From positions 620,001 through 684,000 of the forward strand of contig JAJFIQ010000019.1 in assembly GCA_021774785.1 (NCBI GenBank): a DNA stretch of 64,000 nucleotides. Reading direction: 5' to 3'. Of this stretch, positions 1 to 64,000 are shown piece after piece. Source of the stretch: Emcibacter sp. (lineage in GTDB: Bacteria > Pseudomonadota > Alphaproteobacteria > Sphingomonadales > Emcibacteraceae). Both the position numbers and the translations under genes were made by a program. Within the stretch, counting starts at the first letter, position 1, and each line of letters begins with the position of its first letter. The notes below the pieces were generated by a model. The model was not told the DNA's origin. It ran no database searches and worked only from the letters and a program-made list of their open reading frames with translations.

Positions 1-142
1 GGGTTAATGCCTCTAATGTATCCATTAAATGGTGCAACATAGGCCGTCCGCCAAGCGGGTGTAAGACCTTATGCAAAGCAGATTTCATGCGGGTTCCCTT
101 GCCCGCGGCCAGTATAACAACCGCTAATTCTGTTTCAGACAT
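1..142 (-). CDS. glmU: Bifunctional UDP-GlcNAc pyrophosphorylase / GlcN-1-P acetyltransferase, N-terminal fragment
   Basis: Only the first 47 or so codons lie in the window and the gene continues beyond base 1. The translation begins [19 protein letters not shown], followed by [19 protein letters not shown]. The L-A-A-G-x-G-T-R-M loop is the nucleotide-binding signature of the GlmU uridyltransferase domain, and K-V-L-H-x-L-G-G-R-P-M is the usual GlmU continuation. The complete enzyme makes UDP-N-acetylglucosamine in the cytoplasm for peptidoglycan and lipopolysaccharide. The start at 142 is divergent from gph, with a 118-base shared promoter region. Other sugar nucleotidyltransferases share the loop, but the continuation favours GlmU. 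Confidence 0.85.
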
Positions 143-260
143 AGTATTATTTCTCTTTCCCCATTATGAACTTGCTATATAACTCTAATAATCGTTTTTC
201 AATCAACGTGCCACAATTATACTAATAATATGACAAGATAATTAACAATAAGAGTATTTT

Positions 261-941
261 ATGTCCAACAAGCCCACAGGCATTATTTTTGATCTGGACG
301 GCACATTAGTTGACAGTGCCCGCGACCTTACCGGAGCACTCAATCATGTATTACGACAGGCTAAAAGACCGGAAATGGAAATTTCCCAGGTTCGCCATAT
401 GGTTGGGGACGGGGCAAGGGCCTTGATCATTAAAGGATTCTCAGAAACCGGAATATTGCCCGATAAAGATGGAATTGATTTTATCTTGGAGAATTTTCTG
501 GAATTCTACAGAGAAAATATTGCCGTGCAGACTATCATTTTCCCGGGCGCACTGAAAGTAATTGAAAAATTAGCCCACATGAATATCCCGCTAGGTCTAT
601 GTACTAATAAGCCTATTAAACTAACCGAAAAATTAATGACTGAAATTGGACTTTCCGAATATTTTACTGCTGTCGTTGGAGGCGATAGTTTTGAATATCG
701 CAAACCCGACCCGCGTCACTTGACGTCCGCGCTGGATTTGATGAAAAGCCCGTTTGAGAGGGCCATAATGGTTGGTGATTCTAACAATGATATTTTGGCT
801 GCAAGGGCCGCCAACATACCTGTTATCTGTGTGTCTTTTGGCTATAGTAAAATACCGGTAGCTGACCTAAATCCTGATATAATCATTGATCACTATGCTG
901 ATTTTTTCAACGCCCTTACGGAAATATCAAAACGGCGGTAA
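261..941 (+). CDS. gph: Phosphoglycolate phosphatase, HAD family
   Basis: The 226-residue HAD-superfamily hydrolase starts with the motif-I sequence FDLDGTLVDS (nucleophile D11, acid/base D13), followed by a helical cap of the Gph/PGPase type. Motif II is LCTNKP, motif III is the lysine in YRKPDPRHL, and motif IV is MVGDSNNDILAA. Family knowledge says it removes phosphate from 2-phosphoglycolate, which arises for example during repair of oxidatively damaged DNA ends. Length and motif order match the family, and the divergent glmU neighbour is a common alphaproteobacterial context. Its 3' end overlaps the convergent nucleotidyltransferase gene by 49 bases. HAD substrates are hard to predict, so the exact substrate is inferred. 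Confidence 0.85.
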   Translation: MSNKPTGIIFDLDGTLVDSARDLTGALNHVLRQAKRPEMEISQVRHMVGDGARALIIKGFSETGILPDKDGIDFILENFLEFYRENIAVQTIIFPGALKVIEKLAHMNIPLGLCTNKPIKLTEKLMTEIGLSEYFTAVVGGDSFEYRKPDPRHLTSALDLMKSPFERAIMVGDSNNDILAARAANIPVICVSFGYSKIPVADLNPDIIIDHYADFFNALTEISKRR

Positions 942-1987
942 AGCTTTCGTGTCAAATGCGTCGCCAGCATTACTGGTGGCATGCGCAACAAGTGAGAACG
1001 CATATAGAGCCCGTTGGTAGCTAAGTAATCCGATAGTTTTGAACGATTTTCACCAAAAGGAACCATTACCCGAAATATCATCATATCCATTAGCTTTCTA
1101 ATTAATGGTCCCGGTGCAGATTTTTGTGCCCTTATCATAACGTTATCGGGGATATTTGTATTCAGGAAGTATTTGCAATAATGTAAACAATAAAATACGG
1201 GTCTGCTGAAATTCAACTCCTCTGCCCGGTCCATAAAACGTTGCCAAAAGTCAGGGTCCAGGCTGAACTCTTTGATCATGTCACTTTGTTCCAACAAATT
1301 ACGTAAACTTGCTTTTACGGTTCCATCAACAAATTGATGAACGATACTATGAAGCAGCATATCCTCACGACATAATAGATATATATTATCTTCCAATTGT
1401 TCTGCGGCGTTAATAATCGTGTCAATATTTGGGGAAAGCTTATTGGTTACCTGCAATATGGTGTGATGGACATCTACTTCCACCATTCTGTCCGGGTGCA
1501 GAAGTGGTGGTAATTCATGACCCCATTCCCGGTAATATAACTGATCATATTCGCTCATGGTCTGGCTACCATAACCGGCTATAAATAAATGATTTTCCAC
1601 AATATCCAGATTTTTCTTTGCCACGAGAATATCGATATCAACACTGGTCCGGCCAGCGGCACAATTAAGCCCTTTGGCTATATAGGCACTGCCCTTAACA
1701 AGAATGATCTTTTCTTCAAATTCGAATAAAGCGCGTCGGATCCGGTTGACTTCCCACATGATTTTTCGTTGTCCGGATTCGGCTTCAATTTTTGCATTTA
1801 TAAATATTTTTTGAACTTTACTGGGCAGTTTTTCCAATAATCCTAATTCACTGGCATCATTGGCCAATCGACCGCGTAATTTTAACATTTGAGCTTCAAA
1901 TAGAACGCTGTTCCAGCCTTTAATATCAAGGTCCAGCATAGTCACTGGGTTCTTTAATACCTTCAAAAGGAGGTTATTCTTCATCAT
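893..1987 (-). CDS. Nucleotidyltransferase family protein (NTP_transf_5-like) of an HPr-rel-A type cassette
   Basis: The 364-residue protein resembles the NTP_transf_5 group of minimal nucleotidyltransferases. A VKGSAYIAKGL segment near residue 98 is followed by the metal-binding D-x-D in TSVDIDILVAKK (D117, D119). Further on, a helical half carries the motif LLCREDMLLHSIVHQFVDG, which family members typically show. Such proteins probably transfer a nucleotide to a protein or small molecule, and the substrate is unknown. The start overlaps the stop of the HprK-like gene by four bases, so the two are translationally coupled. It is the last gene of the cassette that begins with the Tat-signal peptide at 3727. 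The family is clear, the function is not. Confidence 0.75.
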   Translation of the reverse strand: MMKNNLLLKVLKNPVTMLDLDIKGWNSVLFEAQMLKLRGRLANDASELGLLEKLPSKVQKIFINAKIEAESGQRKIMWEVNRIRRALFEFEEKIILVKGSAYIAKGLNCAAGRTSVDIDILVAKKNLDIVENHLFIAGYGSQTMSEYDQLYYREWGHELPPLLHPDRMVEVDVHHTILQVTNKLSPNIDTIINAAEQLEDNIYLLCREDMLLHSIVHQFVDGTVKASLRNLLEQSDMIKEFSLDPDFWQRFMDRAEELNFSRPVFYCLHYCKYFLNTNIPDNVMIRAQKSAPGPLIRKLMDMMIFRVMVPFGENRSKLSDYLATNGLYMRSHLLRMPPVMLATHLTRKLYRRFDISVRALKKSA

Positions 1988-2895
1988 GGTAAATTCTCAT
2001 CGATAAATTTATTTACCAGTTGAATGCCTTCTTCAAGTGACGAATAGGTAATCTCACAGGAAATGCATTCTTTTGCAATCTTAGCCAAAGCGTGAAAAGC
2101 TGGCTCCCCGATGTCACCATAATTTGCTGATGATCGCACCAAACGAAAAAAAGCCATTGTTTCGGTCAGCGGTTTGATATCAGGCTTAGCATCCGGATTA
2201 AATACAGGATGAATTACCACACGGGGCTGGACGGTTTTATGCATATTTTCAATGCTTGAATTTGGGGGACGTAAATAACATATTGTTCCCTTTGGTGTCC
2301 CTTCATATTCCCGGCTGAAAGGTTCATCCATACCAACCCATTCCTTTATAACGGAAATAGATTCATTTTTAAGAGAAACGGGTCGGGGATAAGAACATAA
2401 TTCACCACTATCGGCATCCAACAAACCAAATTCATCCGAAAAGAAACGCCAGCCATTATAAGCTAGACCAGCCGATAAAGTACTTTTCCCACTACCAGAA
2501 ATAGCCGGAATGATTAGCCCAACACCATTTTTTTCCAAAACCCCTGCATGAAAGAGAATATGTGTTTTACAGCCGACGGCCATTTGCCAATTCATTCCCA
2601 TTTCAACGGATAAAAGCCCCATTGAAACAGGTAACGGTACATAATTATCATTCATCAACGTATTAATAGCGACTTGCGGTCGCAAATATCGACGATAGAA
2701 ATTCCTACCATATACATCCAGATAAAAATCTGTAATCTCCGGCCCTTCCAAAAAACTATAGCCTTTATATATATGCAAGAAATCATCCCGGATTGAGGGG
2801 AATTTTATGGATATTCTGGTACAAATAGGCCCAATAGACATGAGAATTCCCTGTCCGGACAAATGATGCTTGATGGTGCGGGAATCAAGGCTCAT
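1984..2895 (-). CDS. HprK-related kinase A
   Basis: The 303-residue protein resembles the C-terminal kinase domain of HPr kinase/phosphorylase. A P-loop SGSGKST lies at residues 133-139, followed by GWRFFSDEFGLLD with the acidic pair D154-E155, which corresponds to the HprK metal site. No HPr protein is encoded nearby. In other genomes this family sits beside a PqqD-like protein and an NTP_transf_5 nucleotidyltransferase, as here; that recollection is established knowledge, while the substrate is unknown. I infer that it phosphorylates a protein or peptide partner in the cassette. It starts three bases after the PqqD-like gene ends and overlaps the nucleotidyltransferase start by four bases. 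Confidence 0.8.
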   Translation of the reverse strand: MSLDSRTIKHHLSGQGILMSIGPICTRISIKFPSIRDDFLHIYKGYSFLEGPEITDFYLDVYGRNFYRRYLRPQVAINTLMNDNYVPLPVSMGLLSVEMGMNWQMAVGCKTHILFHAGVLEKNGVGLIIPAISGSGKSTLSAGLAYNGWRFFSDEFGLLDADSGELCSYPRPVSLKNESISVIKEWVGMDEPFSREYEGTPKGTICYLRPPNSSIENMHKTVQPRVVIHPVFNPDAKPDIKPLTETMAFFRLVRSSANYGDIGEPAFHALAKIAKECISCEITYSSLEEGIQLVNKFIDENLP

Positions 2896-2898
2896 TAA

Positions 2899-3228
2899 CT
2901 ACTCTTTATTTTTAAATTTCATTGGTTCAATCAAACCCATCTTATCGAATTCGACAACTGTTCTCTCTACTTGCAGCTTTAACGTGTCAGACAATGGTTG
3001 TTCAAGAATTCCCTGTAATTCATTAATAATTTTGGACAGGCCGCAGGGCTCATCAGTAATAATATCAAAAATTTCACGGGCAAAGTTATTCATGGCCTGA
3101 GAGTGACCGGACCTTCTATCATAAATGATGTGAGCATCATCCATGTTTTTCCATATAAAACAAGCTGTATCCGCAACCTTGAATACAGCCGTTTTAATTA
3201 GATTATTTGTGTTTTTTAAAACAACCAA
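2899..3228 (-). CDS. PqqD-family peptide chaperone of the HPr-rel-A system
   Basis: This small protein of about 109 residues has the winged-helix-like PqqD pattern. A strand pair holding FIWKNMDDAHIIYDRRSGHSQAMNNFAREIFDII (split here only for reading) is followed by helices containing LSKIINELQ and VERTVVEFDKMGLIEP. PqqD proteins bind leader peptides of ribosomally made, modified peptides and deliver them to modifying enzymes. The start is a TTG at 3228 preceded by a G-rich stretch (GGGG), because no in-frame ATG occurs before residue 29. It lies 67 bases downstream of the Tat-signal peptide gene and three bases before the HprK-like kinase, in one apparent transcription unit. Confidence 0.75.
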   Translation of the reverse strand: MVVLKNTNNLIKTAVFKVADTACFIWKNMDDAHIIYDRRSGHSQAMNNFAREIFDIITDEPCGLSKIINELQGILEQPLSDTLKLQVERTVVEFDKMGLIEPMKFKNKE

Positions 3229-3252
3229 TGCCCCGACGTTCCCTAAAGATTA

Positions 3253-3274
3253 ATGAATTTCCGCGTAAATTCAT
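3253..3274 (-). promoter_or_regulatory. Hairpin between the Tat-signal peptide gene and the PqqD-like gene
   Basis: A perfect 8-base inverted repeat (ATGAATTT / AAATTCAT) surrounds a 6-base loop in the 67-base gap between the peptide gene and the enzyme genes. No long T-run follows on the minus strand, so it is more likely an attenuator or mRNA 3'-end stabiliser than a full terminator. It would let the peptide gene be expressed above the downstream genes. Confidence 0.4.
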
Positions 3275-3295
3275 ATCCCATATTCGCCAAGATAT

Positions 3296-3727
3296 CTATA
3301 GGTTTACAGTCAGACCTGTATTTACCACAGAAGTAAGACAGGATACCCCATATAAATCTTCTCTAATAAGATAATCCCAATGCGTCTCGGGGTCCTCACC
3401 CTCAAACTGACGTCCGGTAGTAAGCTGATTGTAGGGGTCAAAAGGTGTTGGGGGCTTATTTGGATCCAAAATATAACCTGTATGGTGATCATCATGACCA
3501 TCATCATGGTGATCATCATCATAATTAGGGACAAAATTTGGAATTAGCAGATTTTCGTGCAATTCCTGCAAGCAGTCGGTTGACATGGCCTGTGCCAGTG
3601 GAATACCACCGTGCAGGGTTAGAGCGAGCGGTGCAATAACTGCTCCAGCCTTCAGGATACTCCGACGTTTGATACGTGCTTCTTCTGCTGCATTTTTCTC
3701 TGCGTCGTCTTTATTCATATTTGTCAT
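3296..3727 (-). CDS. Small Tat-signal protein with a His/Asp-rich segment, candidate substrate of the adjacent cassette
   Basis: I do not recognise this 143-residue protein as a named family. It opens with a charged stretch, then a twin-arginine motif KRRSILKAG (R21, R22), a hydrophobic core to about residue 40 and a likely cleavage site after AQA (residue 47). The mature part has an acidic/histidine run at residues 70-82 with five His and seven Asp, which looks metal-binding, and two cysteines (C52 and one near residue 129). It is the first gene of the minus-strand unit leading into the PqqD-like, HprK-like and nucleotidyltransferase genes. I infer that it is exported by Tat and may be the substrate of these enzymes. 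No PEP-CTERM motif is present. Confidence 0.6.
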   Translation of the reverse strand: MTNMNKDDAEKNAAEEARIKRRSILKAGAVIAPLALTLHGGIPLAQAMSTDCLQELHENLLIPNFVPNYDDDHHDDGHDDHHTGYILDPNKPPTPFDPYNQLTTGRQFEGEDPETHWDYLIREDLYGVSCLTSVVNTGLTVNL

Positions 3728-4063
3728 GACACTTGCCCGTCCAATAAATATTACATAATCTCAATATAACTGACATCCTAACAAAACACCATATTTTTTT
3801 ATAATGTGATTTCTTGTTGTATTAGTTTATGCAAAAATCAGGCCATTGAACAATATTCTTGTATTTCAAAGACTTAAAAAAATGCTCGTTAAAAACTGTA
3901 AAAAATCCTGACAGTTTTCACCATTTTGATACAGTTAATTTACACTTTTAAATCTTGATAGGTTTCTGGTTCTATTGTTTAAATATTATTTTTTTGTTAC
4001 ACAAGTGACATTTGTGAAAACATATTTTACCTTATGCGTCGTTAACCCAAATGATTCAAATAT
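3728..4063. promoter_or_regulatory. 336-base intergenic region between divergent Tat-peptide cassette and phoR
   Basis: This A+T-rich gap must hold the promoters of the minus-strand cassette and of phoR. No ORF of useful size is visible. From 3908 there are 11-base-phased units beginning CTGACAG and separated by A/T-rich tetramers, faintly like a degenerate Pho box; only the first unit is a reasonable match. I see no clear -35/-10 pair on either strand. Confidence 0.35.
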
Positions 4064-5359
4064 ATGGTGAAGCATTACAACATGCCGTTTAATTTCATAA
4101 GATCCATAAAAATTATTTTTATTATATGCCCGCTTATTCTTTTTAGTGTTTATCTTCACATGAAGCATGAAATTAATAATCTGGAGCTCATCATGTTATA
4201 CATGGCGGCTACCCTGCCCGTGATTATAATAATCCGACATTTCCAGAAAAAGCTTAAGCTCCTTAACCTAAAGGCAACGGTACATATAAGCGACAATAAA
4301 GCGACGAGAGAAAATCAACTTCTTTTTATGAATATCATGAAGAGGTTATCTGACCCTATTTTAATTCTAGACAACCTCAACCACATCATTATGGCAAATA
4401 AATCAGCACATGAGCTTTTAGGTAACGATATTCTAAAACAGGAAATTTCTATCTTCATCCGGAATTCCAATCTGACTGAAACTTTGAAAAAAGTCTATAA
4501 AACAGGTAACCCGGAAGATTGTGAACTTAAATTCGGCACACCGGTCACCAAGCATTATTTGAGCCGTATTCATCTGTTTAATCTCGACAATGACAATGCA
4601 GAAAATTCCAAAAAATATTTGTTTTTAACACTATATGATGTGTCCACCATTAAAAATACTGACAAAATGCGGGTTGATTTTGTGGCTAATGCAAGCCATG
4701 AACTCAGAACGCCATTATCATCTATTCTTGGGTTCGTAGAAACGCTGCAGGGGCCGGCCCGTGACGATACTGAAGCCCACGAACGCTTTCTTAAAATCAT
4801 GTATGATGAGGCCAGCCGAATGAGCCGGCTGATAGAAGATTTGCTGTCCCTGTCAAGGATTGAAAGGGATGAGCATATTCCACCAACCGGAAGCGTTAAT
4901 CTGGTCCCCTTGATCAAAAATGTGATTAATGTTCTTGAACCACAGGCTAAGGATAAAGATATAACAATTTCCTTTTTCCACAACGCTTTGAAAGAAATAA
5001 CAGGGGACTATGACCAACTCACTCAGGTAGTTCAGAATCTAATTGAGAATGCCGTTAAATATGGCAATGAAAAAACTGAAATTAAAATTACATGTGACGA
5101 AAGTATCATGCCACCACCTCTCAACACCAAGGAAGTCACCATTACCATCGTCAATGAAGGCCCCGGCATTCCGGCAAAGCACTTACCACGTCTGATGGAG
5201 CGGTTTTACCGCGTTGATTCTGCCCGATCACGAAGTCTGGGGGGAACCGGCCTTGGGCTTGCCATTGTGAAACACATCATTCAACGTCACCGGGGACGCA
5301 TCTTCTTTGAAAGCAAGATCAATGCGACGACAAAAGTAACAGTTTCCATACCCTTGTAA
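4064..5359 (+). CDS. phoR: Phosphate regulon sensor histidine kinase PhoR
   Basis: The 431-residue membrane kinase has two N-terminal hydrophobic segments (about residues 13-32 and 40-58). A PAS-like region follows (about 85-195, with LSDPILILDNLNHIIMANKS). The HisKA motif NASHELRTPLSS has its phospho-acceptor at H212. The HATPase domain shows the N box NLIENAVKYGN, the G1 box NEGPGIP and the G2 box GGTGLGLAIVKH. PhoR senses phosphate status through the Pst transporter and PhoU and phosphorylates PhoB. It opens the plus-strand set phoR-pstSCAB-phoU-phoB, which makes the assignment firm. An alternative ATG at 4082 would shorten the N-terminus by six residues. Confidence 0.92.
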   Translation: MVKHYNMPFNFIRSIKIIFIICPLILFSVYLHMKHEINNLELIMLYMAATLPVIIIIRHFQKKLKLLNLKATVHISDNKATRENQLLFMNIMKRLSDPILILDNLNHIIMANKSAHELLGNDILKQEISIFIRNSNLTETLKKVYKTGNPEDCELKFGTPVTKHYLSRIHLFNLDNDNAENSKKYLFLTLYDVSTIKNTDKMRVDFVANASHELRTPLSSILGFVETLQGPARDDTEAHERFLKIMYDEASRMSRLIEDLLSLSRIERDEHIPPTGSVNLVPLIKNVINVLEPQAKDKDITISFFHNALKEITGDYDQLTQVVQNLIENAVKYGNEKTEIKITCDESIMPPPLNTKEVTITIVNEGPGIPAKHLPRLMERFYRVDSARSRSLGGTGLGLAIVKHIIQRHRGRIFFESKINATTKVTVSIPL

Positions 5360-5377
5360 GCATATTTTTCTCACATG

Positions 5378-5395
5378 CTGTCATAAATGTTTAAC
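5378..5395 (+). promoter_or_regulatory. Pho-box-like PhoB site before pstS
   Basis: CTGTCATAAAT at 5378-5388 matches the first half and spacer of the Pho box perfectly. The second 7-base unit at the expected 11-base phase (GTTTAAC) matches at only three positions. A third phased unit at 5400 starts CTGC. The site lies about 85-100 bases before the preferred pstS start, where PhoB activation would be expected. Confidence 0.5.
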
Positions 5396-5479
5396 AAATC
5401 TGCCGCAAATAGGTAATTATCACTCGTTAACGTCCAAATCGTAGTGAATGACCTACAGTTACCATTTTGGAGAAAAGAC

Positions 5480-6517
5480 GTGTTAACAAAAAATATATCA
5501 GTATTTCTAGGTGCCACAGTATTAACCGTGGCTATCATATCCCCCGCTATCGCCCGAGACCAAATCCGAATTGTTGGATCATCAACAGTTTATCCTTTCG
5601 CAACTGCCGTAGCAGAAGAATTCGGTAGAAAAACTAAATTCAAGACACCGGTTGTGGAAAGCACAGGCTCCGGCGGAGGACTAAAGCTTTTCTGTGAGGG
5701 TGTTGGTGAGAAATATCCAGACATAACCAATGCATCCCGTAGTATTAAGTCCTCAGAAATCAAACGTTGTGCCAAAAATGGCATCACGGAAATCGTTGAA
5801 GTTAAGGTTGGCTTTGATGGTATTGTTATTGCCAATTCCAAGAAATCCGAAAGGATAGAATTGAGCTTGAGAGATATATGGACCGCACTGGCGACTGAAA
5901 TATCTGTTAATGGGGTAATGGTAACTAACCCCCATAAATTCTGGAATCAGGTAAATCCTACCTTGCCGCATAAAAAAATTGAAATTCTTGGCCCTCCACC
6001 CACATCCGGTACACGGGATGCCTTTATGGAGCTTGCTATGGAAGGAGGTTGTAAGACATATCCTGAAATCAAAGCAATTAAAAAGAAGAACAAGAAAGCC
6101 TATAAAGCCATTTGTCACACAATTCGTGAAGACGGTGCTTATATTGAGGCTGGTGAGAATGACAATTTGATCGTTGGCAAACTTCAAGCAAACCCTGATG
6201 CTTTCGGCATATTTGGTTACAGCTTTCTAGATCAAAATAGTGACGTTATCCAAGGAAACCTCGTTAACGGTAAAGAGCCTACATTCGATAATATTTCAAA
6301 TGGCAGCTACCCGGTATCCCGTTCATTATACTTCTACATAAAAAAAGCGCATGTGGATAAAACATCTGGAATCAGAGAATATCTGAAAGAATTTACCAGT
6401 GAAAATGCTATGGGTGAATATGGCTATTTGGCAGAAAAGGGATTGATACCGATGCCAACAGCCGAATTGGAAAAAATGCGTGAAGACGCAAAGAATCTTG
6501 TTACATTATCAAATTGA
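5480..6517 (+). CDS. pstS: Phosphate ABC transporter substrate-binding protein PstS
   Basis: This is a periplasmic phosphate-binding protein of about 345 residues. I prefer the GTG at 5480 because GGAG at 5469-5472 is correctly spaced before it, and it yields a clean signal peptide (hydrophobic core ISVFLGATVLTVAIISPAIA, then ARDQ). The in-frame ATG at 5444 would add 12 residues. The mature protein begins with IRIVGSSTVYPF, shows ESTGSGGGLKLFCEG, and has the phosphate-loop segment PPPTSGTRDAF, all typical of the PstS-like PBP family. It delivers phosphate to PstCA. A perfect hairpin follows the gene, before pstC. Confidence 0.92.
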   Translation: MLTKNISVFLGATVLTVAIISPAIARDQIRIVGSSTVYPFATAVAEEFGRKTKFKTPVVESTGSGGGLKLFCEGVGEKYPDITNASRSIKSSEIKRCAKNGITEIVEVKVGFDGIVIANSKKSERIELSLRDIWTALATEISVNGVMVTNPHKFWNQVNPTLPHKKIEILGPPPTSGTRDAFMELAMEGGCKTYPEIKAIKKKNKKAYKAICHTIREDGAYIEAGENDNLIVGKLQANPDAFGIFGYSFLDQNSDVIQGNLVNGKEPTFDNISNGSYPVSRSLYFYIKKAHVDKTSGIREYLKEFTSENAMGEYGYLAEKGLIPMPTAELEKMREDAKNLVTLSN

Positions 6518-6529
6518 TAAAACGAATGT

Positions 6530-6553
6530 CAAAGCCGGAGTTTTCCGGCTTTG
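6530..6553 (+). promoter_or_regulatory. Intercistronic hairpin between pstS and pstC
   Basis: A perfect 10-base stem (CAAAGCCGGA / TCCGGCTTTG) encloses a 4-base loop, 13 bases after the pstS stop. No T-run follows, so it is more likely a 3'-end stabiliser or partial attenuator that raises pstS mRNA relative to pstCAB than a complete terminator. Confidence 0.65.
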
Positions 6554-6582
6554 ACCCTAATTAACAGTATGGTTTACGTGGA

Positions 6583-7965
6583 ATGAACAGCTACATCATT
6601 ATTATTTTACTAATGTTGATTTCAACGATCTCATATATCATGGGTCGAAAAAAAGCTGTGTTGTCGGTGAATGGTAAAATAAGGGATTTACATTCCCTCC
6701 CCGGTCATTATGGATGGTTTACGGCGCTAACAAGTTTTCTGCCCGGATTATTTATAGTATTAGTTTGGATTATTTTTGGCAGCAATCTGGTTGATAATTT
6801 CACACTCGCAGCACTTGGTGACGAAATTCGCAGTTTATCAAATTTCGATCGTGCCCTTTATATGAATGACATTCACAATCTTGCAATTGGGGATGCGATA
6901 TCCAGACCCCTTACAAATTCTTTGAATAATGCCACAAATTTTTATCTGCGAACTCAGAATAATCTCCTATGGATATTCACCCTATCAGCCATTGGTGTAT
7001 CTTCACTTTTAGCCATATTTAGTTTTAGAAAAATTTCTCCAGAATTGCGATCCCGTAACCTGGTTGAACGCCTAATTATAATTATGCTTGTTATCAGTTC
7101 CTCCATTGCAATTTTAATAACGATTGGGATTGTATCCTCATTAATTGTCGAGACATTGCGGTTTTTAGAACATGTTTCCCTGTCAGAGTTCCTTTTGGGA
7201 TTAAAATGGAGTCCCCAAACGGCCCTTCGTGCAGATCAGGTGGGTAGTTCCGGATCATTCGGAGCCATACCCTTATTCACCGGAACTTTGCTCATAACAT
7301 TTATCGCTTTGCTGGTTGCTGTTCCTGTAGGCTTATTCTCCGCCATATATATGACAGAATTTGCCAGTCCCAATGCCCGAATATTTTTCAAACCTCTGCT
7401 TGAACTTCTGGCTGGTATACCAACCGTTGTTTATGGTTTCTTTGCGGCTTTGGTCGTGGCTCCGGTAATCCGCAATTCTGGTGAGGTTATCGGACTTGAG
7501 ATTGCATCTGAAAGTGCACTTGCAGCAGGTTTAGTAATGGGTATTATGATTATACCGTTAATTTCTTCGCTGTCAGATGATGTTATTTCCTCTGTACCGC
7601 AGAGCCTGCGCGATGCTTCATACGGGCTAGGTGCTACCAAAACAGAAACTATAGTGAATGTCATACTCCCCTCTGCCCTACCCGGCATTGTCAGTGCCTT
7701 TTTACTGGCCGCTTCGCGGGCCATTGGGGAAACAATGATTGTTGTCATGGCGGCTGGGATGGCCGCTAATCTGACTGCAAACCCTCTGGAAGCCGTTACT
7801 ACGGTAACGGTTCAAATTTTAGCTCTTTTAACGGGTGATCAGGAATTTGACAGCGCGAAAACTCTGTCAGCCTTTGCCCTTGGACTGGCTCTTTTTACCA
7901 TAACCTTATTTTTGAACTTCATTGCACTTAAATTAGTAAGAAAATATCAGGAACAATATGACTGA
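6583..7965 (+). CDS. pstC: Phosphate ABC transporter permease PstC
   Basis: The 460-residue inner-membrane permease is longer than E. coli PstC, with an N-terminal extension holding two or three extra hydrophobic segments (about residues 3-20, 43-65 and 130-150). The transport core contains PLFTGTLLITFIALLVAVPVG and the cytoplasmic coupling (EAA-type) region SLRDASYGLGATKTETIVNVILPSALPGI. With PstA it forms the phosphate channel. Its end overlaps the start of pstA by eight bases, so the pair is translationally coupled. Such extended PstC proteins are common in alphaproteobacteria. Confidence 0.93.
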   Translation: MNSYIIIILLMLISTISYIMGRKKAVLSVNGKIRDLHSLPGHYGWFTALTSFLPGLFIVLVWIIFGSNLVDNFTLAALGDEIRSLSNFDRALYMNDIHNLAIGDAISRPLTNSLNNATNFYLRTQNNLLWIFTLSAIGVSSLLAIFSFRKISPELRSRNLVERLIIIMLVISSSIAILITIGIVSSLIVETLRFLEHVSLSEFLLGLKWSPQTALRADQVGSSGSFGAIPLFTGTLLITFIALLVAVPVGLFSAIYMTEFASPNARIFFKPLLELLAGIPTVVYGFFAALVVAPVIRNSGEVIGLEIASESALAAGLVMGIMIIPLISSLSDDVISSVPQSLRDASYGLGATKTETIVNVILPSALPGIVSAFLLAASRAIGETMIVVMAAGMAANLTANPLEAVTTVTVQILALLTGDQEFDSAKTLSAFALGLALFTITLFLNFIALKLVRKYQEQYD

Positions 7966-9262
7966 CCTAAAGCAAAATACTGCCTCATTAAAAAGTCAGG
8001 CCCGGTTAAAAAAGCGTTATAGGAAAGAACGCTTATTCAAGGCTATTGGTTTGTCAGGGCTTTTAAGTGGCCTGCTGGCTCTGACTATTATGATGATCAG
8101 TATATTGAGTACGGGCTTAAGTGGGTTTTCGGAAACCAGAATAAAGTTTGATATTTATATGGACCCTGAAATTATTGGGTCTACCGACGGATATGATGAA
8201 ACAGAATACCGTGACCATATCGCCCAGATTAATCATAGCACGCTAATACGCAACAGCCTGAAAATAAAATTTTCCGATGTCAAAGGCCGTCGAGATGTCT
8301 TCAATCTGCAAAAGTTAGTCAGCTCCGGCTCACGGGAAGAAGTCAGAAGGTTATTGATAGAAGATAAAAATCTCATCGGTAAAACAATTGCCATGGATCT
8401 GTTAGCTTCCAGTAATGTAGATATGTATGTCAAAGGGCAGATTTCCCGCGATGTTAATCAATCAGAGCGCAAAATATCAGATAGGCAACTGGCTTGGCTT
8501 GATATACTTGAATCAGAAGGGCGCATTCTCAAGGGATTTAACTGGAAATTTTTCTCAACTGGAGATTCCCGAGAACCTGAACTGGCAGGCATTTTGGGTG
8601 CGGCCATGGGGTCATTCCTGACTTTGCTAGTGACACTTCTGATAGCCTTTCCCATTGGCGTTGCTTCTGCACTATATCTGGAAGAATTTGCACCCCATAA
8701 TAAATGGACTGATTTAATAGAAATAAATATCAATAATCTGGCGGCAGTCCCGTCGATTATCTTCGGACTTCTTGGGCTTGCTATTTTCCTTAATGTGTTC
8801 AATATGCCCCGCTCTGCCCCCTTGGTCGGAGGCTTGACATTGGCCCTGATGACATTGCCTACCATTATAATATCCTCTCGAGCTGCTATCCGCGCTGTGC
8901 CGCCGTCTATTCGTGATGCAGCCATTGGTATGGGGGCCTCTAATTTGCAAGCTCAATTTCATCATGTCCTGCCGCTGAGTATGCCGGGAATTATGACGGG
9001 CACAATTATCGGGATGGCACAGGCTCTGGGTGAAACGGCGCCTCTTCTGATGATTGGCATGGTTGCCTTTATCGTTGACGTTCCACAGGGCGTGCTTGAT
9101 GCTGCGACTGCCCTGCCGGTACAGATATTTCTCTGGGCAGATAGCCCTGAGCGCGGATTTATGGAAAAAACCTCCGCAGCAATTATTGTGCTTTTAGTGT
9201 TTTTAATTATGATGAATGGTCTTGCTATCTGGGTGAGACATAAATTTGAAAAACGTTGGTAA
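7958..9262 (+). CDS. pstA: Phosphate ABC transporter permease PstA
   Basis: The 434-residue inner-membrane permease has a cytoplasmic Lys/Arg-rich N-terminus and a first membrane helix at about 30-55. A long non-membrane insert of roughly 150 residues precedes the core, resembling the DUF3333-type domain seen in alphaproteobacterial PstA. The core holds GSFLTLLVTLLIAFPIGVASALYLEEF and the coupling region SIRDAAIGMGASNLQAQFHHVLPLSMPGIM. It pairs with PstC and is energised by PstB. It overlaps pstC by eight bases. Confidence 0.93.
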   Translation: MTDLKQNTASLKSQARLKKRYRKERLFKAIGLSGLLSGLLALTIMMISILSTGLSGFSETRIKFDIYMDPEIIGSTDGYDETEYRDHIAQINHSTLIRNSLKIKFSDVKGRRDVFNLQKLVSSGSREEVRRLLIEDKNLIGKTIAMDLLASSNVDMYVKGQISRDVNQSERKISDRQLAWLDILESEGRILKGFNWKFFSTGDSREPELAGILGAAMGSFLTLLVTLLIAFPIGVASALYLEEFAPHNKWTDLIEININNLAAVPSIIFGLLGLAIFLNVFNMPRSAPLVGGLTLALMTLPTIIISSRAAIRAVPPSIRDAAIGMGASNLQAQFHHVLPLSMPGIMTGTIIGMAQALGETAPLLMIGMVAFIVDVPQGVLDAATALPVQIFLWADSPERGFMEKTSAAIIVLLVFLIMMNGLAIWVRHKFEKRW

Positions 9263-9298
9263 AATATGAATATGGTAAATATTATTGAGGATAACCTG

Positions 9299-10084
9299 AT
9301 GGATAAAACCACTGTACAGGAATTAATCCAGCCAACAATTAAGGCAAGGAACGTAGATGTTTATTACGGTGAAACACATGCTTTAATGGGTATCGATCTG
9401 GATATAGCCCCAAAAACAGTAACTGCCCTGATTGGCCCTTCTGGCTGTGGTAAATCAACGTTTTTACGCTGTATTAATCGAATGAATGATACCATCCCTT
9501 CCTGCCGCATGACGGGAAAGATCACATTAGACGGTGAAGATATCTACAGTAAAAATATTGATGTGGTACAGCTTCGCGCCAAAGTTGGTATGGTCTTCCA
9601 AAAAGCCAATCCTTTTCCCAAATCCATTTATGACAATGTGGCATATGGGCCGCGTATACACGGCTTAGCCGCAGATGATAAGGACCTAGATGAAATAGTT
9701 TTTTCCAGCCTACAGAGATCCGGACTTTGGAATGAAGTGAAAGATCGCTTGGATAAATCGGGAACAGCACTATCCGGTGGTCAGCAACAACGGCTTTGTA
9801 TTGCCAGAACTATTGCCGTAAACCCTGAAGTAATTCTAATGGATGAGCCCTGCTCTGCCCTTGATCCGATTGCTACAGCGATCATTGAAGAATTAATTGC
9901 AGACCTCAAGGAACGTTTTACCATTGTTATCGTAACGCATTCCATGCAACAAGCCGCCCGCCTCTCACAGAAAACAGCTTTTTTCCATCTCGGGAAAATT
10001 CTTGAATTTGGGGATACCTCAGAAATCTTTACCAACCCCCGAGTGGAAAAGACTAAAGATTATATCACTGGCCGTTATGGCTGA
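9299..10084 (+). CDS. pstB: Phosphate ABC transporter ATP-binding protein PstB
   Basis: This ABC ATPase drives phosphate import through PstCA. Visible motifs are Walker [10 protein letters not shown], the Q-loop [16 protein letters not shown], the signature [12 protein letters not shown], Walker [14 protein letters not shown] and the switch histidine in VTHSMQQ. I choose the ATG at 9299 because GAGGA precedes it at good spacing and the resulting 261 residues match the usual PstB length. The ATG at 9266, only three bases after pstA, would add 11 residues without a clear ribosome site. The inhibitory C-terminal region is of normal length. Confidence 0.93.
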
Positions 10085-10098
10085 GCAAGGAAAGAAAC

Positions 10099-10812
10099 AT
10101 GCCACATAATCATATTTTATCCTCATTCGATGACGAGCTAAATGACCTTAGAGCAAGAATAGTTAAAATGGGTAACCTAGTAGAGAAACAGTATCAAAAC
10201 GCATTGCGTGCCTTAGAGCATAAAGATAAAATATTGGCCGAAAAAGTACGCAAAGCAGATCGTATAATTGATGTTATGGATGCAGAAATTGAAAAACAGG
10301 CAATTCAAATGATCGCCCTGCGCTCCCCTGTTGCAGACGACCTGAGAGATATTGTATCCACCATCAAGATCAGTGCAGGACTGGAACGTATTGGTGATTA
10401 CGCCAAAAATCTTGCAAAACGCGTATCGGTAATTCGACATGAGGAAGCTATTTCTGTTAGCAGCGCCCAGATTGGTCAAATGGTCACTGAGATTAGCGGC
10501 ATGATTTCTGATGTTATAGACGCCTATATCACCAGGGACATTGATAAGGCAATTGATGTTTGGCAGCGGGACAAGAATGTAGATAGTATTTATAATAGCC
10601 TATTCCGAGAGTTGTTAACTTATATGATGGAAAATCCTCAATATATCACACCAGCTACACATTTATTGTTCATTGCAAAAAATATTGAACGTGCCGGTGA
10701 TCATGCAACTAATATTGCAGAACTGGTCTATTATATAAATGAGGGTGAATTACTTGCCCTTAAAAGACCAAAAGATGACAGCAGTAATTATGCCGAAATT
10801 GATGCAAATTAA
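10099..10812 (+). CDS. phoU: Phosphate signalling complex protein PhoU
   Basis: The 237-residue all-helical cytoplasmic protein is built from two PhoU repeats. Acidic metal-site motifs fall in each: the first repeat has VRKADRIIDVMDAEIEKQAI and SAGLERIGDYAKNLAKR, and the second has AKNIERAGDHATNIAEL. PhoU links the transport state of PstSCAB to PhoR and keeps the regulon off when phosphate is sufficient. It lies 14 bases after pstB and 18 bases before phoB, in one transcription unit. Length and repeat structure match the family. Confidence 0.93.
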   Translation: MPHNHILSSFDDELNDLRARIVKMGNLVEKQYQNALRALEHKDKILAEKVRKADRIIDVMDAEIEKQAIQMIALRSPVADDLRDIVSTIKISAGLERIGDYAKNLAKRVSVIRHEEAISVSSAQIGQMVTEISGMISDVIDAYITRDIDKAIDVWQRDKNVDSIYNSLFRELLTYMMENPQYITPATHLLFIAKNIERAGDHATNIAELVYYINEGELLALKRPKDDSSNYAEIDAN

Positions 10813-10830
10813 TAAATAATCTGGTGACTC

Positions 10831-11526
10831 ATGAAAACAAAAATTTTACTGATTGAAGATGACCAGAGTTTAACTGAACTCATCCGTTATAACCTGAGCA
10901 AGGCTGACTTCATTGTCCATAGCGAAAGTGATGGTGAAGAAGGAATTTATGCGCTGGAAGAAATATCACCAGATCTGGTTCTGTTGGACTGGATGTTACC
11001 CAACCTGTCTGGTATCGAAATCTGCCGAAGAATTCGCCGTAATAAGATCACACAGAATGTCCCTATCATCATGCTTACCGCACGGGCCGAAGAAAGCGAC
11101 CGTATCAGGGGGCTGGATACAGGAGCGGATGATTATATCACCAAGCCCTTCTCACCAAAGGAACTGATTGCCCGTATTAATGCCGTTCTACGCCGCATTA
11201 GACCTGCTTTATCCGAAGTAACGCTTAAATTTGACGATATCATACTGGATAACACGTCCCATAAAGTTACCCGTGGCGGCATCCCAATCCATTTAGGACC
11301 GACCGAATTTAAAATTTTGAAATATTTTATGGAAAGTCCGGGTCGTGTATTCACACGGGAACAATTGCTAGATAACATTTGGGGTAATAATATATATGTA
11401 GAATTACGGACCGTAGATGTGCATATCAGACGTCTGCGCAAAGCCCTTAATGATAAAAATTTTACTGATGTTATCAGAACTGTCAGGTCCACTGGGTATG
11501 CTCTGGATAAAAAAAATACTGCCTAG
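10831..11526 (+). CDS. phoB: Phosphate regulon response regulator PhoB
   Basis: The 231-residue OmpR/PhoB-type regulator has a receiver domain (acidic pocket E9-D10-D11, phospho-acceptor D53 in LVLLDWMLP, switch T in MLTARAEE, K in ITKPFSPKEL) and a C-terminal winged helix (GPTEFKILKYFMESPGRVFTREQLL, RTVDVHIRRLRKAL). When phosphorylated by PhoR it activates Pho-box promoters. The site at 5378 suggests that it regulates its own pst operon. It is the last gene of the phosphate set, an arrangement of phoR first and phoB last. Confidence 0.93.
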   Translation: MKTKILLIEDDQSLTELIRYNLSKADFIVHSESDGEEGIYALEEISPDLVLLDWMLPNLSGIEICRRIRRNKITQNVPIIMLTARAEESDRIRGLDTGADDYITKPFSPKELIARINAVLRRIRPALSEVTLKFDDIILDNTSHKVTRGGIPIHLGPTEFKILKYFMESPGRVFTREQLLDNIWGNNIYVELRTVDVHIRRLRKALNDKNFTDVIRTVRSTGYALDKKNTA

Positions 11527-11676
11527 CAAAGCCACAAAATATTAAAAAGTGTAAAATTCGCCGCAAAAGTGTCGGAATATTTTACAGTATTTCTATGATA
11601 TTTTTGTGGAAAGTTGGATAAAACGATATAAAACACTGTTATAAAAGAATTATTTAAAAATGGCATAATTCTTGTA

Positions 11677-11685
11677 TGGTATAAT
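11677..11685 (+). promoter_or_regulatory. Extended -10 promoter candidate upstream of the small membrane protein gene
   Basis: TGGTATAAT is a perfect extended -10 (TG-n-TATAAT). It lies about 125 bases before the small membrane protein start, in an otherwise featureless A+T-rich 280-base gap after phoB. No good -35 is visible. A TGGCAT-N5-TTGTA stretch at 11661-11676 resembles a sigma-54 site but has T where the invariant -12 C is expected. Confidence 0.4.
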
Positions 11686-11810
11686 TGCAATAATTATGAG
11701 TATTTTTTTATTTTCTTTATTTTCAAAGAAAAAATAGTTTAGATTTTATTAACTATAAGATAGTATTCTGTTAAGGCTAAGCATAACTTATTGAAATATT
11801 GAGCTTTATT

Positions 11811-12053
11811 ATGGTTAACAACAAGAGTATTCCACAGGGCAAAAAAAATGAGCGCCTTTCTATGCGCCATTCATTAATGGTATGGGTAGCTGGCGCAATA
11901 CTCGGCTGGGTAGTTGCCGTGGTATCCGTGTGGACAGCCCTGAACACAACTGATAGAAACATCGCAAAAAATTCCCTGTCAGATGCCGAAAAAATGGAAC
12001 AAATAATGCCTGCTGCCGGGACTGAGAAAACCACAGAAAAACCAAAAAATTAG
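11811..12053 (+). CDS. Small single-span membrane protein, unknown function
   Basis: I do not recognise this protein of about 80 residues. A basic N-terminus (KKNERLSMRH) precedes one membrane helix (about residues 24-46 of the ATG-11811 form, with LMVWVAGAILGWVVAVVSVW). A short, polar, probably periplasmic tail rich in Lys/Glu follows. The basic-in orientation suggests an N-in topology. An ATG at 11799 would add four residues. It stands alone between phoB and the convergent protease gene and has its own extended -10 candidate upstream. Composition and a plausible promoter support a real gene, but nothing indicates its role. Confidence 0.5.
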   Translation: MVNNKSIPQGKKNERLSMRHSLMVWVAGAILGWVVAVVSVWTALNTTDRNIAKNSLSDAEKMEQIMPAAGTEKTTEKPKN

Positions 12054-12092
12054 CAACACTTGTTAATTTTTCTTCCCAATGTTGGGAAAAGG

Positions 12093-12911
12093 TTATTCTA
12101 ACCCTGCCTCACGAAGCAAACTATGCAGATGAATAATCGGAATTGCAAACGAAATTCCGCTTGGTTTTGACAAGGCATTTTCCTTTGCTCCTTTCACAGA
12201 AACGCTATTCAATATTCCCTCAACCTTACCCGAATTTATATTGTACATTGGACTGCCACTATTGCCGGGAAAGGCTGTTAAATCCAATTGGTAGACGTCA
12301 TATCGTGGCTGCTGAATAATTTTTGTATCCAGATATCTTGCTGTTGGCTGGGGAATAACAATAGGTGTAACAGCCGCAATAATCCCCTTATGGGTTACTG
12401 GGAATAACCCTAGCACAGAACCAATGGGAAAACCGGTTACAGCAACCTCTGTCCCTTCAAGTTTCATGCCTCCTAGCCCCAATGCAAGTTTTGGAATTTT
12501 ATTCCCAACAACTTTTAGTAACGCTAAATCATGCGTTTTATCAATCCGTATTACTTCAGCTGTCCGTACATCAGGATTCCTTCCACGGCCAATCAAAACG
12601 GAAATTCTTTCATTATGTTGCAAATCAGAATCCTTTGGTATGACATGAGCATTGGTAATGATATGAAGTCCATCATAAACAACGAACCCTGTTCCTCTCA
12701 TGACCACCCGTGGACTTCTGAGTGGGCTGTATGTTGCTATAGCAACAACCGATGGTGTTACCTTCCGGACAATATCTGATAATTCAACGCCATTTGTATC
12801 ATGGGCATGAGTATGGGTGATGCCTCCCACTATGGTGATGCAAAAACAAATTATGTATTTTTGAAGTGTAATCATCCTAAATAAACCATTTGATATTATC
12901 AGAATTAACAT
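12093..12911 (-). CDS. Trypsin-like (S1C/DegP-type) serine protease, no PDZ domain
   Basis: The 272-residue protein begins with a signal sequence (hydrophobic stretch IICFCITIVGGITHTHA). It shows the catalytic triad of the S1 family: H89 in ITNAHVI, D128 in KTHDLALLKV and S218 in FPGNSGSPMYN. The protease domain fills the mature protein and there is no room for a PDZ domain, unlike DegP/DegS. It would act in the periplasm. It is the last gene on the minus strand after exosortase xrtA, separated by only ten bases, so co-transcription and a link to processing of exported material are plausible. The start could also be the ATG at 12875. Confidence 0.8.
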   Translation of the reverse strand: MLILIISNGLFRMITLQKYIICFCITIVGGITHTHAHDTNGVELSDIVRKVTPSVVAIATYSPLRSPRVVMRGTGFVVYDGLHIITNAHVIPKDSDLQHNERISVLIGRGRNPDVRTAEVIRIDKTHDLALLKVVGNKIPKLALGLGGMKLEGTEVAVTGFPIGSVLGLFPVTHKGIIAAVTPIVIPQPTARYLDTKIIQQPRYDVYQLDLTAFPGNSGSPMYNINSGKVEGILNSVSVKGAKENALSKPSGISFAIPIIHLHSLLREAGLE

Positions 12912-12921
12912 TCCTTTGTTT

Positions 12922-14451
12922 TTATTTGGATACTATAGTTTCCAACAATGGTAATTTTGCCGCAAAAACTGATAGCACTTCCCTCTTTTGGTCAATGTTA
13001 TCAGCATTAACTGGAATTGAAAGAGCGATGACCGCTGAATCCAACCTTCCGCCAAAAAGTTTGGCTTTAGCATCAATTAACTTGGCTGTATATTTATTAG
13101 TGATAATCTTTCCATCAATCCAATACCAGTACCAGACAAGCCTTCTGTAACTGCCGGACTGTATTAATTCTTCATTCACCGGTACATATGATCCAGCAAT
13201 AGTGACGTCATTAATTTTTCTACTCGCAATACGTCCCCATTCATCTTGAGGAACCACACCATTACCATGACGGATCATTTCAATACCTTTGGATTGATAT
13301 TTATAATATGCTATAAATATATCAACTGCCTCAGATGCTATATTTCCTTGCTGATGGTGAAAAATTTGGGATGCACCTTCGTAATACGGTTTCCAATTTG
13401 TAACATTTGATACGTCATAACCCCAGATATTTTCTTTTAGTAACACAGTAGAATTATTAAACGTTTGATATCGTTGTTCAATGATTGTGGCATATGTGGG
13501 TGCCATTCCAACTGCAATTGCGGTAAATATAAAAGACAATACGAAATGTCGGATGGACGTAGTCTTATTCGTCGTCCAATATTTCTTAGAAAAATCAATA
13601 TATCCTTCGTGTACACCCCTGTTGGTAAATGTCATGGCAATAGAGATGAAAATCATGAGAACAATAGCAAAAAATATCCACCCAAATGTAATATGATCTG
13701 CACCTGTAGCGTATTTCATATCTGACCAATGTGCAATAAGCACAATGCCACTGGCCCTGAAACCATTGGCTATAATTGGTACAATAAATGACAGAACAAC
13801 CACTGTAGCCTGCCGCCCGACAGTCTTATAGGCCACGTTGGCCATCAATGTGCCAAGGGCAACAGTCGCTATCAGAAACCTTAATCCTGCACAGGTTTCT
13901 GCCACATGAAAATCACCAGCAGGAATTGATAGATAAACACCCTCTGCAAATACCGGGATATTAAGTAAATTCAACATCATTATTACAAAAGCAGTTGTAA
14001 AGTCCTGTAATGGCGGCACTAGAAAATCCCCGAAAGGAATAAGGAAAACCATATAAAAAAATGGGAAAAGCAGTGCAAGGACTACGCGCTTACCAAGAAT
14101 TGTCAAAAGACACCCCTGGATGAGAATGATCAAACCGAACTGACGCACCACATTTGCATCAGCAAGATCGCCTAGCAACCACAACATGCCCCCACCCAAT
14201 AAGGGAATAAGTCCCAACCAATAAGGTTCCGGTGCAACTTTATGAAAGATTTCACGTCTTTCATGGATCAGATAAGCAATGATTGGCAGAATTAATAGGC
14301 AATGATTATATTCTGGTTTATTCCACCAGGTTAAGATTAGTGTTTCCAGCGTGCCAAAAAAGACAAGCAAAATTACGGCTGCAATAGCCGTTAATACCAT
14401 TGTCGCATTTCGCCATTGTGTTTTGATCACTTCATCCTGCATTTCTGTCAT
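12922..14451 (-). CDS. xrtA: Exosortase A (XrtA) with C-terminal EpsI-like domain
   Basis: This is a membrane transpeptidase-like enzyme of about 509 residues. The N-terminal part has eight or so hydrophobic helices and the exosortase active site: C187 in AETCAGLRF, R232 in ANGFRASG and H253 in ADHITFGW. The C-terminal ~200 residues are soluble and periplasmic, resembling the EpsI domain often fused to XrtA. By family knowledge it cleaves PEP-CTERM tails and attaches the protein to a cell-surface glycan or lipid. I prefer the ATG at 14451, preceded by GGATGGG, over the GTG at 14463. The exopolysaccharide genes upstream on the same strand are the usual XrtA partners. Confidence 0.9.
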   Translation of the reverse strand: MTEMQDEVIKTQWRNATMVLTAIAAVILLVFFGTLETLILTWWNKPEYNHCLLILPIIAYLIHERREIFHKVAPEPYWLGLIPLLGGGMLWLLGDLADANVVRQFGLIILIQGCLLTILGKRVVLALLFPFFYMVFLIPFGDFLVPPLQDFTTAFVIMMLNLLNIPVFAEGVYLSIPAGDFHVAETCAGLRFLIATVALGTLMANVAYKTVGRQATVVVLSFIVPIIANGFRASGIVLIAHWSDMKYATGADHITFGWIFFAIVLMIFISIAMTFTNRGVHEGYIDFSKKYWTTNKTTSIRHFVLSFIFTAIAVGMAPTYATIIEQRYQTFNNSTVLLKENIWGYDVSNVTNWKPYYEGASQIFHHQQGNIASEAVDIFIAYYKYQSKGIEMIRHGNGVVPQDEWGRIASRKINDVTIAGSYVPVNEELIQSGSYRRLVWYWYWIDGKIITNKYTAKLIDAKAKLFGGRLDSAVIALSIPVNADNIDQKREVLSVFAAKLPLLETIVSK

Positions 14452-14538
14452 TATCCCATCCACAGTTATTTTACTATTATGGTGTTATATTTATGCATTA
14501 AACTGGTTCCAAAAGTATTACTTTCCGTAATTTAATAT

Positions 14539-15573
14539 TTACCCCAATGATTTAGAAATCAATGGCCCAACAAAATTTGTTACCGCTAAGGGAAGTTTTT
14601 TCCAGACCTTTATCATCAGTTGATATTTTGGATTTAGCGGATTGATATCCGGTATTTCCTCGCCATTCTTCAGAATGAATTCATAATTTAAAGGTGTAGC
14701 CTCAAATCCCCAATTTTTTTTAAAACTAAAGGCCCCTGTGCCGTTTTTACTTCGTCCGAAATCAAATATTTTGCAATTTTTTTTATCAACCGCCCTTTCC
14801 ATCAGGGACCAATACATAAAGTCATTGGCGGCAAGTGCCCTTGCTTCCACGGTTCCCCCTCCATAATAGGGTATAACCTCATCACGAAAATAAAATGTCA
14901 TCACACTGGATATGGCTTTACCTTGATCCGTTTCTATAGTCAGTATTTCACAATTTTCACCATATTCCTGCTTCAGACAATAGAATAGTTTTTTTGGAAA
15001 TACCGGAGAGCCTAAATTGCGAAGGCTTTCAGAATACATGGAAAACAGACGGTCGGGCTGATCATCAATAATGGCTCTTAAACCAAACTTGATACCTTTT
15101 CGCACCATAGCCCGTTGTTTCCTGGGAATGGCCAACATATTTTCTTCATTATCATCAGATAAAGCCTTCCGAAATGTTGAATACATTTCTTTCTTAGAAG
15201 GCCAATCATCATGCACCACATCCATATTCCGACATTCAAGATAATCAACACCCAGTTTTTTAGACAACAATCGACATTCTTCATCCAGTAATGCCAAAGC
15301 TTGTGCGTTATCAAATAAAGGACCGCCACCTGTAGCAAAGGCAACAGAAATAAGTGAATTACCAAAAAGGCTGCTTTTTATGTGAATAAGAGGAACGAGT
15401 GCACAAATTTCACCCTTGTCTTCAATCATAATATAATAGCTTTTATGCCCCATACTTGAGCATACTGCCCTGCCCCAAGCAGACATATGATAAACTGTTG
15501 CCCCCGGATAATTTTCCACATAATCATCCCATTTGCCACAGTCACCAAAAATATCCAGCATTTTTACTTGCAT
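14539..15573 (-). CDS. FemAB-like peptidyl/acyl transferase, XrtA/PEP-CTERM associated
   Basis: This GNAT-fold protein of about 344 residues is of the FemAB/BioF2-like type. It contains YHMSAWGRAVCSSMGHKSYYIM near the N-terminus, PRKQRAMVRKGIKFGLRA in the middle and the acceptor-site region FDFGRSKNGTGAFSFKKNWGFEATPL near the end. This order matches the FemAB proteins that accompany exosortase A. It probably transfers an aminoacyl or acyl group onto a sugar or peptide during exopolysaccharide assembly. I choose the ATG at 15573 because AGGGA precedes it and it starts two bases after the deacetylase gene. An upstream ATG at 15618 would overlap that gene. Confidence 0.85.
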   Translation of the reverse strand: MQVKMLDIFGDCGKWDDYVENYPGATVYHMSAWGRAVCSSMGHKSYYIMIEDKGEICALVPLIHIKSSLFGNSLISVAFATGGGPLFDNAQALALLDEECRLLSKKLGVDYLECRNMDVVHDDWPSKKEMYSTFRKALSDDNEENMLAIPRKQRAMVRKGIKFGLRAIIDDQPDRLFSMYSESLRNLGSPVFPKKLFYCLKQEYGENCEILTIETDQGKAISSVMTFYFRDEVIPYYGGGTVEARALAANDFMYWSLMERAVDKKNCKIFDFGRSKNGTGAFSFKKNWGFEATPLNYEFILKNGEEIPDINPLNPKYQLMIKVWKKLPLAVTNFVGPLISKSLG

Positions 15574-15575
15574 AA

Positions 15576-16424
15576 TTATCCCTGACTGTCCAAAAAAATC
15601 TCGTCCATGCGCCCCCAACTGAATTCTGCCAAAACCCTCCGTAATTTTTTTTCCATAATTACTAGGTTGGTGTAATGGCGGAATTTAGATTTTAGGCCGG
15701 CTTGTGTTTGGCGGGGCTGATCCGGGTCAATTTCCCATGGATGAAAATAAAAAATACAGGGTTGTTTGTCTTTTTTATTTACCCGCTGCATGGCAAAATT
15801 CGAAATAAAATAAGGTAGCAACCGAAAATATCCACCGCCGCCACAGGGAATTTTACGTCCAAGAACTTCTACAGTCGTTACGGGCATTTCCAAGAAATCT
15901 TGGTTTTTAATAGGAGAAAAAGCGAAACGCGAAGCTGTTGGCATACCATAATGGTCATGCTGAATAGGGTAAATACTGGAACTATATTTATATCCAGATT
16001 CATATAATGCTTCTAATGCCCAGAGATTCTTCTCGCCGATTGAAAAACTTGGTGCACGGTAACCGTTCACTTGGCTTCCACTAATATCTTCCAGTAATTT
16101 TTTAGAGGATTTCACATCGTCCATAAATTCTGTGTGAGATTGATCAGTCGCTCGCCTATGGTTCATGCCATGGCTTGCCAATTCGTGACCGTTTTCTGTT
16201 ATTTGTCGAACAATCAGAGGATATCTTTCAGCAATCCAGCCCAAGGTGAAAAAAGTTGCTTTTACGGAATGGTCATCAAACATCTTTAGGATGATGTCCA
16301 TATTACGCTCTATACGGCACTCAAAATTATCCCAGTTTGATCGCCTTATATCATTTTCAAAAGCACCCACCTGAAAGTAATCCTCCACATCGACTGTCAT
16401 TGCATTTTTAATTCTGCCTGACAT
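15576..16424 (-). CDS. XrtA-associated polysaccharide deacetylase
   Basis: The 282-residue NodB-type deacetylase has motifs in family order. The metal-site acidic motif is DVEDYF (residues 12-17), then ATFFTLGWIAERYP, the histidine motif HELASHGMNHR, RAPSFSIG, and HPWEID near the C-terminus. The DVEDYF form of the first motif and the C-terminal HPWE are typical of the exosortase-linked subfamily. It would remove N-acetyl groups from the exopolysaccharide during synthesis or export. No signal peptide is visible, so it likely acts in the cytoplasm or at the membrane face. It is five bases from the ATPase gene upstream and two bases from the FemAB gene downstream. Confidence 0.88.
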   Translation of the reverse strand: MSGRIKNAMTVDVEDYFQVGAFENDIRRSNWDNFECRIERNMDIILKMFDDHSVKATFFTLGWIAERYPLIVRQITENGHELASHGMNHRRATDQSHTEFMDDVKSSKKLLEDISGSQVNGYRAPSFSIGEKNLWALEALYESGYKYSSSIYPIQHDHYGMPTASRFAFSPIKNQDFLEMPVTTVEVLGRKIPCGGGGYFRLLPYFISNFAMQRVNKKDKQPCIFYFHPWEIDPDQPRQTQAGLKSKFRHYTNLVIMEKKLRRVLAEFSWGRMDEIFLDSQG

Positions 16425-16429
16425 CTAGG

Positions 16430-17464
16430 TCAACTACCCTGACCATCATTTTGATCTACCAGATCAGTGACAATTTCAAGTGCACTTTTTATAGTCTCAT
16501 CATGAATTTTAACGTATTCTTCCAATAAATATATACGCTCTTTCAGGGCTTCTACTTCTTGGTCATTCATGTGAGAGTTTTTGGACGAATATTGATTTCT
16601 GAGTGCTGGTTTCAAACCATTGATATTTTGCGATCTAGGGCCAGAGGACGCAATGTCATGCTCCATATCCTCTATTACATTTAATACGGTATTTTTATCA
16701 ATGATATCTAACTCCTCGATAGCACCAAATAATAAAATACGTGAGCATAATGTATTCAGCTTCCGCGGGACACCGTTTGTGAATTTAAATATCTCCTGAA
16801 ATGAATCCTCGGTAAAATGAGGCCTATCATTCCATCCAACTATTTTCATCCTATGGTGAATATATTCTCTTGTTTCTGCATCAGTCATGGATTGAAGGTG
16901 ATGTGTCGCAATTACCCGCTGACGAAGTTGTTCCAGTTCTGGAGCAAAGGCCCATTTATCCCTGAATTCTGGCTGTCCAATCAAAAAACTCTGAAGCAGG
17001 GCCCGGTCCCCTTCCTGAAAATTTGACAACATGCGCAGCTCCTCCAAAGCGGATATAGGAAGATTTTGCACCTCATCAATGATTAATAGGGCGCGCCGAC
17101 CACTTTTATGGTTTTGCCGAAGAAACACTTCAATTTCATTTAGAAGAACGGCCTTGTCTTTCGAATGAATATCCAATCCAAACCCGGCAGCGACCATCCG
17201 TAATATATCATCAGCATCAAGATGGGTTGTAACTATTTTCGCAGCAACATACTGATCCGTATTCAGCTCATTCAGCAAACGCTCTACTAGTGTTGTTTTA
17301 CCGGCTCCAATTTCACCCGTTACAATGATGAATCCTTCACCTTGGCTTAAACCATAGGTGAGATATGCCATTGCTTTGTGATGGGTAGAACTATCGAAAT
17401 AAAAACAGGGGTCTGGTGTTAATTGGAATGGCTTACCATTAAATTCGTAAAATTCCGTATACAT
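16430..17464 (-). CDS. XrtA-associated ExeA-like ATPase
   Basis: The 344-residue AAA ATPase opens with MYTEFYEFNGKPFQLTPDP, the start typical of ExeA/MSHA-type secretion ATPases in XrtA loci. Walker A GEIGAGKTTL is at about 50-59 and Walker B LLIIDEVQNL at 126-135. A region of helical, charged sequence near residues 300-335 (ALKERIYLLEEYVKIHDETI) looks like a coiled coil. It probably powers assembly or secretion at the inner membrane. It lies between the outer-membrane barrel and the deacetylase genes, with gaps of 5-7 bases to its neighbours if the upstream stop is counted, which indicates one operon. Confidence 0.87.
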   Translation of the reverse strand: MYTEFYEFNGKPFQLTPDPCFYFDSSTHHKAMAYLTYGLSQGEGFIIVTGEIGAGKTTLVERLLNELNTDQYVAAKIVTTHLDADDILRMVAAGFGLDIHSKDKAVLLNEIEVFLRQNHKSGRRALLIIDEVQNLPISALEELRMLSNFQEGDRALLQSFLIGQPEFRDKWAFAPELEQLRQRVIATHHLQSMTDAETREYIHHRMKIVGWNDRPHFTEDSFQEIFKFTNGVPRKLNTLCSRILLFGAIEELDIIDKNTVLNVIEDMEHDIASSGPRSQNINGLKPALRNQYSSKNSHMNDQEVEALKERIYLLEEYVKIHDETIKSALEIVTDLVDQNDGQGS

Positions 17465-17471
17465 AATTCAC

Positions 17472-18899
17472 CTAAAGTCCCGCTCTGACTGACAGTGAAA
17501 TATAGTTTGAACCACCGTTTAAATTAGTGAATCGCGTCTGGTCCCGATCGGTATGGACATACCCTAGAGTACCAAATAATGATTTTGAGATTCTGTAACT
17601 AACATTGGCTGATGCACTCCAGAACTTATCTCTAATAGAGTCATTTGAGAATTCTGATGAACTATAGGTAAAACCACTACTTATACTTAAACGCTGATTT
17701 AAGTTCCTGCTAATGGTAAAGTTACCCCCATATTCAGTTTCATCGAGCGCATTGTTATCTGACCTATTCTTTCGATGAAAGGCCGTTGCAGCGTAAGTTG
17801 TGCGCCCTCTTATTCCCTGTACAGTTAATGCCCATTCTTTTCTGCGAGTAAGGTCCCCACTAATAAACCCGCTATTCAGGGAGGGGGAATTAATTACATC
17901 AACATTATCACTAAAGACCGTTGATTGAAAAGTTTGAATTGTGTCACTAAAGGACAGATTTATACTGTCTTTGGCCGTAATCTTATAGTGTGCATTTAAG
18001 GAAAATGTATCACCATCATTTTGATTACCATATCTGAGCGAAAGCGATGTCCTTGGTCCTGGAACAAGACGAAAGCCTGCATCCCAAATAAAGCCGTTAA
18101 AGTTTACAAATGATCCTAATTCTGCTTCTCTTTCCTGATACCCGGCACTACCCAATACTGTCAGAATATGTGATAGTTGATACGAAAAATCAGCACGCAC
18201 TGTCGTCGTATCAAAATCTCTGGTATTTTCCCTGTCTTCTGTACGATATAATGCTGATAAACCCCAGTTTAACCTGGTAAAACGACTACCACTAGTTACA
18301 GAGAAACTACCTTCATGGCTCAATGAATTTCCAAAAAAAGTATTTGCCGTTGTCTGTTCAGCATCCTCTGCTTGTCGAACATGTCTCAAATCATAGCTTA
18401 GTTGTACTGTTGCCAAAGCCCCTATTCTATGCACAAGATATGGAGAGAATTGATAGGATTGGACTGTACTCCTATTATCGGTTCTACTGGCTTCCTGTGA
18501 TGAGATTGCTTGACGACGGTCTAAAAAAAGTTGGTCAATGTTAGCGCTGGCATCAACAAAAAAAGTTTCACTGATTAATTCGCTGCTCAACCTTGCTTGC
18601 AGGTTATGTCGTAATTCATGCTGATCATCATCATCACCTGGATAATAAAAATAATTAGGGGCATAATTAATTAATGTGTTTAAACGCGAACCATCTCCCG
18701 TTATCCTTATCTGAGGTGTAACTTGTGTGATAAAATCACTTTGACTACTGCTTGTATCCAGATCAACATTATCCGTATATATCTCGGCCACAGTAATAGT
18801 AGGCTCCACACGCCAGCTTGCCGCGTTTGCGCTAAATATAAAACCAGAAATAGCTACCGATGACATCAGAAGTAGCATTGATTTTTTGCAAGTATACAT
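17472..18899 (-). CDS. XrtA-associated outer-membrane beta-barrel protein (TIGR03016-like)
   Basis: This protein of about 475 residues has a signal peptide (KKSMLLLMSSVAISGFIFSANA). The rest is rich in alternating hydrophobic/polar strands and aromatic girdles, such as LNTLINYAPNYFYYPGDDDD and GTLGYVHTDRDQTRFTN. The C-terminus NYISLSVRAGL is a typical barrel end. The pattern fits the outer-membrane proteins of PEP-CTERM/XrtA exopolysaccharide loci, probably the channel for the polymer. I choose the ATG at 18899, with GGGG a few bases upstream, because the earlier in-frame start at 18953 would overlap the tyrosine kinase and spoil the signal peptide. Confidence 0.8.
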   Translation of the reverse strand: MYTCKKSMLLLMSSVAISGFIFSANAASWRVEPTITVAEIYTDNVDLDTSSSQSDFITQVTPQIRITGDGSRLNTLINYAPNYFYYPGDDDDQHELRHNLQARLSSELISETFFVDASANIDQLFLDRRQAISSQEASRTDNRSTVQSYQFSPYLVHRIGALATVQLSYDLRHVRQAEDAEQTTANTFFGNSLSHEGSFSVTSGSRFTRLNWGLSALYRTEDRENTRDFDTTTVRADFSYQLSHILTVLGSAGYQEREAELGSFVNFNGFIWDAGFRLVPGPRTSLSLRYGNQNDGDTFSLNAHYKITAKDSINLSFSDTIQTFQSTVFSDNVDVINSPSLNSGFISGDLTRRKEWALTVQGIRGRTTYAATAFHRKNRSDNNALDETEYGGNFTISRNLNQRLSISSGFTYSSSEFSNDSIRDKFWSASANVSYRISKSLFGTLGYVHTDRDQTRFTNLNGGSNYISLSVRAGL

Positions 18900-18921
18900 T
18901 CTTCCCCGCCCTCGCCTTTTG

Positions 18922-19845
18922 TCAATAATATCCATACCCATAATAAGAACCAAATCTTTTCTTACCCGCTGTAAATCTTGCCTTGTTTAAAAGCAAATTT
19001 ATATTTTTACATTTTTCAATTAACTTAAATGCATCATGTAATTCTTCTTCCCGTGTTCTTTCTGCTTCAATAACAAATAAAATTTGCCCGACATGCAAAG
19101 CCAGAACTGAGGCAGCACTACTTGCCAAAACAGGTGGAGAATCAATAATTACAATGCGATCATGATATCTTCTGGCAATTTCATCAATTATTTCACCCAT
19201 ACGTTCACTGGCAAGTAATTCTGTTGTCAGTTTATGTTTTTTACCCGCAGGCAGGATTGACAAATTAGAAATATTTGTTCTTAACAAACATTCACTAAGA
19301 TCCATATCCTTGTTTTCAATAACATCGATTAGCCCTTTATCCCCTTTAACGCCAAGTGTCCGCAGGACATCTGGCTTTGCAACGTCTGCATCCACCAGAA
19401 GAACTGTCAAGTCCCTCTCAGCAGCCATACTCAATGCCAGACTAACAGCACAAAAGGTTTTGCCTTCATTGGGTTGTGTACTGGTTACCAGTACAATATT
19501 CCCATTTTTAATAGCAGATTCACCTTTGGAAAAAGCATTCAATAACAGACTTCGCTTAACAATACGAAATTCTTCAGTCGTAAGTGAGTTCTCTATATCA
19601 TCATTGGTTTGAATATTATTCTTCATCAGAATATCAGTACTCAACTCAACTCGTGCCCTGTTTGCCACAGATTGGTTGCTGGCCTTTAAACTATTGGAAT
19701 CACCAACAGGACCCGAAAAAGTTTCTTTTCCGGAAACTGTATTATTATCCTCTGAAACAACATTATTTTTCAGTTGCTCCGCAGCGCGTTCAACCAAACT
19801 CTCACTTTTCTTTAGTTTTGCTGCTGCTTTCTCAATCAAACTCAT
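18922..19845 (-). CDS. XrtA-associated tyrosine autokinase (BY-kinase)
   Basis: The 307-residue cytoplasmic kinase of the CpsD/CapB type has a P-loop TSTQPNEGKT at 121-130 and Walker A' VLLVDADVAKPDV from 148. A later Walker B-like strand is IVIIDSPPVL. The C-terminal tail GSYYGYGYY supplies five tyrosines for autophosphorylation. The N-terminal ~90 residues are a charged linker. BY-kinases pair with a Wzz-type chain-length protein and cycle phosphorylation during polymer export; that partner is the gene just upstream. The stop lies 22 bases before the chosen barrel start. Confidence 0.87.
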   Translation of the reverse strand: MSLIEKAAAKLKKSESLVERAAEQLKNNVVSEDNNTVSGKETFSGPVGDSNSLKASNQSVANRARVELSTDILMKNNIQTNDDIENSLTTEEFRIVKRSLLLNAFSKGESAIKNGNIVLVTSTQPNEGKTFCAVSLALSMAAERDLTVLLVDADVAKPDVLRTLGVKGDKGLIDVIENKDMDLSECLLRTNISNLSILPAGKKHKLTTELLASERMGEIIDEIARRYHDRIVIIDSPPVLASSAASVLALHVGQILFVIEAERTREEELHDAFKLIEKCKNINLLLNKARFTAGKKRFGSYYGYGYY

Positions 19846-19873
19846 TATTTTTTACCTTTGAACTAAGTTCAAT

Positions 19874-21460
19874 TTAAACCGATACAGAGTGCATTATACT
19901 CATCACCAAATATACGCTGATGCTGGAAACAAAAAGACCTGCCATCATGATTGAAAACATAATTAACTTCTTCTTCCTGATTACCAATTCTTCTGCTGAC
20001 AGAAGAACAGAAATACGTCCAAGTACAGGATAAGGAAATGCATCCCTTAGCTTCTTTTCCGTTGAATATGTGGAATGCATTTGACTAATGATATACGCGA
20101 TAAACACACCAGCACCTAATCCAACTGCCAATACACCGATCACCAATAATATACGATTTGGACTGGAAGGTTCCCTAGCTTCCTGTGGTGGGTCAATGAC
20201 CCGAAACCGTACACGGTCTGTATTAGTCTCCAAATCAGACGAAATTTTTGCAGATTCACGTTTAACCAGCATTTGATCATAATTCGTTTTAAGAACATTA
20301 TAATCACGATTAAGTCGTATAAGTTCTGCTTCAACTTCGGGAATTCTGTGGGCCATCGCCTGAAGATTTTCAGTCACCTTTTCTTTGGCGCGCAACCGTG
20401 ACTGCTGACTGGCTATTTCGCTTTCCAAATCGAATAATCTAAGGCTCAACTGGTCATAAACCGGGTTGGGCATTACCCCACCTGTAGATTGCAATGCTTT
20501 TGTATCATTGCTCTCAAGAGCTTTATTAAATTTTTCCTGTTCTTTTTCATGCTTTACTTTAAGGGATTCAATTTGGTTCAGAACAATTCGAATATCTGGA
20601 TGCAGGTCTTTATACCCACGAGCGTAAAGCTCATCCAAACGGGATTCTAAAATATTAATCCTTCCCTGCAGGGCTGAAACAGAAGAAGAAGAACCACCAC
20701 CACGCAACGTCGGACCGGTCCCCATAGACGGAATATAAGAAGGAATATTAGCCAAATTTTCCTTTAGTTGTCTTTCACGGTTTTTATACTCAAGCAGTGA
20801 TTGTTTGGCTGTAGCAACTTCTGAAATACTCAATTGGAGTTTCTCAAAGTAAGATTTATCAGATAGGAAAGCCATATTTTTTTGCCGAAACTCTGTCGCA
20901 CGCTGTTCTGAAATTTCTAACTGCTCTTCATATTCACGAATTTGATCTTCAATAAATCTAACGGCTGACGTTAAATCTTTCCTATTTTGACCAAGGTTTT
21001 CTTCCATGAATATATTTAATAGTGACTGCACAACCATTTTGGCTATTGCCGGGTCGACATTATTGTATGCAATTGTGAAAAGATTAGCAGCCTGAATATT
21101 GATGCTAATCTCCCCCATAATCTCATTTATCTTTTCTTCCATTTCCTCATCATTATTTATAAGGAGGTCCTGATCCGTCATTCTGATTATTTTTTCAATA
21201 TTCGGGCGACTGATCAGGGTCTGGCGCATTAAGGCAACTTGGTTATAGATATTATTCTGCACTGCCATTTTACCGAGCAAAGGCTTAAGAAAAGTTTCTG
21301 CATCAACTTGAATACGGGCTTCCGATTCATAGACATTCGGAATTTGGGCGACAAAAACCCAACCTATGACGCAAATAACCCATGCAATGGAAATAGCGAC
21401 TATACGCTGTCTCCAAACGCCATATAATATCGAGATAAGTTGTTGATATACCTCGTTCAT
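19874..21460 (-). CDS. XrtA-system polysaccharide chain-length determinant (Wzz-like)
   Basis: The 528-residue inner-membrane protein has a first helix at about 17-36 (RIVAISIAWVICVIGWVFVA), a Wzz-type domain and a long periplasmic coiled-coil region (about 170-400). A second helix lies at about 430-455 (GVLAVGLGAGVFIAYII) and a further hydrophobic segment at the C-terminus. The motif IDPPQEAREPSSPNR before the second helix is the proline-rich signature of polysaccharide co-polymerases. It sets polymer length and activates the BY-kinase. It lies 118 bases downstream of the export lipoprotein gene, separated by a hairpin, and 28 bases before the kinase gene. Confidence 0.87.
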   Translation of the reverse strand: MNEVYQQLISILYGVWRQRIVAISIAWVICVIGWVFVAQIPNVYESEARIQVDAETFLKPLLGKMAVQNNIYNQVALMRQTLISRPNIEKIIRMTDQDLLINNDEEMEEKINEIMGEISINIQAANLFTIAYNNVDPAIAKMVVQSLLNIFMEENLGQNRKDLTSAVRFIEDQIREYEEQLEISEQRATEFRQKNMAFLSDKSYFEKLQLSISEVATAKQSLLEYKNRERQLKENLANIPSYIPSMGTGPTLRGGGSSSSVSALQGRINILESRLDELYARGYKDLHPDIRIVLNQIESLKVKHEKEQEKFNKALESNDTKALQSTGGVMPNPVYDQLSLRLFDLESEIASQQSRLRAKEKVTENLQAMAHRIPEVEAELIRLNRDYNVLKTNYDQMLVKRESAKISSDLETNTDRVRFRVIDPPQEAREPSSPNRILLVIGVLAVGLGAGVFIAYIISQMHSTYSTEKKLRDAFPYPVLGRISVLLSAEELVIRKKKLIMFSIMMAGLFVSSISVYLVMSIMHSVSV

Positions 21461-21531
21461 AACTTAGTTCCTGATATTCAAATTATTATTTTTATTAGCT
21501 ATATTTACAGCTACAGTTACAAAAATTGAAA

Positions 21532-21563
21532 TGGCCAACAGCTTTTCATTTAACTATTGGCCA
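21532..21563 (-). terminator. Hairpin between export lipoprotein and chain-length genes
   Basis: TGGCCAACAG and CTATTGGCCA form a 10-base stem with one G-T wobble and a 12-base loop. A T-rich stretch (TTTCAATTTTTG) follows on the minus strand. It lies just after the stop of the export gene. It looks like a weak intrinsic terminator or attenuator that would lower expression of the downstream genes relative to the lipoprotein. Confidence 0.45.
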
Positions 21564-21578
21564 CTCCGGCCCTATAGC

Positions 21579-22253
21579 TCAAAAGAAGCTTTCTGGAATG
21601 ATAATCACATCACCAGGGTTAATTTTTACATTAGCACTAACATCGCCGTCTCTAATCAGGTCATCAATGCGCAGGCCATATTCTCTTTGAACGCCACCTT
21701 CAATACGGGCTAACGTTGCGCGATTACCAGCCGCAAATTCAGTTACGCCACCAACGGTGATCATAACGTCCAAAAGTGTCATATTTGCCCGAAAGGAAAT
21801 GGCCTGTGGTTCTGTTGCAGAACCCACTACCCTAACTTGCTGAGCAAATGGCCCCTGAAAACCTGAAACTATAACGGTAACAATCGGTCCTTGGATATAT
21901 TCAGATAATTTCTTTTCAATATCACGGGCCAACTGTGTTGGTGTCCGTCCCGTTGCCGTCATATCGTCAATGAGCGGTACAGAAAATCTGCCATCAGGGC
22001 GTACGGTGACTGATGTGGTCAATTCTGGATTACGCCATACAAATATTTGCAAACTGTCCAGTGGACCAACAATATATTGCGGCCCTGGTCCCTCTTCAGC
22101 TGGCACAAACTGTGCTGATGGTAAAGTGTTTTTACTGCTGTTTTCACAGCTCGCTAAGAATACAGCACATATTAAAATGATACTGTATTTGATACCTTGA
22201 GAAATAATCCCGGGTTTGAAATTGTTATTAATCACTGCATATTTCCCTTCCAT
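21579..22253 (-). CDS. XrtA-system polysaccharide export lipoprotein (Wza-like)
   Basis: The 224-residue lipoprotein has an N-terminal hydrophobic stretch ending in a lipobox L-A-S-C (lipidated C36). It is followed by the polysaccharide export domain (QYIVGPLDSLQIFVWRNPELTTSVTVRPDGRFSVPLIDDMTA, quoted in part) and a SLBB-type segment (ISFRANMTLLDVMITVGGVTEFAAGNRATLARI). It would form the periplasmic and outer-membrane exit ring for the polymer, together with the barrel protein. It is the first gene of the minus arm that runs to xrtA. The upstream 258 bases to the asparagine-synthase-like gene should hold the promoter. Confidence 0.87.
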   Translation of the reverse strand: MEGKYAVINNNFKPGIISQGIKYSIILICAVFLASCENSSKNTLPSAQFVPAEEGPGPQYIVGPLDSLQIFVWRNPELTTSVTVRPDGRFSVPLIDDMTATGRTPTQLARDIEKKLSEYIQGPIVTVIVSGFQGPFAQQVRVVGSATEPQAISFRANMTLLDVMITVGGVTEFAAGNRATLARIEGGVQREYGLRIDDLIRDGDVSANVKINPGDVIIIPESFF

Positions 22254-22511
22254 TATATTTCATAACCTGTCCTAATCCTACTCATTATGTTAAGACTTAC
22301 TTCGCTATCTACTATATGAGTAGTTTGAATAGGTTAAATTAGTACAAATAAATAATATTTTTTCTACTAACACTATGTGTTAACAGAATTACTACCAAAC
22401 CGCTATTTTAAAAGAATATTTCACTACATTATAGTGAAAAACAATAAACATTACAAACATTAGAATATTACCTGACCCGCAAACATATGATCCCACTTAT
22501 TACATTGGGTT
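22254..22511. promoter_or_regulatory. 258-base A+T-rich gap before the export operon
   Basis: No ORF of useful size is present. The region lies between the end of the asparagine-synthase-like gene and the start of the export lipoprotein gene, both on the minus strand, and presumably carries the operon promoter. A short dyad CTACT-N5-AGTAG lies at about 22312-22326. I see no confident -35/-10 pair and no sigma-54 site. Confidence 0.3.
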
Positions 22512-24380
22512 TTAGCCGGAAATATGTTTCTTGAACCACATTTCTAACATTGCTACATCCCAGCTAAAGCCCCCTATTCCGGAACTATCCGGCTTACCTA
22601 TTGATGTGATAATTTCATCAATAAAACGGTCCTTCAAAAAGCCTCTTTTTCGAAAATCTGAAAGATTATCTGTGACCTGTTCGTATATCTTTTTATCTTT
22701 ACAAATCCAGGATGTAAAAGGTAATCCAAAACCATGTTTTGTCTTATTAATCACCTCTGACGGCAAAAAATCCTTTAAAGAATATTTAAAAAAGTATCTT
22801 AATTTATCATCTTTGAGCAAAATATCCGTCGGAACCGATGCTGCGAAGTCAACCATTTCTGATTCTAAAAATGGATATTCCACATTAACGCCCGCCAAAT
22901 CACACATTACATTTACTTTTCGCAAATCGTTATCTGCCAATGTAATTTGCAAATCCAGATGCATCATCCGTTGAACCATCTGACTTTCATCATAATGATA
23001 ATATTTCTTCCGCATAATATCGAGAGGCGCATCGGGGTCAATTTCCCCAACCGCATCAGGCGTAAAAATATTCCCCGGCATCTGATCAAAGAAATATTCA
23101 TAAGAATATAAGCGGTCCGGCATAGGAATGGCATAGCGTTTTGAAAGATTTCGCGCTTTTGAAACCACTGGTACTTTGTTCAGTCCAGGAATAGAAAAAA
23201 ATGGCTCCATCAGTCCTTTTCTCAAAATTTTGGGAATAAGGCTGTACTTCTCTATGGTTTGCATGGAAATATATCGTTCATTTCCAGCAAATAACTCGTC
23301 CCCACCATCTCCTGCCAGCAATAGGTCTATGCCTTGTTCTTTTGCCATTTTTGCACAGTAATATGCGGGTACGGCAGAAGTGTTTCCAAATGGTTCATCA
23401 TAGATTTCTGCGATTTTCTCCTGAATAGAGGTCGCATCATCGGGCACAACAAAATACTCATTATGATCAGTATTAAAATGATTTGCTGCAATTCTCGCAA
23501 ATTCACTCTCGTCATATTTTGGGTCATCAAAGCCAATGGTAAAGGTTTTCCCCTTGCCATTATGCTTCATCATCAGACCCGCAACCGTACTACTATCAAG
23601 CCCCCCACTCAGAAAGGCTCCAACGGCATTGGTATTAGCTCCGTCTATCACTGAGCAAAAACTTTTGTCGAGCTGATCTCTTAACAGGGCTGACCATTCC
23701 TCAATATTACCCTTCTTCTCTGTCGTATAAGGCATTTCCCAATAATAGCCGGTAGACAACTTACCGTCCTGAAAATGAGCAAATTGCGCAGACTCTAATT
23801 TGGATATTTCATCAAAAATGGTCGTCGGAGCCGGAACGACAAAGAAATACAAATAATTATAGATATTTTGCGGTTTGACGTTAGCTGCAAAATCGGGAAA
23901 AGCCCGGACACCACCTGTGACTGAGGAAAAAACAAATTCATTATTCTTGCCAAGACCATAACACATGGGATAAACGCCCATACGGTCAATAGCTATAAGG
24001 GCCATTTTACGTTTTGGTGACACCAATGCTATGGCCCAAGTCCCCTGCATGACATTTAACACTTTACTGTTATATCGTTTATACCCCTCAATCAGAGCAT
24101 GGCCATCACCCTTTTCCTGTGCCATTGTCTTTAGCATTGGGTTTTTCCAGATTACCTTACCACAAATGGATGCCCGATAATCATCATCTTCCGCAAGATC
24201 ATTAGCATCATAACGAGATACTATCGCCAACGCCCCAAAGGGCGTGGAATTTTTTTTCATCTTTTGTAGTATATGGTGATCATGATCGCCTCTGGATAGA
24301 CGATTTGCCATTTTGGTAATAATTTCATCTGGTGCCAGATTTTTGTCAAGCTCCCCAACCCATCCACTAATTCCGGTCAT
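22512..24380 (-). CDS. Asparagine-synthase-like amidotransferase lacking the glutaminase cysteine
   Basis: The 622-residue protein has the two-domain build of class II asparagine synthases. An N-terminal glutaminase-like domain (about 1-200) is followed by an ATP-pyrophosphatase domain with P-loop SGGLDSS (258-264) and LLAGDGGDELFAGNERY. Related enzymes accompany exosortase A loci. The N-terminus is MTGISGWVG rather than MCGI, so the catalytic Cys2 is Thr2, and the usual R-G-P-D motif reads RGDHD. Glutamine hydrolysis is therefore doubtful. The synthetase half looks intact, so it may use ammonia or another amine, as beta-lactam synthetase does. It lies 21 bases after the PLP decarboxylase gene and is the last gene of its arm. 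Confidence 0.78.
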   Translation of the reverse strand: MTGISGWVGELDKNLAPDEIITKMANRLSRGDHDHHILQKMKKNSTPFGALAIVSRYDANDLAEDDDYRASICGKVIWKNPMLKTMAQEKGDGHALIEGYKRYNSKVLNVMQGTWAIALVSPKRKMALIAIDRMGVYPMCYGLGKNNEFVFSSVTGGVRAFPDFAANVKPQNIYNYLYFFVVPAPTTIFDEISKLESAQFAHFQDGKLSTGYYWEMPYTTEKKGNIEEWSALLRDQLDKSFCSVIDGANTNAVGAFLSGGLDSSTVAGLMMKHNGKGKTFTIGFDDPKYDESEFARIAANHFNTDHNEYFVVPDDATSIQEKIAEIYDEPFGNTSAVPAYYCAKMAKEQGIDLLLAGDGGDELFAGNERYISMQTIEKYSLIPKILRKGLMEPFFSIPGLNKVPVVSKARNLSKRYAIPMPDRLYSYEYFFDQMPGNIFTPDAVGEIDPDAPLDIMRKKYYHYDESQMVQRMMHLDLQITLADNDLRKVNVMCDLAGVNVEYPFLESEMVDFAASVPTDILLKDDKLRYFFKYSLKDFLPSEVINKTKHGFGLPFTSWICKDKKIYEQVTDNLSDFRKRGFLKDRFIDEIITSIGKPDSSGIGGFSWDVAMLEMWFKKHISG

Positions 24381-24401
24381 ATAAACTACTTTCCCGTTCC
24401 G

Positions 24402-25646
24402 TTACACCAGCACTTCATAGGGTGCAGGATGTCCTAAAAATGCTGTTGGGCTTGCTGATAAACCATAAGCACCAGATTGAAACAATACGACATAGTCACC
24501 AATTTCAGCCTGCGGTAAATTCATTTTATCCCCTAACCGATCCAGTGGGGTGCATAGACAGCCGACAATATTGACTTTTTCTTTTTCTGATATGTCCATT
24601 CGGTTTGCAATGGCCACGGGATAATTTTTACGGATGAGTTGGCCAAAATTACCTGATGCCGCAAGATGATGATGCATCCCACCATCAGTAATAAGATAGA
24701 CTTCTCCACGAGATGTTTTTTTATCAATGACCTTTGTCACATAAACACCAGATTCACCGACCATATAACGTCCTAACTCAAGGACAACTTCAGTATCTGG
24801 CAGCTCATTTTGAAATTTTTGTAATAATTTGGATAGGCCATTGCCCAGAATCTGCAAACTCAATGGTTTGTCACCGGGAAAATACGGAATTCCAAAACCG
24901 CCACCTATATTAACTTTTTTCGGCATATTTGGTGCATGTTTGGACAAGGATAGCACAAGATTCAGGGCTTTTTCCTGTGTTTCCAGCAAGCTACTTTCAT
25001 TCAGGTTTTGTGATCCGCTAAATATATGGAACCCGATAAAATCCAAATCCAGTTTGGCAACTCGCTTCAACATTGCAGGGACTTCTTCGCTATCAACACC
25101 AAACTGCTGGGGGCCACCGCCCATTTTCATGCCGGATGATTTCAATTCAAAATCTGGATTCACCCGAATGGCAACCTTGGCTACAATATCTTGTTCTTTG
25201 GAGATTCGGGCAATATTCTCCATCTCCGCAAAAGATTCCATATTAATCAGTACACCTGCGGCAATTGCCTGTGACAATTCTTGTGAAGTTTTTCCCGGAC
25301 CCGCAAAACTAATCAACGCAGGGTCCATACCCGTATCCAGCGCAATAGCCATTTCCCCGGCAGAGGCCAAATCCAAACCATCTACAATATGGCTCATATG
25401 ATGAACCACAGCTGGCATTGGGTTGGCTTTCATGGCAAAATGTAATTTCACTTGCGGTGGCAGATATTTTCGCATTTCTGCTATCCGTTCCGAAATCAAG
25501 GCCCTATCATAGGCATAAAAAGGTGTGGAACCCACACGGTCTGCTAATTGGCTGATCTTGATACCACCAACAGTCAGCTCCCCATCCTTGGCCGGAAAGC
25601 CATGAGTAGCTACGTGTTCGGGCTTTTTCTTTTCCATCTTTGTCAT
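24402..25646 (-). CDS. PLP-dependent decarboxylase, exosortase A associated (LysA/ODC fold)
   Basis: The 414-residue protein is a fold-type III PLP enzyme. The cofactor lysine is K73 in LHFAMKANPMPAV, the glycine loop is NIGGGFGIPYFPGD, the phosphate-binding region is ELGRYMVGESGVYVTKV, and near the end VVLFQSGAYGLSASPTAFLGHP carries the dimer-interface motif. Such proteins decarboxylate diaminopimelate, ornithine, lysine or similar acids; this subgroup is linked to exosortase A loci and its substrate is not known. Its start overlaps the acyl ligase stop by four bases. I infer that it supplies an amine to the ligase/ACP module. Confidence 0.87.
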   Translation of the reverse strand: MTKMEKKKPEHVATHGFPAKDGELTVGGIKISQLADRVGSTPFYAYDRALISERIAEMRKYLPPQVKLHFAMKANPMPAVVHHMSHIVDGLDLASAGEMAIALDTGMDPALISFAGPGKTSQELSQAIAAGVLINMESFAEMENIARISKEQDIVAKVAIRVNPDFELKSSGMKMGGGPQQFGVDSEEVPAMLKRVAKLDLDFIGFHIFSGSQNLNESSLLETQEKALNLVLSLSKHAPNMPKKVNIGGGFGIPYFPGDKPLSLQILGNGLSKLLQKFQNELPDTEVVLELGRYMVGESGVYVTKVIDKKTSRGEVYLITDGGMHHHLAASGNFGQLIRKNYPVAIANRMDISEKEKVNIVGCLCTPLDRLGDKMNLPQAEIGDYVVLFQSGAYGLSASPTAFLGHPAPYEVLV

Positions 25647-27232
25647 TGCACTTGTATTTCTTTTTTTATCTGTGCAGCAATCGTCTTGTGATCAATCTTT
25701 CCATTGGCATTTTTCGGCAAACTATCCCACTGGATCAATTCATGCGGCACCATATAACTTGGCATTTCCGCCCGACAGTAAGCCATAATAGCTTCCATAT
25801 CCAGATTTCCTTGTCCCTTAGCCGTTGCCACGACCCAGATCGCCTGCCCCAGCTGTTCATGATCAACACCAATGGCGGCTATTTCATCAACCAGACCACT
25901 GGCAAAAATGGTTTCTTCCAATTCTGTGGGGCTGGTTCTGAAACCAGAAGTTTTTATCATTTCGTCACGACGGCCAACGAAATAAAGATACCCATCATCA
26001 TCTCTTTTTACAGTATCACCCGACCATACAGCAATTTCCGGATTTGACAGCCCAGCTGCCTGTCCAGGTGCCGGTCTGTATCTTTCAGCTGTTCGTTTCT
26101 TATCGTTCCAATAACCCAGGCCAACCAAAGCACCCCGATGGACAAGTTCTCCTTCTTCACCCACATCACAGACTGTGCCATCTTCTCTTACAATCATAAT
26201 TTCTGCATTCGGTATGGCTTTTCCCATGGAATCCGGAATCCTATCCACCTCTGACGGCGGTAGATAAGTGGACCGGAAAGCTTCGGTCAGGCCATACATA
26301 AGGAATATATCACTTTTACTGAGTATTCTCTGGAATTTGCGGGTTACGGGTACCGGCATTCGGCCGCCCGTTGTTGCAATATATCGGATGGAATTTACCG
26401 CTTCCTCTGGCCAGTCAAGTTCTGCCAGTTGAATCCATAACGGTGGAACACATGTAATACCAGTGATTTTATGCTTCACAGCCAGCCGAATGACATCTCG
26501 CGGCAACAGAAAGTTCATCAGAACGACCGTCGCCCCGACTGAGAAGGCTGTGGTCAATTGGCTTAGTCCGGCATCAAAGCTAAGCGGCAAAACACTTAAA
26601 ATCATGTCATCCGAACTATTCTCCAGATAACTTGCAACACTTTCCGCACCGGCAATCATATTGCGGTGGGAAAGAACAACCCCTTTGGGCATACCCGTAC
26701 TGCCCGATGTATAGAGAATAGCGGCCATATCCGCATCAATGGTTTCATGAACGGTTTTGTCACTATCACGCCCTAGCGCAAGGAAGTCGTTATAACTGAT
26801 TATTTTCTGGTCTATTTCTATGGCTTTATCAGGTATTTTACCCGTAAGAATAATCAATTCCAAATCAGGACAGTCCGTTAATTCATCCTTTAAAGCCGCA
26901 AGCCTGTCAGGGCTGGTCACAAGAAACCTGACATTGCAGTCTTTCAGGATATAGGCCACCTGTCGATGTTTCAGGCCCGGGTTGACCGGTACAAATACCC
27001 CGCCCGCATAAGAAGGGCCGAAAATCGATATAACAGTTTCAAATTGTTTGGGAAGATAACAGGCCACCCTGTCATTTTTATTAAGGCCGAATGCCAATAA
27101 TCCCTTGCCATAATCCTTAACTTCATCACAAAGCGCATCATAGGTCATCTCCTGCTTTTTGAAAATGACGGCGATTTTCTGTGAAGATTTCTTTTCCGGA
27201 CTTGTAACAAAATCTGAAAGATTATATGCCAT
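25643..27232 (-). CDS. Acyl-CoA ligase (AMP-forming), exosortase A associated
   Basis: The 529-residue adenylating enzyme shows the ANL-superfamily core motifs: YTSGSTGMPKG (174-184), MYGLTEAF (312-319), SGDTVKRDDDGY (404-415), GRRDEMIKTSGFR (420-432) and the C-terminal catalytic lysine K512 in NANGKID. It activates a carboxylic acid as acyl-adenylate and passes it to a thiol, either CoA or the acyl carrier protein encoded at 30960. It begins the minus arm and is divergent from the aminotransferase gene across 234 bases. It is coupled to the PLP decarboxylase by a four-base overlap. Confidence 0.87.
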   Translation of the reverse strand: MAYNLSDFVTSPEKKSSQKIAVIFKKQEMTYDALCDEVKDYGKGLLAFGLNKNDRVACYLPKQFETVISIFGPSYAGGVFVPVNPGLKHRQVAYILKDCNVRFLVTSPDRLAALKDELTDCPDLELIILTGKIPDKAIEIDQKIISYNDFLALGRDSDKTVHETIDADMAAILYTSGSTGMPKGVVLSHRNMIAGAESVASYLENSSDDMILSVLPLSFDAGLSQLTTAFSVGATVVLMNFLLPRDVIRLAVKHKITGITCVPPLWIQLAELDWPEEAVNSIRYIATTGGRMPVPVTRKFQRILSKSDIFLMYGLTEAFRSTYLPPSEVDRIPDSMGKAIPNAEIMIVREDGTVCDVGEEGELVHRGALVGLGYWNDKKRTAERYRPAPGQAAGLSNPEIAVWSGDTVKRDDDGYLYFVGRRDEMIKTSGFRTSPTELEETIFASGLVDEIAAIGVDHEQLGQAIWVVATAKGQGNLDMEAIMAYCRAEMPSYMVPHELIQWDSLPKNANGKIDHKTIAAQIKKEIQVQ

Positions 27233-27466
27233 AGGTACTTATATCTTTTTATATTAAAATTTTTTCACAACATAATGTATAAATGTTATTGAAATATGAA
27301 TAAAAAAGGGCTCAACCAATTTTCTAAGACTATATAGTAGATATCACTCTCTTTATACGAGCTTTCACTATATTAACCAATAGCCTTTGGATCGGGTAAT
27401 AGAAATTTCATGATTCACTAGTAAAAATGGCCAACATAAAAAATATATAGGAATACGGGTTCAGTT
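27233..27466. promoter_or_regulatory. Divergent promoter region between the acyl ligase and the aminotransferase
   Basis: The 234-base A+T-rich gap separates two divergent arms. It contains a perfect 10-base palindrome ACTATATAGT at 27329-27338. No ORF is visible and I could not assign -35/-10 boxes with confidence. The shared region would allow co-regulation of both arms. Confidence 0.35.
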
Positions 27467-28711
27467 TTGGCAGATAATAAAAAACAGATCAAACGGCATA
27501 TAACGTCCCAAACAACGACAAAAATCGTTCATGGAAAAGAAGTTTACAGACAAATTCCTGCCCCCTTAATTCCTGTATTTCCTGTAATGTCATTGGCAAG
27601 TTTATTTCCACTATCTTCTCATAAAGTTCCGTCATTGTATCAAAGCCGCCAGATACAATATTTTACAGCTGCCCGCTATGCACTATATCAGGCACTCAAG
27701 GAAATTGACGTAAAAGAAAATGATGAGGTCCTTGTTCCAGCCTACCATTGTAAGGCAATGGTTTCCCCAATTCTGGATGCCGGATGTATACCCGTATTCT
27801 ATAAAATCAATGACGATTTTTCCACAAATATTTCAGACCTTGAAAGCTTGATCACACATAAAAGCCGTGCCGTCATAGCCGTAAATTATTTTGGCTTTGT
27901 CCAGAATATTAAAGAAGTTCGCAAGGCATGTGACCAACATGATTTGAAGCTTATAGAGGACTGCGCCCATAGTCTATTTGGGCGTTCAGATAATATAACC
28001 GTTGGGCATACGGGTGATTATGGTATTGGCAGTACAAAAAAATTCTTTTCTGTGGAACAGGGAGGGATATTAACGCGTAGGAAAAAATTTACTCAAGATG
28101 GTCGAACACCAGAAAGTAACATCAAGTCAGAAATTCGTTTTCTATACAATACTATCGAAAGATCACTTGAGTATGGTCGGTTATGGGTTTTTACACCCCT
28201 GATTTATATTATTGAAAAACTACGCGGTAAGGCTGAACAGGATAAAACCCAAGCATTTATGGAAGTTTCTAATTCTTCTGACGATCCTTATGAAGAATAT
28301 TTACTAAAAGACAGACTGAGCCAGCCGACGAAACTTTCAATGTTTCTGGAAAAACAGGTTTCCCATAATCGCATTTTTTTAAAGCGCCGTGAAAATTATA
28401 TTTATTTGCTAAATGCTTTGAAGAATATTCAAAATATTACTGTACCGATTACTGAAGTTCCTGCCGGAATTGTTCCCTATATGATTCCAGTCATTATTGA
28501 AAATTTAGAGGATATATTCCCGGATATAGAAGATAAAGCTATCCCTTTCCAAAGGTTCGGTCAGTTCTTATGGCAAGGATCGGAAAGATGCCCAGTCAGT
28601 CAAAAATATTCCAATACAATTCTTCAACTCCCCTGCCATCAGGAATTATCGAAAAATGATCTTCAGTGGATTGTCGATGAACTATATAATATTATAGGCC
28701 AAGATAGATGA
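27467..28711 (+). CDS. DegT/DnrJ/EryC1-type aminotransferase-like protein
   Basis: The 414-residue fold-type I PLP protein contains the DegT-family landmarks. These are AARYALYQALKEI, DEVLVPAYHCKAMVSPILDAGCIPVFY, EDCAHSLFG (D165 for the PLP ring nitrogen) and GSTKKFFSVEQGG with the likely Schiff-base lysine at K191/K192. Family members aminate nucleotide-linked keto-sugars. The start is TTG at 27467 with AGGAA upstream, as no in-frame ATG occurs until about residue 41. It overlaps the tandem-GNAT gene by four bases. I infer that it makes an amino sugar, or modifies one, for the same polymer as the XrtA locus. Confidence 0.8.
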   Translation: MADNKKQIKRHITSQTTTKIVHGKEVYRQIPAPLIPVFPVMSLASLFPLSSHKVPSLYQSRQIQYFTAARYALYQALKEIDVKENDEVLVPAYHCKAMVSPILDAGCIPVFYKINDDFSTNISDLESLITHKSRAVIAVNYFGFVQNIKEVRKACDQHDLKLIEDCAHSLFGRSDNITVGHTGDYGIGSTKKFFSVEQGGILTRRKKFTQDGRTPESNIKSEIRFLYNTIERSLEYGRLWVFTPLIYIIEKLRGKAEQDKTQAFMEVSNSSDDPYEEYLLKDRLSQPTKLSMFLEKQVSHNRIFLKRRENYIYLLNALKNIQNITVPITEVPAGIVPYMIPVIIENLEDIFPDIEDKAIPFQRFGQFLWQGSERCPVSQKYSNTILQLPCHQELSKNDLQWIVDELYNIIGQDR

Positions 28712-30870
28712 CACATGATAACAAACAAAACTACATTTGGACATTCGTATCCGTAAAAGAATTTTCACAGTTGAAAAACCAGTGGGATGATATAAATCAA
28801 CGAAATCAGAACACTCCACTACTGGACTCAATGTTTGTTATTCCCTTATTGGACACTTTTTCATCAGGTCAAGAATTGATTGGTATCTGTAAAGTAGATA
28901 ATAAAACTAAAGCAATAGGCATTTTTGAAAAAAAGAAACGATTTTTTGCTACTACTTTCCAGCCCAATCAGGCACCAATAGGGCTATTAGTATCGGACAA
29001 ATCATTAAACTACGAGCAATTGTTTCTTTCACTTATTAAATCCTTTCCTAGCTATATTCTAAATTTTGGTATTTTATTCCAGGATAGTAATTCTTATCAG
29101 AATTACCCAAATAATTCATACATGAATAGCAGCTTGGCTTTCCATACACCAAGCATCTTGATAAAAGGTGATTTTACTAATTTCTGGAATCAGAAATCAA
29201 AATCTTTTAGAAAACAATTTAATAATAGATATAATAAATTACAAAAAAACAATATCATTACGGAATGTCAATCTATTACAAATCCCAAAGATATTAAAAA
29301 AATCATTGCTTCTTTTGGGCTGATGGAATCTGCTGGCTGGAAAGGACGTTCTCATACAGCAGTTCATCCAGATAATATTCAAGGAAAACTTTATGAAAAA
29401 ATATTCACTAACTTTGCCATAAAAAATGAAGCGCTCATATATCAATATTGCTACAACCAAAAGGTTGTTGCTATGGATATGTGCCTGATCCGAAATAAAA
29501 TTCTTTACATAATGAAAACAACATATGATGAAGAACAAAAAAATACATCGCCAACGCAATTGATGCGTAGGGAATATCTTGAAACATTTTTTAATAATAA
29601 AAAAGTAGTCACGGTTGAATCTTATGGTCGAGTTAAAAACTGGCACCAATATGTTGCACAGCGCTTCCGCCCAATATTCATCACAAATATTTATAGATGG
29701 CCCTTTCTGGAAAAACTGCATAAAATAAGACTAAGAGATGGTTTATTAACCAAAAATAATGATTTTACCCTTGAATTACAATGCTATGATAGTATCAACA
29801 AACTTCCTGTCAAAGTAAGGAATGCTTTATCCCAAATTAATGAAACTTCTTTTTTTAAAGGACACACTTGGTTTGAACTTCTTGAAAAATATGCACTACC
29901 TAAAAATCACACCGTTAAAATCTATATCCTTCAGGATAGATTTAGTATGACACCACTAATGGTGTATCCTATATTAATAAATAAACAAAAAACACTTTTT
30001 GGCACACACACGACACTCACTGATTTTAGCACCCTATATGGTTTAGAGTTTTCGCCAATATATTTAGAAAAAAATCAAAATGAAGTTGATCTTCTATCCT
30101 TCTTTTTCTCTAAATTTAAAAATGATATTAAATGGGATGTCCTTAATATCGGACTACTTTATGAACGACAAGGGAAAACAGAAACACCATTTCAAAAGCA
30201 TCTATCTGCCACCAAAAAGAACTTTTCACTTCTGGATAAATATTATCATTCAATAAATTGGGTTGCCAATATCAAAGAAGGGGATTTTACCTCTTATCTG
30301 AATGAACGTCCCAAAAAATTACAAAACACATTGCGTCGGAAAGAAAGCAAATTAAATAAAAACACTTCATCTGAAATAATCATATATGATAGTATGGATA
30401 ATATTGAAAATGCCATTGAAGATTATCAGAAAATCTACCAGTCAAGCTGGAAAGAAGCTGAATATAGCTCTGATTTTATTCATAATTTCATTAGAAAAAC
30501 TGCTCAACTTAATATACTCAGACTTGGTATATTATATATCGATGGAAAACCAGCATCATTCGTTAAAATGATATTATCTGACAAAAAAGCAATTATCTAC
30601 AAACTCGCTTATTCACCAAAATACAATAGTTTCTCTCCGGGCAGTATTCTTCTATATAAAATAATCAAACATATTGTTGAAAAAGATAACATAGAACATA
30701 TAGACTTCGGTATTGGCAATGACCCTTATAAAAAAGATTGGATGCATAAAAAATCCCAAATTTTTGGCATTATTATTTTCAATAAAAAAACAGTATTTGG
30801 ACTCATAACCGCATCAAAACATTTTATTGGCAAGTTTTTGAAAAAAATAAAACCCGGGAACGCAGAATAA
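28708..30870 (+). CDS. Tandem double-GNAT (BioF2/FemAB-like) acyltransferase
   Basis: The 720-residue protein contains two copies of a GNAT_6/BioF2-type domain, roughly residues 1-340 and 350-700. Matching landmarks recur in both halves: a basic helix FWNQKSKSFRKQFNNRYNKL at 159-178 and a similar one with RPKKLQNTLRRKESKL near 534-549, then SPTQLMRREYLE at 281-292 and SPGSILLYKIIK at 643-654. Such domains N-acylate amino sugars or load amino acids. The gene is visibly more A+T-rich than its neighbours, which may indicate transfer. It is coupled to the aminotransferase upstream and followed by the acyl carrier protein gene, so an ACP-bound donor is plausible. Confidence 0.72.
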   Translation: MTHDNKQNYIWTFVSVKEFSQLKNQWDDINQRNQNTPLLDSMFVIPLLDTFSSGQELIGICKVDNKTKAIGIFEKKKRFFATTFQPNQAPIGLLVSDKSLNYEQLFLSLIKSFPSYILNFGILFQDSNSYQNYPNNSYMNSSLAFHTPSILIKGDFTNFWNQKSKSFRKQFNNRYNKLQKNNIITECQSITNPKDIKKIIASFGLMESAGWKGRSHTAVHPDNIQGKLYEKIFTNFAIKNEALIYQYCYNQKVVAMDMCLIRNKILYIMKTTYDEEQKNTSPTQLMRREYLETFFNNKKVVTVESYGRVKNWHQYVAQRFRPIFITNIYRWPFLEKLHKIRLRDGLLTKNNDFTLELQCYDSINKLPVKVRNALSQINETSFFKGHTWFELLEKYALPKNHTVKIYILQDRFSMTPLMVYPILINKQKTLFGTHTTLTDFSTLYGLEFSPIYLEKNQNEVDLLSFFFSKFKNDIKWDVLNIGLLYERQGKTETPFQKHLSATKKNFSLLDKYYHSINWVANIKEGDFTSYLNERPKKLQNTLRRKESKLNKNTSSEIIIYDSMDNIENAIEDYQKIYQSSWKEAEYSSDFIHNFIRKTAQLNILRLGILYIDGKPASFVKMILSDKKAIIYKLAYSPKYNSFSPGSILLYKIIKHIVEKDNIEHIDFGIGNDPYKKDWMHKKSQIFGIIIFNKKTVFGLITASKHFIGKFLKKIKPGNAE

Positions 30871-30959
30871 TCTAATAGATACTTTTTAAAAATATATGCC
30901 TATTGTATAACAAAACAAATTTTAACTTTAATACTGAATTAAATTTAGAGAATTTTTTT

Positions 30960-31211
30960 ATGTCCATAATTGAAGACGTACGTGAAATTTTAAAGGCAAC
31001 GCTGCAAATTGGCGACAGGGCCAGTGATATTGAAACAGATACTCCCCTCTTAGGCAATATTCCAGAACTTGATTCCATGGCCGTCGCTATGCTGATAACA
31101 GCTATCGAAGAACATTTTGATGTTTTTGTAGAGGATGACGACATCAGTGCAGAAACATTTGAAACCTTCGGAAGCCTGTGTGAGTTTGTGGAAGAAAAAC
31201 GGGCTGAATAG
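30960..31211 (+). CDS. Acyl carrier protein, exosortase A associated
   Basis: The 83-residue acidic helical protein has the phosphopantetheine attachment motif ELDSMA (S39). The helix pattern DVREILKATLQ, then DSMAVAMLITAIEEHF, then ETFGSLCEFVEEK is that of carrier proteins. It would carry an acyl or aminoacyl group on its pantetheine arm, loaded by the acyl ligase at 25643 and used by the neighbouring transferases. I choose the ATG at 30960 because the upstream in-frame ATG at 30903 adds an unrelated A+T-rich tail. It lies ten bases before the hydrolase gene. Confidence 0.87.
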   Translation: MSIIEDVREILKATLQIGDRASDIETDTPLLGNIPELDSMAVAMLITAIEEHFDVFVEDDDISAETFETFGSLCEFVEEKRAE

Positions 31212-31220
31212 AAGGGCAAT

Positions 31221-32039
31221 ATGAAACCTTTTTTCATTAAAAGCGTATCCGGCAATATATTTGCCCTCTATCACTCGCCATCGGATGATACCCCCTTTAA
31301 AAAAAATATTCTTTTCATTCCGCCTTTCGCTGAAGAATTAAACAGATCCCGTCACATGATAAACCGCCAGGCCCGAACCTTTACGAAAGCCGGATATGGC
31401 GTGCTTATTCTTGACCTGTATGGCACTGGTGACAGCGAAGGCGTCTTTGGGGATGCCACTGTCCATATATGGCAACAGGACATTCTCGCAGCCATAAACT
31501 GGTTAACTGAGACCTCTGATAAGCCACCGGTCCTCTGGGCCATGCGTAGTGGGGCACTGCTCGCCGCTGACCTTATCCAAAAATACCCTGACCTTACGGA
31601 TCACATGATTTTATGGTCTCCGGTCGGCAATGGGAAAAGATTTATCACTCAGTATATGCGCATAAAACTGGCCGCAGACGTAACAGGTAGTTCAAGTGGT
31701 TCCAAAGTCACTGTAAAAGATTTATGGTCACAGTTAGAAGACGGCCATAGCGTCGAAATAGCGGGGTATGAGTTATCACCAGAGCTGGCAATAGGTTTTT
31801 CTGCCTTGTCTTTGAATGAAATAAAGTTGCCGCAGAAAATACATATTAAGTGGATTGAAACTTCTTTAATTGATCCCCCTAAGCTTTCCACCGGCTCTCT
31901 CAAAATTGTCGATAGATGGCGGAATGATGGTATCCAAGTATCTGATATAGCTGTGAATGACATCGCTTTCTGGACCTTACAAGAACCAGAATGGGCAAAT
32001 AACTATATTGAGCAAACCATAAGTCTGTCTGAACAATAA
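31221..32039 (+). CDS. Alpha/beta hydrolase-like protein, exosortase A associated (hydrolase 2 type)
   Basis: The 272-residue protein has the alpha/beta hydrolase fold pattern: ILFIPPFAEELNRSRHM, then VLILDLYGTGDSEG, then the nucleophile elbow LWAMRSGALLAADL. The elbow aligns with G-x-S-x-G as A107-x-R109-x-G111, so arginine sits where the nucleophilic serine is expected, with a serine (S110) next to it. This may mean the protein is not a classical hydrolase. The family accompanies exosortase A loci. It ends one base before the convergent HyuB-type gene, closing the locus. Its substrate is unknown. Confidence 0.8.
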   Translation: MKPFFIKSVSGNIFALYHSPSDDTPFKKNILFIPPFAEELNRSRHMINRQARTFTKAGYGVLILDLYGTGDSEGVFGDATVHIWQQDILAAINWLTETSDKPPVLWAMRSGALLAADLIQKYPDLTDHMILWSPVGNGKRFITQYMRIKLAADVTGSSSGSKVTVKDLWSQLEDGHSVEIAGYELSPELAIGFSALSLNEIKLPQKIHIKWIETSLIDPPKLSTGSLKIVDRWRNDGIQVSDIAVNDIAFWTLQEPEWANNYIEQTISLSEQ

Positions 32040-32040
32040 A

Positions 32041-33711
32041 CTACAACCAATCCACATTATAAAATTTCTGAGCTTGTTCCTTAGTGACATAGCCATTTTT
32101 AATGTCTTCCAAAAGCTTTTCTTTAGGCCGCTTCTCAGGGTCGCCATAACCACCACCAGTACCGGTATATAGACGCACGACTTCATCCTTTTCAACAGTC
32201 ACCGTCGTACACATATGGTGCCGTTCCACTTTACCGTCTTTACGCAAGATCAACGCATAGTTATTGGAGCCTTCCTGCCCACCCTGCATCGCCCATGGTC
32301 GGGATATGGTCTGGGATGCCGCATAAGTAAGGTAAGCCTCATCAGAGGTTATTTTATAATCAAGGACAACCCCCTTGCCGCCACGATATTCACCCGCTCC
32401 CCCGTCTTCGTTATGGAATGCATATTGCTCAACCTGAACGCCGTACCGGCTTTCAAACAGCTCTGTCGGGATATTAAAAGTTTCCCCGTTGGCACAACAG
32501 AATTGACCATTGTCGCCGTCTTTATCTTCACTGGCACCCCAACCACCAACCAAAGGTTCACCCATGACAAACAAATCACCTGTATCCGGATGATTGCCGC
32601 TCAGGAATGTTGCCCCGACACTGCGTTGATGCCCGGCAGGCAGACGATCAGCCATCACAGGGGCCAATGCCTTCCACATCACATCAATGGCTGAAATCAG
32701 CGGTTCATAATAGAGTGATACCGGCGCCGGAGACTGGGCACTAATGATTGTTCCCATGGGACAGATGATCTCTAACGCACGAAAACAACCGCCATTGGCC
32801 GGAATTTCGGTATCTGTAACCGCCTTGAACAAACATCGTGCCCCCGTGACAAGACCGGTATAGGAACAGTTGATCGGTCCCGCGACCTGACCATCTGTGC
32901 CTGTATAGTCGGCGATCATTTTGCCATCTTTAATAGTTACTTTTACTTTGATGGTAAAGGGGCCATTACCCAACCCGTCATCCTCGACAATGCTATCGGC
33001 CTCATAAACGCCCTGCGGTAATTTCAGCAGTTCGGCCTCTGTCATCCGTTCTCCGTAATCAAGAAGTTCATCCATGGCATATAGTACAGACGGCCCATCA
33101 TATTTTTCAATCAATTCCAGAATTCTTTTGGCGCCAACACGAGCTGCCGCCACGCCCGCATGCATATCGCCAATGGTACTTTCCGGTAGTCTCACGTTGG
33201 CTTCAATAATACCCACGAGAGCATCATTGATCTGACCTTCATTATAGAGTTTCAGGAATTTAAAATGCAGACCCTCCTGATAAATTTCTGTGGCACGCGT
33301 GGATACACTCCCCGGTTCCGTGCCGCCAACCTCGGTCCAATGGGCCTTATTGACCGTGAAAGCCACCAGTTTATCTTTGTAAAATACAGGCAGGATAATG
33401 ACAACGTCCGATAAATGAGTGCCACCCCCCAAATATGGCGAATTAGTAATTATAACATCGCCGGGTTTAATATCACCCTCATTTGGATAATGTTCCAGCA
33501 GGCTTTGCACGGCAGTATCAAGAGTTGCAAGAAACGCTGTAACCCCGTTTCCCTGCGCCAGAAGGTTGCCTTTGGCATCTGTGGCGCCCACAGCAAAGTC
33601 TGTGGTTTCATATATGATCGGACTCATGCTGGTTCGGATCATGGCATTGAACATTTCATCACCTAATGCCACCAGAGAATCTTTAATAATCTCCGTTGTA
33701 AAAATATCCAT
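32041..33711 (-). CDS. Hydantoinase B/oxoprolinase family protein
   Basis: The 556-residue protein matches the HyuB family from end to end. It opens with IIKDSLVALGDEMFNAMIRTSMSPIIYETTDFAVGATDAKG (quoted in part) and contains GDVIITNSPYLGGGTHLSDV, GACRCLFK-like TGARCLFKAV and the Gly-rich end LYTGTGGGYGDPEKR. HyuB-type subunits combine with HyuA-type subunits to open cyclic amides (hydantoins, 5-oxoproline) or to carboxylate ketones, using ATP in many cases. It starts two bases after the HyuA-type gene. The substrate cannot be read from the sequence. Confidence 0.88.
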   Translation of the reverse strand: MDIFTTEIIKDSLVALGDEMFNAMIRTSMSPIIYETTDFAVGATDAKGNLLAQGNGVTAFLATLDTAVQSLLEHYPNEGDIKPGDVIITNSPYLGGGTHLSDVVIILPVFYKDKLVAFTVNKAHWTEVGGTEPGSVSTRATEIYQEGLHFKFLKLYNEGQINDALVGIIEANVRLPESTIGDMHAGVAAARVGAKRILELIEKYDGPSVLYAMDELLDYGERMTEAELLKLPQGVYEADSIVEDDGLGNGPFTIKVKVTIKDGKMIADYTGTDGQVAGPINCSYTGLVTGARCLFKAVTDTEIPANGGCFRALEIICPMGTIISAQSPAPVSLYYEPLISAIDVMWKALAPVMADRLPAGHQRSVGATFLSGNHPDTGDLFVMGEPLVGGWGASEDKDGDNGQFCCANGETFNIPTELFESRYGVQVEQYAFHNEDGGAGEYRGGKGVVLDYKITSDEAYLTYAASQTISRPWAMQGGQEGSNNYALILRKDGKVERHHMCTTVTVEKDEVVRLYTGTGGGYGDPEKRPKEKLLEDIKNGYVTKEQAQKFYNVDWL

Positions 33712-33713
33712 AA

Positions 33714-35795
33714 TCAGACTCCCTTCTCTACAAAATTCAGATGAATTATGTAATTTCCGTAATCGTCTATTTCAGCCATATGTGCGGGGGGTATAATAAG
33801 GGTTGCCGATGGTTCCTGAATGATAGCCGGCCCTTGGAATGTCATATTCGGTTCAAGTTTTAGCCCGTCGTAAACTGTGGCCTGATGCACACCATATTGG
33901 TCAAAATCCACGTGGCGTTTATGGAGGATAGTGTCAGACAGTGCGAGACCCCTAATCTGTTTTTTAACAATTTCCGGCTTGGGTACTTTAATTTTAGCTG
34001 TCAGGTGAAAATTCACCAGTTGAACGCCGGAATCAAGCCGGTAAGTGAAGCGTTTCTCGTAAGCATCGTGGAAATTGGCGATCGTCGTGCCTATTTCAAT
34101 TTTGCCATTATTATTAAAGGGTAGCGGTATCTTTACAGTATGTTCCTGCCCCACATAACGCAGGTCGGCCTGATATTCGAACTGAATTTCTTGTGTCCCC
34201 TCAATCTCATCATATTTATAATCTACCCGGGCCTTGTCTTTAAGGTATTGAAAAATCTGTGTAAATATTTGTGAATTCTCAATCACAACCAATAAAGGAT
34301 GGGTTTGCAAATAATCCCGTCGCAAATCGGTCAACAACATGCCCCAAGCGGAAAAAACCGATGAATTAACCGGTACAATAACCTTGGGAATTTTCAATTC
34401 TTCAGCAAGGGCAACCGCGTGCATGGCCCCGCCCCCACCAAAGGCGATCAGTGCAAAATCACGCGGATCATAGCCCTTATTGGTCGAGACCAGCCGCAGG
34501 GCATTTGTCATGTTGGCATTGGCGATACGTACAACACCACGGGCAGCTTCTTTCAAGGAAATATCAAGGTCTGCCATAATAGGTGCAAAGGCTTTTTCCA
34601 CCGCTTCCATATCCGGTTCAACCTCACCACCGACAAAGCAATCTTTGTCAATTCGGCCTAATATTAGGTTGGAATCTGTTGTTGTCGGTTTCGTACCCCC
34701 CCGACCATAAGCCGCAGGCCCCGGCATGGCACCTGCTGATTGCGGCCCCACATGAAGTTTACCGCCTTTATCGGTCCAAGCGATACTGCCACCACCATTA
34801 CCAATCTCGACAATTTCGGAAACCGGTGTCTGTATGGGGTAGCCCGGCGATTTTGCATCTTTTTCTATGTAATATTCTGTGGTAACTTTAACATCACCAT
34901 CTTCAATCAGGGCACATTTTGCCGTCGTGCCACCAATATCCAGAACAACCAGATTTTTTTCCCCAATCATAGCACCCAGATAGGCCGAGGCAAAAATACC
35001 ACTGGCCGGTCCGGATTCCACCATAGTGATCGGATTATCCTTGGCGCTTGCTACCGTCGCTATGCCACCGTTGGATTGCATCATATAGGGATGATCTTTA
35101 AAACCCTCATCGGCCAGTTTCTTTTCCAGGGATTCAATATACTTTTTGGCGATGGGATGAACATAAGCAGATAAAACAGTGGTATTGGTCCGTTCATACT
35201 CTCGCCATTCGCGGCTAATTTCGCTGGAGGCCAAAACCGATACTTCCGGCCAGAATTTCTTGATCTCAGCCACAACGGCAAGTTCATTTTCTGGATTAAC
35301 ATAGGCGTGAAGGAAGCTGATGGCGATGGCAGCTACCCCTTCGGTTTTTAAATATTCCAGTTGCTCCGCAAGCGGCGACATATCCACGGGCCGTTGCATG
35401 TCTCCTTTATAGGTAACACGTTCGTCCAGTTCTAACCGCAAATACCGATCAACAAAGGGCTTTGGTTTGCGAAAATTAAAATTGAACAGATCTGGACGGT
35501 TGCCCCTTGCTATTTCCAGAACATCCCGAAATCCCTTGGTCGTAATCAGGGCGGTTTTAACACCCTTACGCTCCGTCAGTGCATTGATAATGACCGTAGA
35601 GCCATGGGCAAAGAACATCATATCTTCAGGTTTAAGCCCCGCCTTGTGAATGGCATTCATAACCCCCTGCTCAAAATTTGGCGGAGTTGTATCGGCCTTT
35701 GCGATATTTACAGGACCGCTTTTACCCGTTTCATTATCATAATCATAATAGACGAGGTCGGTAAAAGTGCCCCCCACATCACTTGCTGCACGCAT
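33714..35795 (-). CDS. Hydantoinase A/oxoprolinase family protein
   Basis: The protein of about 693 residues belongs to the HyuA family with an ASKHA-type ATPase fold. The first phosphate loop is SDVGGTFTDLVYYD at the N-terminus and the second is LDIGGTTAKCALIEDGD near residue 290. The domain between them carries AHGSTVIINALTERKG and SNGGIATV. It would be the ATP-binding subunit working with the HyuB-type protein that follows. I choose the ATG at 35795 because AAGGA sits at proper spacing; the ATG at 35801 abuts the same AAGGA. A cupin gene and a TonB receptor gene precede it, which suggests a catabolic role. Confidence 0.88.
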   Translation of the reverse strand: MRAASDVGGTFTDLVYYDYDNETGKSGPVNIAKADTTPPNFEQGVMNAIHKAGLKPEDMMFFAHGSTVIINALTERKGVKTALITTKGFRDVLEIARGNRPDLFNFNFRKPKPFVDRYLRLELDERVTYKGDMQRPVDMSPLAEQLEYLKTEGVAAIAISFLHAYVNPENELAVVAEIKKFWPEVSVLASSEISREWREYERTNTTVLSAYVHPIAKKYIESLEKKLADEGFKDHPYMMQSNGGIATVASAKDNPITMVESGPASGIFASAYLGAMIGEKNLVVLDIGGTTAKCALIEDGDVKVTTEYYIEKDAKSPGYPIQTPVSEIVEIGNGGGSIAWTDKGGKLHVGPQSAGAMPGPAAYGRGGTKPTTTDSNLILGRIDKDCFVGGEVEPDMEAVEKAFAPIMADLDISLKEAARGVVRIANANMTNALRLVSTNKGYDPRDFALIAFGGGGAMHAVALAEELKIPKVIVPVNSSVFSAWGMLLTDLRRDYLQTHPLLVVIENSQIFTQIFQYLKDKARVDYKYDEIEGTQEIQFEYQADLRYVGQEHTVKIPLPFNNNGKIEIGTTIANFHDAYEKRFTYRLDSGVQLVNFHLTAKIKVPKPEIVKKQIRGLALSDTILHKRHVDFDQYGVHQATVYDGLKLEPNMTFQGPAIIQEPSATLIIPPAHMAEIDDYGNYIIHLNFVEKGV

Positions 35796-35815
35796 AATCA
35801 TTCCTTGAGTTTAGC

Positions 35816-36136
35816 TTATCCAAACAAAACGTAAAATACTTTACTATTATTGGTGGCGGTTGTGGCATGCTCCTCCCCAGCAGGAATATGGATCACATCA
35901 CCTGCTTTACAGCAGAATTTACCCTTATTCGTTTCCAGCTGGAATTCACCTTCCAAAATAATGGAAATTTCATCTTGATCATGGGCCGCCAATCCCTTTG
36001 TTGGGTGGCGCAACCCATCTGGGAAACCAGCAACACCAACATTAAGTTTGATGTTGCTCATTTCTTTTCCCGTGATCTCAAATAATTCGGAAATATCCAG
36101 TGTTCCGGAAGTTAATTCTGTTGGATAAATCTTCAT
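35816..36136 (-). CDS. Small cupin-domain protein
   Basis: This single-domain cupin of about 106 residues has a conserved double-stranded beta-helix pattern: HDQDEISIILEGEFQLETNKGKF, then GDVIHIPAGEEHATTA. The histidine and glutamate residues of these motifs are placed to bind a metal. Such proteins bind or isomerise small molecules, and the function is unknown here. ATG at 36136 is used; a GTG one codon earlier is possible. It lies between the TonB receptor gene (13-16 bases) and the HyuA-type gene on the same strand, so it probably acts on the same compound. Confidence 0.82.
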   Translation of the reverse strand: MKIYPTELTSGTLDISELFEITGKEMSNIKLNVGVAGFPDGLRHPTKGLAAHDQDEISIILEGEFQLETNKGKFCCKAGDVIHIPAGEEHATTATNNSKVFYVLFG

Positions 36137-36151
36137 CACTTCATTCCAATC

Positions 36152-38389
36152 TTAAAAATTCATCTTAACATCAAGATGCCACGTACGCGGTTGCCCTGGA
36201 TGAGCAAAGCCACCCAACACCCATTCAGAATTATAGACCTCATCCGTCAGATTACGAACAGATCCGGTTACCGACCATTCGCCGTCCGTATCCTCTATTC
36301 CGATACGGGCATTGACCAGACTAAGGGCGCTGCGGACTGTAGAGTTTTCCGGGTCCCAAAATTGTGCACCTCTTGCTTCATAATCAACCCGGGCTACCAG
36401 ACCAATATCGTTGGTAATCTCAGTACGATATTGTGCACCAAGGTTAAACGTTGATTTGGCCACATATGGAACCTCATTACCAATATTAGCCGGATTTAAA
36501 CTATCAGCAAGCACCTCACTATCTGTATATCCGAAAGAGGCATAAACATCAAAACCATCGGCAATCTTTGCCACCGCTTCAATTTCGCCACCCATCAACC
36601 TGACATCATCAATATTAACAAGAGCCTGTGCCCCCACCGCACCGATGAATACAAAATACAGCGGATTGGTTTTAGTGTGAAACAGGGAAGCATTTAGTCG
36701 CAGACGATCATCAGCTAGGTCGCTTTTGAACCCGATTTCAAAGGTTTTGGCTATTTCAGCATCAACCACATCGGCTACACCCGGTACGCCGGCACCTGCT
36801 GCTGCGGTTCCAACACCGAACTGGTTAAATTGACCACTGCGGAAACCTTCACCGTAGGAGGCATAAAGATTAGCGCTATCATTAACTGAATATTTCGCAG
36901 AAACTTTTGGCTGTAACCTGCTATAGGTTCTTTCCTGCTGACAATTATCAAGTGTATTTGCTGTGCATCCCTCAGGTATCGCCACCGTATTCAACGGCGA
37001 GATATTCTGCACCCTTTTATCTTCGTCATAACGAATGGCTACCGCAACTTCCAGATCGTCCGATATATTATATGATGCATTCCCGAATAAAGCCCATGCC
37101 CGATTATCATTATCATCGGCTATGAAAGACAGGGTTGGGTTTACGGTACTGGCAAATTTTGGGTCTCTTTCAATACGTTCGATTCCCTGCCGGTTATCGT
37201 CACCTGTCGTGGTGGAAATAAACCGGTTGGTTTCCAGATAATAGGCCCCGACCATCCATTGCAAGGAACTTTCGTCATTGGATGCGATGCGAATTTCCTC
37301 GCTCCAGGCATCAATGTCAACAAACTGGGTCTGGGTTCCGTCAAAAATACCAAAAATATCCACCTCATTGGTATAGGGGAACTGATCCCCGGCAGCATAT
37401 TCCGTTACCCGGTTATAGGCAAAGATATTGGTAAAGGTCACCCCATTTCCGTCATAAACCATCTTCAGGGAAAGATCGTCAATATCCCGTTCATTTTCAC
37501 CAAGGTTGTTAGCGCAAAATACACGAACTACTGAATCCGCATCGGGTGCTGGACCACCGAATGGATTGAACGTATTACAACTATCCCCGTCAAAATCTAC
37601 CGACTGGAATTGAAAATTCAAGGCACTGCCATCGGTTCTGACCATACTGCCCCGTAATGTTGTTGTCAGCTTTTCAGATAGCTTGGCTTCAACAATGGCC
37701 CGTATTGTCAAATCTTCTACAGAATCGGCTTTTACACCCAGTTGTTTATTGTCCAGATAACCACCAATGTCCTGATATTTAGCAGCAATACGAAAATTCA
37801 CTTTATCTTCCACAAGGGGGCCACCAACGGCAGCCTGAATGGAATATTCATTGCCAGTGCCAATAGTGCCGCGCACATAACCTTCGAGTTCGTCCGATGG
37901 TTGATTAGATGTAATCAAAATGGCCCCACCAGCCGCATTACGCCCATAAATAGCCCCCTGTGGGCCACGCAACACTTCAATGGTTTGCAGATCAAACATG
38001 GCCTGCGTAATCTGGCGACTATTGATCTGCAATACACCATCAACAACGACAGCGACAGGTGCTTCGCCGTTACGGACCTGTGAAATACCACGAATAGTCA
38101 TAAACGATGTACCGGAACTTTGTGAATTAGCAAGGGTCACATTCGGTGTTAATTGAAGGAAGTCATCAACCGTATCAATACGTGAATCCTCTATGGCCTG
38201 TGCCGAAAAGGCAGTTTCACTAAGGGGCACATCTTGCAAACTTTCAGACCGCATCCGCGCAGTAACAATAATTTCTTCAAGCACTGATACGGCATCACCA
38301 TCTTCCGCTTGTGCCAAAATAACTTGTGTATTGGCTGCCATAAGTGCAAAAAGCGATACGGCACCGTATTTCCCGATAGATATTTTCAT
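36152..38389 (-). CDS. TonB-dependent outer-membrane receptor
   Basis: The 745-residue protein has a signal peptide (about residues 1-28, ending AQA). The plug domain starts with EEIIVTARMRSESLQDVPLSETAF (quoted in part) and contains LRGPQGAIYGRNAAGGAILI. The rest is a 22-strand-type barrel with repeated aromatic-rich strands, ending in WHLDVKMNF with the C-terminal phenylalanine. It would import a large or scarce ligand across the outer membrane using TonB energy. The ligand is unknown. Its position beside the cupin and the hydantoinase/oxoprolinase pair suggests a nitrogen-containing cyclic compound, but siderophore uptake cannot be excluded. Confidence 0.9.
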   Translation of the reverse strand: MKISIGKYGAVSLFALMAANTQVILAQAEDGDAVSVLEEIIVTARMRSESLQDVPLSETAFSAQAIEDSRIDTVDDFLQLTPNVTLANSQSSGTSFMTIRGISQVRNGEAPVAVVVDGVLQINSRQITQAMFDLQTIEVLRGPQGAIYGRNAAGGAILITSNQPSDELEGYVRGTIGTGNEYSIQAAVGGPLVEDKVNFRIAAKYQDIGGYLDNKQLGVKADSVEDLTIRAIVEAKLSEKLTTTLRGSMVRTDGSALNFQFQSVDFDGDSCNTFNPFGGPAPDADSVVRVFCANNLGENERDIDDLSLKMVYDGNGVTFTNIFAYNRVTEYAAGDQFPYTNEVDIFGIFDGTQTQFVDIDAWSEEIRIASNDESSLQWMVGAYYLETNRFISTTTGDDNRQGIERIERDPKFASTVNPTLSFIADDNDNRAWALFGNASYNISDDLEVAVAIRYDEDKRVQNISPLNTVAIPEGCTANTLDNCQQERTYSRLQPKVSAKYSVNDSANLYASYGEGFRSGQFNQFGVGTAAAGAGVPGVADVVDAEIAKTFEIGFKSDLADDRLRLNASLFHTKTNPLYFVFIGAVGAQALVNIDDVRLMGGEIEAVAKIADGFDVYASFGYTDSEVLADSLNPANIGNEVPYVAKSTFNLGAQYRTEITNDIGLVARVDYEARGAQFWDPENSTVRSALSLVNARIGIEDTDGEWSVTGSVRNLTDEVYNSEWVLGGFAHPGQPRTWHLDVKMNF

Positions 38390-38549
38390 TTGTTCACTCC
38401 AGATAAAGTTATCAATTTTGTTTTTTATACTGGAATGATTATTTGAAATTTAATGTTATAGAACAAGCTGCGAGAAGAGTAGAAATATGAATAATCAGGA
38501 TAGGGTTTTTATCCAACCTTAAGAAAACTACTCCAATGGGTAGGGTGTA

Positions 38550-41273
38550 TCAACCCAAAAGCCCCTTTTGACGGGCAACGACAATCGCTTTGGTACGTTT
38601 ATCCACACCGAGCTTTGCAAAGACATTTTTCAGATGAAATTTTACGGTATGTTCCGTCATCTCTAGCGCACGGGCAATTTCTTTATTTGACAGACCACCT
38701 TGCAATTCTATTAGGACTTCCATTTCCCGACTGCTGAGCAAATTCTGTTGTAATAATGTTATTTTCTTTAGTTTTTTGGCCTTTGCAGCACATTCCTGTA
38801 GAAAATTCAAAGCCAGTCTATCAACATTCTTTTCCCGGCGGACAGCAAATGAGGCCGTAACAAGGGCGACAATATTATCATTCTCAATGAAAGGCCGAAC
38901 AATATTTTCCGGCCAGGCCACAGCCGCAGCATCAAAAAGAAAATCGGATGCTATTTCCATATTTCCCCGCTGATATTCAAGGTCAGCCTGCATTACTAAT
39001 GTATTTAACAAAAATGATTTTGCCCCTATCTGACGGCAGCAAGCCTCCATGTCCTTTAAAACCTCACAGGCCGCTACGTAATCCTGAATTTTTAAATACC
39101 ATAGGGCTGCCGCCTTTCCCATATATTGAAAAGAACGCCATAATGCCGGATTTTCCACCCACGATTCAGGAACAAGAAATTCTTTCGCCTTATATAATGT
39201 ACGTTCGGCATCTGCTCTATTGTCTTGCATGGTGGCCACCATCAGGTCACAGCAGTCAATAAAAACGGCTAGGCGGTTAATGGCTCTTTCATCCACAACT
39301 TTCTGACATCGGTTCCTTAATTTTATTATTAAAGCCGTTTTTTTCTCCCGGCTGGCCCGTGATAACAACATTTCATAGGCAGAAATGAAGATTTCAAACC
39401 AGCCATCAAATTCTTCCGTATGCGCGAATGCCAATTCAAACTCACTAAGATCATCAACAACCTCACCCCGCCAGTCCTGTAAGGAAAGCAGTGATATATC
39501 CGCAACAAACTTTAAGCCACTATCCGAACCAAAATTTTCATCTGCCATATTTTGGGCTTCTCGAAAATAGGCCTCTGCCTGTCTAAAGTTTCCCTGATAG
39601 AAGCAAAGCTGCCCCAGATGAATATAACAGTAATTCAACCCAAGCACGCTATTGGCCTGTCGCATGGAACGAATACTGTCCTGAACAAACACCAGTCCTT
39701 CATCAAATTTCCCTTCGAACATCATACCAATGGAAAGGGAACAATATATGACCCCAAGTGATATACTATCACTGGGGTCAGACTGTTTAATGCATTCGCT
39801 TAAATATTTCAGATCATTTTTTAAATAATTATCTTCATAAGTATTCTGCAATATCTCGACAACATCAAAATCCCGTTTGAAAGCAGGGAGATATTCCTTA
39901 AAGGATTCTGAATTTACGATGGGGTTACAACGTACAAATTCAATATAATTTCTTGCTTCCCGGATACGTCCCTTCTTTTGAAATAAATAAGCGCGGGCAA
40001 CCTGTAATCGTGGATAATTTTTAAAATGTTCTTCGGGGATAAAGCCCAGCAGATTTCTTAAAAAACCAATCCCGCCATATAAAATTAATTCCCAGCCCCC
40101 TGCCACCTCTATTAAATCTGCCGCCCTGTTATAATTTTCCGCTAGACAGGCATGCCGTACAGCTTCTATTAAATTATTATCTTCCTCAAACCATGCAGAG
40201 GCTTTCAAATGCAGGGATGATATTTCATCCGGATACCGCCGCCTTAACATATCGTTCAGGAAGTCCGAAAAAAGATGATGATAGCGCAGTAATTTCTTTT
40301 CTTCGTCAATGGGTACAAAAAGCGCATTAATGCTGCCCATTTTCTCAAGTTTTTCAAAACCATCGGCAATCCCACATACGGCGTAGGCCAGACTATTATT
40401 TACCCTTTCAAGAATAGACGTTTTAATCAAAAACTCCTGCATCTCAACCGGGCATTTATTCATAATCTGTTCTGAGAGATATTCCGCCAGATGGTTGGAT
40501 TTTCCAGAGAAAGACTCCAACATCTGATCCTTGTTCTTTGCAGAGGCAATGAGTTGACTTGCCAATTGAATAGCAACCGGCCAGCCTTCTGTTTTATCTA
40601 GTAATCTTGTATATTGCGCTTCGCTAAGATCAAGGGCCACTACCTCTTTCATTTCAGAAACATCAAACCGCAACTCTTCCGGACGGATTTCGAGAAGTTG
40701 TCCCATGGAACGTAATTTAGCCAGATCAAATCGGGGCCTTTCCCGGCTATTAATCACCAGATGAAAATTATCTGGCATATTATCCAGCATGCTATCCATG
40801 AACAGATCAACCTCTTGTGTCCTTACACGATGATAGTCATCAAGAATCAAAACCACATTTTCAGTGGACTCAGGTATCATACTGAATAACAGTCCAAGAC
40901 ATGATCGGGGTGAAGTATCAGACAACCCTTGTTCCGCCAACATTTCCAACCGTCCCATATCAAGACCCGCCGATATGAGCGAGAAGATAATATAGGACAG
41001 CAGATTATTGATGTCGCCATCAGTTTCATCAAGCGTCAACCATGCTACTTTTACATTTTTAGATAATAATCTTTGCCGCCATTGGCTTAACAGCGTGGTT
41101 TTACCAAAACCGGCGGGAGCCATTACAACACAAAGGTTATGTCTGACTCCGGCATCCAGTGCATTGATCAGGCGTGATCTGCTGATAACCGAAACATGGT
41201 GACGTGGCGGCATCCATTTGGTTGTGATCAACCAATTTCTAACTTCGCCAAGTCTGTCACCATTATCAGTCAT
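38550..41273 (-). CDS. LuxR/MalT-like (LAL type) transcriptional regulator
   Basis: The 907-residue protein has an N-terminal ATPase domain with P-loop MAPAGFGKTTLLSQW near residue 50 and Walker B-like VVLILDDYHRV. A long stretch of TPR-like helical repeats (about 340-800) follows. The C-terminal LuxR-type HTH contains LSSREMEVLIELQGGLSNKEIARALEMTEHTVKFHLKNVF (quoted in part). MalT-like regulators bind an inducer through the helical repeat region and activate with ATP. It lies 160 bases upstream of the TonB receptor gene on the same strand, so it is the likely activator of the receptor, cupin and hydantoinase genes. Confidence 0.87.
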   Translation of the reverse strand: MTDNGDRLGEVRNWLITTKWMPPRHHVSVISRSRLINALDAGVRHNLCVVMAPAGFGKTTLLSQWRQRLLSKNVKVAWLTLDETDGDINNLLSYIIFSLISAGLDMGRLEMLAEQGLSDTSPRSCLGLLFSMIPESTENVVLILDDYHRVRTQEVDLFMDSMLDNMPDNFHLVINSRERPRFDLAKLRSMGQLLEIRPEELRFDVSEMKEVVALDLSEAQYTRLLDKTEGWPVAIQLASQLIASAKNKDQMLESFSGKSNHLAEYLSEQIMNKCPVEMQEFLIKTSILERVNNSLAYAVCGIADGFEKLEKMGSINALFVPIDEEKKLLRYHHLFSDFLNDMLRRRYPDEISSLHLKASAWFEEDNNLIEAVRHACLAENYNRAADLIEVAGGWELILYGGIGFLRNLLGFIPEEHFKNYPRLQVARAYLFQKKGRIREARNYIEFVRCNPIVNSESFKEYLPAFKRDFDVVEILQNTYEDNYLKNDLKYLSECIKQSDPSDSISLGVIYCSLSIGMMFEGKFDEGLVFVQDSIRSMRQANSVLGLNYCYIHLGQLCFYQGNFRQAEAYFREAQNMADENFGSDSGLKFVADISLLSLQDWRGEVVDDLSEFELAFAHTEEFDGWFEIFISAYEMLLSRASREKKTALIIKLRNRCQKVVDERAINRLAVFIDCCDLMVATMQDNRADAERTLYKAKEFLVPESWVENPALWRSFQYMGKAAALWYLKIQDYVAACEVLKDMEACCRQIGAKSFLLNTLVMQADLEYQRGNMEIASDFLFDAAAVAWPENIVRPFIENDNIVALVTASFAVRREKNVDRLALNFLQECAAKAKKLKKITLLQQNLLSSREMEVLIELQGGLSNKEIARALEMTEHTVKFHLKNVFAKLGVDKRTKAIVVARQKGLLG

Positions 41274-41522
41274 TGATTATTACTCTGGTGTCTGAATAAA
41301 AGGATTTTGAAATTATGGCGTATACTATTTTCATTTATTCTGTTGGCTCTTTATTTTGAAGTAAACCTCAAGAAGCGCATGTCCGTCAAGTGAAGAATTC
41401 CGGCTATGCATATTATACAAATGTATCCTGCCTTAAGTATTGGTACAGAAATTAACGCCCTTGTATTTTCCCGAACTGACAAGCTGGCTTCCGGCGTTTT
41501 GTTTAAATTGTAACGTATAAGT
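41274..41522. other. 249-base gap between the HTH gene and the MalT-like gene
   Basis: No convincing gene is present. A 67-codon open frame across part of it has no ribosome site and no recognisable pattern. A TATAAT-like hexamer on the minus strand near 41410 lacks a good -35, so the promoter of the MalT-like gene is not resolved. Confidence 0.25.
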
Positions 41523-41744
41523 TTACAGGAGTTTCCTCTGGTATATAAATACATCCTCTAAAGGCTTGTCAAAAACTTCAGCAATACGAAAAGCTAATTC
41601 AAGGGATGGTGAGTATTTACAGGCCTCCAGAGCGAGAATTGTCTGACGGGTGACACCAGTACGTTTAGCCAATTCAGCTTGGCTCATTTCCCCCTCCATA
41701 AATCTTAACAGTCGGACTTTATTACCTATTTGAGCCTTACTCAT
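41523..41744 (-). CDS. Small XRE-type HTH regulator
   Basis: This compact repressor of about 73 residues has the helix-turn-helix pattern MSQAELAKRTGVTRQTILALEACKYSPSLELAFRIAEVF, quoted in part, typical of the Xre/YozG-like single-domain group. I choose the ATG at 41744 because AGAGG precedes it and it starts one base after the upstream stop; the earlier in-frame start would overlap that gene. It is paired with the membrane protein gene directly upstream. HTH proteins of this size commonly regulate their own operon, and direct repeats at 42262 and 42283 are candidate operators. Confidence 0.85.
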   Translation of the reverse strand: MSKAQIGNKVRLLRFMEGEMSQAELAKRTGVTRQTILALEACKYSPSLELAFRIAEVFDKPLEDVFIYQRKLL

Positions 41745-41745
41745 T

Positions 41746-42195
41746 TTAATAACCTCTACGGTAAAAAAATAACTTAGCTCCATCTTTGATAAAAGCCGAT
41801 ATAACCAATGAAAAAAGCATATAGGTAGCAATCTGACCTGGGTTCATTTCCTCATACTGATAGGAAAATAACTCTAATGTGGTTTCGTTTAGAACCACAT
41901 GACCAATAAGAAAACTAATAGTCACAACGACTGACCAATAACCCAGCTTGTGCGCCTTTGCATTAATCGCATGGTCGCGTTCATCTTCAGCTTCGTCCTT
42001 GCCCACATCAAGTAACCAGTAGATTATTGAGCTACCAACAATGGCCATCACGATGACAGTACCTATGATGCCAACCATCTCGTCTACGTTTACCCCAATT
42101 CCATCTTTCATGGCAAAAACCTGCGGAAAGAAATAAAGCGCGATGATAATATCCAACAACATATTAGCCCAGATGGTCTTTTCTCTATTCGACAT
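41746..42195 (-). CDS. Four-helix membrane protein, DUF2178-like, paired with the HTH gene
   Basis: The 149-residue protein has four predicted membrane helices. The first is around residues 10-28, the next holds MVGIIGTVIVMAIVGSSIIYWLL, then SVVVTISFLIGHVVL, and the last holds ATYMLFSLVISAFI. The loop between helices two and three contains EAEDERDHAINAKAHKLGYW, resembling the acidic DERD motif of DUF2178-type proteins that accompany small HTH regulators. No enzymatic motif is visible. It precedes the HTH gene by one base, so the two form a two-gene operon. Function is unknown. Confidence 0.7.
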   Translation of the reverse strand: MSNREKTIWANMLLDIIIALYFFPQVFAMKDGIGVNVDEMVGIIGTVIVMAIVGSSIIYWLLDVGKDEAEDERDHAINAKAHKLGYWSVVVTISFLIGHVVLNETTLELFSYQYEEMNPGQIATYMLFSLVISAFIKDGAKLFFYRRGY

Positions 42196-42260
42196 TTCCG
42201 CTAAAAAAATACCACTTCCTTTCTATATACATTATTTGAAAGAATACATAATATATTTCA

Positions 42261-42292
42261 TACTATATGTAAAATATTTTTGACTATATGTC
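42261..42292. promoter_or_regulatory. Direct repeats before the membrane-protein/HTH operon
   Basis: ACTATATGT occurs at 42262-42270 and again at 42283-42291, exactly 21 bases apart, or two helical turns. Each copy sits in a short dyad (TAC-N5-GTA and GAC-N5-GTC). They lie 67-99 bases before the operon start, a sensible position for autoregulation by the HTH protein. Confidence 0.4.
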
Positions 42293-42304
42293 AAGATTTT
42301 CATA

Positions 42305-42862
42305 CTAATTTATTGGCAGAATGTCCCCAGCCAATATGGCCCAGCGTTCATGGTCGCGCCATTTACCCCCGATCTGCATATAGTCGGGACTGAAACCTTC
42401 CTTTTGAAAGTCTAATCTTTTTACCAACCTTATGGACGCAAAATTATCCGGTTGGATATTTGCTTCTATGCGGTTCAGTCCAATATTCTCTACGGCATAT
42501 TTAAGAACAAGTCCCATGCCCTCTGTCATATAGCCCTTACCCGCATTAGCCTCATCACCATAATAACCAAGGCTTGCCATACGTAAGGAGCCAAGCTGGA
42601 TGTTATTAATATTGATAACCCCCACTAAAGTATCCGATTTAATATCAAAAATAAAACAACCCTGCGTGATACCGCGCTTGATACGGCTTAAATAATGAGC
42701 ATAAAATTTTGGGTCGATGGAATGGTAAACCCAGGGTTTGTGATAGGTTTCATTCCGCCTCAAAAAGTCCAAGTATAACTGTACATTCTTTTGGGTCGGT
42801 GCCGTAATATATGTTCGCTCACCAATACACAAAGGACTGCGGGATGTTATGATACTAATCAT
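42305..42862 (-). CDS. GNAT-family N-acetyltransferase (RimJ/RimL-like)
   Basis: This 185-residue acetyltransferase has the RimJ/L-type order. Near the N-terminus it shows RNETYHKPWVYH. Mid-protein it has LVGVININNIQLGSLRMASLGYYGDEANAGKGYMTEGM, quoted in part, containing the acetyl-CoA loop (Q/R-x-x-G-x-G/A type, here NAGKGYMTEG). The C-terminal region is LNRIEANIQPDNFASIRLVKRLDFQKEG. Such enzymes acetylate N-terminal alanine of ribosomal proteins or small molecules; the target is not known. I choose the ATG at 42862, since the upstream in-frame start would overlap parC. It follows parC by 20 bases. Confidence 0.85.
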   Translation of the reverse strand: MISIITSRSPLCIGERTYITAPTQKNVQLYLDFLRRNETYHKPWVYHSIDPKFYAHYLSRIKRGITQGCFIFDIKSDTLVGVININNIQLGSLRMASLGYYGDEANAGKGYMTEGMGLVLKYAVENIGLNRIEANIQPDNFASIRLVKRLDFQKEGFSPDYMQIGGKWRDHERWAILAGDILPIN

Positions 42863-42882
42863 TCGCCCATCCCATTTTATTT

Positions 42883-45120
42883 TCAGGAAAACCGGTTTGT
42901 CGTTGGAAAGCCGTGTGGTGGCATTCGTCCTACGGCACCGCGCCGTCCTATCCACGTCATTAAATCGGTTTCTGTGCGTGTCCTGTCGCCCTTCATAGGC
43001 CAACTAAGACCATCCTCCTTGCTAAAAGACGTTATATCGCCCATATGCGCGCCTTTATATTTTTGGAGGATAGCGCCCCTGCCCCGGTTCATCTGTGGCA
43101 TTTGCTCCAACGGGAAGACCAGCATTTTACGATTGGTACCAATGATGGCCACCGTATCGTGGGCATCATCGATGATATAGCAGACGGAAACTTTATTTTC
43201 GCCGGCCTCAACATTCATTACCTGTTTGCCATTTTTAGTGCTGGCAATTATATTATCAGCATCAAGCATAAAGCCCCGTCCGGCAATAGACGCCAGCATC
43301 AGCTTCTTGCCCGGCTGATATACGAAAAGGGCAACGATTTCATCTTCATTAGGCAGGTCAATCATCAGTCGAACTGGCTCGCCATGTCCGCGCCCGCCAG
43401 GAAGTTTATCACAGCCAAGAGTATAAAACCGGCCATTGCTGCCCACCAAAATTACTTTATCGGTTGTATAGGCGGTAAAGCCAAATTTATAACCATCCCC
43501 CTCTTTATATTTGATTTTGTCATCTATGGCCACATGGCCTTTCATCGCCCGAACCCATCCTTTTTCAGAGCAAATCACAGTGATCGGCTCTTTTTCAATC
43601 ATGGCTTCCACGGGAATAATATCAATAACCGGTGCGTCAGCAAATAGGGAACGCCGGACACCAAGTTCGGTTTTTGAGCCGAATTTCTTCCGGGTTTCCT
43701 TAATTTCCTCAGAAATTTTATCCCACCGAAAATCTTCACTGCCAAGCAGCTCCAGCAATCCGGCTTTTTCTGCTTCCAGGGCGGAAAATTCCGTGCGAAT
43801 TTCCATTTCTTCCAACTTGCGTAAGGATCGTAAGCGCATATTCAGAATGGCTTCTGCCTGAATTTCCGTTAGGCTAAAGGTACCCATCAAACTAGATTTT
43901 ACCTCGTCTTCATAACGGATTATGCGAATTACCTCATCCAGATTCAGATAGGCAATCAAATAACCACCCAGAACTTCCAGACGATGTTCAATCTTGCCAA
44001 GGCGGAATTTGGAACGCCGAACCAAAACTACCTGCCGATGATCCAGAAACGCCTGTAATACCTCTCGCAGTGACATGACACTGGGCAACTTACCCCCCTC
44101 CAACACATTCATATTGAGTGATATTCTGGTTTCAAGATCAGTTAGACGGAATAAGCTTTCCATGAGTACTTCCGGCTCAACAGTGCGTGACCGTGGTTCC
44201 AGAACTACGCGAATGTCTTCGCTGGATTCATCCAGAATATCCGCCAGCATTGGCAGCTTCTTCTGAAACATCAAATCGGCGATGCGTTCTATCAGCTTGG
44301 ATTTCTGAATCTGATAGGGAATTTCAGTGACCACGACCTGATACATGCCACGTCCGGTTTCCTCCACATCCCATTTGGCCCGTAACCGGAAACTACCCCG
44401 ACCCGTTTCATAGGATTTGATAATACTTTCCCGCGATTCTACAATTGTACCACCAGTTGGGAAATCCGGACCATTGATGAAACTCACCAATTTTTCCATA
44501 TGGGCACCCGGAAATTTAATCAGATGCAGCAGAGCCGTACATATCTCACCCACATTGTGAGGTGGAATATTCGTTGCCATACCAACCGCAATTCCGCTTG
44601 AGCCATTGGCCAGAAGGTTGGGAAAGTTGGCAGGCATCACCACCGGTTCTTCTTCTTCCCCGTCATAAGTTTCCCGGAAATCAACCGCATCCTGATCCAG
44701 ACCCTCCATAAGGGCCGTAGCAACAGCGGTCATACGCGCTTCCGTATAACGCATGGCGGCAGCATTATCACCGTCAATATTACCGAAGTTTCCCTGTCCG
44801 TCCACCAGCGGATAGCGCACGGCGAATTCCTGTGCTAGCCGCACCATAGCATCATATACTGACTGATCACCGTGAGGATGATATTTACCGATCACATCAC
44901 CGACCACACGGGCGCATTTCTTGAATCCGGTTTCCGGGTTAAGTTTCAGGTGCCGCATGGCAAAAAGCAGCCGCCGGTGCACCGGTTTTAACCCATCGCG
45001 CACATCCGGAAGAGAGCGGGACATGATGGTTGAAAGGGCATATGAAAGGTAACGGTCCCCCAGCGTATCGCTAAGAGGAACGTCTTGTACGTTATCTACG
45101 ATTTCAGGATTATCACTCAT
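42883..45120 (-). CDS. parC: DNA topoisomerase IV subunit A
   Basis: The 745-residue protein has the type IIA breakage-reunion domain. The active-site tyrosine is Y125 in [11 protein letters not shown], and [15 protein letters not shown] is at about 79-93. The GyrA/ParC tower contains the [12 protein letters not shown] loop and is followed by a shorter C-terminal pinwheel without the GyrA box, which supports ParC rather than GyrA. It decatenates daughter chromosomes with ParE. In the quinolone-determining region the position equivalent to E. coli S80 is glutamine (Q86). The GNAT gene follows 20 bases later on the same strand. Confidence 0.92.
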
Positions 45121-45190
45121 GGTCTGACTATAACAAAAAAAATCTTATGCACCACAAATTATGATGCTTTGGTAGATTTTTTTCTGCTGA

Positions 45191-45586
45191 TTACATCAAT
45201 TGGGATGCACTCATATAGAGAACAAAAGCCCCCGCCACCAAAAGTGACAGATAAGCAAGAATTGCCCCAACAAAACGACCATTGATAATTTTAATGGAAT
45301 TGGTCATACCCAAGGCATGAAGGATACGTCCGACAACAGTTGTTATGCCCAATATATGAACATAAATTGTGCCATATCCCTGCACTTCCATCATTGCCAT
45401 TAACAAGATAAACATGGGTACAAATTCGATAAAATTCCCAAAAGCCCGGCTTCTTCTTTCCATGAGATCGTCATTTCCGGTGCCAAGGTTAATTTTGGCC
45501 TCTGTCCTTCTAGCCGATGTCTTATAGGCCAGGAAGAGCATAATAAAAGCCAAAATCGATGTATATAAAGCTGTGATAACAAGCAT
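45191..45586 (-). CDS. MAPEG family membrane protein
   Basis: The 131-residue protein has four hydrophobic helices and the MAPEG-like sequence RRSRAFGNFIEFVPMFILLMAMMEVQG, quoted in part, after the first helix. A loop ARRTEAKINLGTGNDDLMERRSRAFGN matches the bacterial MAPEG pattern. Eukaryotic relatives are microsomal glutathione transferases and eicosanoid enzymes; bacterial substrates are mostly unknown. It is divergent from the SdpR/SdpI-like genes, whose operator palindromes lie about 75 bases upstream of its start, so shared control is possible. Confidence 0.85.
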   Translation of the reverse strand: MLVITALYTSILAFIMLFLAYKTSARRTEAKINLGTGNDDLMERRSRAFGNFIEFVPMFILLMAMMEVQGYGTIYVHILGITTVVGRILHALGMTNSIKIINGRFVGAILAYLSLLVAGAFVLYMSASQLM

Positions 45587-45660
45587 TTTAAAATCCCTAA
45601 TAGTTTACAGATAAAACATCTTCAAAAAATAACATCATAATGTCAAGCCGTTTAAAAAAT

Positions 45661-45707
45661 GCTGTCTTAATTAAGACAGCTTGACAGATAATATTATCAA
45701 CTATAAT
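45661..45707 (+). promoter_or_regulatory. Promoter of the SdpR/SdpI-like operon with two palindromes
   Basis: A perfect 20-base palindrome (GCTGTCTTAA and its complement) occupies 45661-45680. It abuts a consensus -35 TTGACA at 45681-45686. TATAAT at 45702-45707 gives a 15-base spacer. The spacer holds a second perfect palindrome, GATAATATTATC at 45687-45698, where an ArsR-type autorepressor would block RNA polymerase. The first SD-preceded ATG follows at 45743. Confidence 0.7.
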
Positions 45708-45742
45708 TTGGTATTTAGCAAAATAACAAAATAAGAGCCAAA

Positions 45743-46015
45743 ATGTCAGATATATTTACCACACTTGCATCGTCAGTCCGCAGGGATATCCTATCCATGC
45801 TCAAAGAACGCGATATGACGGCAGGTGAAATTTCAGATAAACTGACGGTGACAAAACCAACACTCTCTGGTCATTTGAATATCCTAAAATCTGCGGATCT
45901 TGTTGTCACCGAACGGCAGGGAACAACCATTACATACAGCCTAAACACTACTGTAGTCGATGAATTACTGGCAAATCTTGTCGGGCTGCTCTCCAGCAAA
46001 GATGAAAAGGAATAA
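45743..46015 (+). CDS. ArsR-type autorepressor, SdpR-like
   Basis: The 90-residue winged-helix protein starts with DIFTTLASSVRRDILSMLKERDMTAGEISDKLTVTKPTLSGHLNILKSADLV (quoted in part), a clear ArsR/SdpR pattern with recognition helix TKPTLSGHLNIL. No cysteine metal site is visible, which favours SdpR over metal-sensing ArsR. In Bacillus SdpR represses its own operon with the membrane protein SdpI until toxin SdpC is sensed. Here the gene is followed three bases later by an SdpI-like gene and preceded by a consensus promoter with two palindromes. Confidence 0.87.
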   Translation: MSDIFTTLASSVRRDILSMLKERDMTAGEISDKLTVTKPTLSGHLNILKSADLVVTERQGTTITYSLNTTVVDELLANLVGLLSSKDEKE

Positions 46016-46018
46016 CAT

Positions 46019-46687
46019 ATGTTGAAACATTTAAAATGGTCGTGGGCATTAACCGTAATTACACTAATTGCAGGATTATTCGCTTATTTTCAGATTTTAC
46101 CGGATACAAAACTACCCATACATTGGAACATAAATGGGGAAGTTGATGATACTGCCCCCACACATATCGCCTTATTCCTCATTCCAGCATTGCAAATACT
46201 TCTATTAAGTTTTTTTTCAACCATAAAATTTATTGAACCAAGGCGGAAAAATATTGAAAAATCCATTCCTGCCATTCGCGCCATGGTAACAGGAATTGTC
46301 ACCCTATTGCTTCTGGTGCAAATTATAATAATCAGTGAATCTTTTGAACTACATATTGTTGGAGCTAAATTGCTATTTATCAGTTTGGGTGTTTTATTGA
46401 TCATAATAGGTAATTACATGACCAAGGTGCGGTCTGGCTTTTTTATTGGCATACGAACACCCTGGACACTTTCCAGTGATTATGTATGGAAAAAGACGCA
46501 TCGTATTGGTGGAAGATTATTGATGATTGAGGGGGTCATTATTTCTATTGCACCATTTTTTTTAAAGCCAGAACAGATAGCAACCCTATTTCTATCAACC
46601 ATGATTCCGATAACATTATTTAAAGTAATTTACTCATGGGTTATCTGGCGGAATGAAAATAAGGAAAGCGGTAATGGCTATTCCTGA
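46019..46687 (+). CDS. SdpI-family membrane protein
   Basis: The 222-residue protein has about six membrane helices. The N-terminal DUF1648-like part contains ILPDTKLPIHWNINGEVDD, with the conserved P-x-H-W/F-x-x-x-G motif. The C-terminal SdpI part contains RSGFFIGIRTPWTLSSDYVWKKTHRIGGR, quoted in part. In Bacillus SdpI gives immunity to the SdpC killing factor and signals to SdpR. No SdpC-like toxin gene is seen here, so immunity to an external toxin or envelope-stress sensing are both possible. The start is preceded by AAGGA. Confidence 0.87.
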   Translation: MLKHLKWSWALTVITLIAGLFAYFQILPDTKLPIHWNINGEVDDTAPTHIALFLIPALQILLLSFFSTIKFIEPRRKNIEKSIPAIRAMVTGIVTLLLLVQIIIISESFELHIVGAKLLFISLGVLLIIIGNYMTKVRSGFFIGIRTPWTLSSDYVWKKTHRIGGRLLMIEGVIISIAPFFLKPEQIATLFLSTMIPITLFKVIYSWVIWRNENKESGNGYS

Positions 46688-46692
46688 TCACA

Positions 46693-48351
46693 TCAGGCTG
46701 TTTCCGCAACTACGCCTTTACCACGAGAGTTTTTATCGAGCATCTCACCCTGCTTCTTATCCACCATTAACTGGCGGGCTTTTGCGTAGGCCGGGTCCTG
46801 CCAGAATATCAGGCAGCCATTGCAGCCCCGGCCACAACAGCCCTCAACCCCAAGGCGCGGGGTTTTGAATTTGCGTTCCTTGTTGGCATCCTCAAGGCTT
46901 GTCACCAAGGCATCACGTCTTTTCTCATAGAGTATTTCTGACCCCTGCCCTAGTTCTATTTTGCTGGATTCCTTGTCAAATTTCAGGCGGTCCCATTGGT
47001 CTTTTGTCAGTGGGCGTTCTTTGCGGATAATGGACATTTCGGGATAACAAAAGCGAAGCTGTTCCAGGTCTTCCTGATCAAACCATGAAAATGGCACCCG
47101 GATAATTGGCTTCTGCCCCGCATTGACCACCTCTGTCACATCGCCGGTGGTTGAGTCTATAAACTCATAAATACGTAAGAAAATTGTCTCGCGACTTGTG
47201 GGGGATACAAATTCAAGAACATCTCCGGCTTCAATACGGTTTTTAACCTCAAGAATGAAAGCATCTTCCTCAACCTTTTTAATTAATCCGGCGAATTCCC
47301 ATTCGGCCATGGTTGACGTACTTTCATAATTATGGGCGTGATTTGTCAACCGCCCCTCATGAAAGGCCAGTGAATAGCCACGACTTTGCACAGTATCCAG
47401 CTCCGCCATATATTTGTCCGGCGACCAGCTTTCCGGGTCCGCGTACCAGTCATCTATGGCCATGCGGTAAGCCCTCGCCACCAGAGCCACATAATATTGG
47501 CTCTTGTTGCGGCCTTCCACCTTAAGGCTGTCAACGCCGAGCGCCAGATAATCATCAAGTTTGGGCATCAGGCACAGGTCTTTGGCATTTAGAATATAGG
47601 AACCACGCTCATCTTCCTCAATGGGCATCAATTCGCCCTCCCGTGCGCCTTCTTCCAACAGGAACTCATACATATCTTTTGTATGTTCGTTAAGTTCAAT
47701 CTCCTTAATCGTACCGTCCTTCAGCCGCATATGAACCTTGTAATTCCACCGACAGCTATTGGCACAGTTGCCCTGATTGGCACCACGTTCTGACATATAA
47801 TTGCTGAGCAGACACCGACCGCTATAAGTCATGCACATGGCACCATGAACGAAAGCTTCCAGTTTGATATCCGGACATTTTTCACGGATTTCGACAAGCT
47901 CAGAAAAAGAAACTTCCCGCGCCAGAACCGCAAGGCTCGCCCCCTGCTCTGCCCAAAATTTAACGCTTAACCAACTACAGATATTAGCTTGCGTTGATAC
48001 ATGCAGTTCAAGGTCAGGTGCCATTTCCTTGACATATTGAAACACACCAGGGTCGGCTATAATAACGCCATCAGGCTTCACTTTGCGAACCGTTTCCACA
48101 TATTGTTCAAGTTTTGGGATGTCTTTATTATGAGAAAATAGATTAAGGGTGAGATAAACCCGCTTGCCGTGTTTATGAGCAAATTGCACCCCTTCGACCA
48201 CATCTTCCAATGTGAAAGCAGATTTGGTGCGCAAAGATAAATCCGGCGTACCCAGATAAATGGCATCTGCGCCATAAAGCACAGCCATCTTCAGCTTCTG
48301 AAGGTCGCCTGCCGGCATCAATAATTCTGAACGTTCTGGTCTGATAACCAT
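46693..48351 (-). CDS. Peptidase U32 family protein (TrhP/RlhA-like RNA hydroxylation type)
   Basis: The 552-residue protein carries the U32 signature EAFVHGAMCMTYSGRCLLSNY, followed by GNCANSCRW, which with the two cysteines of the signature gives a four-cysteine site. The N-terminal LLMPAGDLQKLKMAVLYGADAIYLG is the TIM-barrel start typical of the family. The C-terminus has another cysteine set (GCCGRGCNGCLIFW). Established relatives (TrhP, RlhA) use prephenate-linked chemistry to hydroxylate tRNA or rRNA, so proteolysis is unlikely. It converges with the SdpI gene with only five bases between them. Confidence 0.85.
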   Translation of the reverse strand: MVIRPERSELLMPAGDLQKLKMAVLYGADAIYLGTPDLSLRTKSAFTLEDVVEGVQFAHKHGKRVYLTLNLFSHNKDIPKLEQYVETVRKVKPDGVIIADPGVFQYVKEMAPDLELHVSTQANICSWLSVKFWAEQGASLAVLAREVSFSELVEIREKCPDIKLEAFVHGAMCMTYSGRCLLSNYMSERGANQGNCANSCRWNYKVHMRLKDGTIKEIELNEHTKDMYEFLLEEGAREGELMPIEEDERGSYILNAKDLCLMPKLDDYLALGVDSLKVEGRNKSQYYVALVARAYRMAIDDWYADPESWSPDKYMAELDTVQSRGYSLAFHEGRLTNHAHNYESTSTMAEWEFAGLIKKVEEDAFILEVKNRIEAGDVLEFVSPTSRETIFLRIYEFIDSTTGDVTEVVNAGQKPIIRVPFSWFDQEDLEQLRFCYPEMSIIRKERPLTKDQWDRLKFDKESSKIELGQGSEILYEKRRDALVTSLEDANKERKFKTPRLGVEGCCGRGCNGCLIFWQDPAYAKARQLMVDKKQGEMLDKNSRGKGVVAETA

Positions 48352-48403
48352 GGTTTATTCCAATACCCGTATAAAATACTATAGGGCCGCTATATAATCC
48401 ATA

Positions 48404-49129
48404 TTAATCTAAAAAGTCCATCACCATGCACCTTGCCTGGGGAATTTTTTTATTATGGGGGAACAGAACATAGCGTTCCAGAAAGAATTCGCTTAACTGC
48501 AGGCCATCCCGAACGTCATTCATGGATACCTCGCCACCACCAAGTAAAAAGGACGGCAAGGCCAATAATTTATCATGATATGGCTGTCCTGCCTCCCCAC
48601 TTACGGCACGACCGGATTTTGGGGAAACATAAATTAAATCTTCTGTCACTCCGGTTGCGGCACAGCAGCTCAAGTCAAGGCCAAAACCCAATTCGGATAA
48701 AAGTCCAATTTCCCACCGAACCAGTAACGCACCCCAGTTTTCCGCCTGATGATCCACCCTCTCTAATGTGTCCAGCAATACCTGAAGCCCTTCATATAAG
48801 GCCCTATGCGGTTCCCGTTCCGCCACACAGGTCGATAATATGGCGCAGACACTATTCAGAACGCCGAGCTTTGATGGATAATCCAGAAAGGAGGCCGAAC
48901 GGGCATTGCGTGGTTCAACACGATAAGTACCAAGTTGACTTTCCAGACGCCCACGCCAGTTTAATGCCACTTCGTTTCCTGGTTGAAGTATACCGCGATG
49001 TCGCCTACCCATACCGCCTTTAACCAGTCCCGCATGGCGTCCATGCTCAGCCGTCAATACATCAATAACTGCATCAAATTCACCGTATTTCCGAAGGGAA
49101 ATAATTATGCCCTGATCTTGAAAATCCAT
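48404..49129 (-). CDS. recO: DNA repair protein RecO
   Basis: The 241-residue protein starts with the OB-fold segment DQGIIISLRKYGEFDAVIDVLTAEHGRHAGLVKGG (quoted in part) and has the alphaproteobacterial RecO pattern LDLSCCAATGVTEDLIYVSPKSGRAVS in the middle. The C-terminal helical part ends SEFFLERYVLFPHNKKIPQAR. RecO helps RecA load at gaps with RecR. It lies three bases after the DUF3108 gene on the same strand. Length and motif positions are normal. Confidence 0.9.
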   Translation of the reverse strand: MDFQDQGIIISLRKYGEFDAVIDVLTAEHGRHAGLVKGGMGRRHRGILQPGNEVALNWRGRLESQLGTYRVEPRNARSASFLDYPSKLGVLNSVCAILSTCVAEREPHRALYEGLQVLLDTLERVDHQAENWGALLVRWEIGLLSELGFGLDLSCCAATGVTEDLIYVSPKSGRAVSGEAGQPYHDKLLALPSFLLGGGEVSMNDVRDGLQLSEFFLERYVLFPHNKKIPQARCMVMDFLD

Positions 49130-49132
49130 ATC

Positions 49133-49969
49133 TTATTTTGCTGTCACCTCTATTTCCGTCAAATAGACCCGCACCTTCCCCCAGCCAAATGGGAATTCAC
49201 TATAAACCGGGATCATATTATCCAGCTGTTCCACTTTGGCATACCATATTTTTAAGGGCACAGGTTCCATAGTGTCTGTATTTTTCTTTTTTCTGGATTT
49301 TTTCTTTTTCTTGATTCTCACAAATCCACCATCAACGATAGTGTCTTTAAATTCACATACGGTGGTATCACCGTTATAGATAGAGCGTTTGCTTTTGAGC
49401 TGTTTATTTCCAATACATTGATAGGCAATATCAAGCAGGAAGAAACCACCGAATATATTTTGGTGTTTCACATCCGTACCAATTTTCATGGCCTCATCAT
49501 CTAATGTCATTCCCAGAAAGAAACTGACCATATCCGGGCCATATTTCAGATCATCCTTTATGGGGATGTATTTAACATCTTCCTTAAATTTGAACTCATA
49601 ATCATGGGAGATGATCTTGCTATCTTTTTCCTGAAATTCAGTGTGGTTTTTAAAGCTATAACGGCTCCAACTACCCTGATTTTCAAATATTAGCGGTTTC
49701 AGGCTGCCATCAGGAGCAAATTTTCCCTCTGTGGAAACTGTATTTTTCATATTGCTGAAAATTTTAGCCAGACCAGTGACTTTATAGGATATCTGTACCT
49801 GATAATTTTCATTATCCATCTGCCCTACCGAATAGATTTTCGATATGACAAAACCACCCCAATAGGCCTTATAGGTAAGTTTAATATTTTGAGATTGCCG
49901 ACTTTCTGCCGCCAAATTTATATCTGTGAATATAAATAATAAAACAACAGAAATGAGAATTTTATTCAT
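49133..49969 (-). CDS. DUF3108-family exported protein
   Basis: The protein of about 278 residues has a signal peptide (ILISVVLLFIFTDINLAA). The mature part fits the DUF3108 pattern: an early SYKVTGLAKIFSNMKNTVSTEGKF, then DMVSFFLGMTLDD, and near the end KIWYAKVEQLDNMIPVYSEFPFGWGKVRVYL. A lysine-rich insert (KKKKSRKKKN) falls between residues 220 and 235. The family is periplasmic with no known activity, though it often neighbours recO or valS in this class. ATG at 49969 is used; a GTG at 49972 overlaps the valS stop. Confidence 0.8.
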   Translation of the reverse strand: MNKILISVVLLFIFTDINLAAESRQSQNIKLTYKAYWGGFVISKIYSVGQMDNENYQVQISYKVTGLAKIFSNMKNTVSTEGKFAPDGSLKPLIFENQGSWSRYSFKNHTEFQEKDSKIISHDYEFKFKEDVKYIPIKDDLKYGPDMVSFFLGMTLDDEAMKIGTDVKHQNIFGGFFLLDIAYQCIGNKQLKSKRSIYNGDTTVCEFKDTIVDGGFVRIKKKKKSRKKKNTDTMEPVPLKIWYAKVEQLDNMIPVYSEFPFGWGKVRVYLTEIEVTAK

Positions 49970-49971
49970 CA

Positions 49972-52656
49972 CTAATCCATAGCTTCAAGACGGCTAATTC
50001 CCTCCTTGATCTTATCAGATTTTTGTTCGGCTATCTCAAGATTTTTCCGGTTTTCAGCGACCACGTTCTCGGGGGCTTTTGCCATGAATTTCTCATTATT
50101 CAATCGGCCGGAAATACCGCCAATTTCCTTGGATAATTTATCCAGATTTTTTTGAAGTCTAGCTTTCTCCGCCACAATATCAATGACACCAGCCAGAGGT
50201 AGAAAATAAGTAGCCTCCCCAACGACGACTTGAACCGCCCCTTTGGGCGCGTCCCCATCATGCATACTGATATTTTCAAGCCGAGCCAATCGTTTGATCA
50301 CATCGCCTTGATCCACAAGAACTTTTTCCGTATCAGAAGATGCGCCTTGCACCAACATTTTAAGCTTTGCACCTGCCGGAACATTCATTTCCGCGCGAGC
50401 GGTACGAATATCCGAGACCAGTTGAATTACCCAATCCATCTCAGAGGATGCCTGATCGTTTATCAAAGCAACATCTTGTGTAGGCCAATCGGCGATGATC
50501 AGATCTGTTGTACGATCATCACGAAGGCTGCCCCAAATTTCTTCAGTAATAAACGGCATGAAGGGATGCAGGCTTTTCAATATCTGATCCATAACCCATG
50601 CGGCTGTGTTACGTGTTTCTACCTTGGCCAGATCATCATCACCAAAAAACTGAGGTTTGATCAATTCAACATACCAGTCACAGAATGTACCCCAAGTATA
50701 GTGATAAATTGCTGCCGTCGCATCGTTATAACGAAAGGCTTCCAGAGCCTTAGTCACATCTGTAGTGGCCTTGACCATCTCACCAATGATCCATTTATTA
50801 ACAGCTAAGGATACCGTCGTAGGATTAAAATTCGTATCAATATTCTCAAAACAACCGTTCATGTCACAGAATCGGGCGGCATTCCATAGCTTGGTACCAA
50901 AATTACGGTAACCTTCGACACGTTTTTCGGACATTTTAATGTCCCTGCCCTGTGCCTCCATGGAGGCCAGGGTAAAACGCAAGGCATCGGCACCGAATTT
51001 GTCGGCAAGCTCCAGAGGGTCAATAACATTGCCCTTCGATTTTGACATTTTTGCCCCATGCTCGTCTCGAACTAACGCATGGACATAGACGGTATGAAAA
51101 GGGACATCATTCATAAAATGGATGCCATCCATCATCATGCGCGCCACCCAGAAGAAAATAATGTCAAAACCGGTGACCAGAACATCACCCTTATAATGTT
51201 TGTTCAGTTCTGGTGTATTGTCAGGCCAGCCTAATGTTCCAAAGGGCCAAAGAGCGGACGAGAACCATGTGTCCAACACATCCGGGTCACGGGTCAGTTG
51301 TTTTTCTTCACCATAATGAGTCAAGGCTGCGGCGGCTGCATCTTCTTCCGTCATGCAAACAAATATTTCATCATCCGGCCCGTACCACGCTGGAATTTGA
51401 TGTCCCCACCATAGCTGTCGGGAAATGCACCATGGTTCAATATTGCGCATCCATTCATAGTAGGTTTTTTCCCAGTTTTTCGGGACAAATTTGGTGGCAC
51501 CACTTTCCACAGCTTCCAAAGCGGGTTTAGCCATTACTTCTGCATTAACATACCACTGGTCGGTAAGCCACGGTTCAATCACCACGCCGGACCGATCACC
51601 GTATGGCACCATATGAACGGTATCTTCAACCTTATCCAACAGACCCAGAGCATCCATATCTGCAATAACCATCTTGCGGACCACAAAACGGTCCAGTCCC
51701 TGATATTTCTCGGGCACATTATCATTGGTATGGGCCTGATCGTCAAAGATGTTGATTTCTTCCAGATCATGGCGTTTGCCGACCATATTATCGTCAAAAT
51801 CATGGGCCGGCGTGATTTTTACCGCACCGGAGCCTTTTTCAGGGTCTGCATGTTCGTCTGCGACCACAATCAGCTTACGACCAACCAGTGGCAGGGTCAG
51901 GGTTTTACCGATAAGGTTCTGATAACGTTCATCATCGGGGTGTACGGCCACCGCCACATCACCAAGCATGGTTTCAGGACGCGTTGTAGCAACGGCGAGG
52001 AAGCGGCCTTCTTCACCATCTATGGGGTATTTAAAATGCCAGTAATGACCATTAACTTCTTTTTGTTCCACTTCAAGATCGGAAATAGCGGTTTTCAGCT
52101 TGGGGTCCCAATTAACAAGTCTTTTAGCTTTATAAATCAGGTCTTGTTTATACAGCTCGACAAAAACCTTCAGAACCCCATTGGCGAAGCCCTCATCCAT
52201 GGTAAAACGCTGGCGGCTCCAGTCACAGGATTGACCAAGGCGGCGCATCTGATTAAAAATAATACCGCCGGATTCCTCTTTCCATTCCCAAACGCGCTCA
52301 ATGAATTTTTCCCGGCCTAAGTCATGACGGGATATACCTTCTTCGTCCAGTTGACGTTCCACAACCATCTGTGTTGCGATCCCAGCATGGTCCATACCGG
52401 GTTGCCACAGAACATCCTTACCGCGCATGCGTTCAAACCGTATCAGAATATCCTGCAGTGTATGGTTCAGGGCATGCCCGATATGAAGGCTTCCGGTCAC
52501 ATTGGGTGGGGGTAGGACGATTGTGAAGGGGTCACTATCCACTCTGCCCGCTTTAAATGCGCCCTTGGCTTCCCAATTATCATATATCCGCGTTTCAGCT
52601 TCATGACAATCGAATGTTTTTCCCAGTTTTGCAGGTGTTTCTTGATTTTCAGACAT
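49972..52656 (-). CDS. valS: Valyl-tRNA synthetase
   Basis: The 894-residue class I synthetase has the HIGH motif in PPPNVTGSLHIGHALN (near residue 50), an editing domain (ATTRPETMLGDVAVAVHPDD) and the KMSKS motif in HGAKMSKSKGNVIDP (near residue 530). The C-terminal coiled coil from about 830 (KARLQKNLDKLSKEIGG) is the ValRS arm. It charges tRNA-Val. It lies between popZ, separated by a strong terminator, and the DUF3108 gene. Length and motifs are normal. Confidence 0.95.
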   Translation of the reverse strand: MSENQETPAKLGKTFDCHEAETRIYDNWEAKGAFKAGRVDSDPFTIVLPPPNVTGSLHIGHALNHTLQDILIRFERMRGKDVLWQPGMDHAGIATQMVVERQLDEEGISRHDLGREKFIERVWEWKEESGGIIFNQMRRLGQSCDWSRQRFTMDEGFANGVLKVFVELYKQDLIYKAKRLVNWDPKLKTAISDLEVEQKEVNGHYWHFKYPIDGEEGRFLAVATTRPETMLGDVAVAVHPDDERYQNLIGKTLTLPLVGRKLIVVADEHADPEKGSGAVKITPAHDFDDNMVGKRHDLEEINIFDDQAHTNDNVPEKYQGLDRFVVRKMVIADMDALGLLDKVEDTVHMVPYGDRSGVVIEPWLTDQWYVNAEVMAKPALEAVESGATKFVPKNWEKTYYEWMRNIEPWCISRQLWWGHQIPAWYGPDDEIFVCMTEEDAAAAALTHYGEEKQLTRDPDVLDTWFSSALWPFGTLGWPDNTPELNKHYKGDVLVTGFDIIFFWVARMMMDGIHFMNDVPFHTVYVHALVRDEHGAKMSKSKGNVIDPLELADKFGADALRFTLASMEAQGRDIKMSEKRVEGYRNFGTKLWNAARFCDMNGCFENIDTNFNPTTVSLAVNKWIIGEMVKATTDVTKALEAFRYNDATAAIYHYTWGTFCDWYVELIKPQFFGDDDLAKVETRNTAAWVMDQILKSLHPFMPFITEEIWGSLRDDRTTDLIIADWPTQDVALINDQASSEMDWVIQLVSDIRTARAEMNVPAGAKLKMLVQGASSDTEKVLVDQGDVIKRLARLENISMHDGDAPKGAVQVVVGEATYFLPLAGVIDIVAEKARLQKNLDKLSKEIGGISGRLNNEKFMAKAPENVVAENRKNLEIAEQKSDKIKEGISRLEAMD

Positions 52657-52693
52657 TAGGCAATCTTTTTAGGTTATGTAAAAAATATAGTTT

Positions 52694-52726
52694 AAAAAAA
52701 AAGAAGAGCCTATTGCAAGGCCCTTC
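52694..52726 (-). terminator. Intrinsic terminator after popZ
   Basis: On the minus strand a 9-base stem (GAAGGGCCT / AGGCTCTTC, one G-T wobble) with a 6-base loop is followed by nine T. It lies 28 bases after the popZ stop and 38 bases before valS, so it separates popZ transcription from valS. Confidence 0.75.
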
Positions 52727-52754
52727 ATAATGCATGTTATGTTAGGTCGTGAAT

Positions 52755-53333
52755 TTACGGTTTCTTTGTTCTGGCCAGCCGGGCAATTTCCTTGGCTACC
52801 ATCCGCTCAACGACCGGTGGCAAATTCTTGTCGAGCCAATCCTTCAGCATGGGCTTCAGCATTTCCCTGACTAGGTCTTCCAGCGTATTGCCAGCACCCT
52901 GATAGCCTGTGGTCAGCAAATCTGACAAGACTCCAAACTGGTCCATTGTAAAACTTGATTGTTCTTCTGACATAAGTACATCATCCCCACTTGCTGGGTC
53001 CACATCGTCAATGGCTAGGCCACTATCCATCTCAATTTCTGGCTCAGGCTCAAATTCCGGTTCCAGTTCGGGTTCGGGCTCAGGCTCTGGTTCTTCAAAT
53101 ACTTCTTCTTCAGCCACTTCCGTAAGTTCTAGTACCTGTTCCTCTTCCGGCTCAGGTTCGGGTTCAGGCTCAGACTGCATTTCTGGCTCAGGCTCAGGCT
53201 CAGGTTCTGGCTCGGGTTCTGTTGAGGCCTGTACTTCCTCACCCTCTTCCACATCATCTTCAGAAATAATTCTCCGAATCGATGCGAGAATTTCTTCCAT
53301 CGTTGGCTCTTCCTGGCCTTCCGTTTCGCTCAT
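52755..53333 (-). CDS. popZ: Polar organising protein PopZ (DUF2497)
   Basis: The 192-residue protein has the PopZ build. An N-terminal helix [18 protein letters not shown] binds partners, then a long acidic Pro/Glu linker of repeating EP pairs (about residues 39-100), and last a C-terminal oligomerisation region ending [22 protein letters not shown]. In Caulobacter PopZ self-assembles at the poles and anchors chromosome origins. The neighbours valS and tolC match the alphaproteobacterial context of the gene. The EP repeats are longer and more regular than the proline-rich linker I recall in Caulobacter. Confidence 0.88.
53034..53219 (-). repeat. Pro-Glu (EP) repeat tract inside popZ
   Basis: Codons for repeated E-P pairs form tandem hexamers (GGTTCx/GGCTCx on the plus strand) in two blocks, residues 39-64 and 80-100. 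The tract can change length by slippage and also produces an open Ser/Gly-rich frame on the opposite strand, which I treat as a shadow. Confidence 0.8.
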
Positions 53334-53397
53334 TAATTCTGATCCTTGCTTCTGTAAGCGCCCATCCCTTGTTTATAAACCCCAAAAAACACAACAC

Positions 53398-53418
53398 ATA
53401 TAACATATTTAGTTATAT
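53398..53418 (-). promoter_or_regulatory. Inverted repeat upstream of popZ
   Basis: ATATAAC and GTTATAT form perfect 7-base arms around a 7-base A/T spacer, 65-85 bases before the popZ start. It could be an operator or part of the promoter. The remaining sequence of the 213-base gap holds the tolC terminator and nothing else I can name. Confidence 0.35.
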
Positions 53419-53468
53419 TACACCTTTAGTGTTTTTTGGTTTATTATCAATAACTATATACCATATAT

Positions 53469-53512
53469 AAAAAAAAACGACCTTATGGAACAAAAATATC
53501 CAAAGATCGTTT
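53469..53512 (-). terminator. Intrinsic terminator after tolC
   Basis: On the minus strand a long stem begins AACGATCTT and closes with AAGGTCGTT (nine pairs including one wobble, then a bulge and four more pairs), with nine T directly after. It lies 35 bases after the tolC stop and ends transcription before popZ. Confidence 0.72.
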
Positions 53513-53546
53513 TAAAATAGCTAAAAATATAGGCCAGATTCAATTA

Positions 53547-54905
53547 TTATTCATCTACACCCCAGCCAAAAAATTTATTTTCCACGTTGTCAGTATTTCT
53601 GCTCGGGTCATAGCGCGACACATTAAGCTGCAACTCTTCAACCGTAAGCTTACCAATCGATGACAAAAGTGTATAGGCCGCAACAGACTGATCTCTCTGT
53701 GCTCTGACCAGACTTACCCGTGAATCAAGTAATTCCTGTTCCGCGTCCAAAACATCCAGAGTGGTTCTTGATCCAACTTCAGATTCTTGGCGAACACCTT
53801 CGAGGGCTATGTCATTTGCCGTTACCTGATCTTCCGAAGAAGCAATGCGCGCTGTAGCTTCACGGTAACCTTCCCAAGCATTACGCACCAACTCAACGAC
53901 TTCCCGCTCCACTGAGACGGCTTCAAGACGGCGTTGATTTTCAATCTGTCGGGATTGTCGGATATTTGATGACACAGAACCACTCTGATAAAGGGGCATG
54001 GTCATCTGTGCAAGAATTTCACGCGTGGTAGAGCTGTCTGTTGTGCTAAAATTTTCCCAGCTCTTGCTTAACCGTGCAACCACTTCCACTGTTGGCCCCA
54101 ATCCACCATATTGTCTTTTAACATTATAGCGTGCTGCTTTTTCAGTATAGCGGGCGGAGAGAAGATTCGGGTTATATTTTTTTGCAATTCCCAGTGCCGC
54201 TTCTTCAGAAGCCGGCATAGGTGGTAAACTGACAGGTTGCATAAGGTCTGCTGGTGAATTTCCAACCGTCTTTCTATAAGCAGCACGGCTAGCCGTTAAT
54301 GTTGCCTCAGATCGAATTTTTTCTGAAATAGCCCGGGACAAACGTGCCTTTGATTGTGCCACATCCGTCCGTGTGATCTCACCAACACGGAACCGGTCTT
54401 CGCTGGCTTCAAGTTGGCGTTTCAAAACGGTAACATTATTTATGGTCAGTTCCAATACTGCTAAATCCCGAAGAACCCCCATGTAAGCCGTAACAGAATC
54501 CAGGAAAATCTGCTGTTCTACAGACTGCAATTGTTCACGGGCAGCATTAACCTGATTGCGAGCCTCACTGGTGCTGTTTACGGTCTGCATGCTTCTGAAA
54601 ACCGGCTGTCTTACTTCGAGTGCAACGCTTCGAGGGTTTGTATCACCGCTTGAAGCAAATGTGGCAAAAGTTTCAGAATGCCTATAACCATATCTACCGG
54701 ACCCAACAACTGATGGCCGATAGCCGGATTTCGCCTGACTTATTGTTTCATCAAGCGCTCTTACCGATGCTCTTTGTGCCTGTAATTGAGGATTATTGAG
54801 ATAAGCCGCCGCCATTGCTTCTTTTAATGATTCTGCCTGTGCTGGCTGATGTAATGCCAAAGTCATCAAAACAGGCAGTAGTGTAGAACATAATTCCTTT
54901 TTCAT
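53547..54905 (-). CDS. tolC: TolC-family outer-membrane efflux/secretion channel
   Basis: The 452-residue protein has a signal peptide (LCSTLLPVLMTLALHQPAQA). It has two TolC/OEP repeats: the first starts SLKEAMAAAYLNNPQLQAQRA and the second contains TEKAARYNVKRQYGGLGPTVEVV. Helical, alanine/glutamine-rich hairpins such as EARNQVNAAREQLQSVEQQIF follow. It forms the trimeric tunnel used by type I secretion and RND pumps. A dyad lies upstream at 55036 and a strong terminator follows. It neighbours the PIMT-family gene and popZ as in many alphaproteobacteria. Confidence 0.9.
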   Translation of the reverse strand: MKKELCSTLLPVLMTLALHQPAQAESLKEAMAAAYLNNPQLQAQRASVRALDETISQAKSGYRPSVVGSGRYGYRHSETFATFASSGDTNPRSVALEVRQPVFRSMQTVNSTSEARNQVNAAREQLQSVEQQIFLDSVTAYMGVLRDLAVLELTINNVTVLKRQLEASEDRFRVGEITRTDVAQSKARLSRAISEKIRSEATLTASRAAYRKTVGNSPADLMQPVSLPPMPASEEAALGIAKKYNPNLLSARYTEKAARYNVKRQYGGLGPTVEVVARLSKSWENFSTTDSSTTREILAQMTMPLYQSGSVSSNIRQSRQIENQRRLEAVSVEREVVELVRNAWEGYREATARIASSEDQVTANDIALEGVRQESEVGSRTTLDVLDAEQELLDSRVSLVRAQRDQSVAAYTLLSSIGKLTVEELQLNVSRYDPSRNTDNVENKFFGWGVDE

Positions 54906-55035
54906 TTTCCTAAACCCTATTTATTATTTCTGGCTAAAGATTTAACTTTCTCAATATTGTTCCACTAATAACCATTTGGAATTAATAAAGAGTTTCTTTT
55001 TCATTATGAACTGAAATTTGAACCTACCTCATTAT

Positions 55036-55052
55036 TGTTAACACTGTCAACA
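55036..55052. promoter_or_regulatory. Near-palindrome between the PIMT-family gene and tolC
   Basis: TGTTAACACTGTCAACA is a 17-base dyad with arms TGTTRAC/GTYAACA, matching at all but one pair per arm. It lies about 130-150 bases upstream of tolC and just after the PIMT-family stop. It could be an operator, but no regulator gene is adjacent. Confidence 0.3.
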
Positions 55053-55059
55053 TTGAACA

Positions 55060-55713
55060 TCAAAAGACAAATTTTTCTTCTCTGGTAAAAGCGTCAAGAG
55101 AGGGAATATTTGCATCAAACAATACTCGTTTTCCCACAACACCATTTTCACATGTCACGTAAGTTGCCTTACCAACACCGTTATCGTTCAAAACACAAAT
55201 CAAGCGGCCACCATCTGCAATTTGATCTACCAAACCTTCAGGAAGTTGATCAATCATACCATTAATGAAAATTAGGTCGTATGGCCCCTGTGCCGCTAAT
55301 CCATCTACAAGTGATCCGGCAACGACAGCCACATTATCACAGGATTCAACCGAAAGAACATCTGTGGCTGTTTCCACAAGCTTTACATCTTCTTCTAAAG
55401 CTACGACGGCCTCTGCCAACCGGCCCAAAACTGCGCTTGAGTATCCTGTTGCACAGCCAACATCAAGAATAAGGTCGGTATCCTTTACATTGGCTGCATC
55501 AACAAGGCGGGCGAAAGTCATAGGTTTCATAAGACTTCGACCAGAAGCAACCTGAATATCACAATCGTTATAAGCAACACCGCTTAGGTTTTTAGGGACA
55601 AATTTTTCCCGGCAAACGGATGCGATAGCTCCGATAATAATTTCGTTATTCACCTCGTTAGGGCGTAGTTGCCCATCAATCATATGTTGACGTGCATTTG
55701 CAGTATCTGACAT
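55060..55713 (-). CDS. Protein-L-isoaspartate O-methyltransferase family protein
   Basis: The 217-residue protein has the class I methyltransferase motif I LDVGCATGYSSAVLG (near residue 80), an acidic end of strand two (VVALEED), and the PIMT-like N-terminus RQHMIDGQLRPNEVNNEIIIGAIASV. The family repairs isoaspartyl residues in damaged proteins, but alphaproteobacterial members next to tolC may have other substrates. The AGGAG ribosome site precedes the start at 55713. It lies upstream of tolC, 155 bases away, on the same strand. Confidence 0.85.
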   Translation of the reverse strand: MSDTANARQHMIDGQLRPNEVNNEIIIGAIASVCREKFVPKNLSGVAYNDCDIQVASGRSLMKPMTFARLVDAANVKDTDLILDVGCATGYSSAVLGRLAEAVVALEEDVKLVETATDVLSVESCDNVAVVAGSLVDGLAAQGPYDLIFINGMIDQLPEGLVDQIADGGRLICVLNDNGVGKATYVTCENGVVGKRVLFDANIPSLDAFTREEKFVF

Positions 55714-55933
55714 AGAGAAACTCCTGAAATATATATGGTTTTCTTAACGCCCTTGTATAAAGGGTCACATAAGCGTTTTCAATAAAGGAAATGCTATTGT
55801 TTTGAGACTATATGAAGTTTTTTTGAGACAACATGCAAATAAAATCGATTTACAAGTAAATCATTCTCTATAAAGAAGATGCAAAGGTCTAACTCAAGAA
55901 AGCAAAAAGCAATCAATGCGATCAAATAATACA

Positions 55934-55961
55934 TTGACTTCCCAAACGATTTAGGTAAAAG
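55934..55961 (+). promoter_or_regulatory. Promoter candidate for tRNA-Cys
   Basis: TTGACT at 55934 and TAAAAG at 55956 are separated by 16 bases and end 26 bases before the tRNA. The -10 is only four of six matches, so the call is tentative. Confidence 0.35.
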
Positions 55962-55986
55962 ACTTGGAGCATTCAATCAGCTTTTG

Positions 55987-56060
55987 GGCGCGGTGGCGGA
56001 ATGGCTACGCAGCGGATTGCAAATCCGTCTATACCGGTTCGATTCCGGTCCGCGCCTCCA
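55987..56060 (+). tRNA. tRNA-Cys (anticodon GCA)
   Basis: A complete 74-base cloverleaf with encoded CCA: acceptor stem GGCGCGG pairing with CCGCGCC, discriminator T, anticodon stem GCGGA/TCCGT around loop TTGCAAA (anticodon GCA), and a T arm with GGTTCGATTCC. It stands alone on the plus strand. Confidence 0.97.
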
Positions 56061-56179
56061 AATTTTCACCTAAATTAATTCCGTCAGGGACAGCCCGGTG
56101 GTTTTCGGAAAAAAGCGATACAGGCATCCGTCGTATCGTCTCCACCTGATGCTAACAGAATTCGGTTACAATATGGTGA

Positions 56180-56992
56180 TCATTTTAGGGGACTTGGAAA
56201 AATTATTTCCCTTATATTACACCAATGGTCTTTATCGCCCGCTGACAACAATCCTTTCTCCCTGTCATGAATAGTATAGTTTTCGCCCCCGAAAAGGGTA
56301 CGAACATAGCCACCGGCTTCGGTAAAAATAAGGCTGCCCGGCAGATGATCCCACGGTAATGTCCTGTAATAAATGGAGAAATTTTTTTCCCCTTCTGTCA
56401 GGGCAATATAATCATATCCGGCGCAAAAAGCGGGGAGGTTTTGTTTAAATTTCTTCAGATTTTCTCTGGTATTAGCCTTAAAATCTTCTGGAAAGCGATT
56501 AATATGGGCGGCCCCGATCATATCTTTAGGTTTAAATTCACTGGTCTTAATAATAATTTTCTTCCCCCCCAGATAAGACCCGCCCCCCTTTTCTGCGACC
56601 GCAATCTTATCATTGGCTGGCAAATATATCCAGGCAGCAACAGCCTCACCCTTTCGTAGCTCTGTTAGCATGAGGGCAAACCTCTGATCCCCTTTAATGA
56701 AATTATTTGTACCATCAACAGGATCAATTAAAAATGCATGCTCCGCCACACTGACCGCCAGCAGCAAATTCGGATTTTTTGCAATTGCCTCCTCGCCGCC
56801 AATAACCGCGTTGGGATATATTCCTTTTAATTCCTGTAATAATATTTTTTCCGTCTCAATATCCGCAATCGTGACCAGATCTCCCGGTGATTTTGTGCTA
56901 ATATCTCCCTGTTTTAGATTTTTAAAGCGCGGTAGAATTTCCTGTTTTGCTACATGAATGACGATTTCACTGATGTTATCAATATTAGTCAA
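56180..56992 (-). CDS. Inositol monophosphatase / 3'(2'),5'-bisphosphate nucleotidase family protein
   Basis: The 270-residue protein shows the lithium-sensitive phosphatase metal motifs: a GGEE motif in VIGGEEAIAK, then IDPVDGTNNFIKG (D-P-V-D-G-T), and a C-terminal LPWDHLPGSLIFTEAGG with the third acidic site. It removes phosphate from inositol phosphates or PAP. CysQ and SuhB-like roles cannot be told apart. Its start overlaps the hflX stop by four bases, so it is coupled to hflX. Confidence 0.85.
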   Translation of the reverse strand: MTNIDNISEIVIHVAKQEILPRFKNLKQGDISTKSPGDLVTIADIETEKILLQELKGIYPNAVIGGEEAIAKNPNLLLAVSVAEHAFLIDPVDGTNNFIKGDQRFALMLTELRKGEAVAAWIYLPANDKIAVAEKGGGSYLGGKKIIIKTSEFKPKDMIGAAHINRFPEDFKANTRENLKKFKQNLPAFCAGYDYIALTEGEKNFSIYYRTLPWDHLPGSLIFTEAGGYVRTLFGGENYTIHDREKGLLSAGDKDHWCNIREIIFPSPLK

Positions 56993-58404
56993 CCGACGAT
57001 CCTGCCAACCAATGAGGGATCTTTTTCAATACGTCCAATTAATTTTTCATCCAGCCTTGCTTCAAGGATGGTTCCATTCTCTGTATCTTCACGGTCAATA
57101 ACTTCGCTGTGCTGATACAACCAAGCCATAGCAGCCCCTTGATCATGCCCGTAAGCAATTTTTACTATTTTGGCCCCTTTAGCCAAAATGTCATTTAAGG
57201 CAAGCCGGAATTCATCACAGCCTTCCCCGGTAACAGCAGAAAGTAGGCTGACATTATGTTTGAAGGATGCGAGATTTTCACAAGCTTGCCGCTGTTCATC
57301 GTCAAGTTGGTCAATCTTGCTCCATACTTCATAAATCCGGCAGTCTGGCCCTTCTTCCAATCCCAAAGATAACAGGATAGTCATAACATCTTCTTTTTGG
57401 GCTTCCGTATCAGGGTGTGATATATCCCGCACATGGAGAATAAGGTCAGCCTCTATCACTTCTTCCAGTGTGGCCTTGAAAGCAGCCACAAGCTGTGTCG
57501 GCAATGACGAAATGAAACCAACTGTATCTGACAATATGGCTTTTTTCCCGTTGGCTAGGTCAATTTCCCGCATGGTCGGGTCAAGGGTTGCGAATAATAA
57601 ATCCACTGCCATCACATCAGCATCAGTCAGATAATTGAATAATGTTGATTTTCCGGCATTGGTATATCCTACCATCGCCACTACGGGGTACTGGCTTTTC
57701 TTGCGACCAGAGCGATGTAGCGAACGGGTTTTGCTGACGTCGTCCAATTGCTTGCCAATACGGGAAATGCGGTCCCCAATCATCCGACGGTCAGATTCGA
57801 TCTGTGATTCACCAGGCCCACCCAGAAAGCCAAATCCGCCGCGTTGCCGCTCCAGATGTGTCCAGGAACGCACGAGGCGACTTTTTTGATAGGTCAGATG
57901 GGCAAGCTCCACCTGCAACACGCCTTCTTTCGTCTGCGCCCGTTCCCCGAAAATTTCAAGGATCAGTCCCGTGCGGTCAATGACCTTAATTTTAAGAAGC
58001 CGCTCAATATTTCGCTGTTGTCCTGGTGTCAGTTCACAGTCAAAGATGACAAGTTCAATTTTTTCCAATGCTATGATATCCGCAAGCTCCAACAACTTGC
58101 CCTGCCCCACATAAGTGGCTGGTGTCAACTTGGTCAGACGAATTAAGATTGAATCTATTACATTCAGATCAAGGGCCAGACACAGGCTTACAGCCTCTTC
58201 CAGCCGAGCTTCCGGTGTACGAAGAGAAGACGTAGCCTTCAGTTTTCCGGACGGCCTTGATTTATGAAAAGGATGCAGAACCAATACATTGGCACCAACA
58301 ACTTGGTATGGGGAAACATCGCCCTCATTGTGCGACTTTCCCCAATCCAGACTTATTTTTTTCTTACGGAACTTTAGGTGATCAGAATCTGTCCGCTTTG
58401 TCAT
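56989..58404 (-). CDS. hflX: GTPase HflX
   Basis: The 471-residue GTPase has the HflX N-terminal domain (ATYVGQGKLLELADII, VIFDCELTPGQQRNIERLL), the G1 motif GYTNAGKSTLFN, the G2 region FATLDPTMREI, the G3 motif DTVGFI, and a C-terminal domain. It splits or rescues stalled 70S ribosomes. A lysine/arginine-rich N-terminal extension of about 30 residues precedes the core. It follows hfq by 14 bases, the classical hfq-hflX arrangement, and is coupled to the phosphatase gene. Confidence 0.93.
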   Translation of the reverse strand: MTKRTDSDHLKFRKKKISLDWGKSHNEGDVSPYQVVGANVLVLHPFHKSRPSGKLKATSSLRTPEARLEEAVSLCLALDLNVIDSILIRLTKLTPATYVGQGKLLELADIIALEKIELVIFDCELTPGQQRNIERLLKIKVIDRTGLILEIFGERAQTKEGVLQVELAHLTYQKSRLVRSWTHLERQRGGFGFLGGPGESQIESDRRMIGDRISRIGKQLDDVSKTRSLHRSGRKKSQYPVVAMVGYTNAGKSTLFNYLTDADVMAVDLLFATLDPTMREIDLANGKKAILSDTVGFISSLPTQLVAAFKATLEEVIEADLILHVRDISHPDTEAQKEDVMTILLSLGLEEGPDCRIYEVWSKIDQLDDEQRQACENLASFKHNVSLLSAVTGEGCDEFRLALNDILAKGAKIVKIAYGHDQGAAMAWLYQHSEVIDREDTENGTILEARLDEKLIGRIEKDPSLVGRIVG

Positions 58405-58418
58405 AAATACACTTGATT

Positions 58419-58667
58419 TTAGTCCTGGTTTTCCGCATCAGCAGCATCAAACAACGTGATCGGGCCACCCGGCATTATCGTAGAAATAGCGTGTTTATAG
58501 ACCAGTTGAACACTGGAATCTCTCCGCAGGAGAATACAAAAGTTATCAAACCATGTAATAATGCCCTGTAGTTTTACGCCATTAACAAGGAATACAGTGA
58601 TCGGTGTTTTGTTTTTACGGATATGGTTAAGGAAAGAGTCTTGTAGATTATGATTTTTTTCAGACAT
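58419..58667 (-). CDS. hfq: RNA chaperone Hfq
   Basis: The 82-residue Sm-like protein has the Sm1 motif ([35 protein letters not shown] in part) and the Sm2 motif YKHAISTI. It forms a hexamer that pairs small RNAs with mRNAs. I use ATG at 58667, which gives the conserved [10 protein letters not shown] start; an ATG four codons earlier at 58679 is also possible. It precedes hflX by 14 bases. Confidence 0.95.
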
Positions 58668-58790
58668 GTATACATCCATTCTTCTATTTATGGTTCATTA
58701 TTGCTTTTTTAAGAACAAATCACTAGTGGCAATAGTCTATCACAGGCCAACAATTCTTCAAACTATAAGATCGTATTATTTTACAAATAC

Positions 58791-60251
58791 TTAATTTTTC
58801 CAGAAAGACGGCATTAAAAATACCAGCAAGGCAATGATCTCTAACCGCCCCAGAATCATCGCAAAAGAGCTTAGCCATTTAGCGGAAAATGACAAGCTGT
58901 GATAGCCGACAAAATCCGGGCTGATTAAAGGAATAAGTCCGCCAGCACTAAAGATACTGGTAATGCTCAGTCCAAAGCTGGACTGAAGATCATAACCTAA
59001 CGCACCAAAAAGAATAGTAATGACGGCAAGTGCAGAAATAAAAATGAACAACAATGTCCATATTGACATTAATATGGACTGCGAAACCACATTACCACTA
59101 AAAGAAACCGGGGTAATTCCATTGGGATATGTTAAGCGGCTAACTTCTTTATCGGCATGCCTCTTGATAATGCTAATTCGTAATATCTTAAATCCACCTG
59201 CTGTTGAACCTGTCGTACCACCAATAAAAAGCAAGACCATACAAATAACCGTAACCGCCAGTGGTAATGAGGTCGCCTGATCCGGCAGAAAACCGGTGGT
59301 TGTAATGCTGGAAACTGCCGTAAATGCAGCTATTTCTGCCTTCTTCCAGATGCTGACATCTTGCATATCCGCAGTTATAACAATGGCCAGAAATATGATT
59401 AATATGGCCACAAGTAAAATATAAAAAAATGTAAAAATTTCCGGATCTTCACGATATATATTTGCCCTGCCGCGTTTCAGGAATGCCCAGTGAAACGTCA
59501 TGTTAGTGGCCGCAAAAATCATGAAAGGCATAAGGATTAATTCGGTAAGGCCACCCATAGAATTAGCCCCCGGCACACCCTGACTGGTGAAACCACCGCT
59601 AGACAATGTCGCCATAGCCATTAACAAGGCATCAAAGCTACTCATTCCAAATATAAACAGCAAAATCACGCACACAAGAGTCATCCCGGCATAAACCCCA
59701 AAAAGCGGTGTAAAAGCATATCTGATCCGGGCCAGCAAATCATCCCCCTCACCATGCGGTAAGACACTGCGCGACAATTCCATACCCCCAATAGAGGAAA
59801 GCGGCAAAATGGCAATGGCCATCACAAATACCAATATCCCCCCCAGCCATTGTAATAATGATCGCCAAAAAAGTATGGTAGTGGGCACAAGATCCAAATT
59901 TATCACAAGGCTGGAACCAGTGGTTGTCAATGCTGATGCGGCTTCAAAATAGGCATCTGCAAGTTTGGTCATAAATCCAGTGATCATAAAAGGCAATGAC
60001 GCAAAAAATGACAACCCAAACCAGACGGCAGCCATCAGCATAATAATTTCATGCCGGGACGCCCTGTCCTTTGGGTTCTGGAAAGACAGGAACAAGGCCC
60101 CGCCAACAAATACAGTAAAGAGAGCACTAACAAAAAAGGGCAGGATCAGGTTTTTTTCATCCGCAATGATAGCCACAATAATGGGGAGTAGCTCACAAAG
60201 CCCCAAAGCCATCAACAGACAGCCAATAATATTGCCAATCCTGGCGACCAC
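58791..60251 (-). CDS. trkH: TrkH-family potassium uptake protein
   Basis: The 486-residue membrane protein has repeated helix-pore-helix units of the Trk/Ktr/HKT type. Pore glycine motifs are ASALTTTGSSL (first), ATLSSGGFTSQG (second), VSSITTTGF (third) and SIFSAGGLIPL (fourth). It takes up potassium with the NAD-binding subunit TrkA, whose gene lies directly upstream and ends on the same base. The start is GTG at 60251, overlapping the trkA stop. The length matches TrkH rather than KtrB. Confidence 0.92.
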   Translation of the reverse strand: MVARIGNIIGCLLMALGLCELLPIIVAIIADEKNLILPFFVSALFTVFVGGALFLSFQNPKDRASRHEIIMLMAAVWFGLSFFASLPFMITGFMTKLADAYFEAASALTTTGSSLVINLDLVPTTILFWRSLLQWLGGILVFVMAIAILPLSSIGGMELSRSVLPHGEGDDLLARIRYAFTPLFGVYAGMTLVCVILLFIFGMSSFDALLMAMATLSSGGFTSQGVPGANSMGGLTELILMPFMIFAATNMTFHWAFLKRGRANIYREDPEIFTFFYILLVAILIIFLAIVITADMQDVSIWKKAEIAAFTAVSSITTTGFLPDQATSLPLAVTVICMVLLFIGGTTGSTAGGFKILRISIIKRHADKEVSRLTYPNGITPVSFSGNVVSQSILMSIWTLLFIFISALAVITILFGALGYDLQSSFGLSITSIFSAGGLIPLISPDFVGYHSLSFSAKWLSSFAMILGRLEIIALLVFLMPSFWKN

Positions 60252-61627
60252 TAAAAATATTCCAGACGGACGGAAAAGAGTTCTTCTACTTTTTTAATCA
60301 TTTCAAGGCGCGTGAATATCACCACAATATCATCCGGTTTAATAATGGTCCCCCCCTTGGGAACGATAACCTCTTCCCCACGAACAACAGAACCAATAAT
60401 AATTCCGGCAGGTAACCTGACTTCCCTAAGCGGTTTTCCCACCAAGGGCGAAGTTTCCAGTGCCACGGCTTCCAATACTTCTGCGGCTCCACCGGCCAGA
60501 TTTTGCAGTGATCTTATGCGTCCGCGCCGCATATGTTGCAGGATACTTGATACTGTCGTCTGTCTTGGGTCCACAAAGGCATCAATCCCGACAGAATAGG
60601 TCATCGGTCCAAAGGTATGATTATTAATCAGGGTAATAGCACGCCGACATCCGGCCTGCTTTGCCAGCAAGGAGGACAAGATATTCACTTTATCGTCATT
60701 GGTGACGGAAATGATGGTCTCTGCGGATTTTACATTTGCCTCTTTTTGAATATCCACATCTAGGGCATCACCCTGTAGAACAATTGCCTTAGGTAAATCC
60801 TTGGCAATTGTTTTGGCAGTTTCCGCATCAGATTCAATGATTTTAACCTGAACTTTTGAATCATTATCGATAAGTTTTTCTGCGATAAAAGCCCCGACAT
60901 TTCCACCGCCAACAATGACAATTCTCCGGGCTTCCACTTCATCACGACCGAAAACACTGAGGGCTCTTTCCACATGATTGCTCTCAGATACAAAATAAAT
61001 ATTATCACCAACCAAAAGCTGATCATCACTGGATGGGATAATTAGTTTCCCGGCCCTAATGATACTGGTGACAATGATATTCAAATCAGGAAATAATTCT
61101 GTCAATTGACGCAGGGGCGTGTCCACCACCGGACAATCTTCCCGTAAACGTACACCAACAGCACGAACCCTGCCATCGCAAAAAGACACCATGTCAAAAG
61201 CACCGGGCACTTCCAGTCGCCTGATCACGGCTTGTGCCACTTCTATTTCTGGTGAAATAATCACATCAATGGGCATATGGTCTCGACTGAAGAGATCTTG
61301 CCACATGGACTTAAGATAGCTTTGCGCTCGAACACGGGCAATTTTCTTCGGTACACCAAACAGGGAATGGGCAACCTGACAGGCAACCATATTCACTTCA
61401 TCAAACAGGGTTACGGCAATGATCATATCCGCATCTCTGGCCCCTGCTCTCTCAAGAAGGTCCGGGTGCGAGGCATATCCCACCAAAGCCTGAACATCCA
61501 GTGAGCTCTGTATCTTTGCGATCAGTTCTGGCGAGCGGTCAATGACGGTAACATCATGTTGTTCGCTGGCCAAGTGGCGGGCAATGTTAAAACCAACCTG
61601 CCCGGCCCCACAGATAATAACTTTCAT
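60251..61627 (-). CDS. trkA: Trk system potassium transporter TrkA
   Basis: The 458-residue cytoplasmic protein is a tandem RCK pair. The first NAD-binding fold is VIICGAGQVGFNIARHLASEQHDVTVID (in part) at the N-terminus and the second, IVIVGGGNVGAFIAEKLI, starts near residue 233. Each is followed by a TrkA-C domain (for example LPAGIIIGSVVRGEEVIVPKGG). It gates TrkH. It lies 17 bases after ntrX on the same strand, the common ntrY-ntrX-trkA-trkH-hfq order of alphaproteobacteria. Confidence 0.93.
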   Translation of the reverse strand: MKVIICGAGQVGFNIARHLASEQHDVTVIDRSPELIAKIQSSLDVQALVGYASHPDLLERAGARDADMIIAVTLFDEVNMVACQVAHSLFGVPKKIARVRAQSYLKSMWQDLFSRDHMPIDVIISPEIEVAQAVIRRLEVPGAFDMVSFCDGRVRAVGVRLREDCPVVDTPLRQLTELFPDLNIIVTSIIRAGKLIIPSSDDQLLVGDNIYFVSESNHVERALSVFGRDEVEARRIVIVGGGNVGAFIAEKLIDNDSKVQVKIIESDAETAKTIAKDLPKAIVLQGDALDVDIQKEANVKSAETIISVTNDDKVNILSSLLAKQAGCRRAITLINNHTFGPMTYSVGIDAFVDPRQTTVSSILQHMRRGRIRSLQNLAGGAAEVLEAVALETSPLVGKPLREVRLPAGIIIGSVVRGEEVIVPKGGTIIKPDDIVVIFTRLEMIKKVEELFSVRLEYF

Positions 61628-61644
61628 CTTTTTACATCACCCTT

Positions 61645-63018
61645 TTAGGTCGTTTTTTCATTTCCGGTTAAGCCTAAACTTTTAAGTTTACGATGAAGCG
61701 CAGAACGCTCCATTCCGACATATTCTGCTGTTCGCGAGATATTTCCGTTAAATCGGCTCACCTGCACCTTAAGATATTCCCGTTCAAATTTTTCGCGAGC
61801 ATCCCTGAGCGGCAAAGACATTATATCATTATTCATGCTGGGCCTGACCACGGATGTGTCAGAAATTATTTCCGAGGGCAGCATATCAAGTGTGATTGTT
61901 TCGTTTTCTGCCGACATGATCAATAACCGCTCGACAACATTGCGAAGCTGGCGCACATTACCCGGCCATTCATGGTCCTGCATGGCAGACATGGCATCCG
62001 TATCAATATTTTTGGGTAAAATACCTGTAGCTACAGAAAGCTGATTCATAATCTGATGAACCAAGGCCGGAATATCCTCCCGCCGTTGAATAAGTGGTGG
62101 CACATGAACCGGAACCACGCTTAAACGGTGAAACAGGTCTTCCCGGAAAAGGTTATTGCTGATCTGCTGTCTGAGGTCGCGGCTGGTGGCACTGATCACC
62201 CGCACATTCACCAGAACCTTTTTATTGCCGCCAACCCTCTCAAACGTCTGGTCAGTCAAAATGCGAAGAATTTTTGCTTGTGTATTCTGCGGCATATCAG
62301 CCACTTCATCAATGAAAAGGGTCCCCCCATGTGCCTGCTCAAATACCCCGGTTTTTTTAATATCCCCTTCTTCCTCCACACCGAATAATTCATTTTCCAT
62401 GCGTTCTGAGGAGATGCTGGCAGCATTGATCACAACGAAAGCCCCTCTGGACCGTTTGGACTGCTTGTGGATAAGGCGAGCGACAACTTCCTTACCTGAA
62501 CCGGGTGGTCCGGATATCAGTACCCTGCTACCGCTTGGGGCCACCTTGTCAATAGTATTACGCACCAGATTAATGGCAGATGATGACCCGGTCAGGCCTA
62601 CATCAAAACCCATTTTCTCCTTAAGCTCCATATTCTCCCGGCGAAGTTTTTCAACTTCTGTGGCTCTTTCCACCAAAATAAGCAGCTTATCTGTTTCAAA
62701 AGGTTTGCTGATAAAATCATAGGCACCAAGCTTAATCGCTGATACCGCAGTTTCGATATTGCCATGACCGCTGATAATGACAACAGGAAGGTCAACATGT
62801 AATTTTTTTATCACCTCAAGAAGCTCAAGCCCGTCAAGGCGGCTACCCTGTAGCCAGATATCAAGAATTATCAACGACGGTCGTCTGGATTCTATTTCCG
62901 CAAGAGCCGTATCGCTGTCTTTTGCCGTGCGGGTTTCATAGCCTTCATCATCCAGAATACCGGAAATTAAGTCACGAATGTCGGCTTCATCATCAACAAT
63001 TAAAATATCAAGAGCCAT
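61645..63018 (-). CDS. ntrX: Nitrogen-regulation response regulator NtrX
   Basis: The 457-residue protein has a receiver domain (phospho-acceptor D53 in LIILDIWLQ), an AAA+ domain with Walker A GPPGSGKE (170-177) and Walker B GGTLFIDEVADM, and a Fis-type C-terminal helix-turn-helix (NISRTAEYVGMERSALHRKLKSLG). The sigma-54-contacting GAFTGA loop is absent: the segment 210-225 reads NELFGVEEEGDIKKTG. NtrX therefore probably acts with a sigma factor other than sigma-54, or mainly as a repressor or activator without it. It overlaps the ntrY end by 11 bases. Confidence 0.93.
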   Translation of the reverse strand: MALDILIVDDEADIRDLISGILDDEGYETRTAKDSDTALAEIESRRPSLIILDIWLQGSRLDGLELLEVIKKLHVDLPVVIISGHGNIETAVSAIKLGAYDFISKPFETDKLLILVERATEVEKLRRENMELKEKMGFDVGLTGSSSAINLVRNTIDKVAPSGSRVLISGPPGSGKEVVARLIHKQSKRSRGAFVVINAASISSERMENELFGVEEEGDIKKTGVFEQAHGGTLFIDEVADMPQNTQAKILRILTDQTFERVGGNKKVLVNVRVISATSRDLRQQISNNLFREDLFHRLSVVPVHVPPLIQRREDIPALVHQIMNQLSVATGILPKNIDTDAMSAMQDHEWPGNVRQLRNVVERLLIMSAENETITLDMLPSEIISDTSVVRPSMNNDIMSLPLRDAREKFEREYLKVQVSRFNGNISRTAEYVGMERSALHRKLKSLGLTGNEKTT

Positions 63019-64000
63019 AAGCTAACCTTACACTGTTATCTGGTATATTATTTTGAAATTGTACGTTTTTATAAAAAACTAACGTCACCGTTGCCCCGAT
63101 ATCAGAATTATTTTCCAGAAGTAAATCCCCGCCATGATCGGTCATTATTTTCTTCACAATTGCCAGACCAAGACCGGTACCCTTGGTACGTGTCGTAATA
63201 TAGGGTTCTATTAATTTATCTATCAGATGTTCCGGCAAGCCCACACCATTATCCGAAATGCTAACTCTTGTCTCCCCCTCATTATCTACAATAGATACAG
63301 TTATCCGACCCTGATATTCCTCCCCATTGCTCTTTGTTGTCTTCGCCATTGCAGCAATAGATTCTGCTGCATTTTTCATAACATTTGTCAGTGCCTGCCC
63401 GATCTGACTAGCATCACATTCAACATTTAAAACTTCTGTGCCACTGTCCAGCGCAAACCTGATTTTATTATTAGCCACTTCCTGTAGAAAATAGGCCTGC
63501 TTAGTAATCTCAGTCAGATTTTCAACTTTAACTATGGGTGTCGGCATTCGGGCAAATGAGGAAAATTCATCTACCATACGCCTTAGATCACCAACCTGTC
63601 GGACAATAGTGTCCGTACATTGAGTGAAAATTGCAGGATCATTCTTGATTTCCTTCAAATACTTCCGTTTCAGCCGTTCCGCAGCAAGTTGAATTGGGGT
63701 TAGCGGGTTTTTAATCTCATGAGCGATGCGGCGGGCAATATCAGCCCAAGCCGCATTTCTTTGGGCTGCTACTTGCTCTGTAATATCATCAAAGGCAATA
63801 ACAAATCCCTGAATCTCACCCTTTTTGGTTTCTGCGGTTATCCTGACCATCAAATTGAGAATAATGTCATCTCGATCAATAACGATCTGACCCTGCACAG
63901 ATGGACTTTCTGTTGACCTGATCTTATTAAAAAGCTCCTCAACTTCCGGCATAATATCCTGAATTTTTGCGCCCGGCATATCGTCAATTTCGAGATCAAG
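63008..64000 (-). CDS. ntrY: Sensor histidine kinase NtrY, C-terminal part (runs off the window)
   Basis: About 330 residues lie in the window; the frame is open past base 64000, so the membrane and HAMP parts are outside. A PAS-like region (VIAFDDITEQVAAQRNAAWADIARR in part) precedes the HisKA motif RRIAHEIKNPLTPIQLAAERLKRKY. The ATPase domain shows ALTNVMKNAAESI, SISDNGVGLPEHL and GTGLGLAIVKK. It phosphorylates NtrX in response to nitrogen or redox signals. The first ATG visible in the frame, at 63979, is internal. Confidence 0.9.
   Translation of the reverse strand, partial: LDLEIDDMPGAKIQDIMPEVEELFNKIRSTESPSVQGQIVIDRDDIILNLMVRITAETKKGEIQGFVIAFDDITEQVAAQRNAAWADIARRIAHEIKNPLTPIQLAAERLKRKYLKEIKNDPAIFTQCTDTIVRQVGDLRRMVDEFSSFARMPTPIVKVENLTEITKQAYFLQEVANNKIRFALDSGTEVLNVECDASQIGQALTNVMKNAAESIAAMAKTTKSNGEEYQGRITVSIVDNEGETRVSISDNGVGLPEHLIDKLIEPYITTRTKGTGLGLAIVKKIMTDHGGDLLLENNSDIGATVTLVFYKNVQFQNNIPDNSVRLAYGS

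Follow-up and report, generated by a model that had tools for sequence, protein, structure and literature searches.

Organisation of the cassette

The window, i.e., the whole stretch of 64,000 nucleotides of Emcibacter sp. DNA that was analysed, carries on its minus strand a cassette of four genes which encode, in this order, a peptide with a Tat-type signal, a PqqD-like protein, an HprK-related kinase A and a nucleotidyltransferase of the NTP_transf_5 type (Table 1). The open reading frames (ORFs), coordinates and tight couplings given for this group in the initial annotation are all present: 3 bases separate the PqqD-like and kinase genes, the kinase and nucleotidyltransferase genes overlap by 4 bases, and 67 bases lie between the peptide and PqqD-like genes. 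The cassette is flanked on one side by a phosphoglycolate-phosphatase-like HAD gene (gph), with a GlmU fragment beyond it at the edge of the window, and on the opposite side by genes for a PhoR-like kinase and for PstS, PstC and PstA, several of these flanking-gene assignments scoring under the curated equivalog cut-offs. The order glmU, gph, cassette, phoR, pstS-pstC-pstA (positions 1-9262 of the window) is common to an 880-kb plasmid of Sphingomonas parapaucimobilis (L068). Upstream of the peptide gene, a scan for a Pho box with one consensus gave scores no higher than those of shuffled sequence.

Table 1. Features of the four-gene cassette (positions within the window).
Feature	Position	Strand	Description and basis
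Tat-signal precursor peptide, proposed substrate	3727-3296	-	143 aa, ATG start; ORF list
Leader, residues 1-47	3587..3727	-	RR 21-22, GAVIAPLALTL core, AQA cleavage-like site; alignments A2, A3
Cys52, first Cys past the leader	3572..3574	-	no variation across A3 and A6, alignments of chosen class I peptides
Asp/His run, residues 70-82	3482..3520	-	lineage-specific variable middle, unconserved in relatives
SCLTS, residues 129-133	3329..3343	-	C130 and candidate phosphoacceptor S133; [ST]CxxS counts
PqqD-like protein	3228-2899	-	109 aa, TTG start; TIGR04353 and PF05402 scores
HprK-related kinase A	2895-1984	-	303 aa; TIGR04352
NTP_transf_5 nucleotidyltransferase, Pol-beta-type	1987-893	-	364 aa; PF14907

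The peptide possesses both the twin-arginine signal and the Asp/His run that had been noticed in it at the outset. The twin arginine is embedded in the sequence KRRSILK and is followed by a hydrophobic stretch and by the cleavage-like site at residues 45-47. Since the Pfam TAT_signal model matches the peptide weakly (11.9 bits vs. a cut-off of 22.7), its assignment to the Tat pathway is based on the RR motif, on the conservation of this motif in the relatives and on the TatC gene encoded by the same genome. No Pfam or NCBIfam family was recovered for the ten peptides searched, i.e., the window peptide and nine relatives, and the equivalent ORF is annotated merely as "hypothetical protein" in two plasmid records. 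The predicted structure of the peptide is poor (pLDDT 61), and its fold is unreadable from the model.

The three enzymes

The kinase matches TIGR04352 with 259.1 bits (cut-off 200). It resembles the HPr(Ser) kinase/phosphatases in that its profile aligns with the solved HPr kinases 1ko7 and 1jb1 over the region of the His, the P-loop and the Asp, which is conserved across 17 kinases, but it falls far below the cut-off of TIGR00679 (13.8 bits vs. 240). The PqqD-like protein scores slightly below the cut-off of TIGR04353 (32.4 bits vs. 35) and slightly above that of PF05402 (23.6 bits vs. 23.4). The nucleotidyltransferase matches PF14907 with 143 bits, its KG, DxD and third Asp are invariant, and its structure is predicted confidently (pLDDT 92). 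No solved structure related to it by sequence was found; the best structural matches of the model, with weak E-values (0.012 at best), are nucleotidyltransferases, including MenT1 and ANT enzymes, and support a predicted nucleotidyltransferase fold rather than any substrate.

Recurrence of the peptide gene at kinase loci

Kinase loci were collected from 60 related genomes and from a scan of named genomes (Emcibacter, Kordiimonas, Sphingomonas, Blastomonas, Kiloniellaceae, Nitrosomonas, Methylococcaceae, Chromatiaceae and Magnetococcales), giving 95 loci in total, 90 of them with at least 900 bp upstream. The peptides upstream were found in three passes, by regular expressions and by eye, by an automatic hydrophobicity picker, and by a leader profile. 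With this profile a leader ORF occurs upstream at 88 of the 90 loci, among Alpha-, Beta- and Gammaproteobacteria and Magnetococcales, a figure that measures consistency and flatters the sensitivity of the profile on cassette peptides, because most of the same loci served for its training. The two exceptions are L085, which holds a recognisable peptide without its start, and L112, where no peptide was found. Seven loci had been omitted from the training, namely six at which the automatic picker took a wrong ORF and L112, where it also took one, and all were recovered by the profile except L112. No further match occurs among the 4,324 ORFs of the kinase loci, and the window's own genome contains a single match. 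A PqqD-profile ORF stands in the expected position at 86 of the 90 loci, and a relative of the nucleotidyltransferase was found by blastp at all 82 scanned loci (82/82). Recurring at 88 of 90 loci, the arrangement exceeds what chance would give, and the short Tat-signal ORF that the initial annotation had proposed to look for beside other kinase/PqqD pairs is found there with a conserved leader. One cassette (L033, in genome G034) contains two peptide genes, one of which has a long Asn/Gly-rich middle.

The surroundings of the cassette vary. A phoR gene lies near 41 and a gph gene near 40 of the 82 loci, a Sphingomonas replicon among them. Of 50 non-alphaproteobacterial loci, 12 have an Asn-synthetase-like gene nearby and 8 have glycosyltransferases. 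In scanned non-alphaproteobacterial representatives an XrtA/PEP-CTERM glycosyltransferase and an export protein score above cut-off, and the copies L113, L183 and L207 are located within or near XrtA/PEP-CTERM exopolysaccharide gene clusters.

Co-distribution and unlinked copies

The distribution of leader and kinase was followed in three genome samples, with thresholds fixed ahead of each run (the curated cut-off or an E-value of 1e-30 for the kinase, 1e-5 for the leader). Among 60 relatives the kinase scores above cut-off in 35 and the leader occurs in 34, all within those 35; none of the other 25 has a leader match, although one of them (G037) carries a kinase slightly under the cut-off and a diverged Tat peptide, and thus misses both cut-offs instead of being a true negative. 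In the class sample (289 genomes), the kinase was detected in 9 genomes and the leader in 10. Eight of these leaders adjoin the kinase, that of G164 stands on a contig ending right after a PqqD ORF, and that of G194 is an isolated weak match (L182:108-452) in a genome devoid of the kinase; in the ninth kinase genome the leader ORF lies downstream of the nucleotidyltransferase. Among 397 genomes of the phylum, the kinase occurs in 51 and the leader in 37, all within these 51. The opposite case, a peptide widespread without the enzymes, was not encountered, none of the 346 kinase-free phylum genomes matching the leader profile. The searches of 289 and 397 genomes scored part of the first-look candidates, the samples overlap, and the genomes and clusters share ancestry, so that Fisher p-values are taken as descriptive.

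In six genomes the peptide and the three enzymes are separated, both being retained. Distances of 164 kb (G502) and 280 kb (G687) separate the peptide, which adjoins phoR, from the trio, which adjoins gph; the same split is distributed over separate contigs in G537, and G408, G401 and G360 also keep both parts away from each other. In addition, G056 possesses a second peptide gene away from its cassette (L180:6303-6923), with the same leader and a GISCIISI tail. Judged from the three samples and the unlinked copies, the Tat peptide is very probably the cognate partner or substrate of the three enzymes, in agreement with what had been proposed from the window only.

Conserved residues of the peptide

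The middle of the peptide is hypervariable and rich in Gly, Asp, Ser and Asn, whereas the leader, two Cys and a Ser close to the C-terminus are kept in most members. The Asp/His run, named by the initial annotation as a possible conserved core, is rejected as such, being unconserved in the relatives; conservation is seen instead in the leader, in a Cys that follows it and, in most cases, in the motif [ST]CxxS. Long poly-Asp runs, which possibly bind metals, occur in the middle of the peptides at L103-L110, L065 and L059, in several lineages. Residues R22, C52, C130 and S133 are invariant in an alignment of 30 class I sequences, and R21, R22, C52 and S133 in another of 23, the rows of both having been chosen from class I, with class II (see below) and Nitrosomonas left out, so that the invariance of the tail is partly a matter of selection.

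The motif [ST]CxxS near the C-terminus was retained after viewing the sequences, among four patterns tried ([STG]CxxS/A, [ST]CxxS, CxxS and A[YF]xS), and occurs in 53 of 71 clusters vs. 3% after shuffling; CxxS alone reaches 58 of 71, for a shuffling expectation of 19%. Among 23 leader ORFs from loci fetched once the motif was fixed, 14 contain it and 9 do not. The Ser of the motif is located 2-49 residues from the C-terminal end (median 8). All of the 53 [ST]CxxS clusters also carry the leader-proximal Cys, as do 10 of the remaining 18, and this co-occurrence of the two Cys suggests a disulfide bridge, with the reservation that half of the eight clusters without the leader-proximal Cys are kin of the Nitrosomonas type, which leaves few independent losses. 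The peptides of this latter type have lost both Cys and retained the Ser.

A possible second class of substrates

All 14 leader-negative kinase genomes of the phylum sample (15 loci) were read by eye. L206-L208 each hold a class I peptide with the C-terminal sequence SCWTS or SCWFS. At L204, L210, L212 and L214-L218 there is an ORF that carries an RR and a stretch of GYWKN-like or related sequence; these ORFs are designated class II, L217 being a doubtful member and several of them scoring poorly on the leader profile. L209 and L211 possess an RR-bearing ORF belonging to neither class, and no convincing candidate was recognised by eye at L205 and L213. Proteins with an RR signal and a GYWKN-like stretch replacing [ST]CxxS likewise stand by the same enzymes at L067, L133 and L184. 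Class II, possibly a second class of substrates of the same enzymes, is to be taken as a lead and not yet as a family, because its ORFs were picked by eye. In so far as class II belongs to the system, the Ser of the motif cannot be the sole target.

Relation to known systems

In NCBIfam, the enzymes carry the label "HPr-rel-A system", comprising the TIGR04352 kinase and the TIGR04353 PqqD-family peptide chaperone. The cassette resembles this system by its kinase, above cut-off, its PqqD-like protein, slightly below, and the adjoining PF14907 nucleotidyltransferase; it differs by the recurring Tat-signal peptide family identified here, ten members of which match no Pfam or NCBIfam model. No paper on HPr-rel-A or on the HprK-related kinase was found in the literature searched, which comprises few subscription journals, and neither a family model nor a paper naming the peptide was met with, in line with the initial description of the trio as lacking an assigned product.

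The closest parallel is offered by lasso peptides, whose precursors are phosphorylated on the C-terminal Ser by an HPr-type kinase (reviews PMC9266682, PMC8498205). In the case of pseudomycoidin, a nucleotidyltransferase homologue then puts hexoses on the phosphate, its true activity being still open (same reviews). The clusters of paeninodin and pseudomycoidin share with the present cassette a PqqD-like B1 protein, an HPr-type kinase and a nucleotidyltransferase homologue, PsmK and PsmN being likened by description, not by sequence. In contrast, neither a transglutaminase-like B2 protease nor an Asn-synthetase-like lasso cyclase occurs among the neighbouring genes of the window, the precursor bears a Tat signal, and the Ser lies at a variable distance from the C-terminus instead of at the very end, as in the lasso kinase target (PMC8498205). 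A plasmid search for the lasso-cluster nucleotidyltransferase returned only the HPr-rel-A-type system. Another parallel is provided by the bufferins and other MNIO-modified peptides, in which the export signal of the precursor may double as a recognition sequence (PMC12452194, PMC12710340); these differ by a Sec instead of a Tat signal, and by modifying enzymes that are iron-dependent and oxidative and have Cys as their main target.

Proposed mode of action

Taken together, the four genes could form a single peptide-modification and export system, a reading to which a probability of about 0.55 is given. Its observed basis is the gene order, the homology of the enzymes, the co-inheritance of the peptide with the kinase, the conserved residues and the active-site motifs. 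In the cytoplasm, the PqqD-like protein would bind the Tat leader, the kinase would phosphorylate the Ser of the near-C-terminal [ST]CxxS (S133 in the window), and the nucleotidyltransferase would add a hexose or a nucleotide to this phosphate as a cap. The Tat pathway would then export the modified product; once it is in the periplasm, its C52 and C130 may form a pair. This order is modelled on the lasso-peptide reviews for the kinase and capping steps, and on the bufferin work for the export signal used as a recognition sequence. Phosphorylation or nucleotidylation prior to export is plausible, given the intact active-site motifs and the lasso precedent. S133 has about an even chance of being the residue targeted by the kinase, and the capping of its phosphate by the nucleotidyltransferase is put forward somewhat more tentatively. 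Counting against this reading are the class II ORFs and the 9 of 23 later peptides that lack the motif, as well as the position of the Ser, which lasso kinases target at the very C-terminus (PMC8498205).

A cognate Tat peptide modified by another chemistry or at another site is less likely, even though it is the most serious of the alternatives. The peptide would then be nucleotidylated, for instance, or altered at a Ser, Thr or Asp within its low-complexity middle, and [ST]CxxS would be a structural disulfide motif. The co-occurrence of the two Cys, the composition of the middle, the likeness of the nucleotidyltransferase model to MenT1 and ANT enzymes, and the class II ORFs, which stand beside all of the enzymes without the motif, are in line with this idea; however, the Nitrosomonas-type peptides keep the Ser despite the loss of both Cys, and the middle is not conserved.

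It is improbable that the enzymes modify an envelope polysaccharide or a sugar nucleotide, with the Tat protein as an exported accessory factor: some non-alphaproteobacterial copies do neighbour XrtA/PEP-CTERM exopolysaccharide genes, and a GlmU fragment lies at the edge of the window, but the set includes a PqqD-family protein, a leader-binding type, and about half of the scanned loci, alphaproteobacterial ones, adjoin gph and phoR instead. Still less credit is given to chance neighbours held together by vertical synteny. The order glmU, gph, cassette, phoR, pst is indeed old and widespread in Alphaproteobacteria, yet the set persists without it in Beta- and Gammaproteobacteria, unlinked copies are both kept, and the leader is missing from the 346 kinase-free genomes of the phylum sample.

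According to the preferred reading of a single modification and export system, the enzyme set named by NCBI as peptide-handling now has a specific and widely conserved candidate substrate family, whose leader is defined and in which one residue stands out as the candidate site. It is tentatively proposed that these are exported, modified peptides of a new class, that a Tat signal doubles as the recognition leader of the kinase and the nucleotidyltransferase, that a phosphate-linked group would be placed on a near-C-terminal Ser before export, and that one set of enzymes may serve at least two dissimilar types of substrate. If this chemistry proves true, export signals would serve as modification leaders in the Tat pathway as well as in the Sec pathway, where the bufferins provide the example.

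Follow-up and report, generated by a model that had tools for sequence, protein, structure and literature searches.

What does the gene module beside the exosortase A (XrtA) polysaccharide operon of this Emcibacter sp. make, and in what order do its enzymes act? In the window, i.e., the whole stretch of 64,000 nucleotides analyzed here, open reading frame (ORF) calls confirmed two divergent arms: a ligase and a decarboxylase on the minus strand, and a DegT-like enzyme, a 720-aa transferase, an acyl carrier protein (ACP), and a hydrolase-like gene on the plus strand (Table 1). An earlier note on this DNA had described this layout, with ligase and decarboxylase coupled by four bases and a 234-base gap between the arms, and the ORF coordinates bear it out; a second 4-bp overlap joins the DegT and transferase genes. 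As a correction to that description, the minus-strand arm also includes an asparagine-synthase-like gene, 21 bases downstream of the decarboxylase. Promoter-like sites in positions 22200–32300 were not clearly in excess (42 vs 34.2 in shuffles, sd 5.4), a terminator scan gave nothing clearly beyond shuffles, and an Rfam scan gave no match above threshold.

Table 1 Features of the module and of the adjoining exosortase A locus (positions in the window).
Feature	Positions	Strand	Basis
Exosortase A (XrtA) with EpsI-like C-terminal domain	12922..14463	-	TIGR03109 311.5 vs 208 bits; TIGR02914 111 bits
XrtA-type polysaccharide operon: FemAB, deacetylase, ATPase, TIGR03016 protein, tyrosine kinase, chain length, export	14539..22253	-	Context
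Asparagine-synthase-like amidotransferase, 622 aa, N-terminus MTGISG	22512..24380	-	PF00733 230 bits
PLP fold-III decarboxylase, TIGR03099, BtrK-like, 414 aa	24402..25646	-	625.5 bits vs cut-off 478
ANL ligase, TIGR03098, VinN-like, 529 aa	25643..27232	-	741 bits vs cut-off 592
Divergent intergenic region between arms	27233..27466		234 bases
DegT/DnrJ-like PLP aminotransferase, 414 aa, TTG start, accessory	27467..28711	+	PF01041 99 bits, residues 71-203 only
N-terminal transferase unit of 720-aa ORF (~residues 1-372), DegT-linked lineage, FemX/FemA fold	28708..29823	+	Tree, BLAST, model
C-terminal transferase unit of 720-aa ORF, ACP-linked GNAT lineage	29824..30870	+	PF13480 82 bits
Acyl carrier protein, PP-binding	30903..31211	+	PF00550 25.1 bits; Ser in ELDSMAV (alignment)
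Alpha/beta-hydrolase-fold protein TIGR03101 ("hydrolase 2"), 272 aa	31221..32039	+	263 vs cut-off 203 bits

The best PDB matches of the decarboxylase are to BtrK (282/280 bits), with 170 bits for the best diaminopimelate (DAP) decarboxylase. It shows the BtrK signature LCTPxD / DGGMHHH, and LCTxxD or a like motif, with CT in the same place, was found in 56/56 TIGR03099-type rows and in BtrK vs 0/13 LysA and 0/5 ODC-like rows. In a quick tree of 50 rows, the 31 decarboxylases included (of 56) formed one clade with BtrK apart from LysA (SH-aLRT 99); the BtrK branch is long and its exact place unsure, and the highest identity of BtrK to any row is 40%. Lysine or polyamine synthesis was ruled out by a separate LysA over the cut-off, present in 12/12 genomes searched, and by differing motifs, the LysA motifs MNDLxRPxxY and CE[ST]xD being absent from the window decarboxylase. 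Relatives below the TIGR03099 cut-off include a decarboxylase fused to an acyl-CoA dehydrogenase (L054).

For the ligase profile, the best single-domain PDB match was VinN (301.5 bits; 270.8 for the best LgrA domain). The VinN triad Asp230/Ser299/Arg331 maps to D220/T288/R320 of the window ligase, with Ser or Thr at the T288 position across the family, and the catalytic lysine is K512. VinN Lys330, next to Arg331, is replaced by Phe319 in the window ligase; the pocket is therefore different, and an acid other than Asp may be used. Of 52 ligases whose stretch also encodes a decarboxylase, 51 kept the triad, vs 2/8 of those without one; L106 is a decarboxylase locus whose ligase lacks the triad Ser/Thr. 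In L049, a relative that has no decarboxylase, the triad Asp and Ser have been lost, and an ACP-like domain and a membrane acyltransferase domain are fused to the ligase. On these residues we propose an amino acid-[ACP] ligase that would use the side-chain carboxyl, of a VinN-like class whose amino acid is not fixed.

The butirosin pathway has a ligase of another type (BtrJ), whereas the window has an ANL ligase. In the available text on this pathway, the substrate of BtrK is ACP-bound (BtrI-S-glutamate), and in the end product an aminoglycoside amine bears the amino-acyl group, which resembles an amino-sugar acceptor. Vicenistatin biosynthesis has the same three parts, i.e., ligase, standalone ACP, and PLP decarboxylase (VinN/VinL/VinO; roles from the accessible portions of PMC11284099 and PMC7756342). 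The likeness to VinO is by role description, not by sequence, and instead of a polyketide synthase or VinK partner, neither of which was found, the window has the FemX-like/GNAT transferase and XrtA polysaccharide genes. The Afc (AFC-BC11) and Bol (bolagladin) systems of Burkholderia, likened by description, also combine a VinN-like ligase, a standalone carrier, and a BtrK-like decarboxylase: in the accessible text, AfcQ/AfcK/AfcP were reconstituted, with L-Asp loaded and decarboxylated on the carrier, and for BolO/BolC/BolN the loading of L-Asp followed by decarboxylation is proposed. Both build lipopeptides, whereas the window module would decorate a surface polymer.

We consider it probable that the module is a carrier-protein assembly line, which loads an acidic amino acid, decarboxylates it on the ACP, and transfers the amino-acyl group to an amine. 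Specifically, the ligase would adenylate the side-chain carboxyl of the acid (L-Asp or L-Glu being the likeliest) and load it as a thioester on the ACP phosphopantetheine; the decarboxylase would then strip the alpha-carboxyl from the ACP-bound acid, yielding beta-alanyl-S-ACP or 4-aminobutyryl-S-ACP (GABA-S-ACP); and the FemX-like/GNAT transferase would pass this product on to an amine, for which a sugar or repeat unit in the exosortase-A-linked polymer is the most plausible site. An amino-sugar acceptor is plausible; the DegT and transferase genes overlap, and in this lineage the DegT enzyme may supply the acceptor amine. The sequence itself shows the gene content, the co-conserved core, the kinship to BtrK and VinN, the retained residues, and the FemX fold of the N half of the transferase; we infer the reaction order (from the characterized relatives), the amino acid (Asp or Glu), the acceptor, and the polymer as target. 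The chemistry itself is already known from antibiotic pathways and is here placed in an XrtA surface-polymer locus.

Next, we surveyed 30 genomes with a decarboxylase over the TIGR03099 cut-off, seeking partners within 20 kb. A ligase was found in 29/30 loci (none in L094) and an ACP in 29/30 (none in L098, and one fused to the transferase), with the ACP Ser motif present in 29/29. The core is co-conserved in relatives more than expected by chance, and the earlier note's view of decarboxylase, ligase, ACP, and transferase as one module is supported, with a transferase profile in 13/30 loci only. DegT occurred in only 3/30 loci, so DegT-made amino sugars cannot serve as the acceptor in general. 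Among 10 ACP-adjacent proteins scanned from seven loci lacking the transferase profile, no common replacement transferase was found: they comprised one TIGR03694 acyltransferase (L091), three hydrolase 1 proteins, a biotin synthase, a chalcone-synthase-like protein, and four unmatched proteins. A 228-aa gene that replaces DegT and the transferase in L003 and L004 gave no Pfam or NCBIfam match (L003 copy scanned) and is GNAT-like by eye only (model pLDDT 33).

The family grouping had also been said to travel with exosortase A, and it does so in 27/30 decarboxylase genomes (3/30 have no XrtA over the cut-off); conversely, 8/35 XrtA genomes had no decarboxylase over the cut-off. In the window the module adjoins the XrtA polysaccharide operon, and elsewhere it often lies beside polysaccharide export and chain-length genes. 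In Sinorhizobium meliloti, the decarboxylase/ligase pair on pSymB has no exosortase among its annotated neighbors, and a literature search on S. meliloti found no paper combining all six terms. This distribution makes it unlikely that the same chemistry yields a small diffusible metabolite (a signal, lipopeptide, or siderophore part) instead of a polymer decoration, as does the lack of an NRPS/PKS-type partner among the module proteins scanned. Such a product would fit the vicenistatin, butirosin, bolagladin, and AFC-BC11 relatives, all of which make small molecules in the available descriptions, as well as the L054 fusion.

The order of reactions proposed in the earlier note, i.e., an amino acid decarboxylated and then loaded by the ligase, was not supported: BtrK kinship and the VinN triad speak for an amino acid that is first loaded and then decarboxylated while on the ACP, and the decarboxylase probably acts, like BtrK, on an ACP-bound amino acid. 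Decarboxylating the free amino acid first and then loading the product (GABA, beta-alanine, or lysine) is chemically possible, and a likeness of the family to DAP decarboxylase is also seen (TIGR01048 248 bits, under the cut-off of 297.9). However, the decarboxylase groups with BtrK and not with LysA, and the ligase retains the triad, held in the accessible parts of PMC7756342 and PMC12186527 to bind the free alpha-amino/alpha-carboxyl group in VinN. In the Burkholderia systems, as far as the available text describes them, beta-Ala was not activated by AfcQ and failed to restore bolagladin production in a bolN mutant, so that we regard this order as quite improbable. That the ligase is an ordinary acyl-CoA or fatty acyl ligase, with the ACP carrying a fatty acyl chain destined for an N-acylated amino sugar or a lipid, would agree with its NCBIfam name (acyl-CoA ligase), with the scores of fatty-acyl ligase models, and with L049 as a sign that the scaffold can change use, but is very improbable given that fatty-acyl ligases score lower with the profile than VinN and NRPS adenylation domains do (263 bits or less vs 301), that the triad is kept where a decarboxylase is present, and that a fatty acyl-ACP offers the decarboxylase nothing to act on.

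The proposed transfer from the ACP would fall to the 720-aa ORF (28708–30870, plus strand), which contains two PF13480 stretches. The predicted structure of its N half (residues 7–340) matched the tandem-GNAT fold of FemX (6snr) with a Z of 19.5 over 299 aligned residues (rmsd 4.8) at only ~9% identity. The C half groups in tree and BLAST with ACP-adjacent transferases, including the natural GNAT-ACP fusion of L045, and its structural matches (Z ~12) are single GNAT domains, as are the rows compared there. The two halves belong to separate groups and are 21% identical over 150 residues (E 0.007), which rules out a tandem duplication of one GNAT; the "double-GNAT" previously assigned here holds as two PF13480 stretches, but as a fusion of two transferase lineages rather than one doubled enzyme. 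FemX enzymes use aminoacyl-tRNA, not ACP, as donor; for this transferase, we propose the ACP instead.

As to the remaining genes, the ACP probably starts at the ATG at 30960. DegT K192 aligns with the PLP lysine position, where Lys was found in all seven readable of eight rows. The hydrolase-like protein does belong to the TIGR03101 fold family, yet the nucleophile expected of its earlier label is missing: Arg109 takes the nucleophile-elbow position in 19/19 rows, with no Ser or Cys, which does not support a working Ser hydrolase or thioesterase and argues that this protein is not a Ser/Cys hydrolase. By eye, hydrolase 1 relatives read GLCD at a like position. The asparagine-synthase-like protein scored 266.5 bits with TIGR03108 (XrtA amidotransferase), far below the cut-off of 816.9, and is AsnB-like without the Cys2 nucleophile, as are the other module-adjacent homologs (8/8 with a readable N-terminus, window included).

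The window proteins exceed the cut-offs of TIGR03098, TIGR03099, and TIGR03101, three XrtA/PEP-CTERM-linked models whose names specify neither a substrate nor a product; for the first two, both are proposed here. A literature search found no account of TIGR03098 or TIGR03099, one paper coming up via TIGR03108, and no account of polymer decoration or of the protein attachment point in exosortase A loci; the accessible text of the Aquincola floc paper shows no decarboxylase.

To our knowledge, neither the polymer decoration nor the protein attachment point of exosortase A is known. In Staphylococcus, sortase A uses a glycine bridge built by FemXAB. By a highly speculative extension, to which we assign little probability, the module might make the amine that serves exosortase A as the attachment point for its proteins: beta-alanyl or GABA groups placed on the polymer by FemX-fold transferases would offer a free amine as the nucleophile for XrtA transpeptidation, and the Cys-less AsnB-like ligase could instead or also join the amine to polymer carboxyls.

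Exosortase A loci are widespread in environmental Proteobacteria, and reading TIGR03098, TIGR03099, and the ACP as a VinN/BtrK-type line gives a module of previously unknown product a testable chemical identity, with the concrete prediction that the polymer would contain Asp or Glu carbon as a beta-alanyl or GABA amide. If true, this would extend antibiotic starter-unit chemistry into cell-surface biology.

All six genes named in the earlier note (ligase, decarboxylase, DegT, transferase, ACP and hydrolase-like gene) were present where it had placed them, and the open reading frame coordinates bore out its 234-base region between two divergent arms. The exosortase A polysaccharide operon (12922-22253) adjoins both arms. 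Four own-genome matches (E 2e-4 to 0.07) exceed the cut-off of the PEP-CTERM model, but 2 of 14 control genomes also match above it. Convergent with the module lies a minus-strand hydantoinase/oxoprolinase-like pair (32041-35801), nearest to caprolactamase CapA/CapB but, at 500 and 261 bits, far below their cut-offs of 1000. At 893-2895 (minus strand) an HprK-related kinase A (TIGR04352, 259 bits) is followed by a 364-aa gene with no NCBIfam match.

Genes of the module and the adjoining minus-strand gene, in window coordinates
Feature	Position	Strand	Remarks
Asparagine-synthase-like gene	22512-24380	-	21 bases beyond decarboxylase, minus-strand arm
Decarboxylase	24402-25646	-	TIGR03099 over cut-off; 4-bp overlap with ligase
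Ligase	25643-27232	-	TIGR03098 over cut-off
DegT	27467-28711	+	first gene of plus-strand arm
Transferase, 720 aa	28708-30870	+	4-bp overlap with DegT
ACP	30903-31211	+	likely start 30960
Hydrolase-like gene	31221-32039	+	TIGR03101 over cut-off

Among 398 genomes drawn evenly within the phylum, 30 passed the cut-off for TIGR03099 and 35 that for exosortase A (XrtA), both counts being taken as from the same 398 genomes (number and handles agree). Twenty-seven genomes carried both, three had the decarboxylase alone (G475, G742, G517) and eight XrtA alone. Within about 20 kb around these 30 decarboxylases, the ligase occurred in 29 stretches (absent from L094), adjoining the decarboxylase in 27, and the ACP in 29 (absent from L098), always with its Ser motif (29/29) and in 27 running in the opposite direction to the decarboxylase gene; the core of the module is co-conserved. 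The transferase profile matched 13/30, hydrolase 2 11/30 and DegT 3/30, with neighborhood profiles built from a first locus set of which five loci, including the window, are among the 30. TIGR03098 was over cut-off in 13 of 385 genomes of the class. A ligase-decarboxylase-ACP set also lies in a polysaccharide region of S. meliloti pSymB (L162, 11463-16459), with 57% identity for the pair, no exosortase among the annotated genes and an ACP split across two frames in the record read; a B. cenocepacia replicon holds a relative at 51%. Upstream of the L162 ligase is a 295-aa protein, GNAT-like by eye. Overall, the module grouping is real and coherent.

The earlier note had an amino acid decarboxylated, then loaded by the ligase onto the ACP and transferred. 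Transfer of an ACP-loaded amino acid is right in outline; the kinship of the decarboxylase with BtrK and the characterized relatives make the opposite reaction order most likely. Among solved structures, the decarboxylase comes closest to two BtrK entries (282 and 280 bits; top diaminopimelate decarboxylase, 170), and BtrK decarboxylates glutamate bound to the carrier BtrI (PMC7857480). An alignment brought together 56 TIGR03099-type decarboxylases (fetched loci plus the window; profile score >300, length >340; shorter or weaker rows excluded), 13 LysA, 5 ornithine-decarboxylase-like proteins and BtrK. The CT pair of the signature LCTPxD was found in 56/56 and in BtrK, against 0/13 LysA and 0/5 ornithine-decarboxylase-like rows; LysA rows displayed MND-x-x-RPxxY and CE[ST]xD instead. 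In a quick IQ-TREE of 50 rows, the 31 of 56 decarboxylases included formed one clade with BtrK (SH-aLRT 99), separate from LysA (99), although the exact position of BtrK within it is unsure because its branch is long. All 12 genomes searched, the window's own among them, encode a separate LysA over cut-off.

The CHARACTERISED relatives come from vicenistatin, AFC-BC11 and bolagladin biosynthesis. In these pathways, decarboxylation by VinO requires a prior thioester of 3-methylaspartate on VinL (PMC11284099); AfcQ activates L-Asp, not beta-Ala, loads AfcK and is able to extend to oligo-beta-Ala, with AfcP decarboxylating on the carrier; and beta-alanine gives no rescue of a bolN deletion. Locus L054 (5104-7590) resembles a bolagladin-type line to dehydro-beta-alanine: one protein there combines a BtrK-like decarboxylase with an acyl-CoA dehydrogenase, and the neighboring ligase is VinN-like (TECHR motif).

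For a profile built from 13 ligases, VinN was the top single-domain match (301.5 bits; best LgrA domain, 270.8). When the window ligase sequence was the sole query, four NRPS chains ranked above VinN (153 bits), among them linear gramicidin synthetase, whose 267 bits are a total from several stretches. The VinN triad Asp230/Ser299/Arg331, held to bind the free alpha-amino/alpha-carboxyl group, was mapped in two steps (L054 ligase against VinN, then against the window) to D220, T288 and R320. The Lys preceding Arg331, which we take to be Lys330 (consistent with the L054-VinN alignment), corresponds to Phe319. Among all 60 ligase rows >300 bits, D/[ST]/R was kept in 51 of the 52 whose fetched stretch includes a decarboxylase and in 2 of the 8 others (Fisher p 4e-6, descriptive since rows are related); for one of these two, L007, the contig ends exactly at the expected decarboxylase site. 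The role of Arg331 is also described in PMC12186527. At locus L049 (7950-10799), a single 949-aa protein joins a TIGR03098-type ligase to an ACP-like domain and a membrane acyltransferase; the locus has no decarboxylase, and the ligase has lost the triad Asp and Ser.

The "double-GNAT" does have two transferase parts, which BLAST matches and a tree of 21 units (some inner branches weakly supported) place in two separate sets. The N part matches five DegT-adjacent transferases (30-36% over >300 residues; 26% to that of L100) and the C part ACP-adjacent ones (best 30%), which rules out a recent duplication; the parts share 21% over 150 residues (E 0.007). In a whole-protein model (mean pLDDT 67; residues 10-320 mostly 70 to 97), residues 7-344 matched FemX and FemA (Z 18-19.5, about 300 aligned, rmsd 4.7-5.0), followed by aminoacyl-tRNA-dependent peptide synthases and MprF, and the modeled part of the C half matched single GNAT domains, e.g., aminoglycoside acetyltransferases (Z about 12). 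Because sequence identity is <15%, these matches show the predicted fold, not the function. Direct genetic support for ACP-to-transferase transfer is provided by locus L045 (7968-9263), where an ACP-type transferase is fused to the ACP in one ORF (PF13480 + PF00550). An amino sugar is the acceptor we infer. In near relatives (L003 4381-5067, L004 9035-9760), a 228-241-aa protein, GNAT-like by eye and without Pfam/NCBIfam match (L003 copy scanned), replaces DegT and transferase between ACP and ligase. At L091, hydrolase 2 and hydrolase 1 come after the ACP, and then a TIGR03694 acyltransferase that weakly matches an autoinducer synthase.

By score the hydrolase-like protein belongs to the XrtA hydrolase 2 family, which conserves E38, E39, N41, R44, D65, D71, R109 and W251, residues that (D65 apart) are invariant and mark a conserved site; "hydrolase" is likely a misnomer, because Arg replaces the Ser/Cys nucleophile in 19/19 rows. 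The own genome's hydrolase 1 is situated elsewhere (G000:C4:92731-93558). DegT, with the PLP lysine in 7/7 readable of 8 rows, is accessory to the module. The asparagine-synthase-like protein starts MTGISG, and the glutaminase Cys2 is absent from 8/8 readable module-adjacent N-termini, the window's included, while two homologues from other loci retain MCG. Glutamine is therefore probably not its substrate, and it may instead act as an amide ligase that couples a different amine to a carboxylate.

In a literature search that left out most subscription papers, we found no description of this chemistry in an exosortase A surface-polymer locus; the chemistry is already known from antibiotic pathways. 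Analogy with the known systems predicts that the window module loads Asp (as VinN and AfcQ suggest) or Glu (as BtrK suggests) by the side-chain carboxyl, and that its decarboxylase then acts on the ACP-bound acid.
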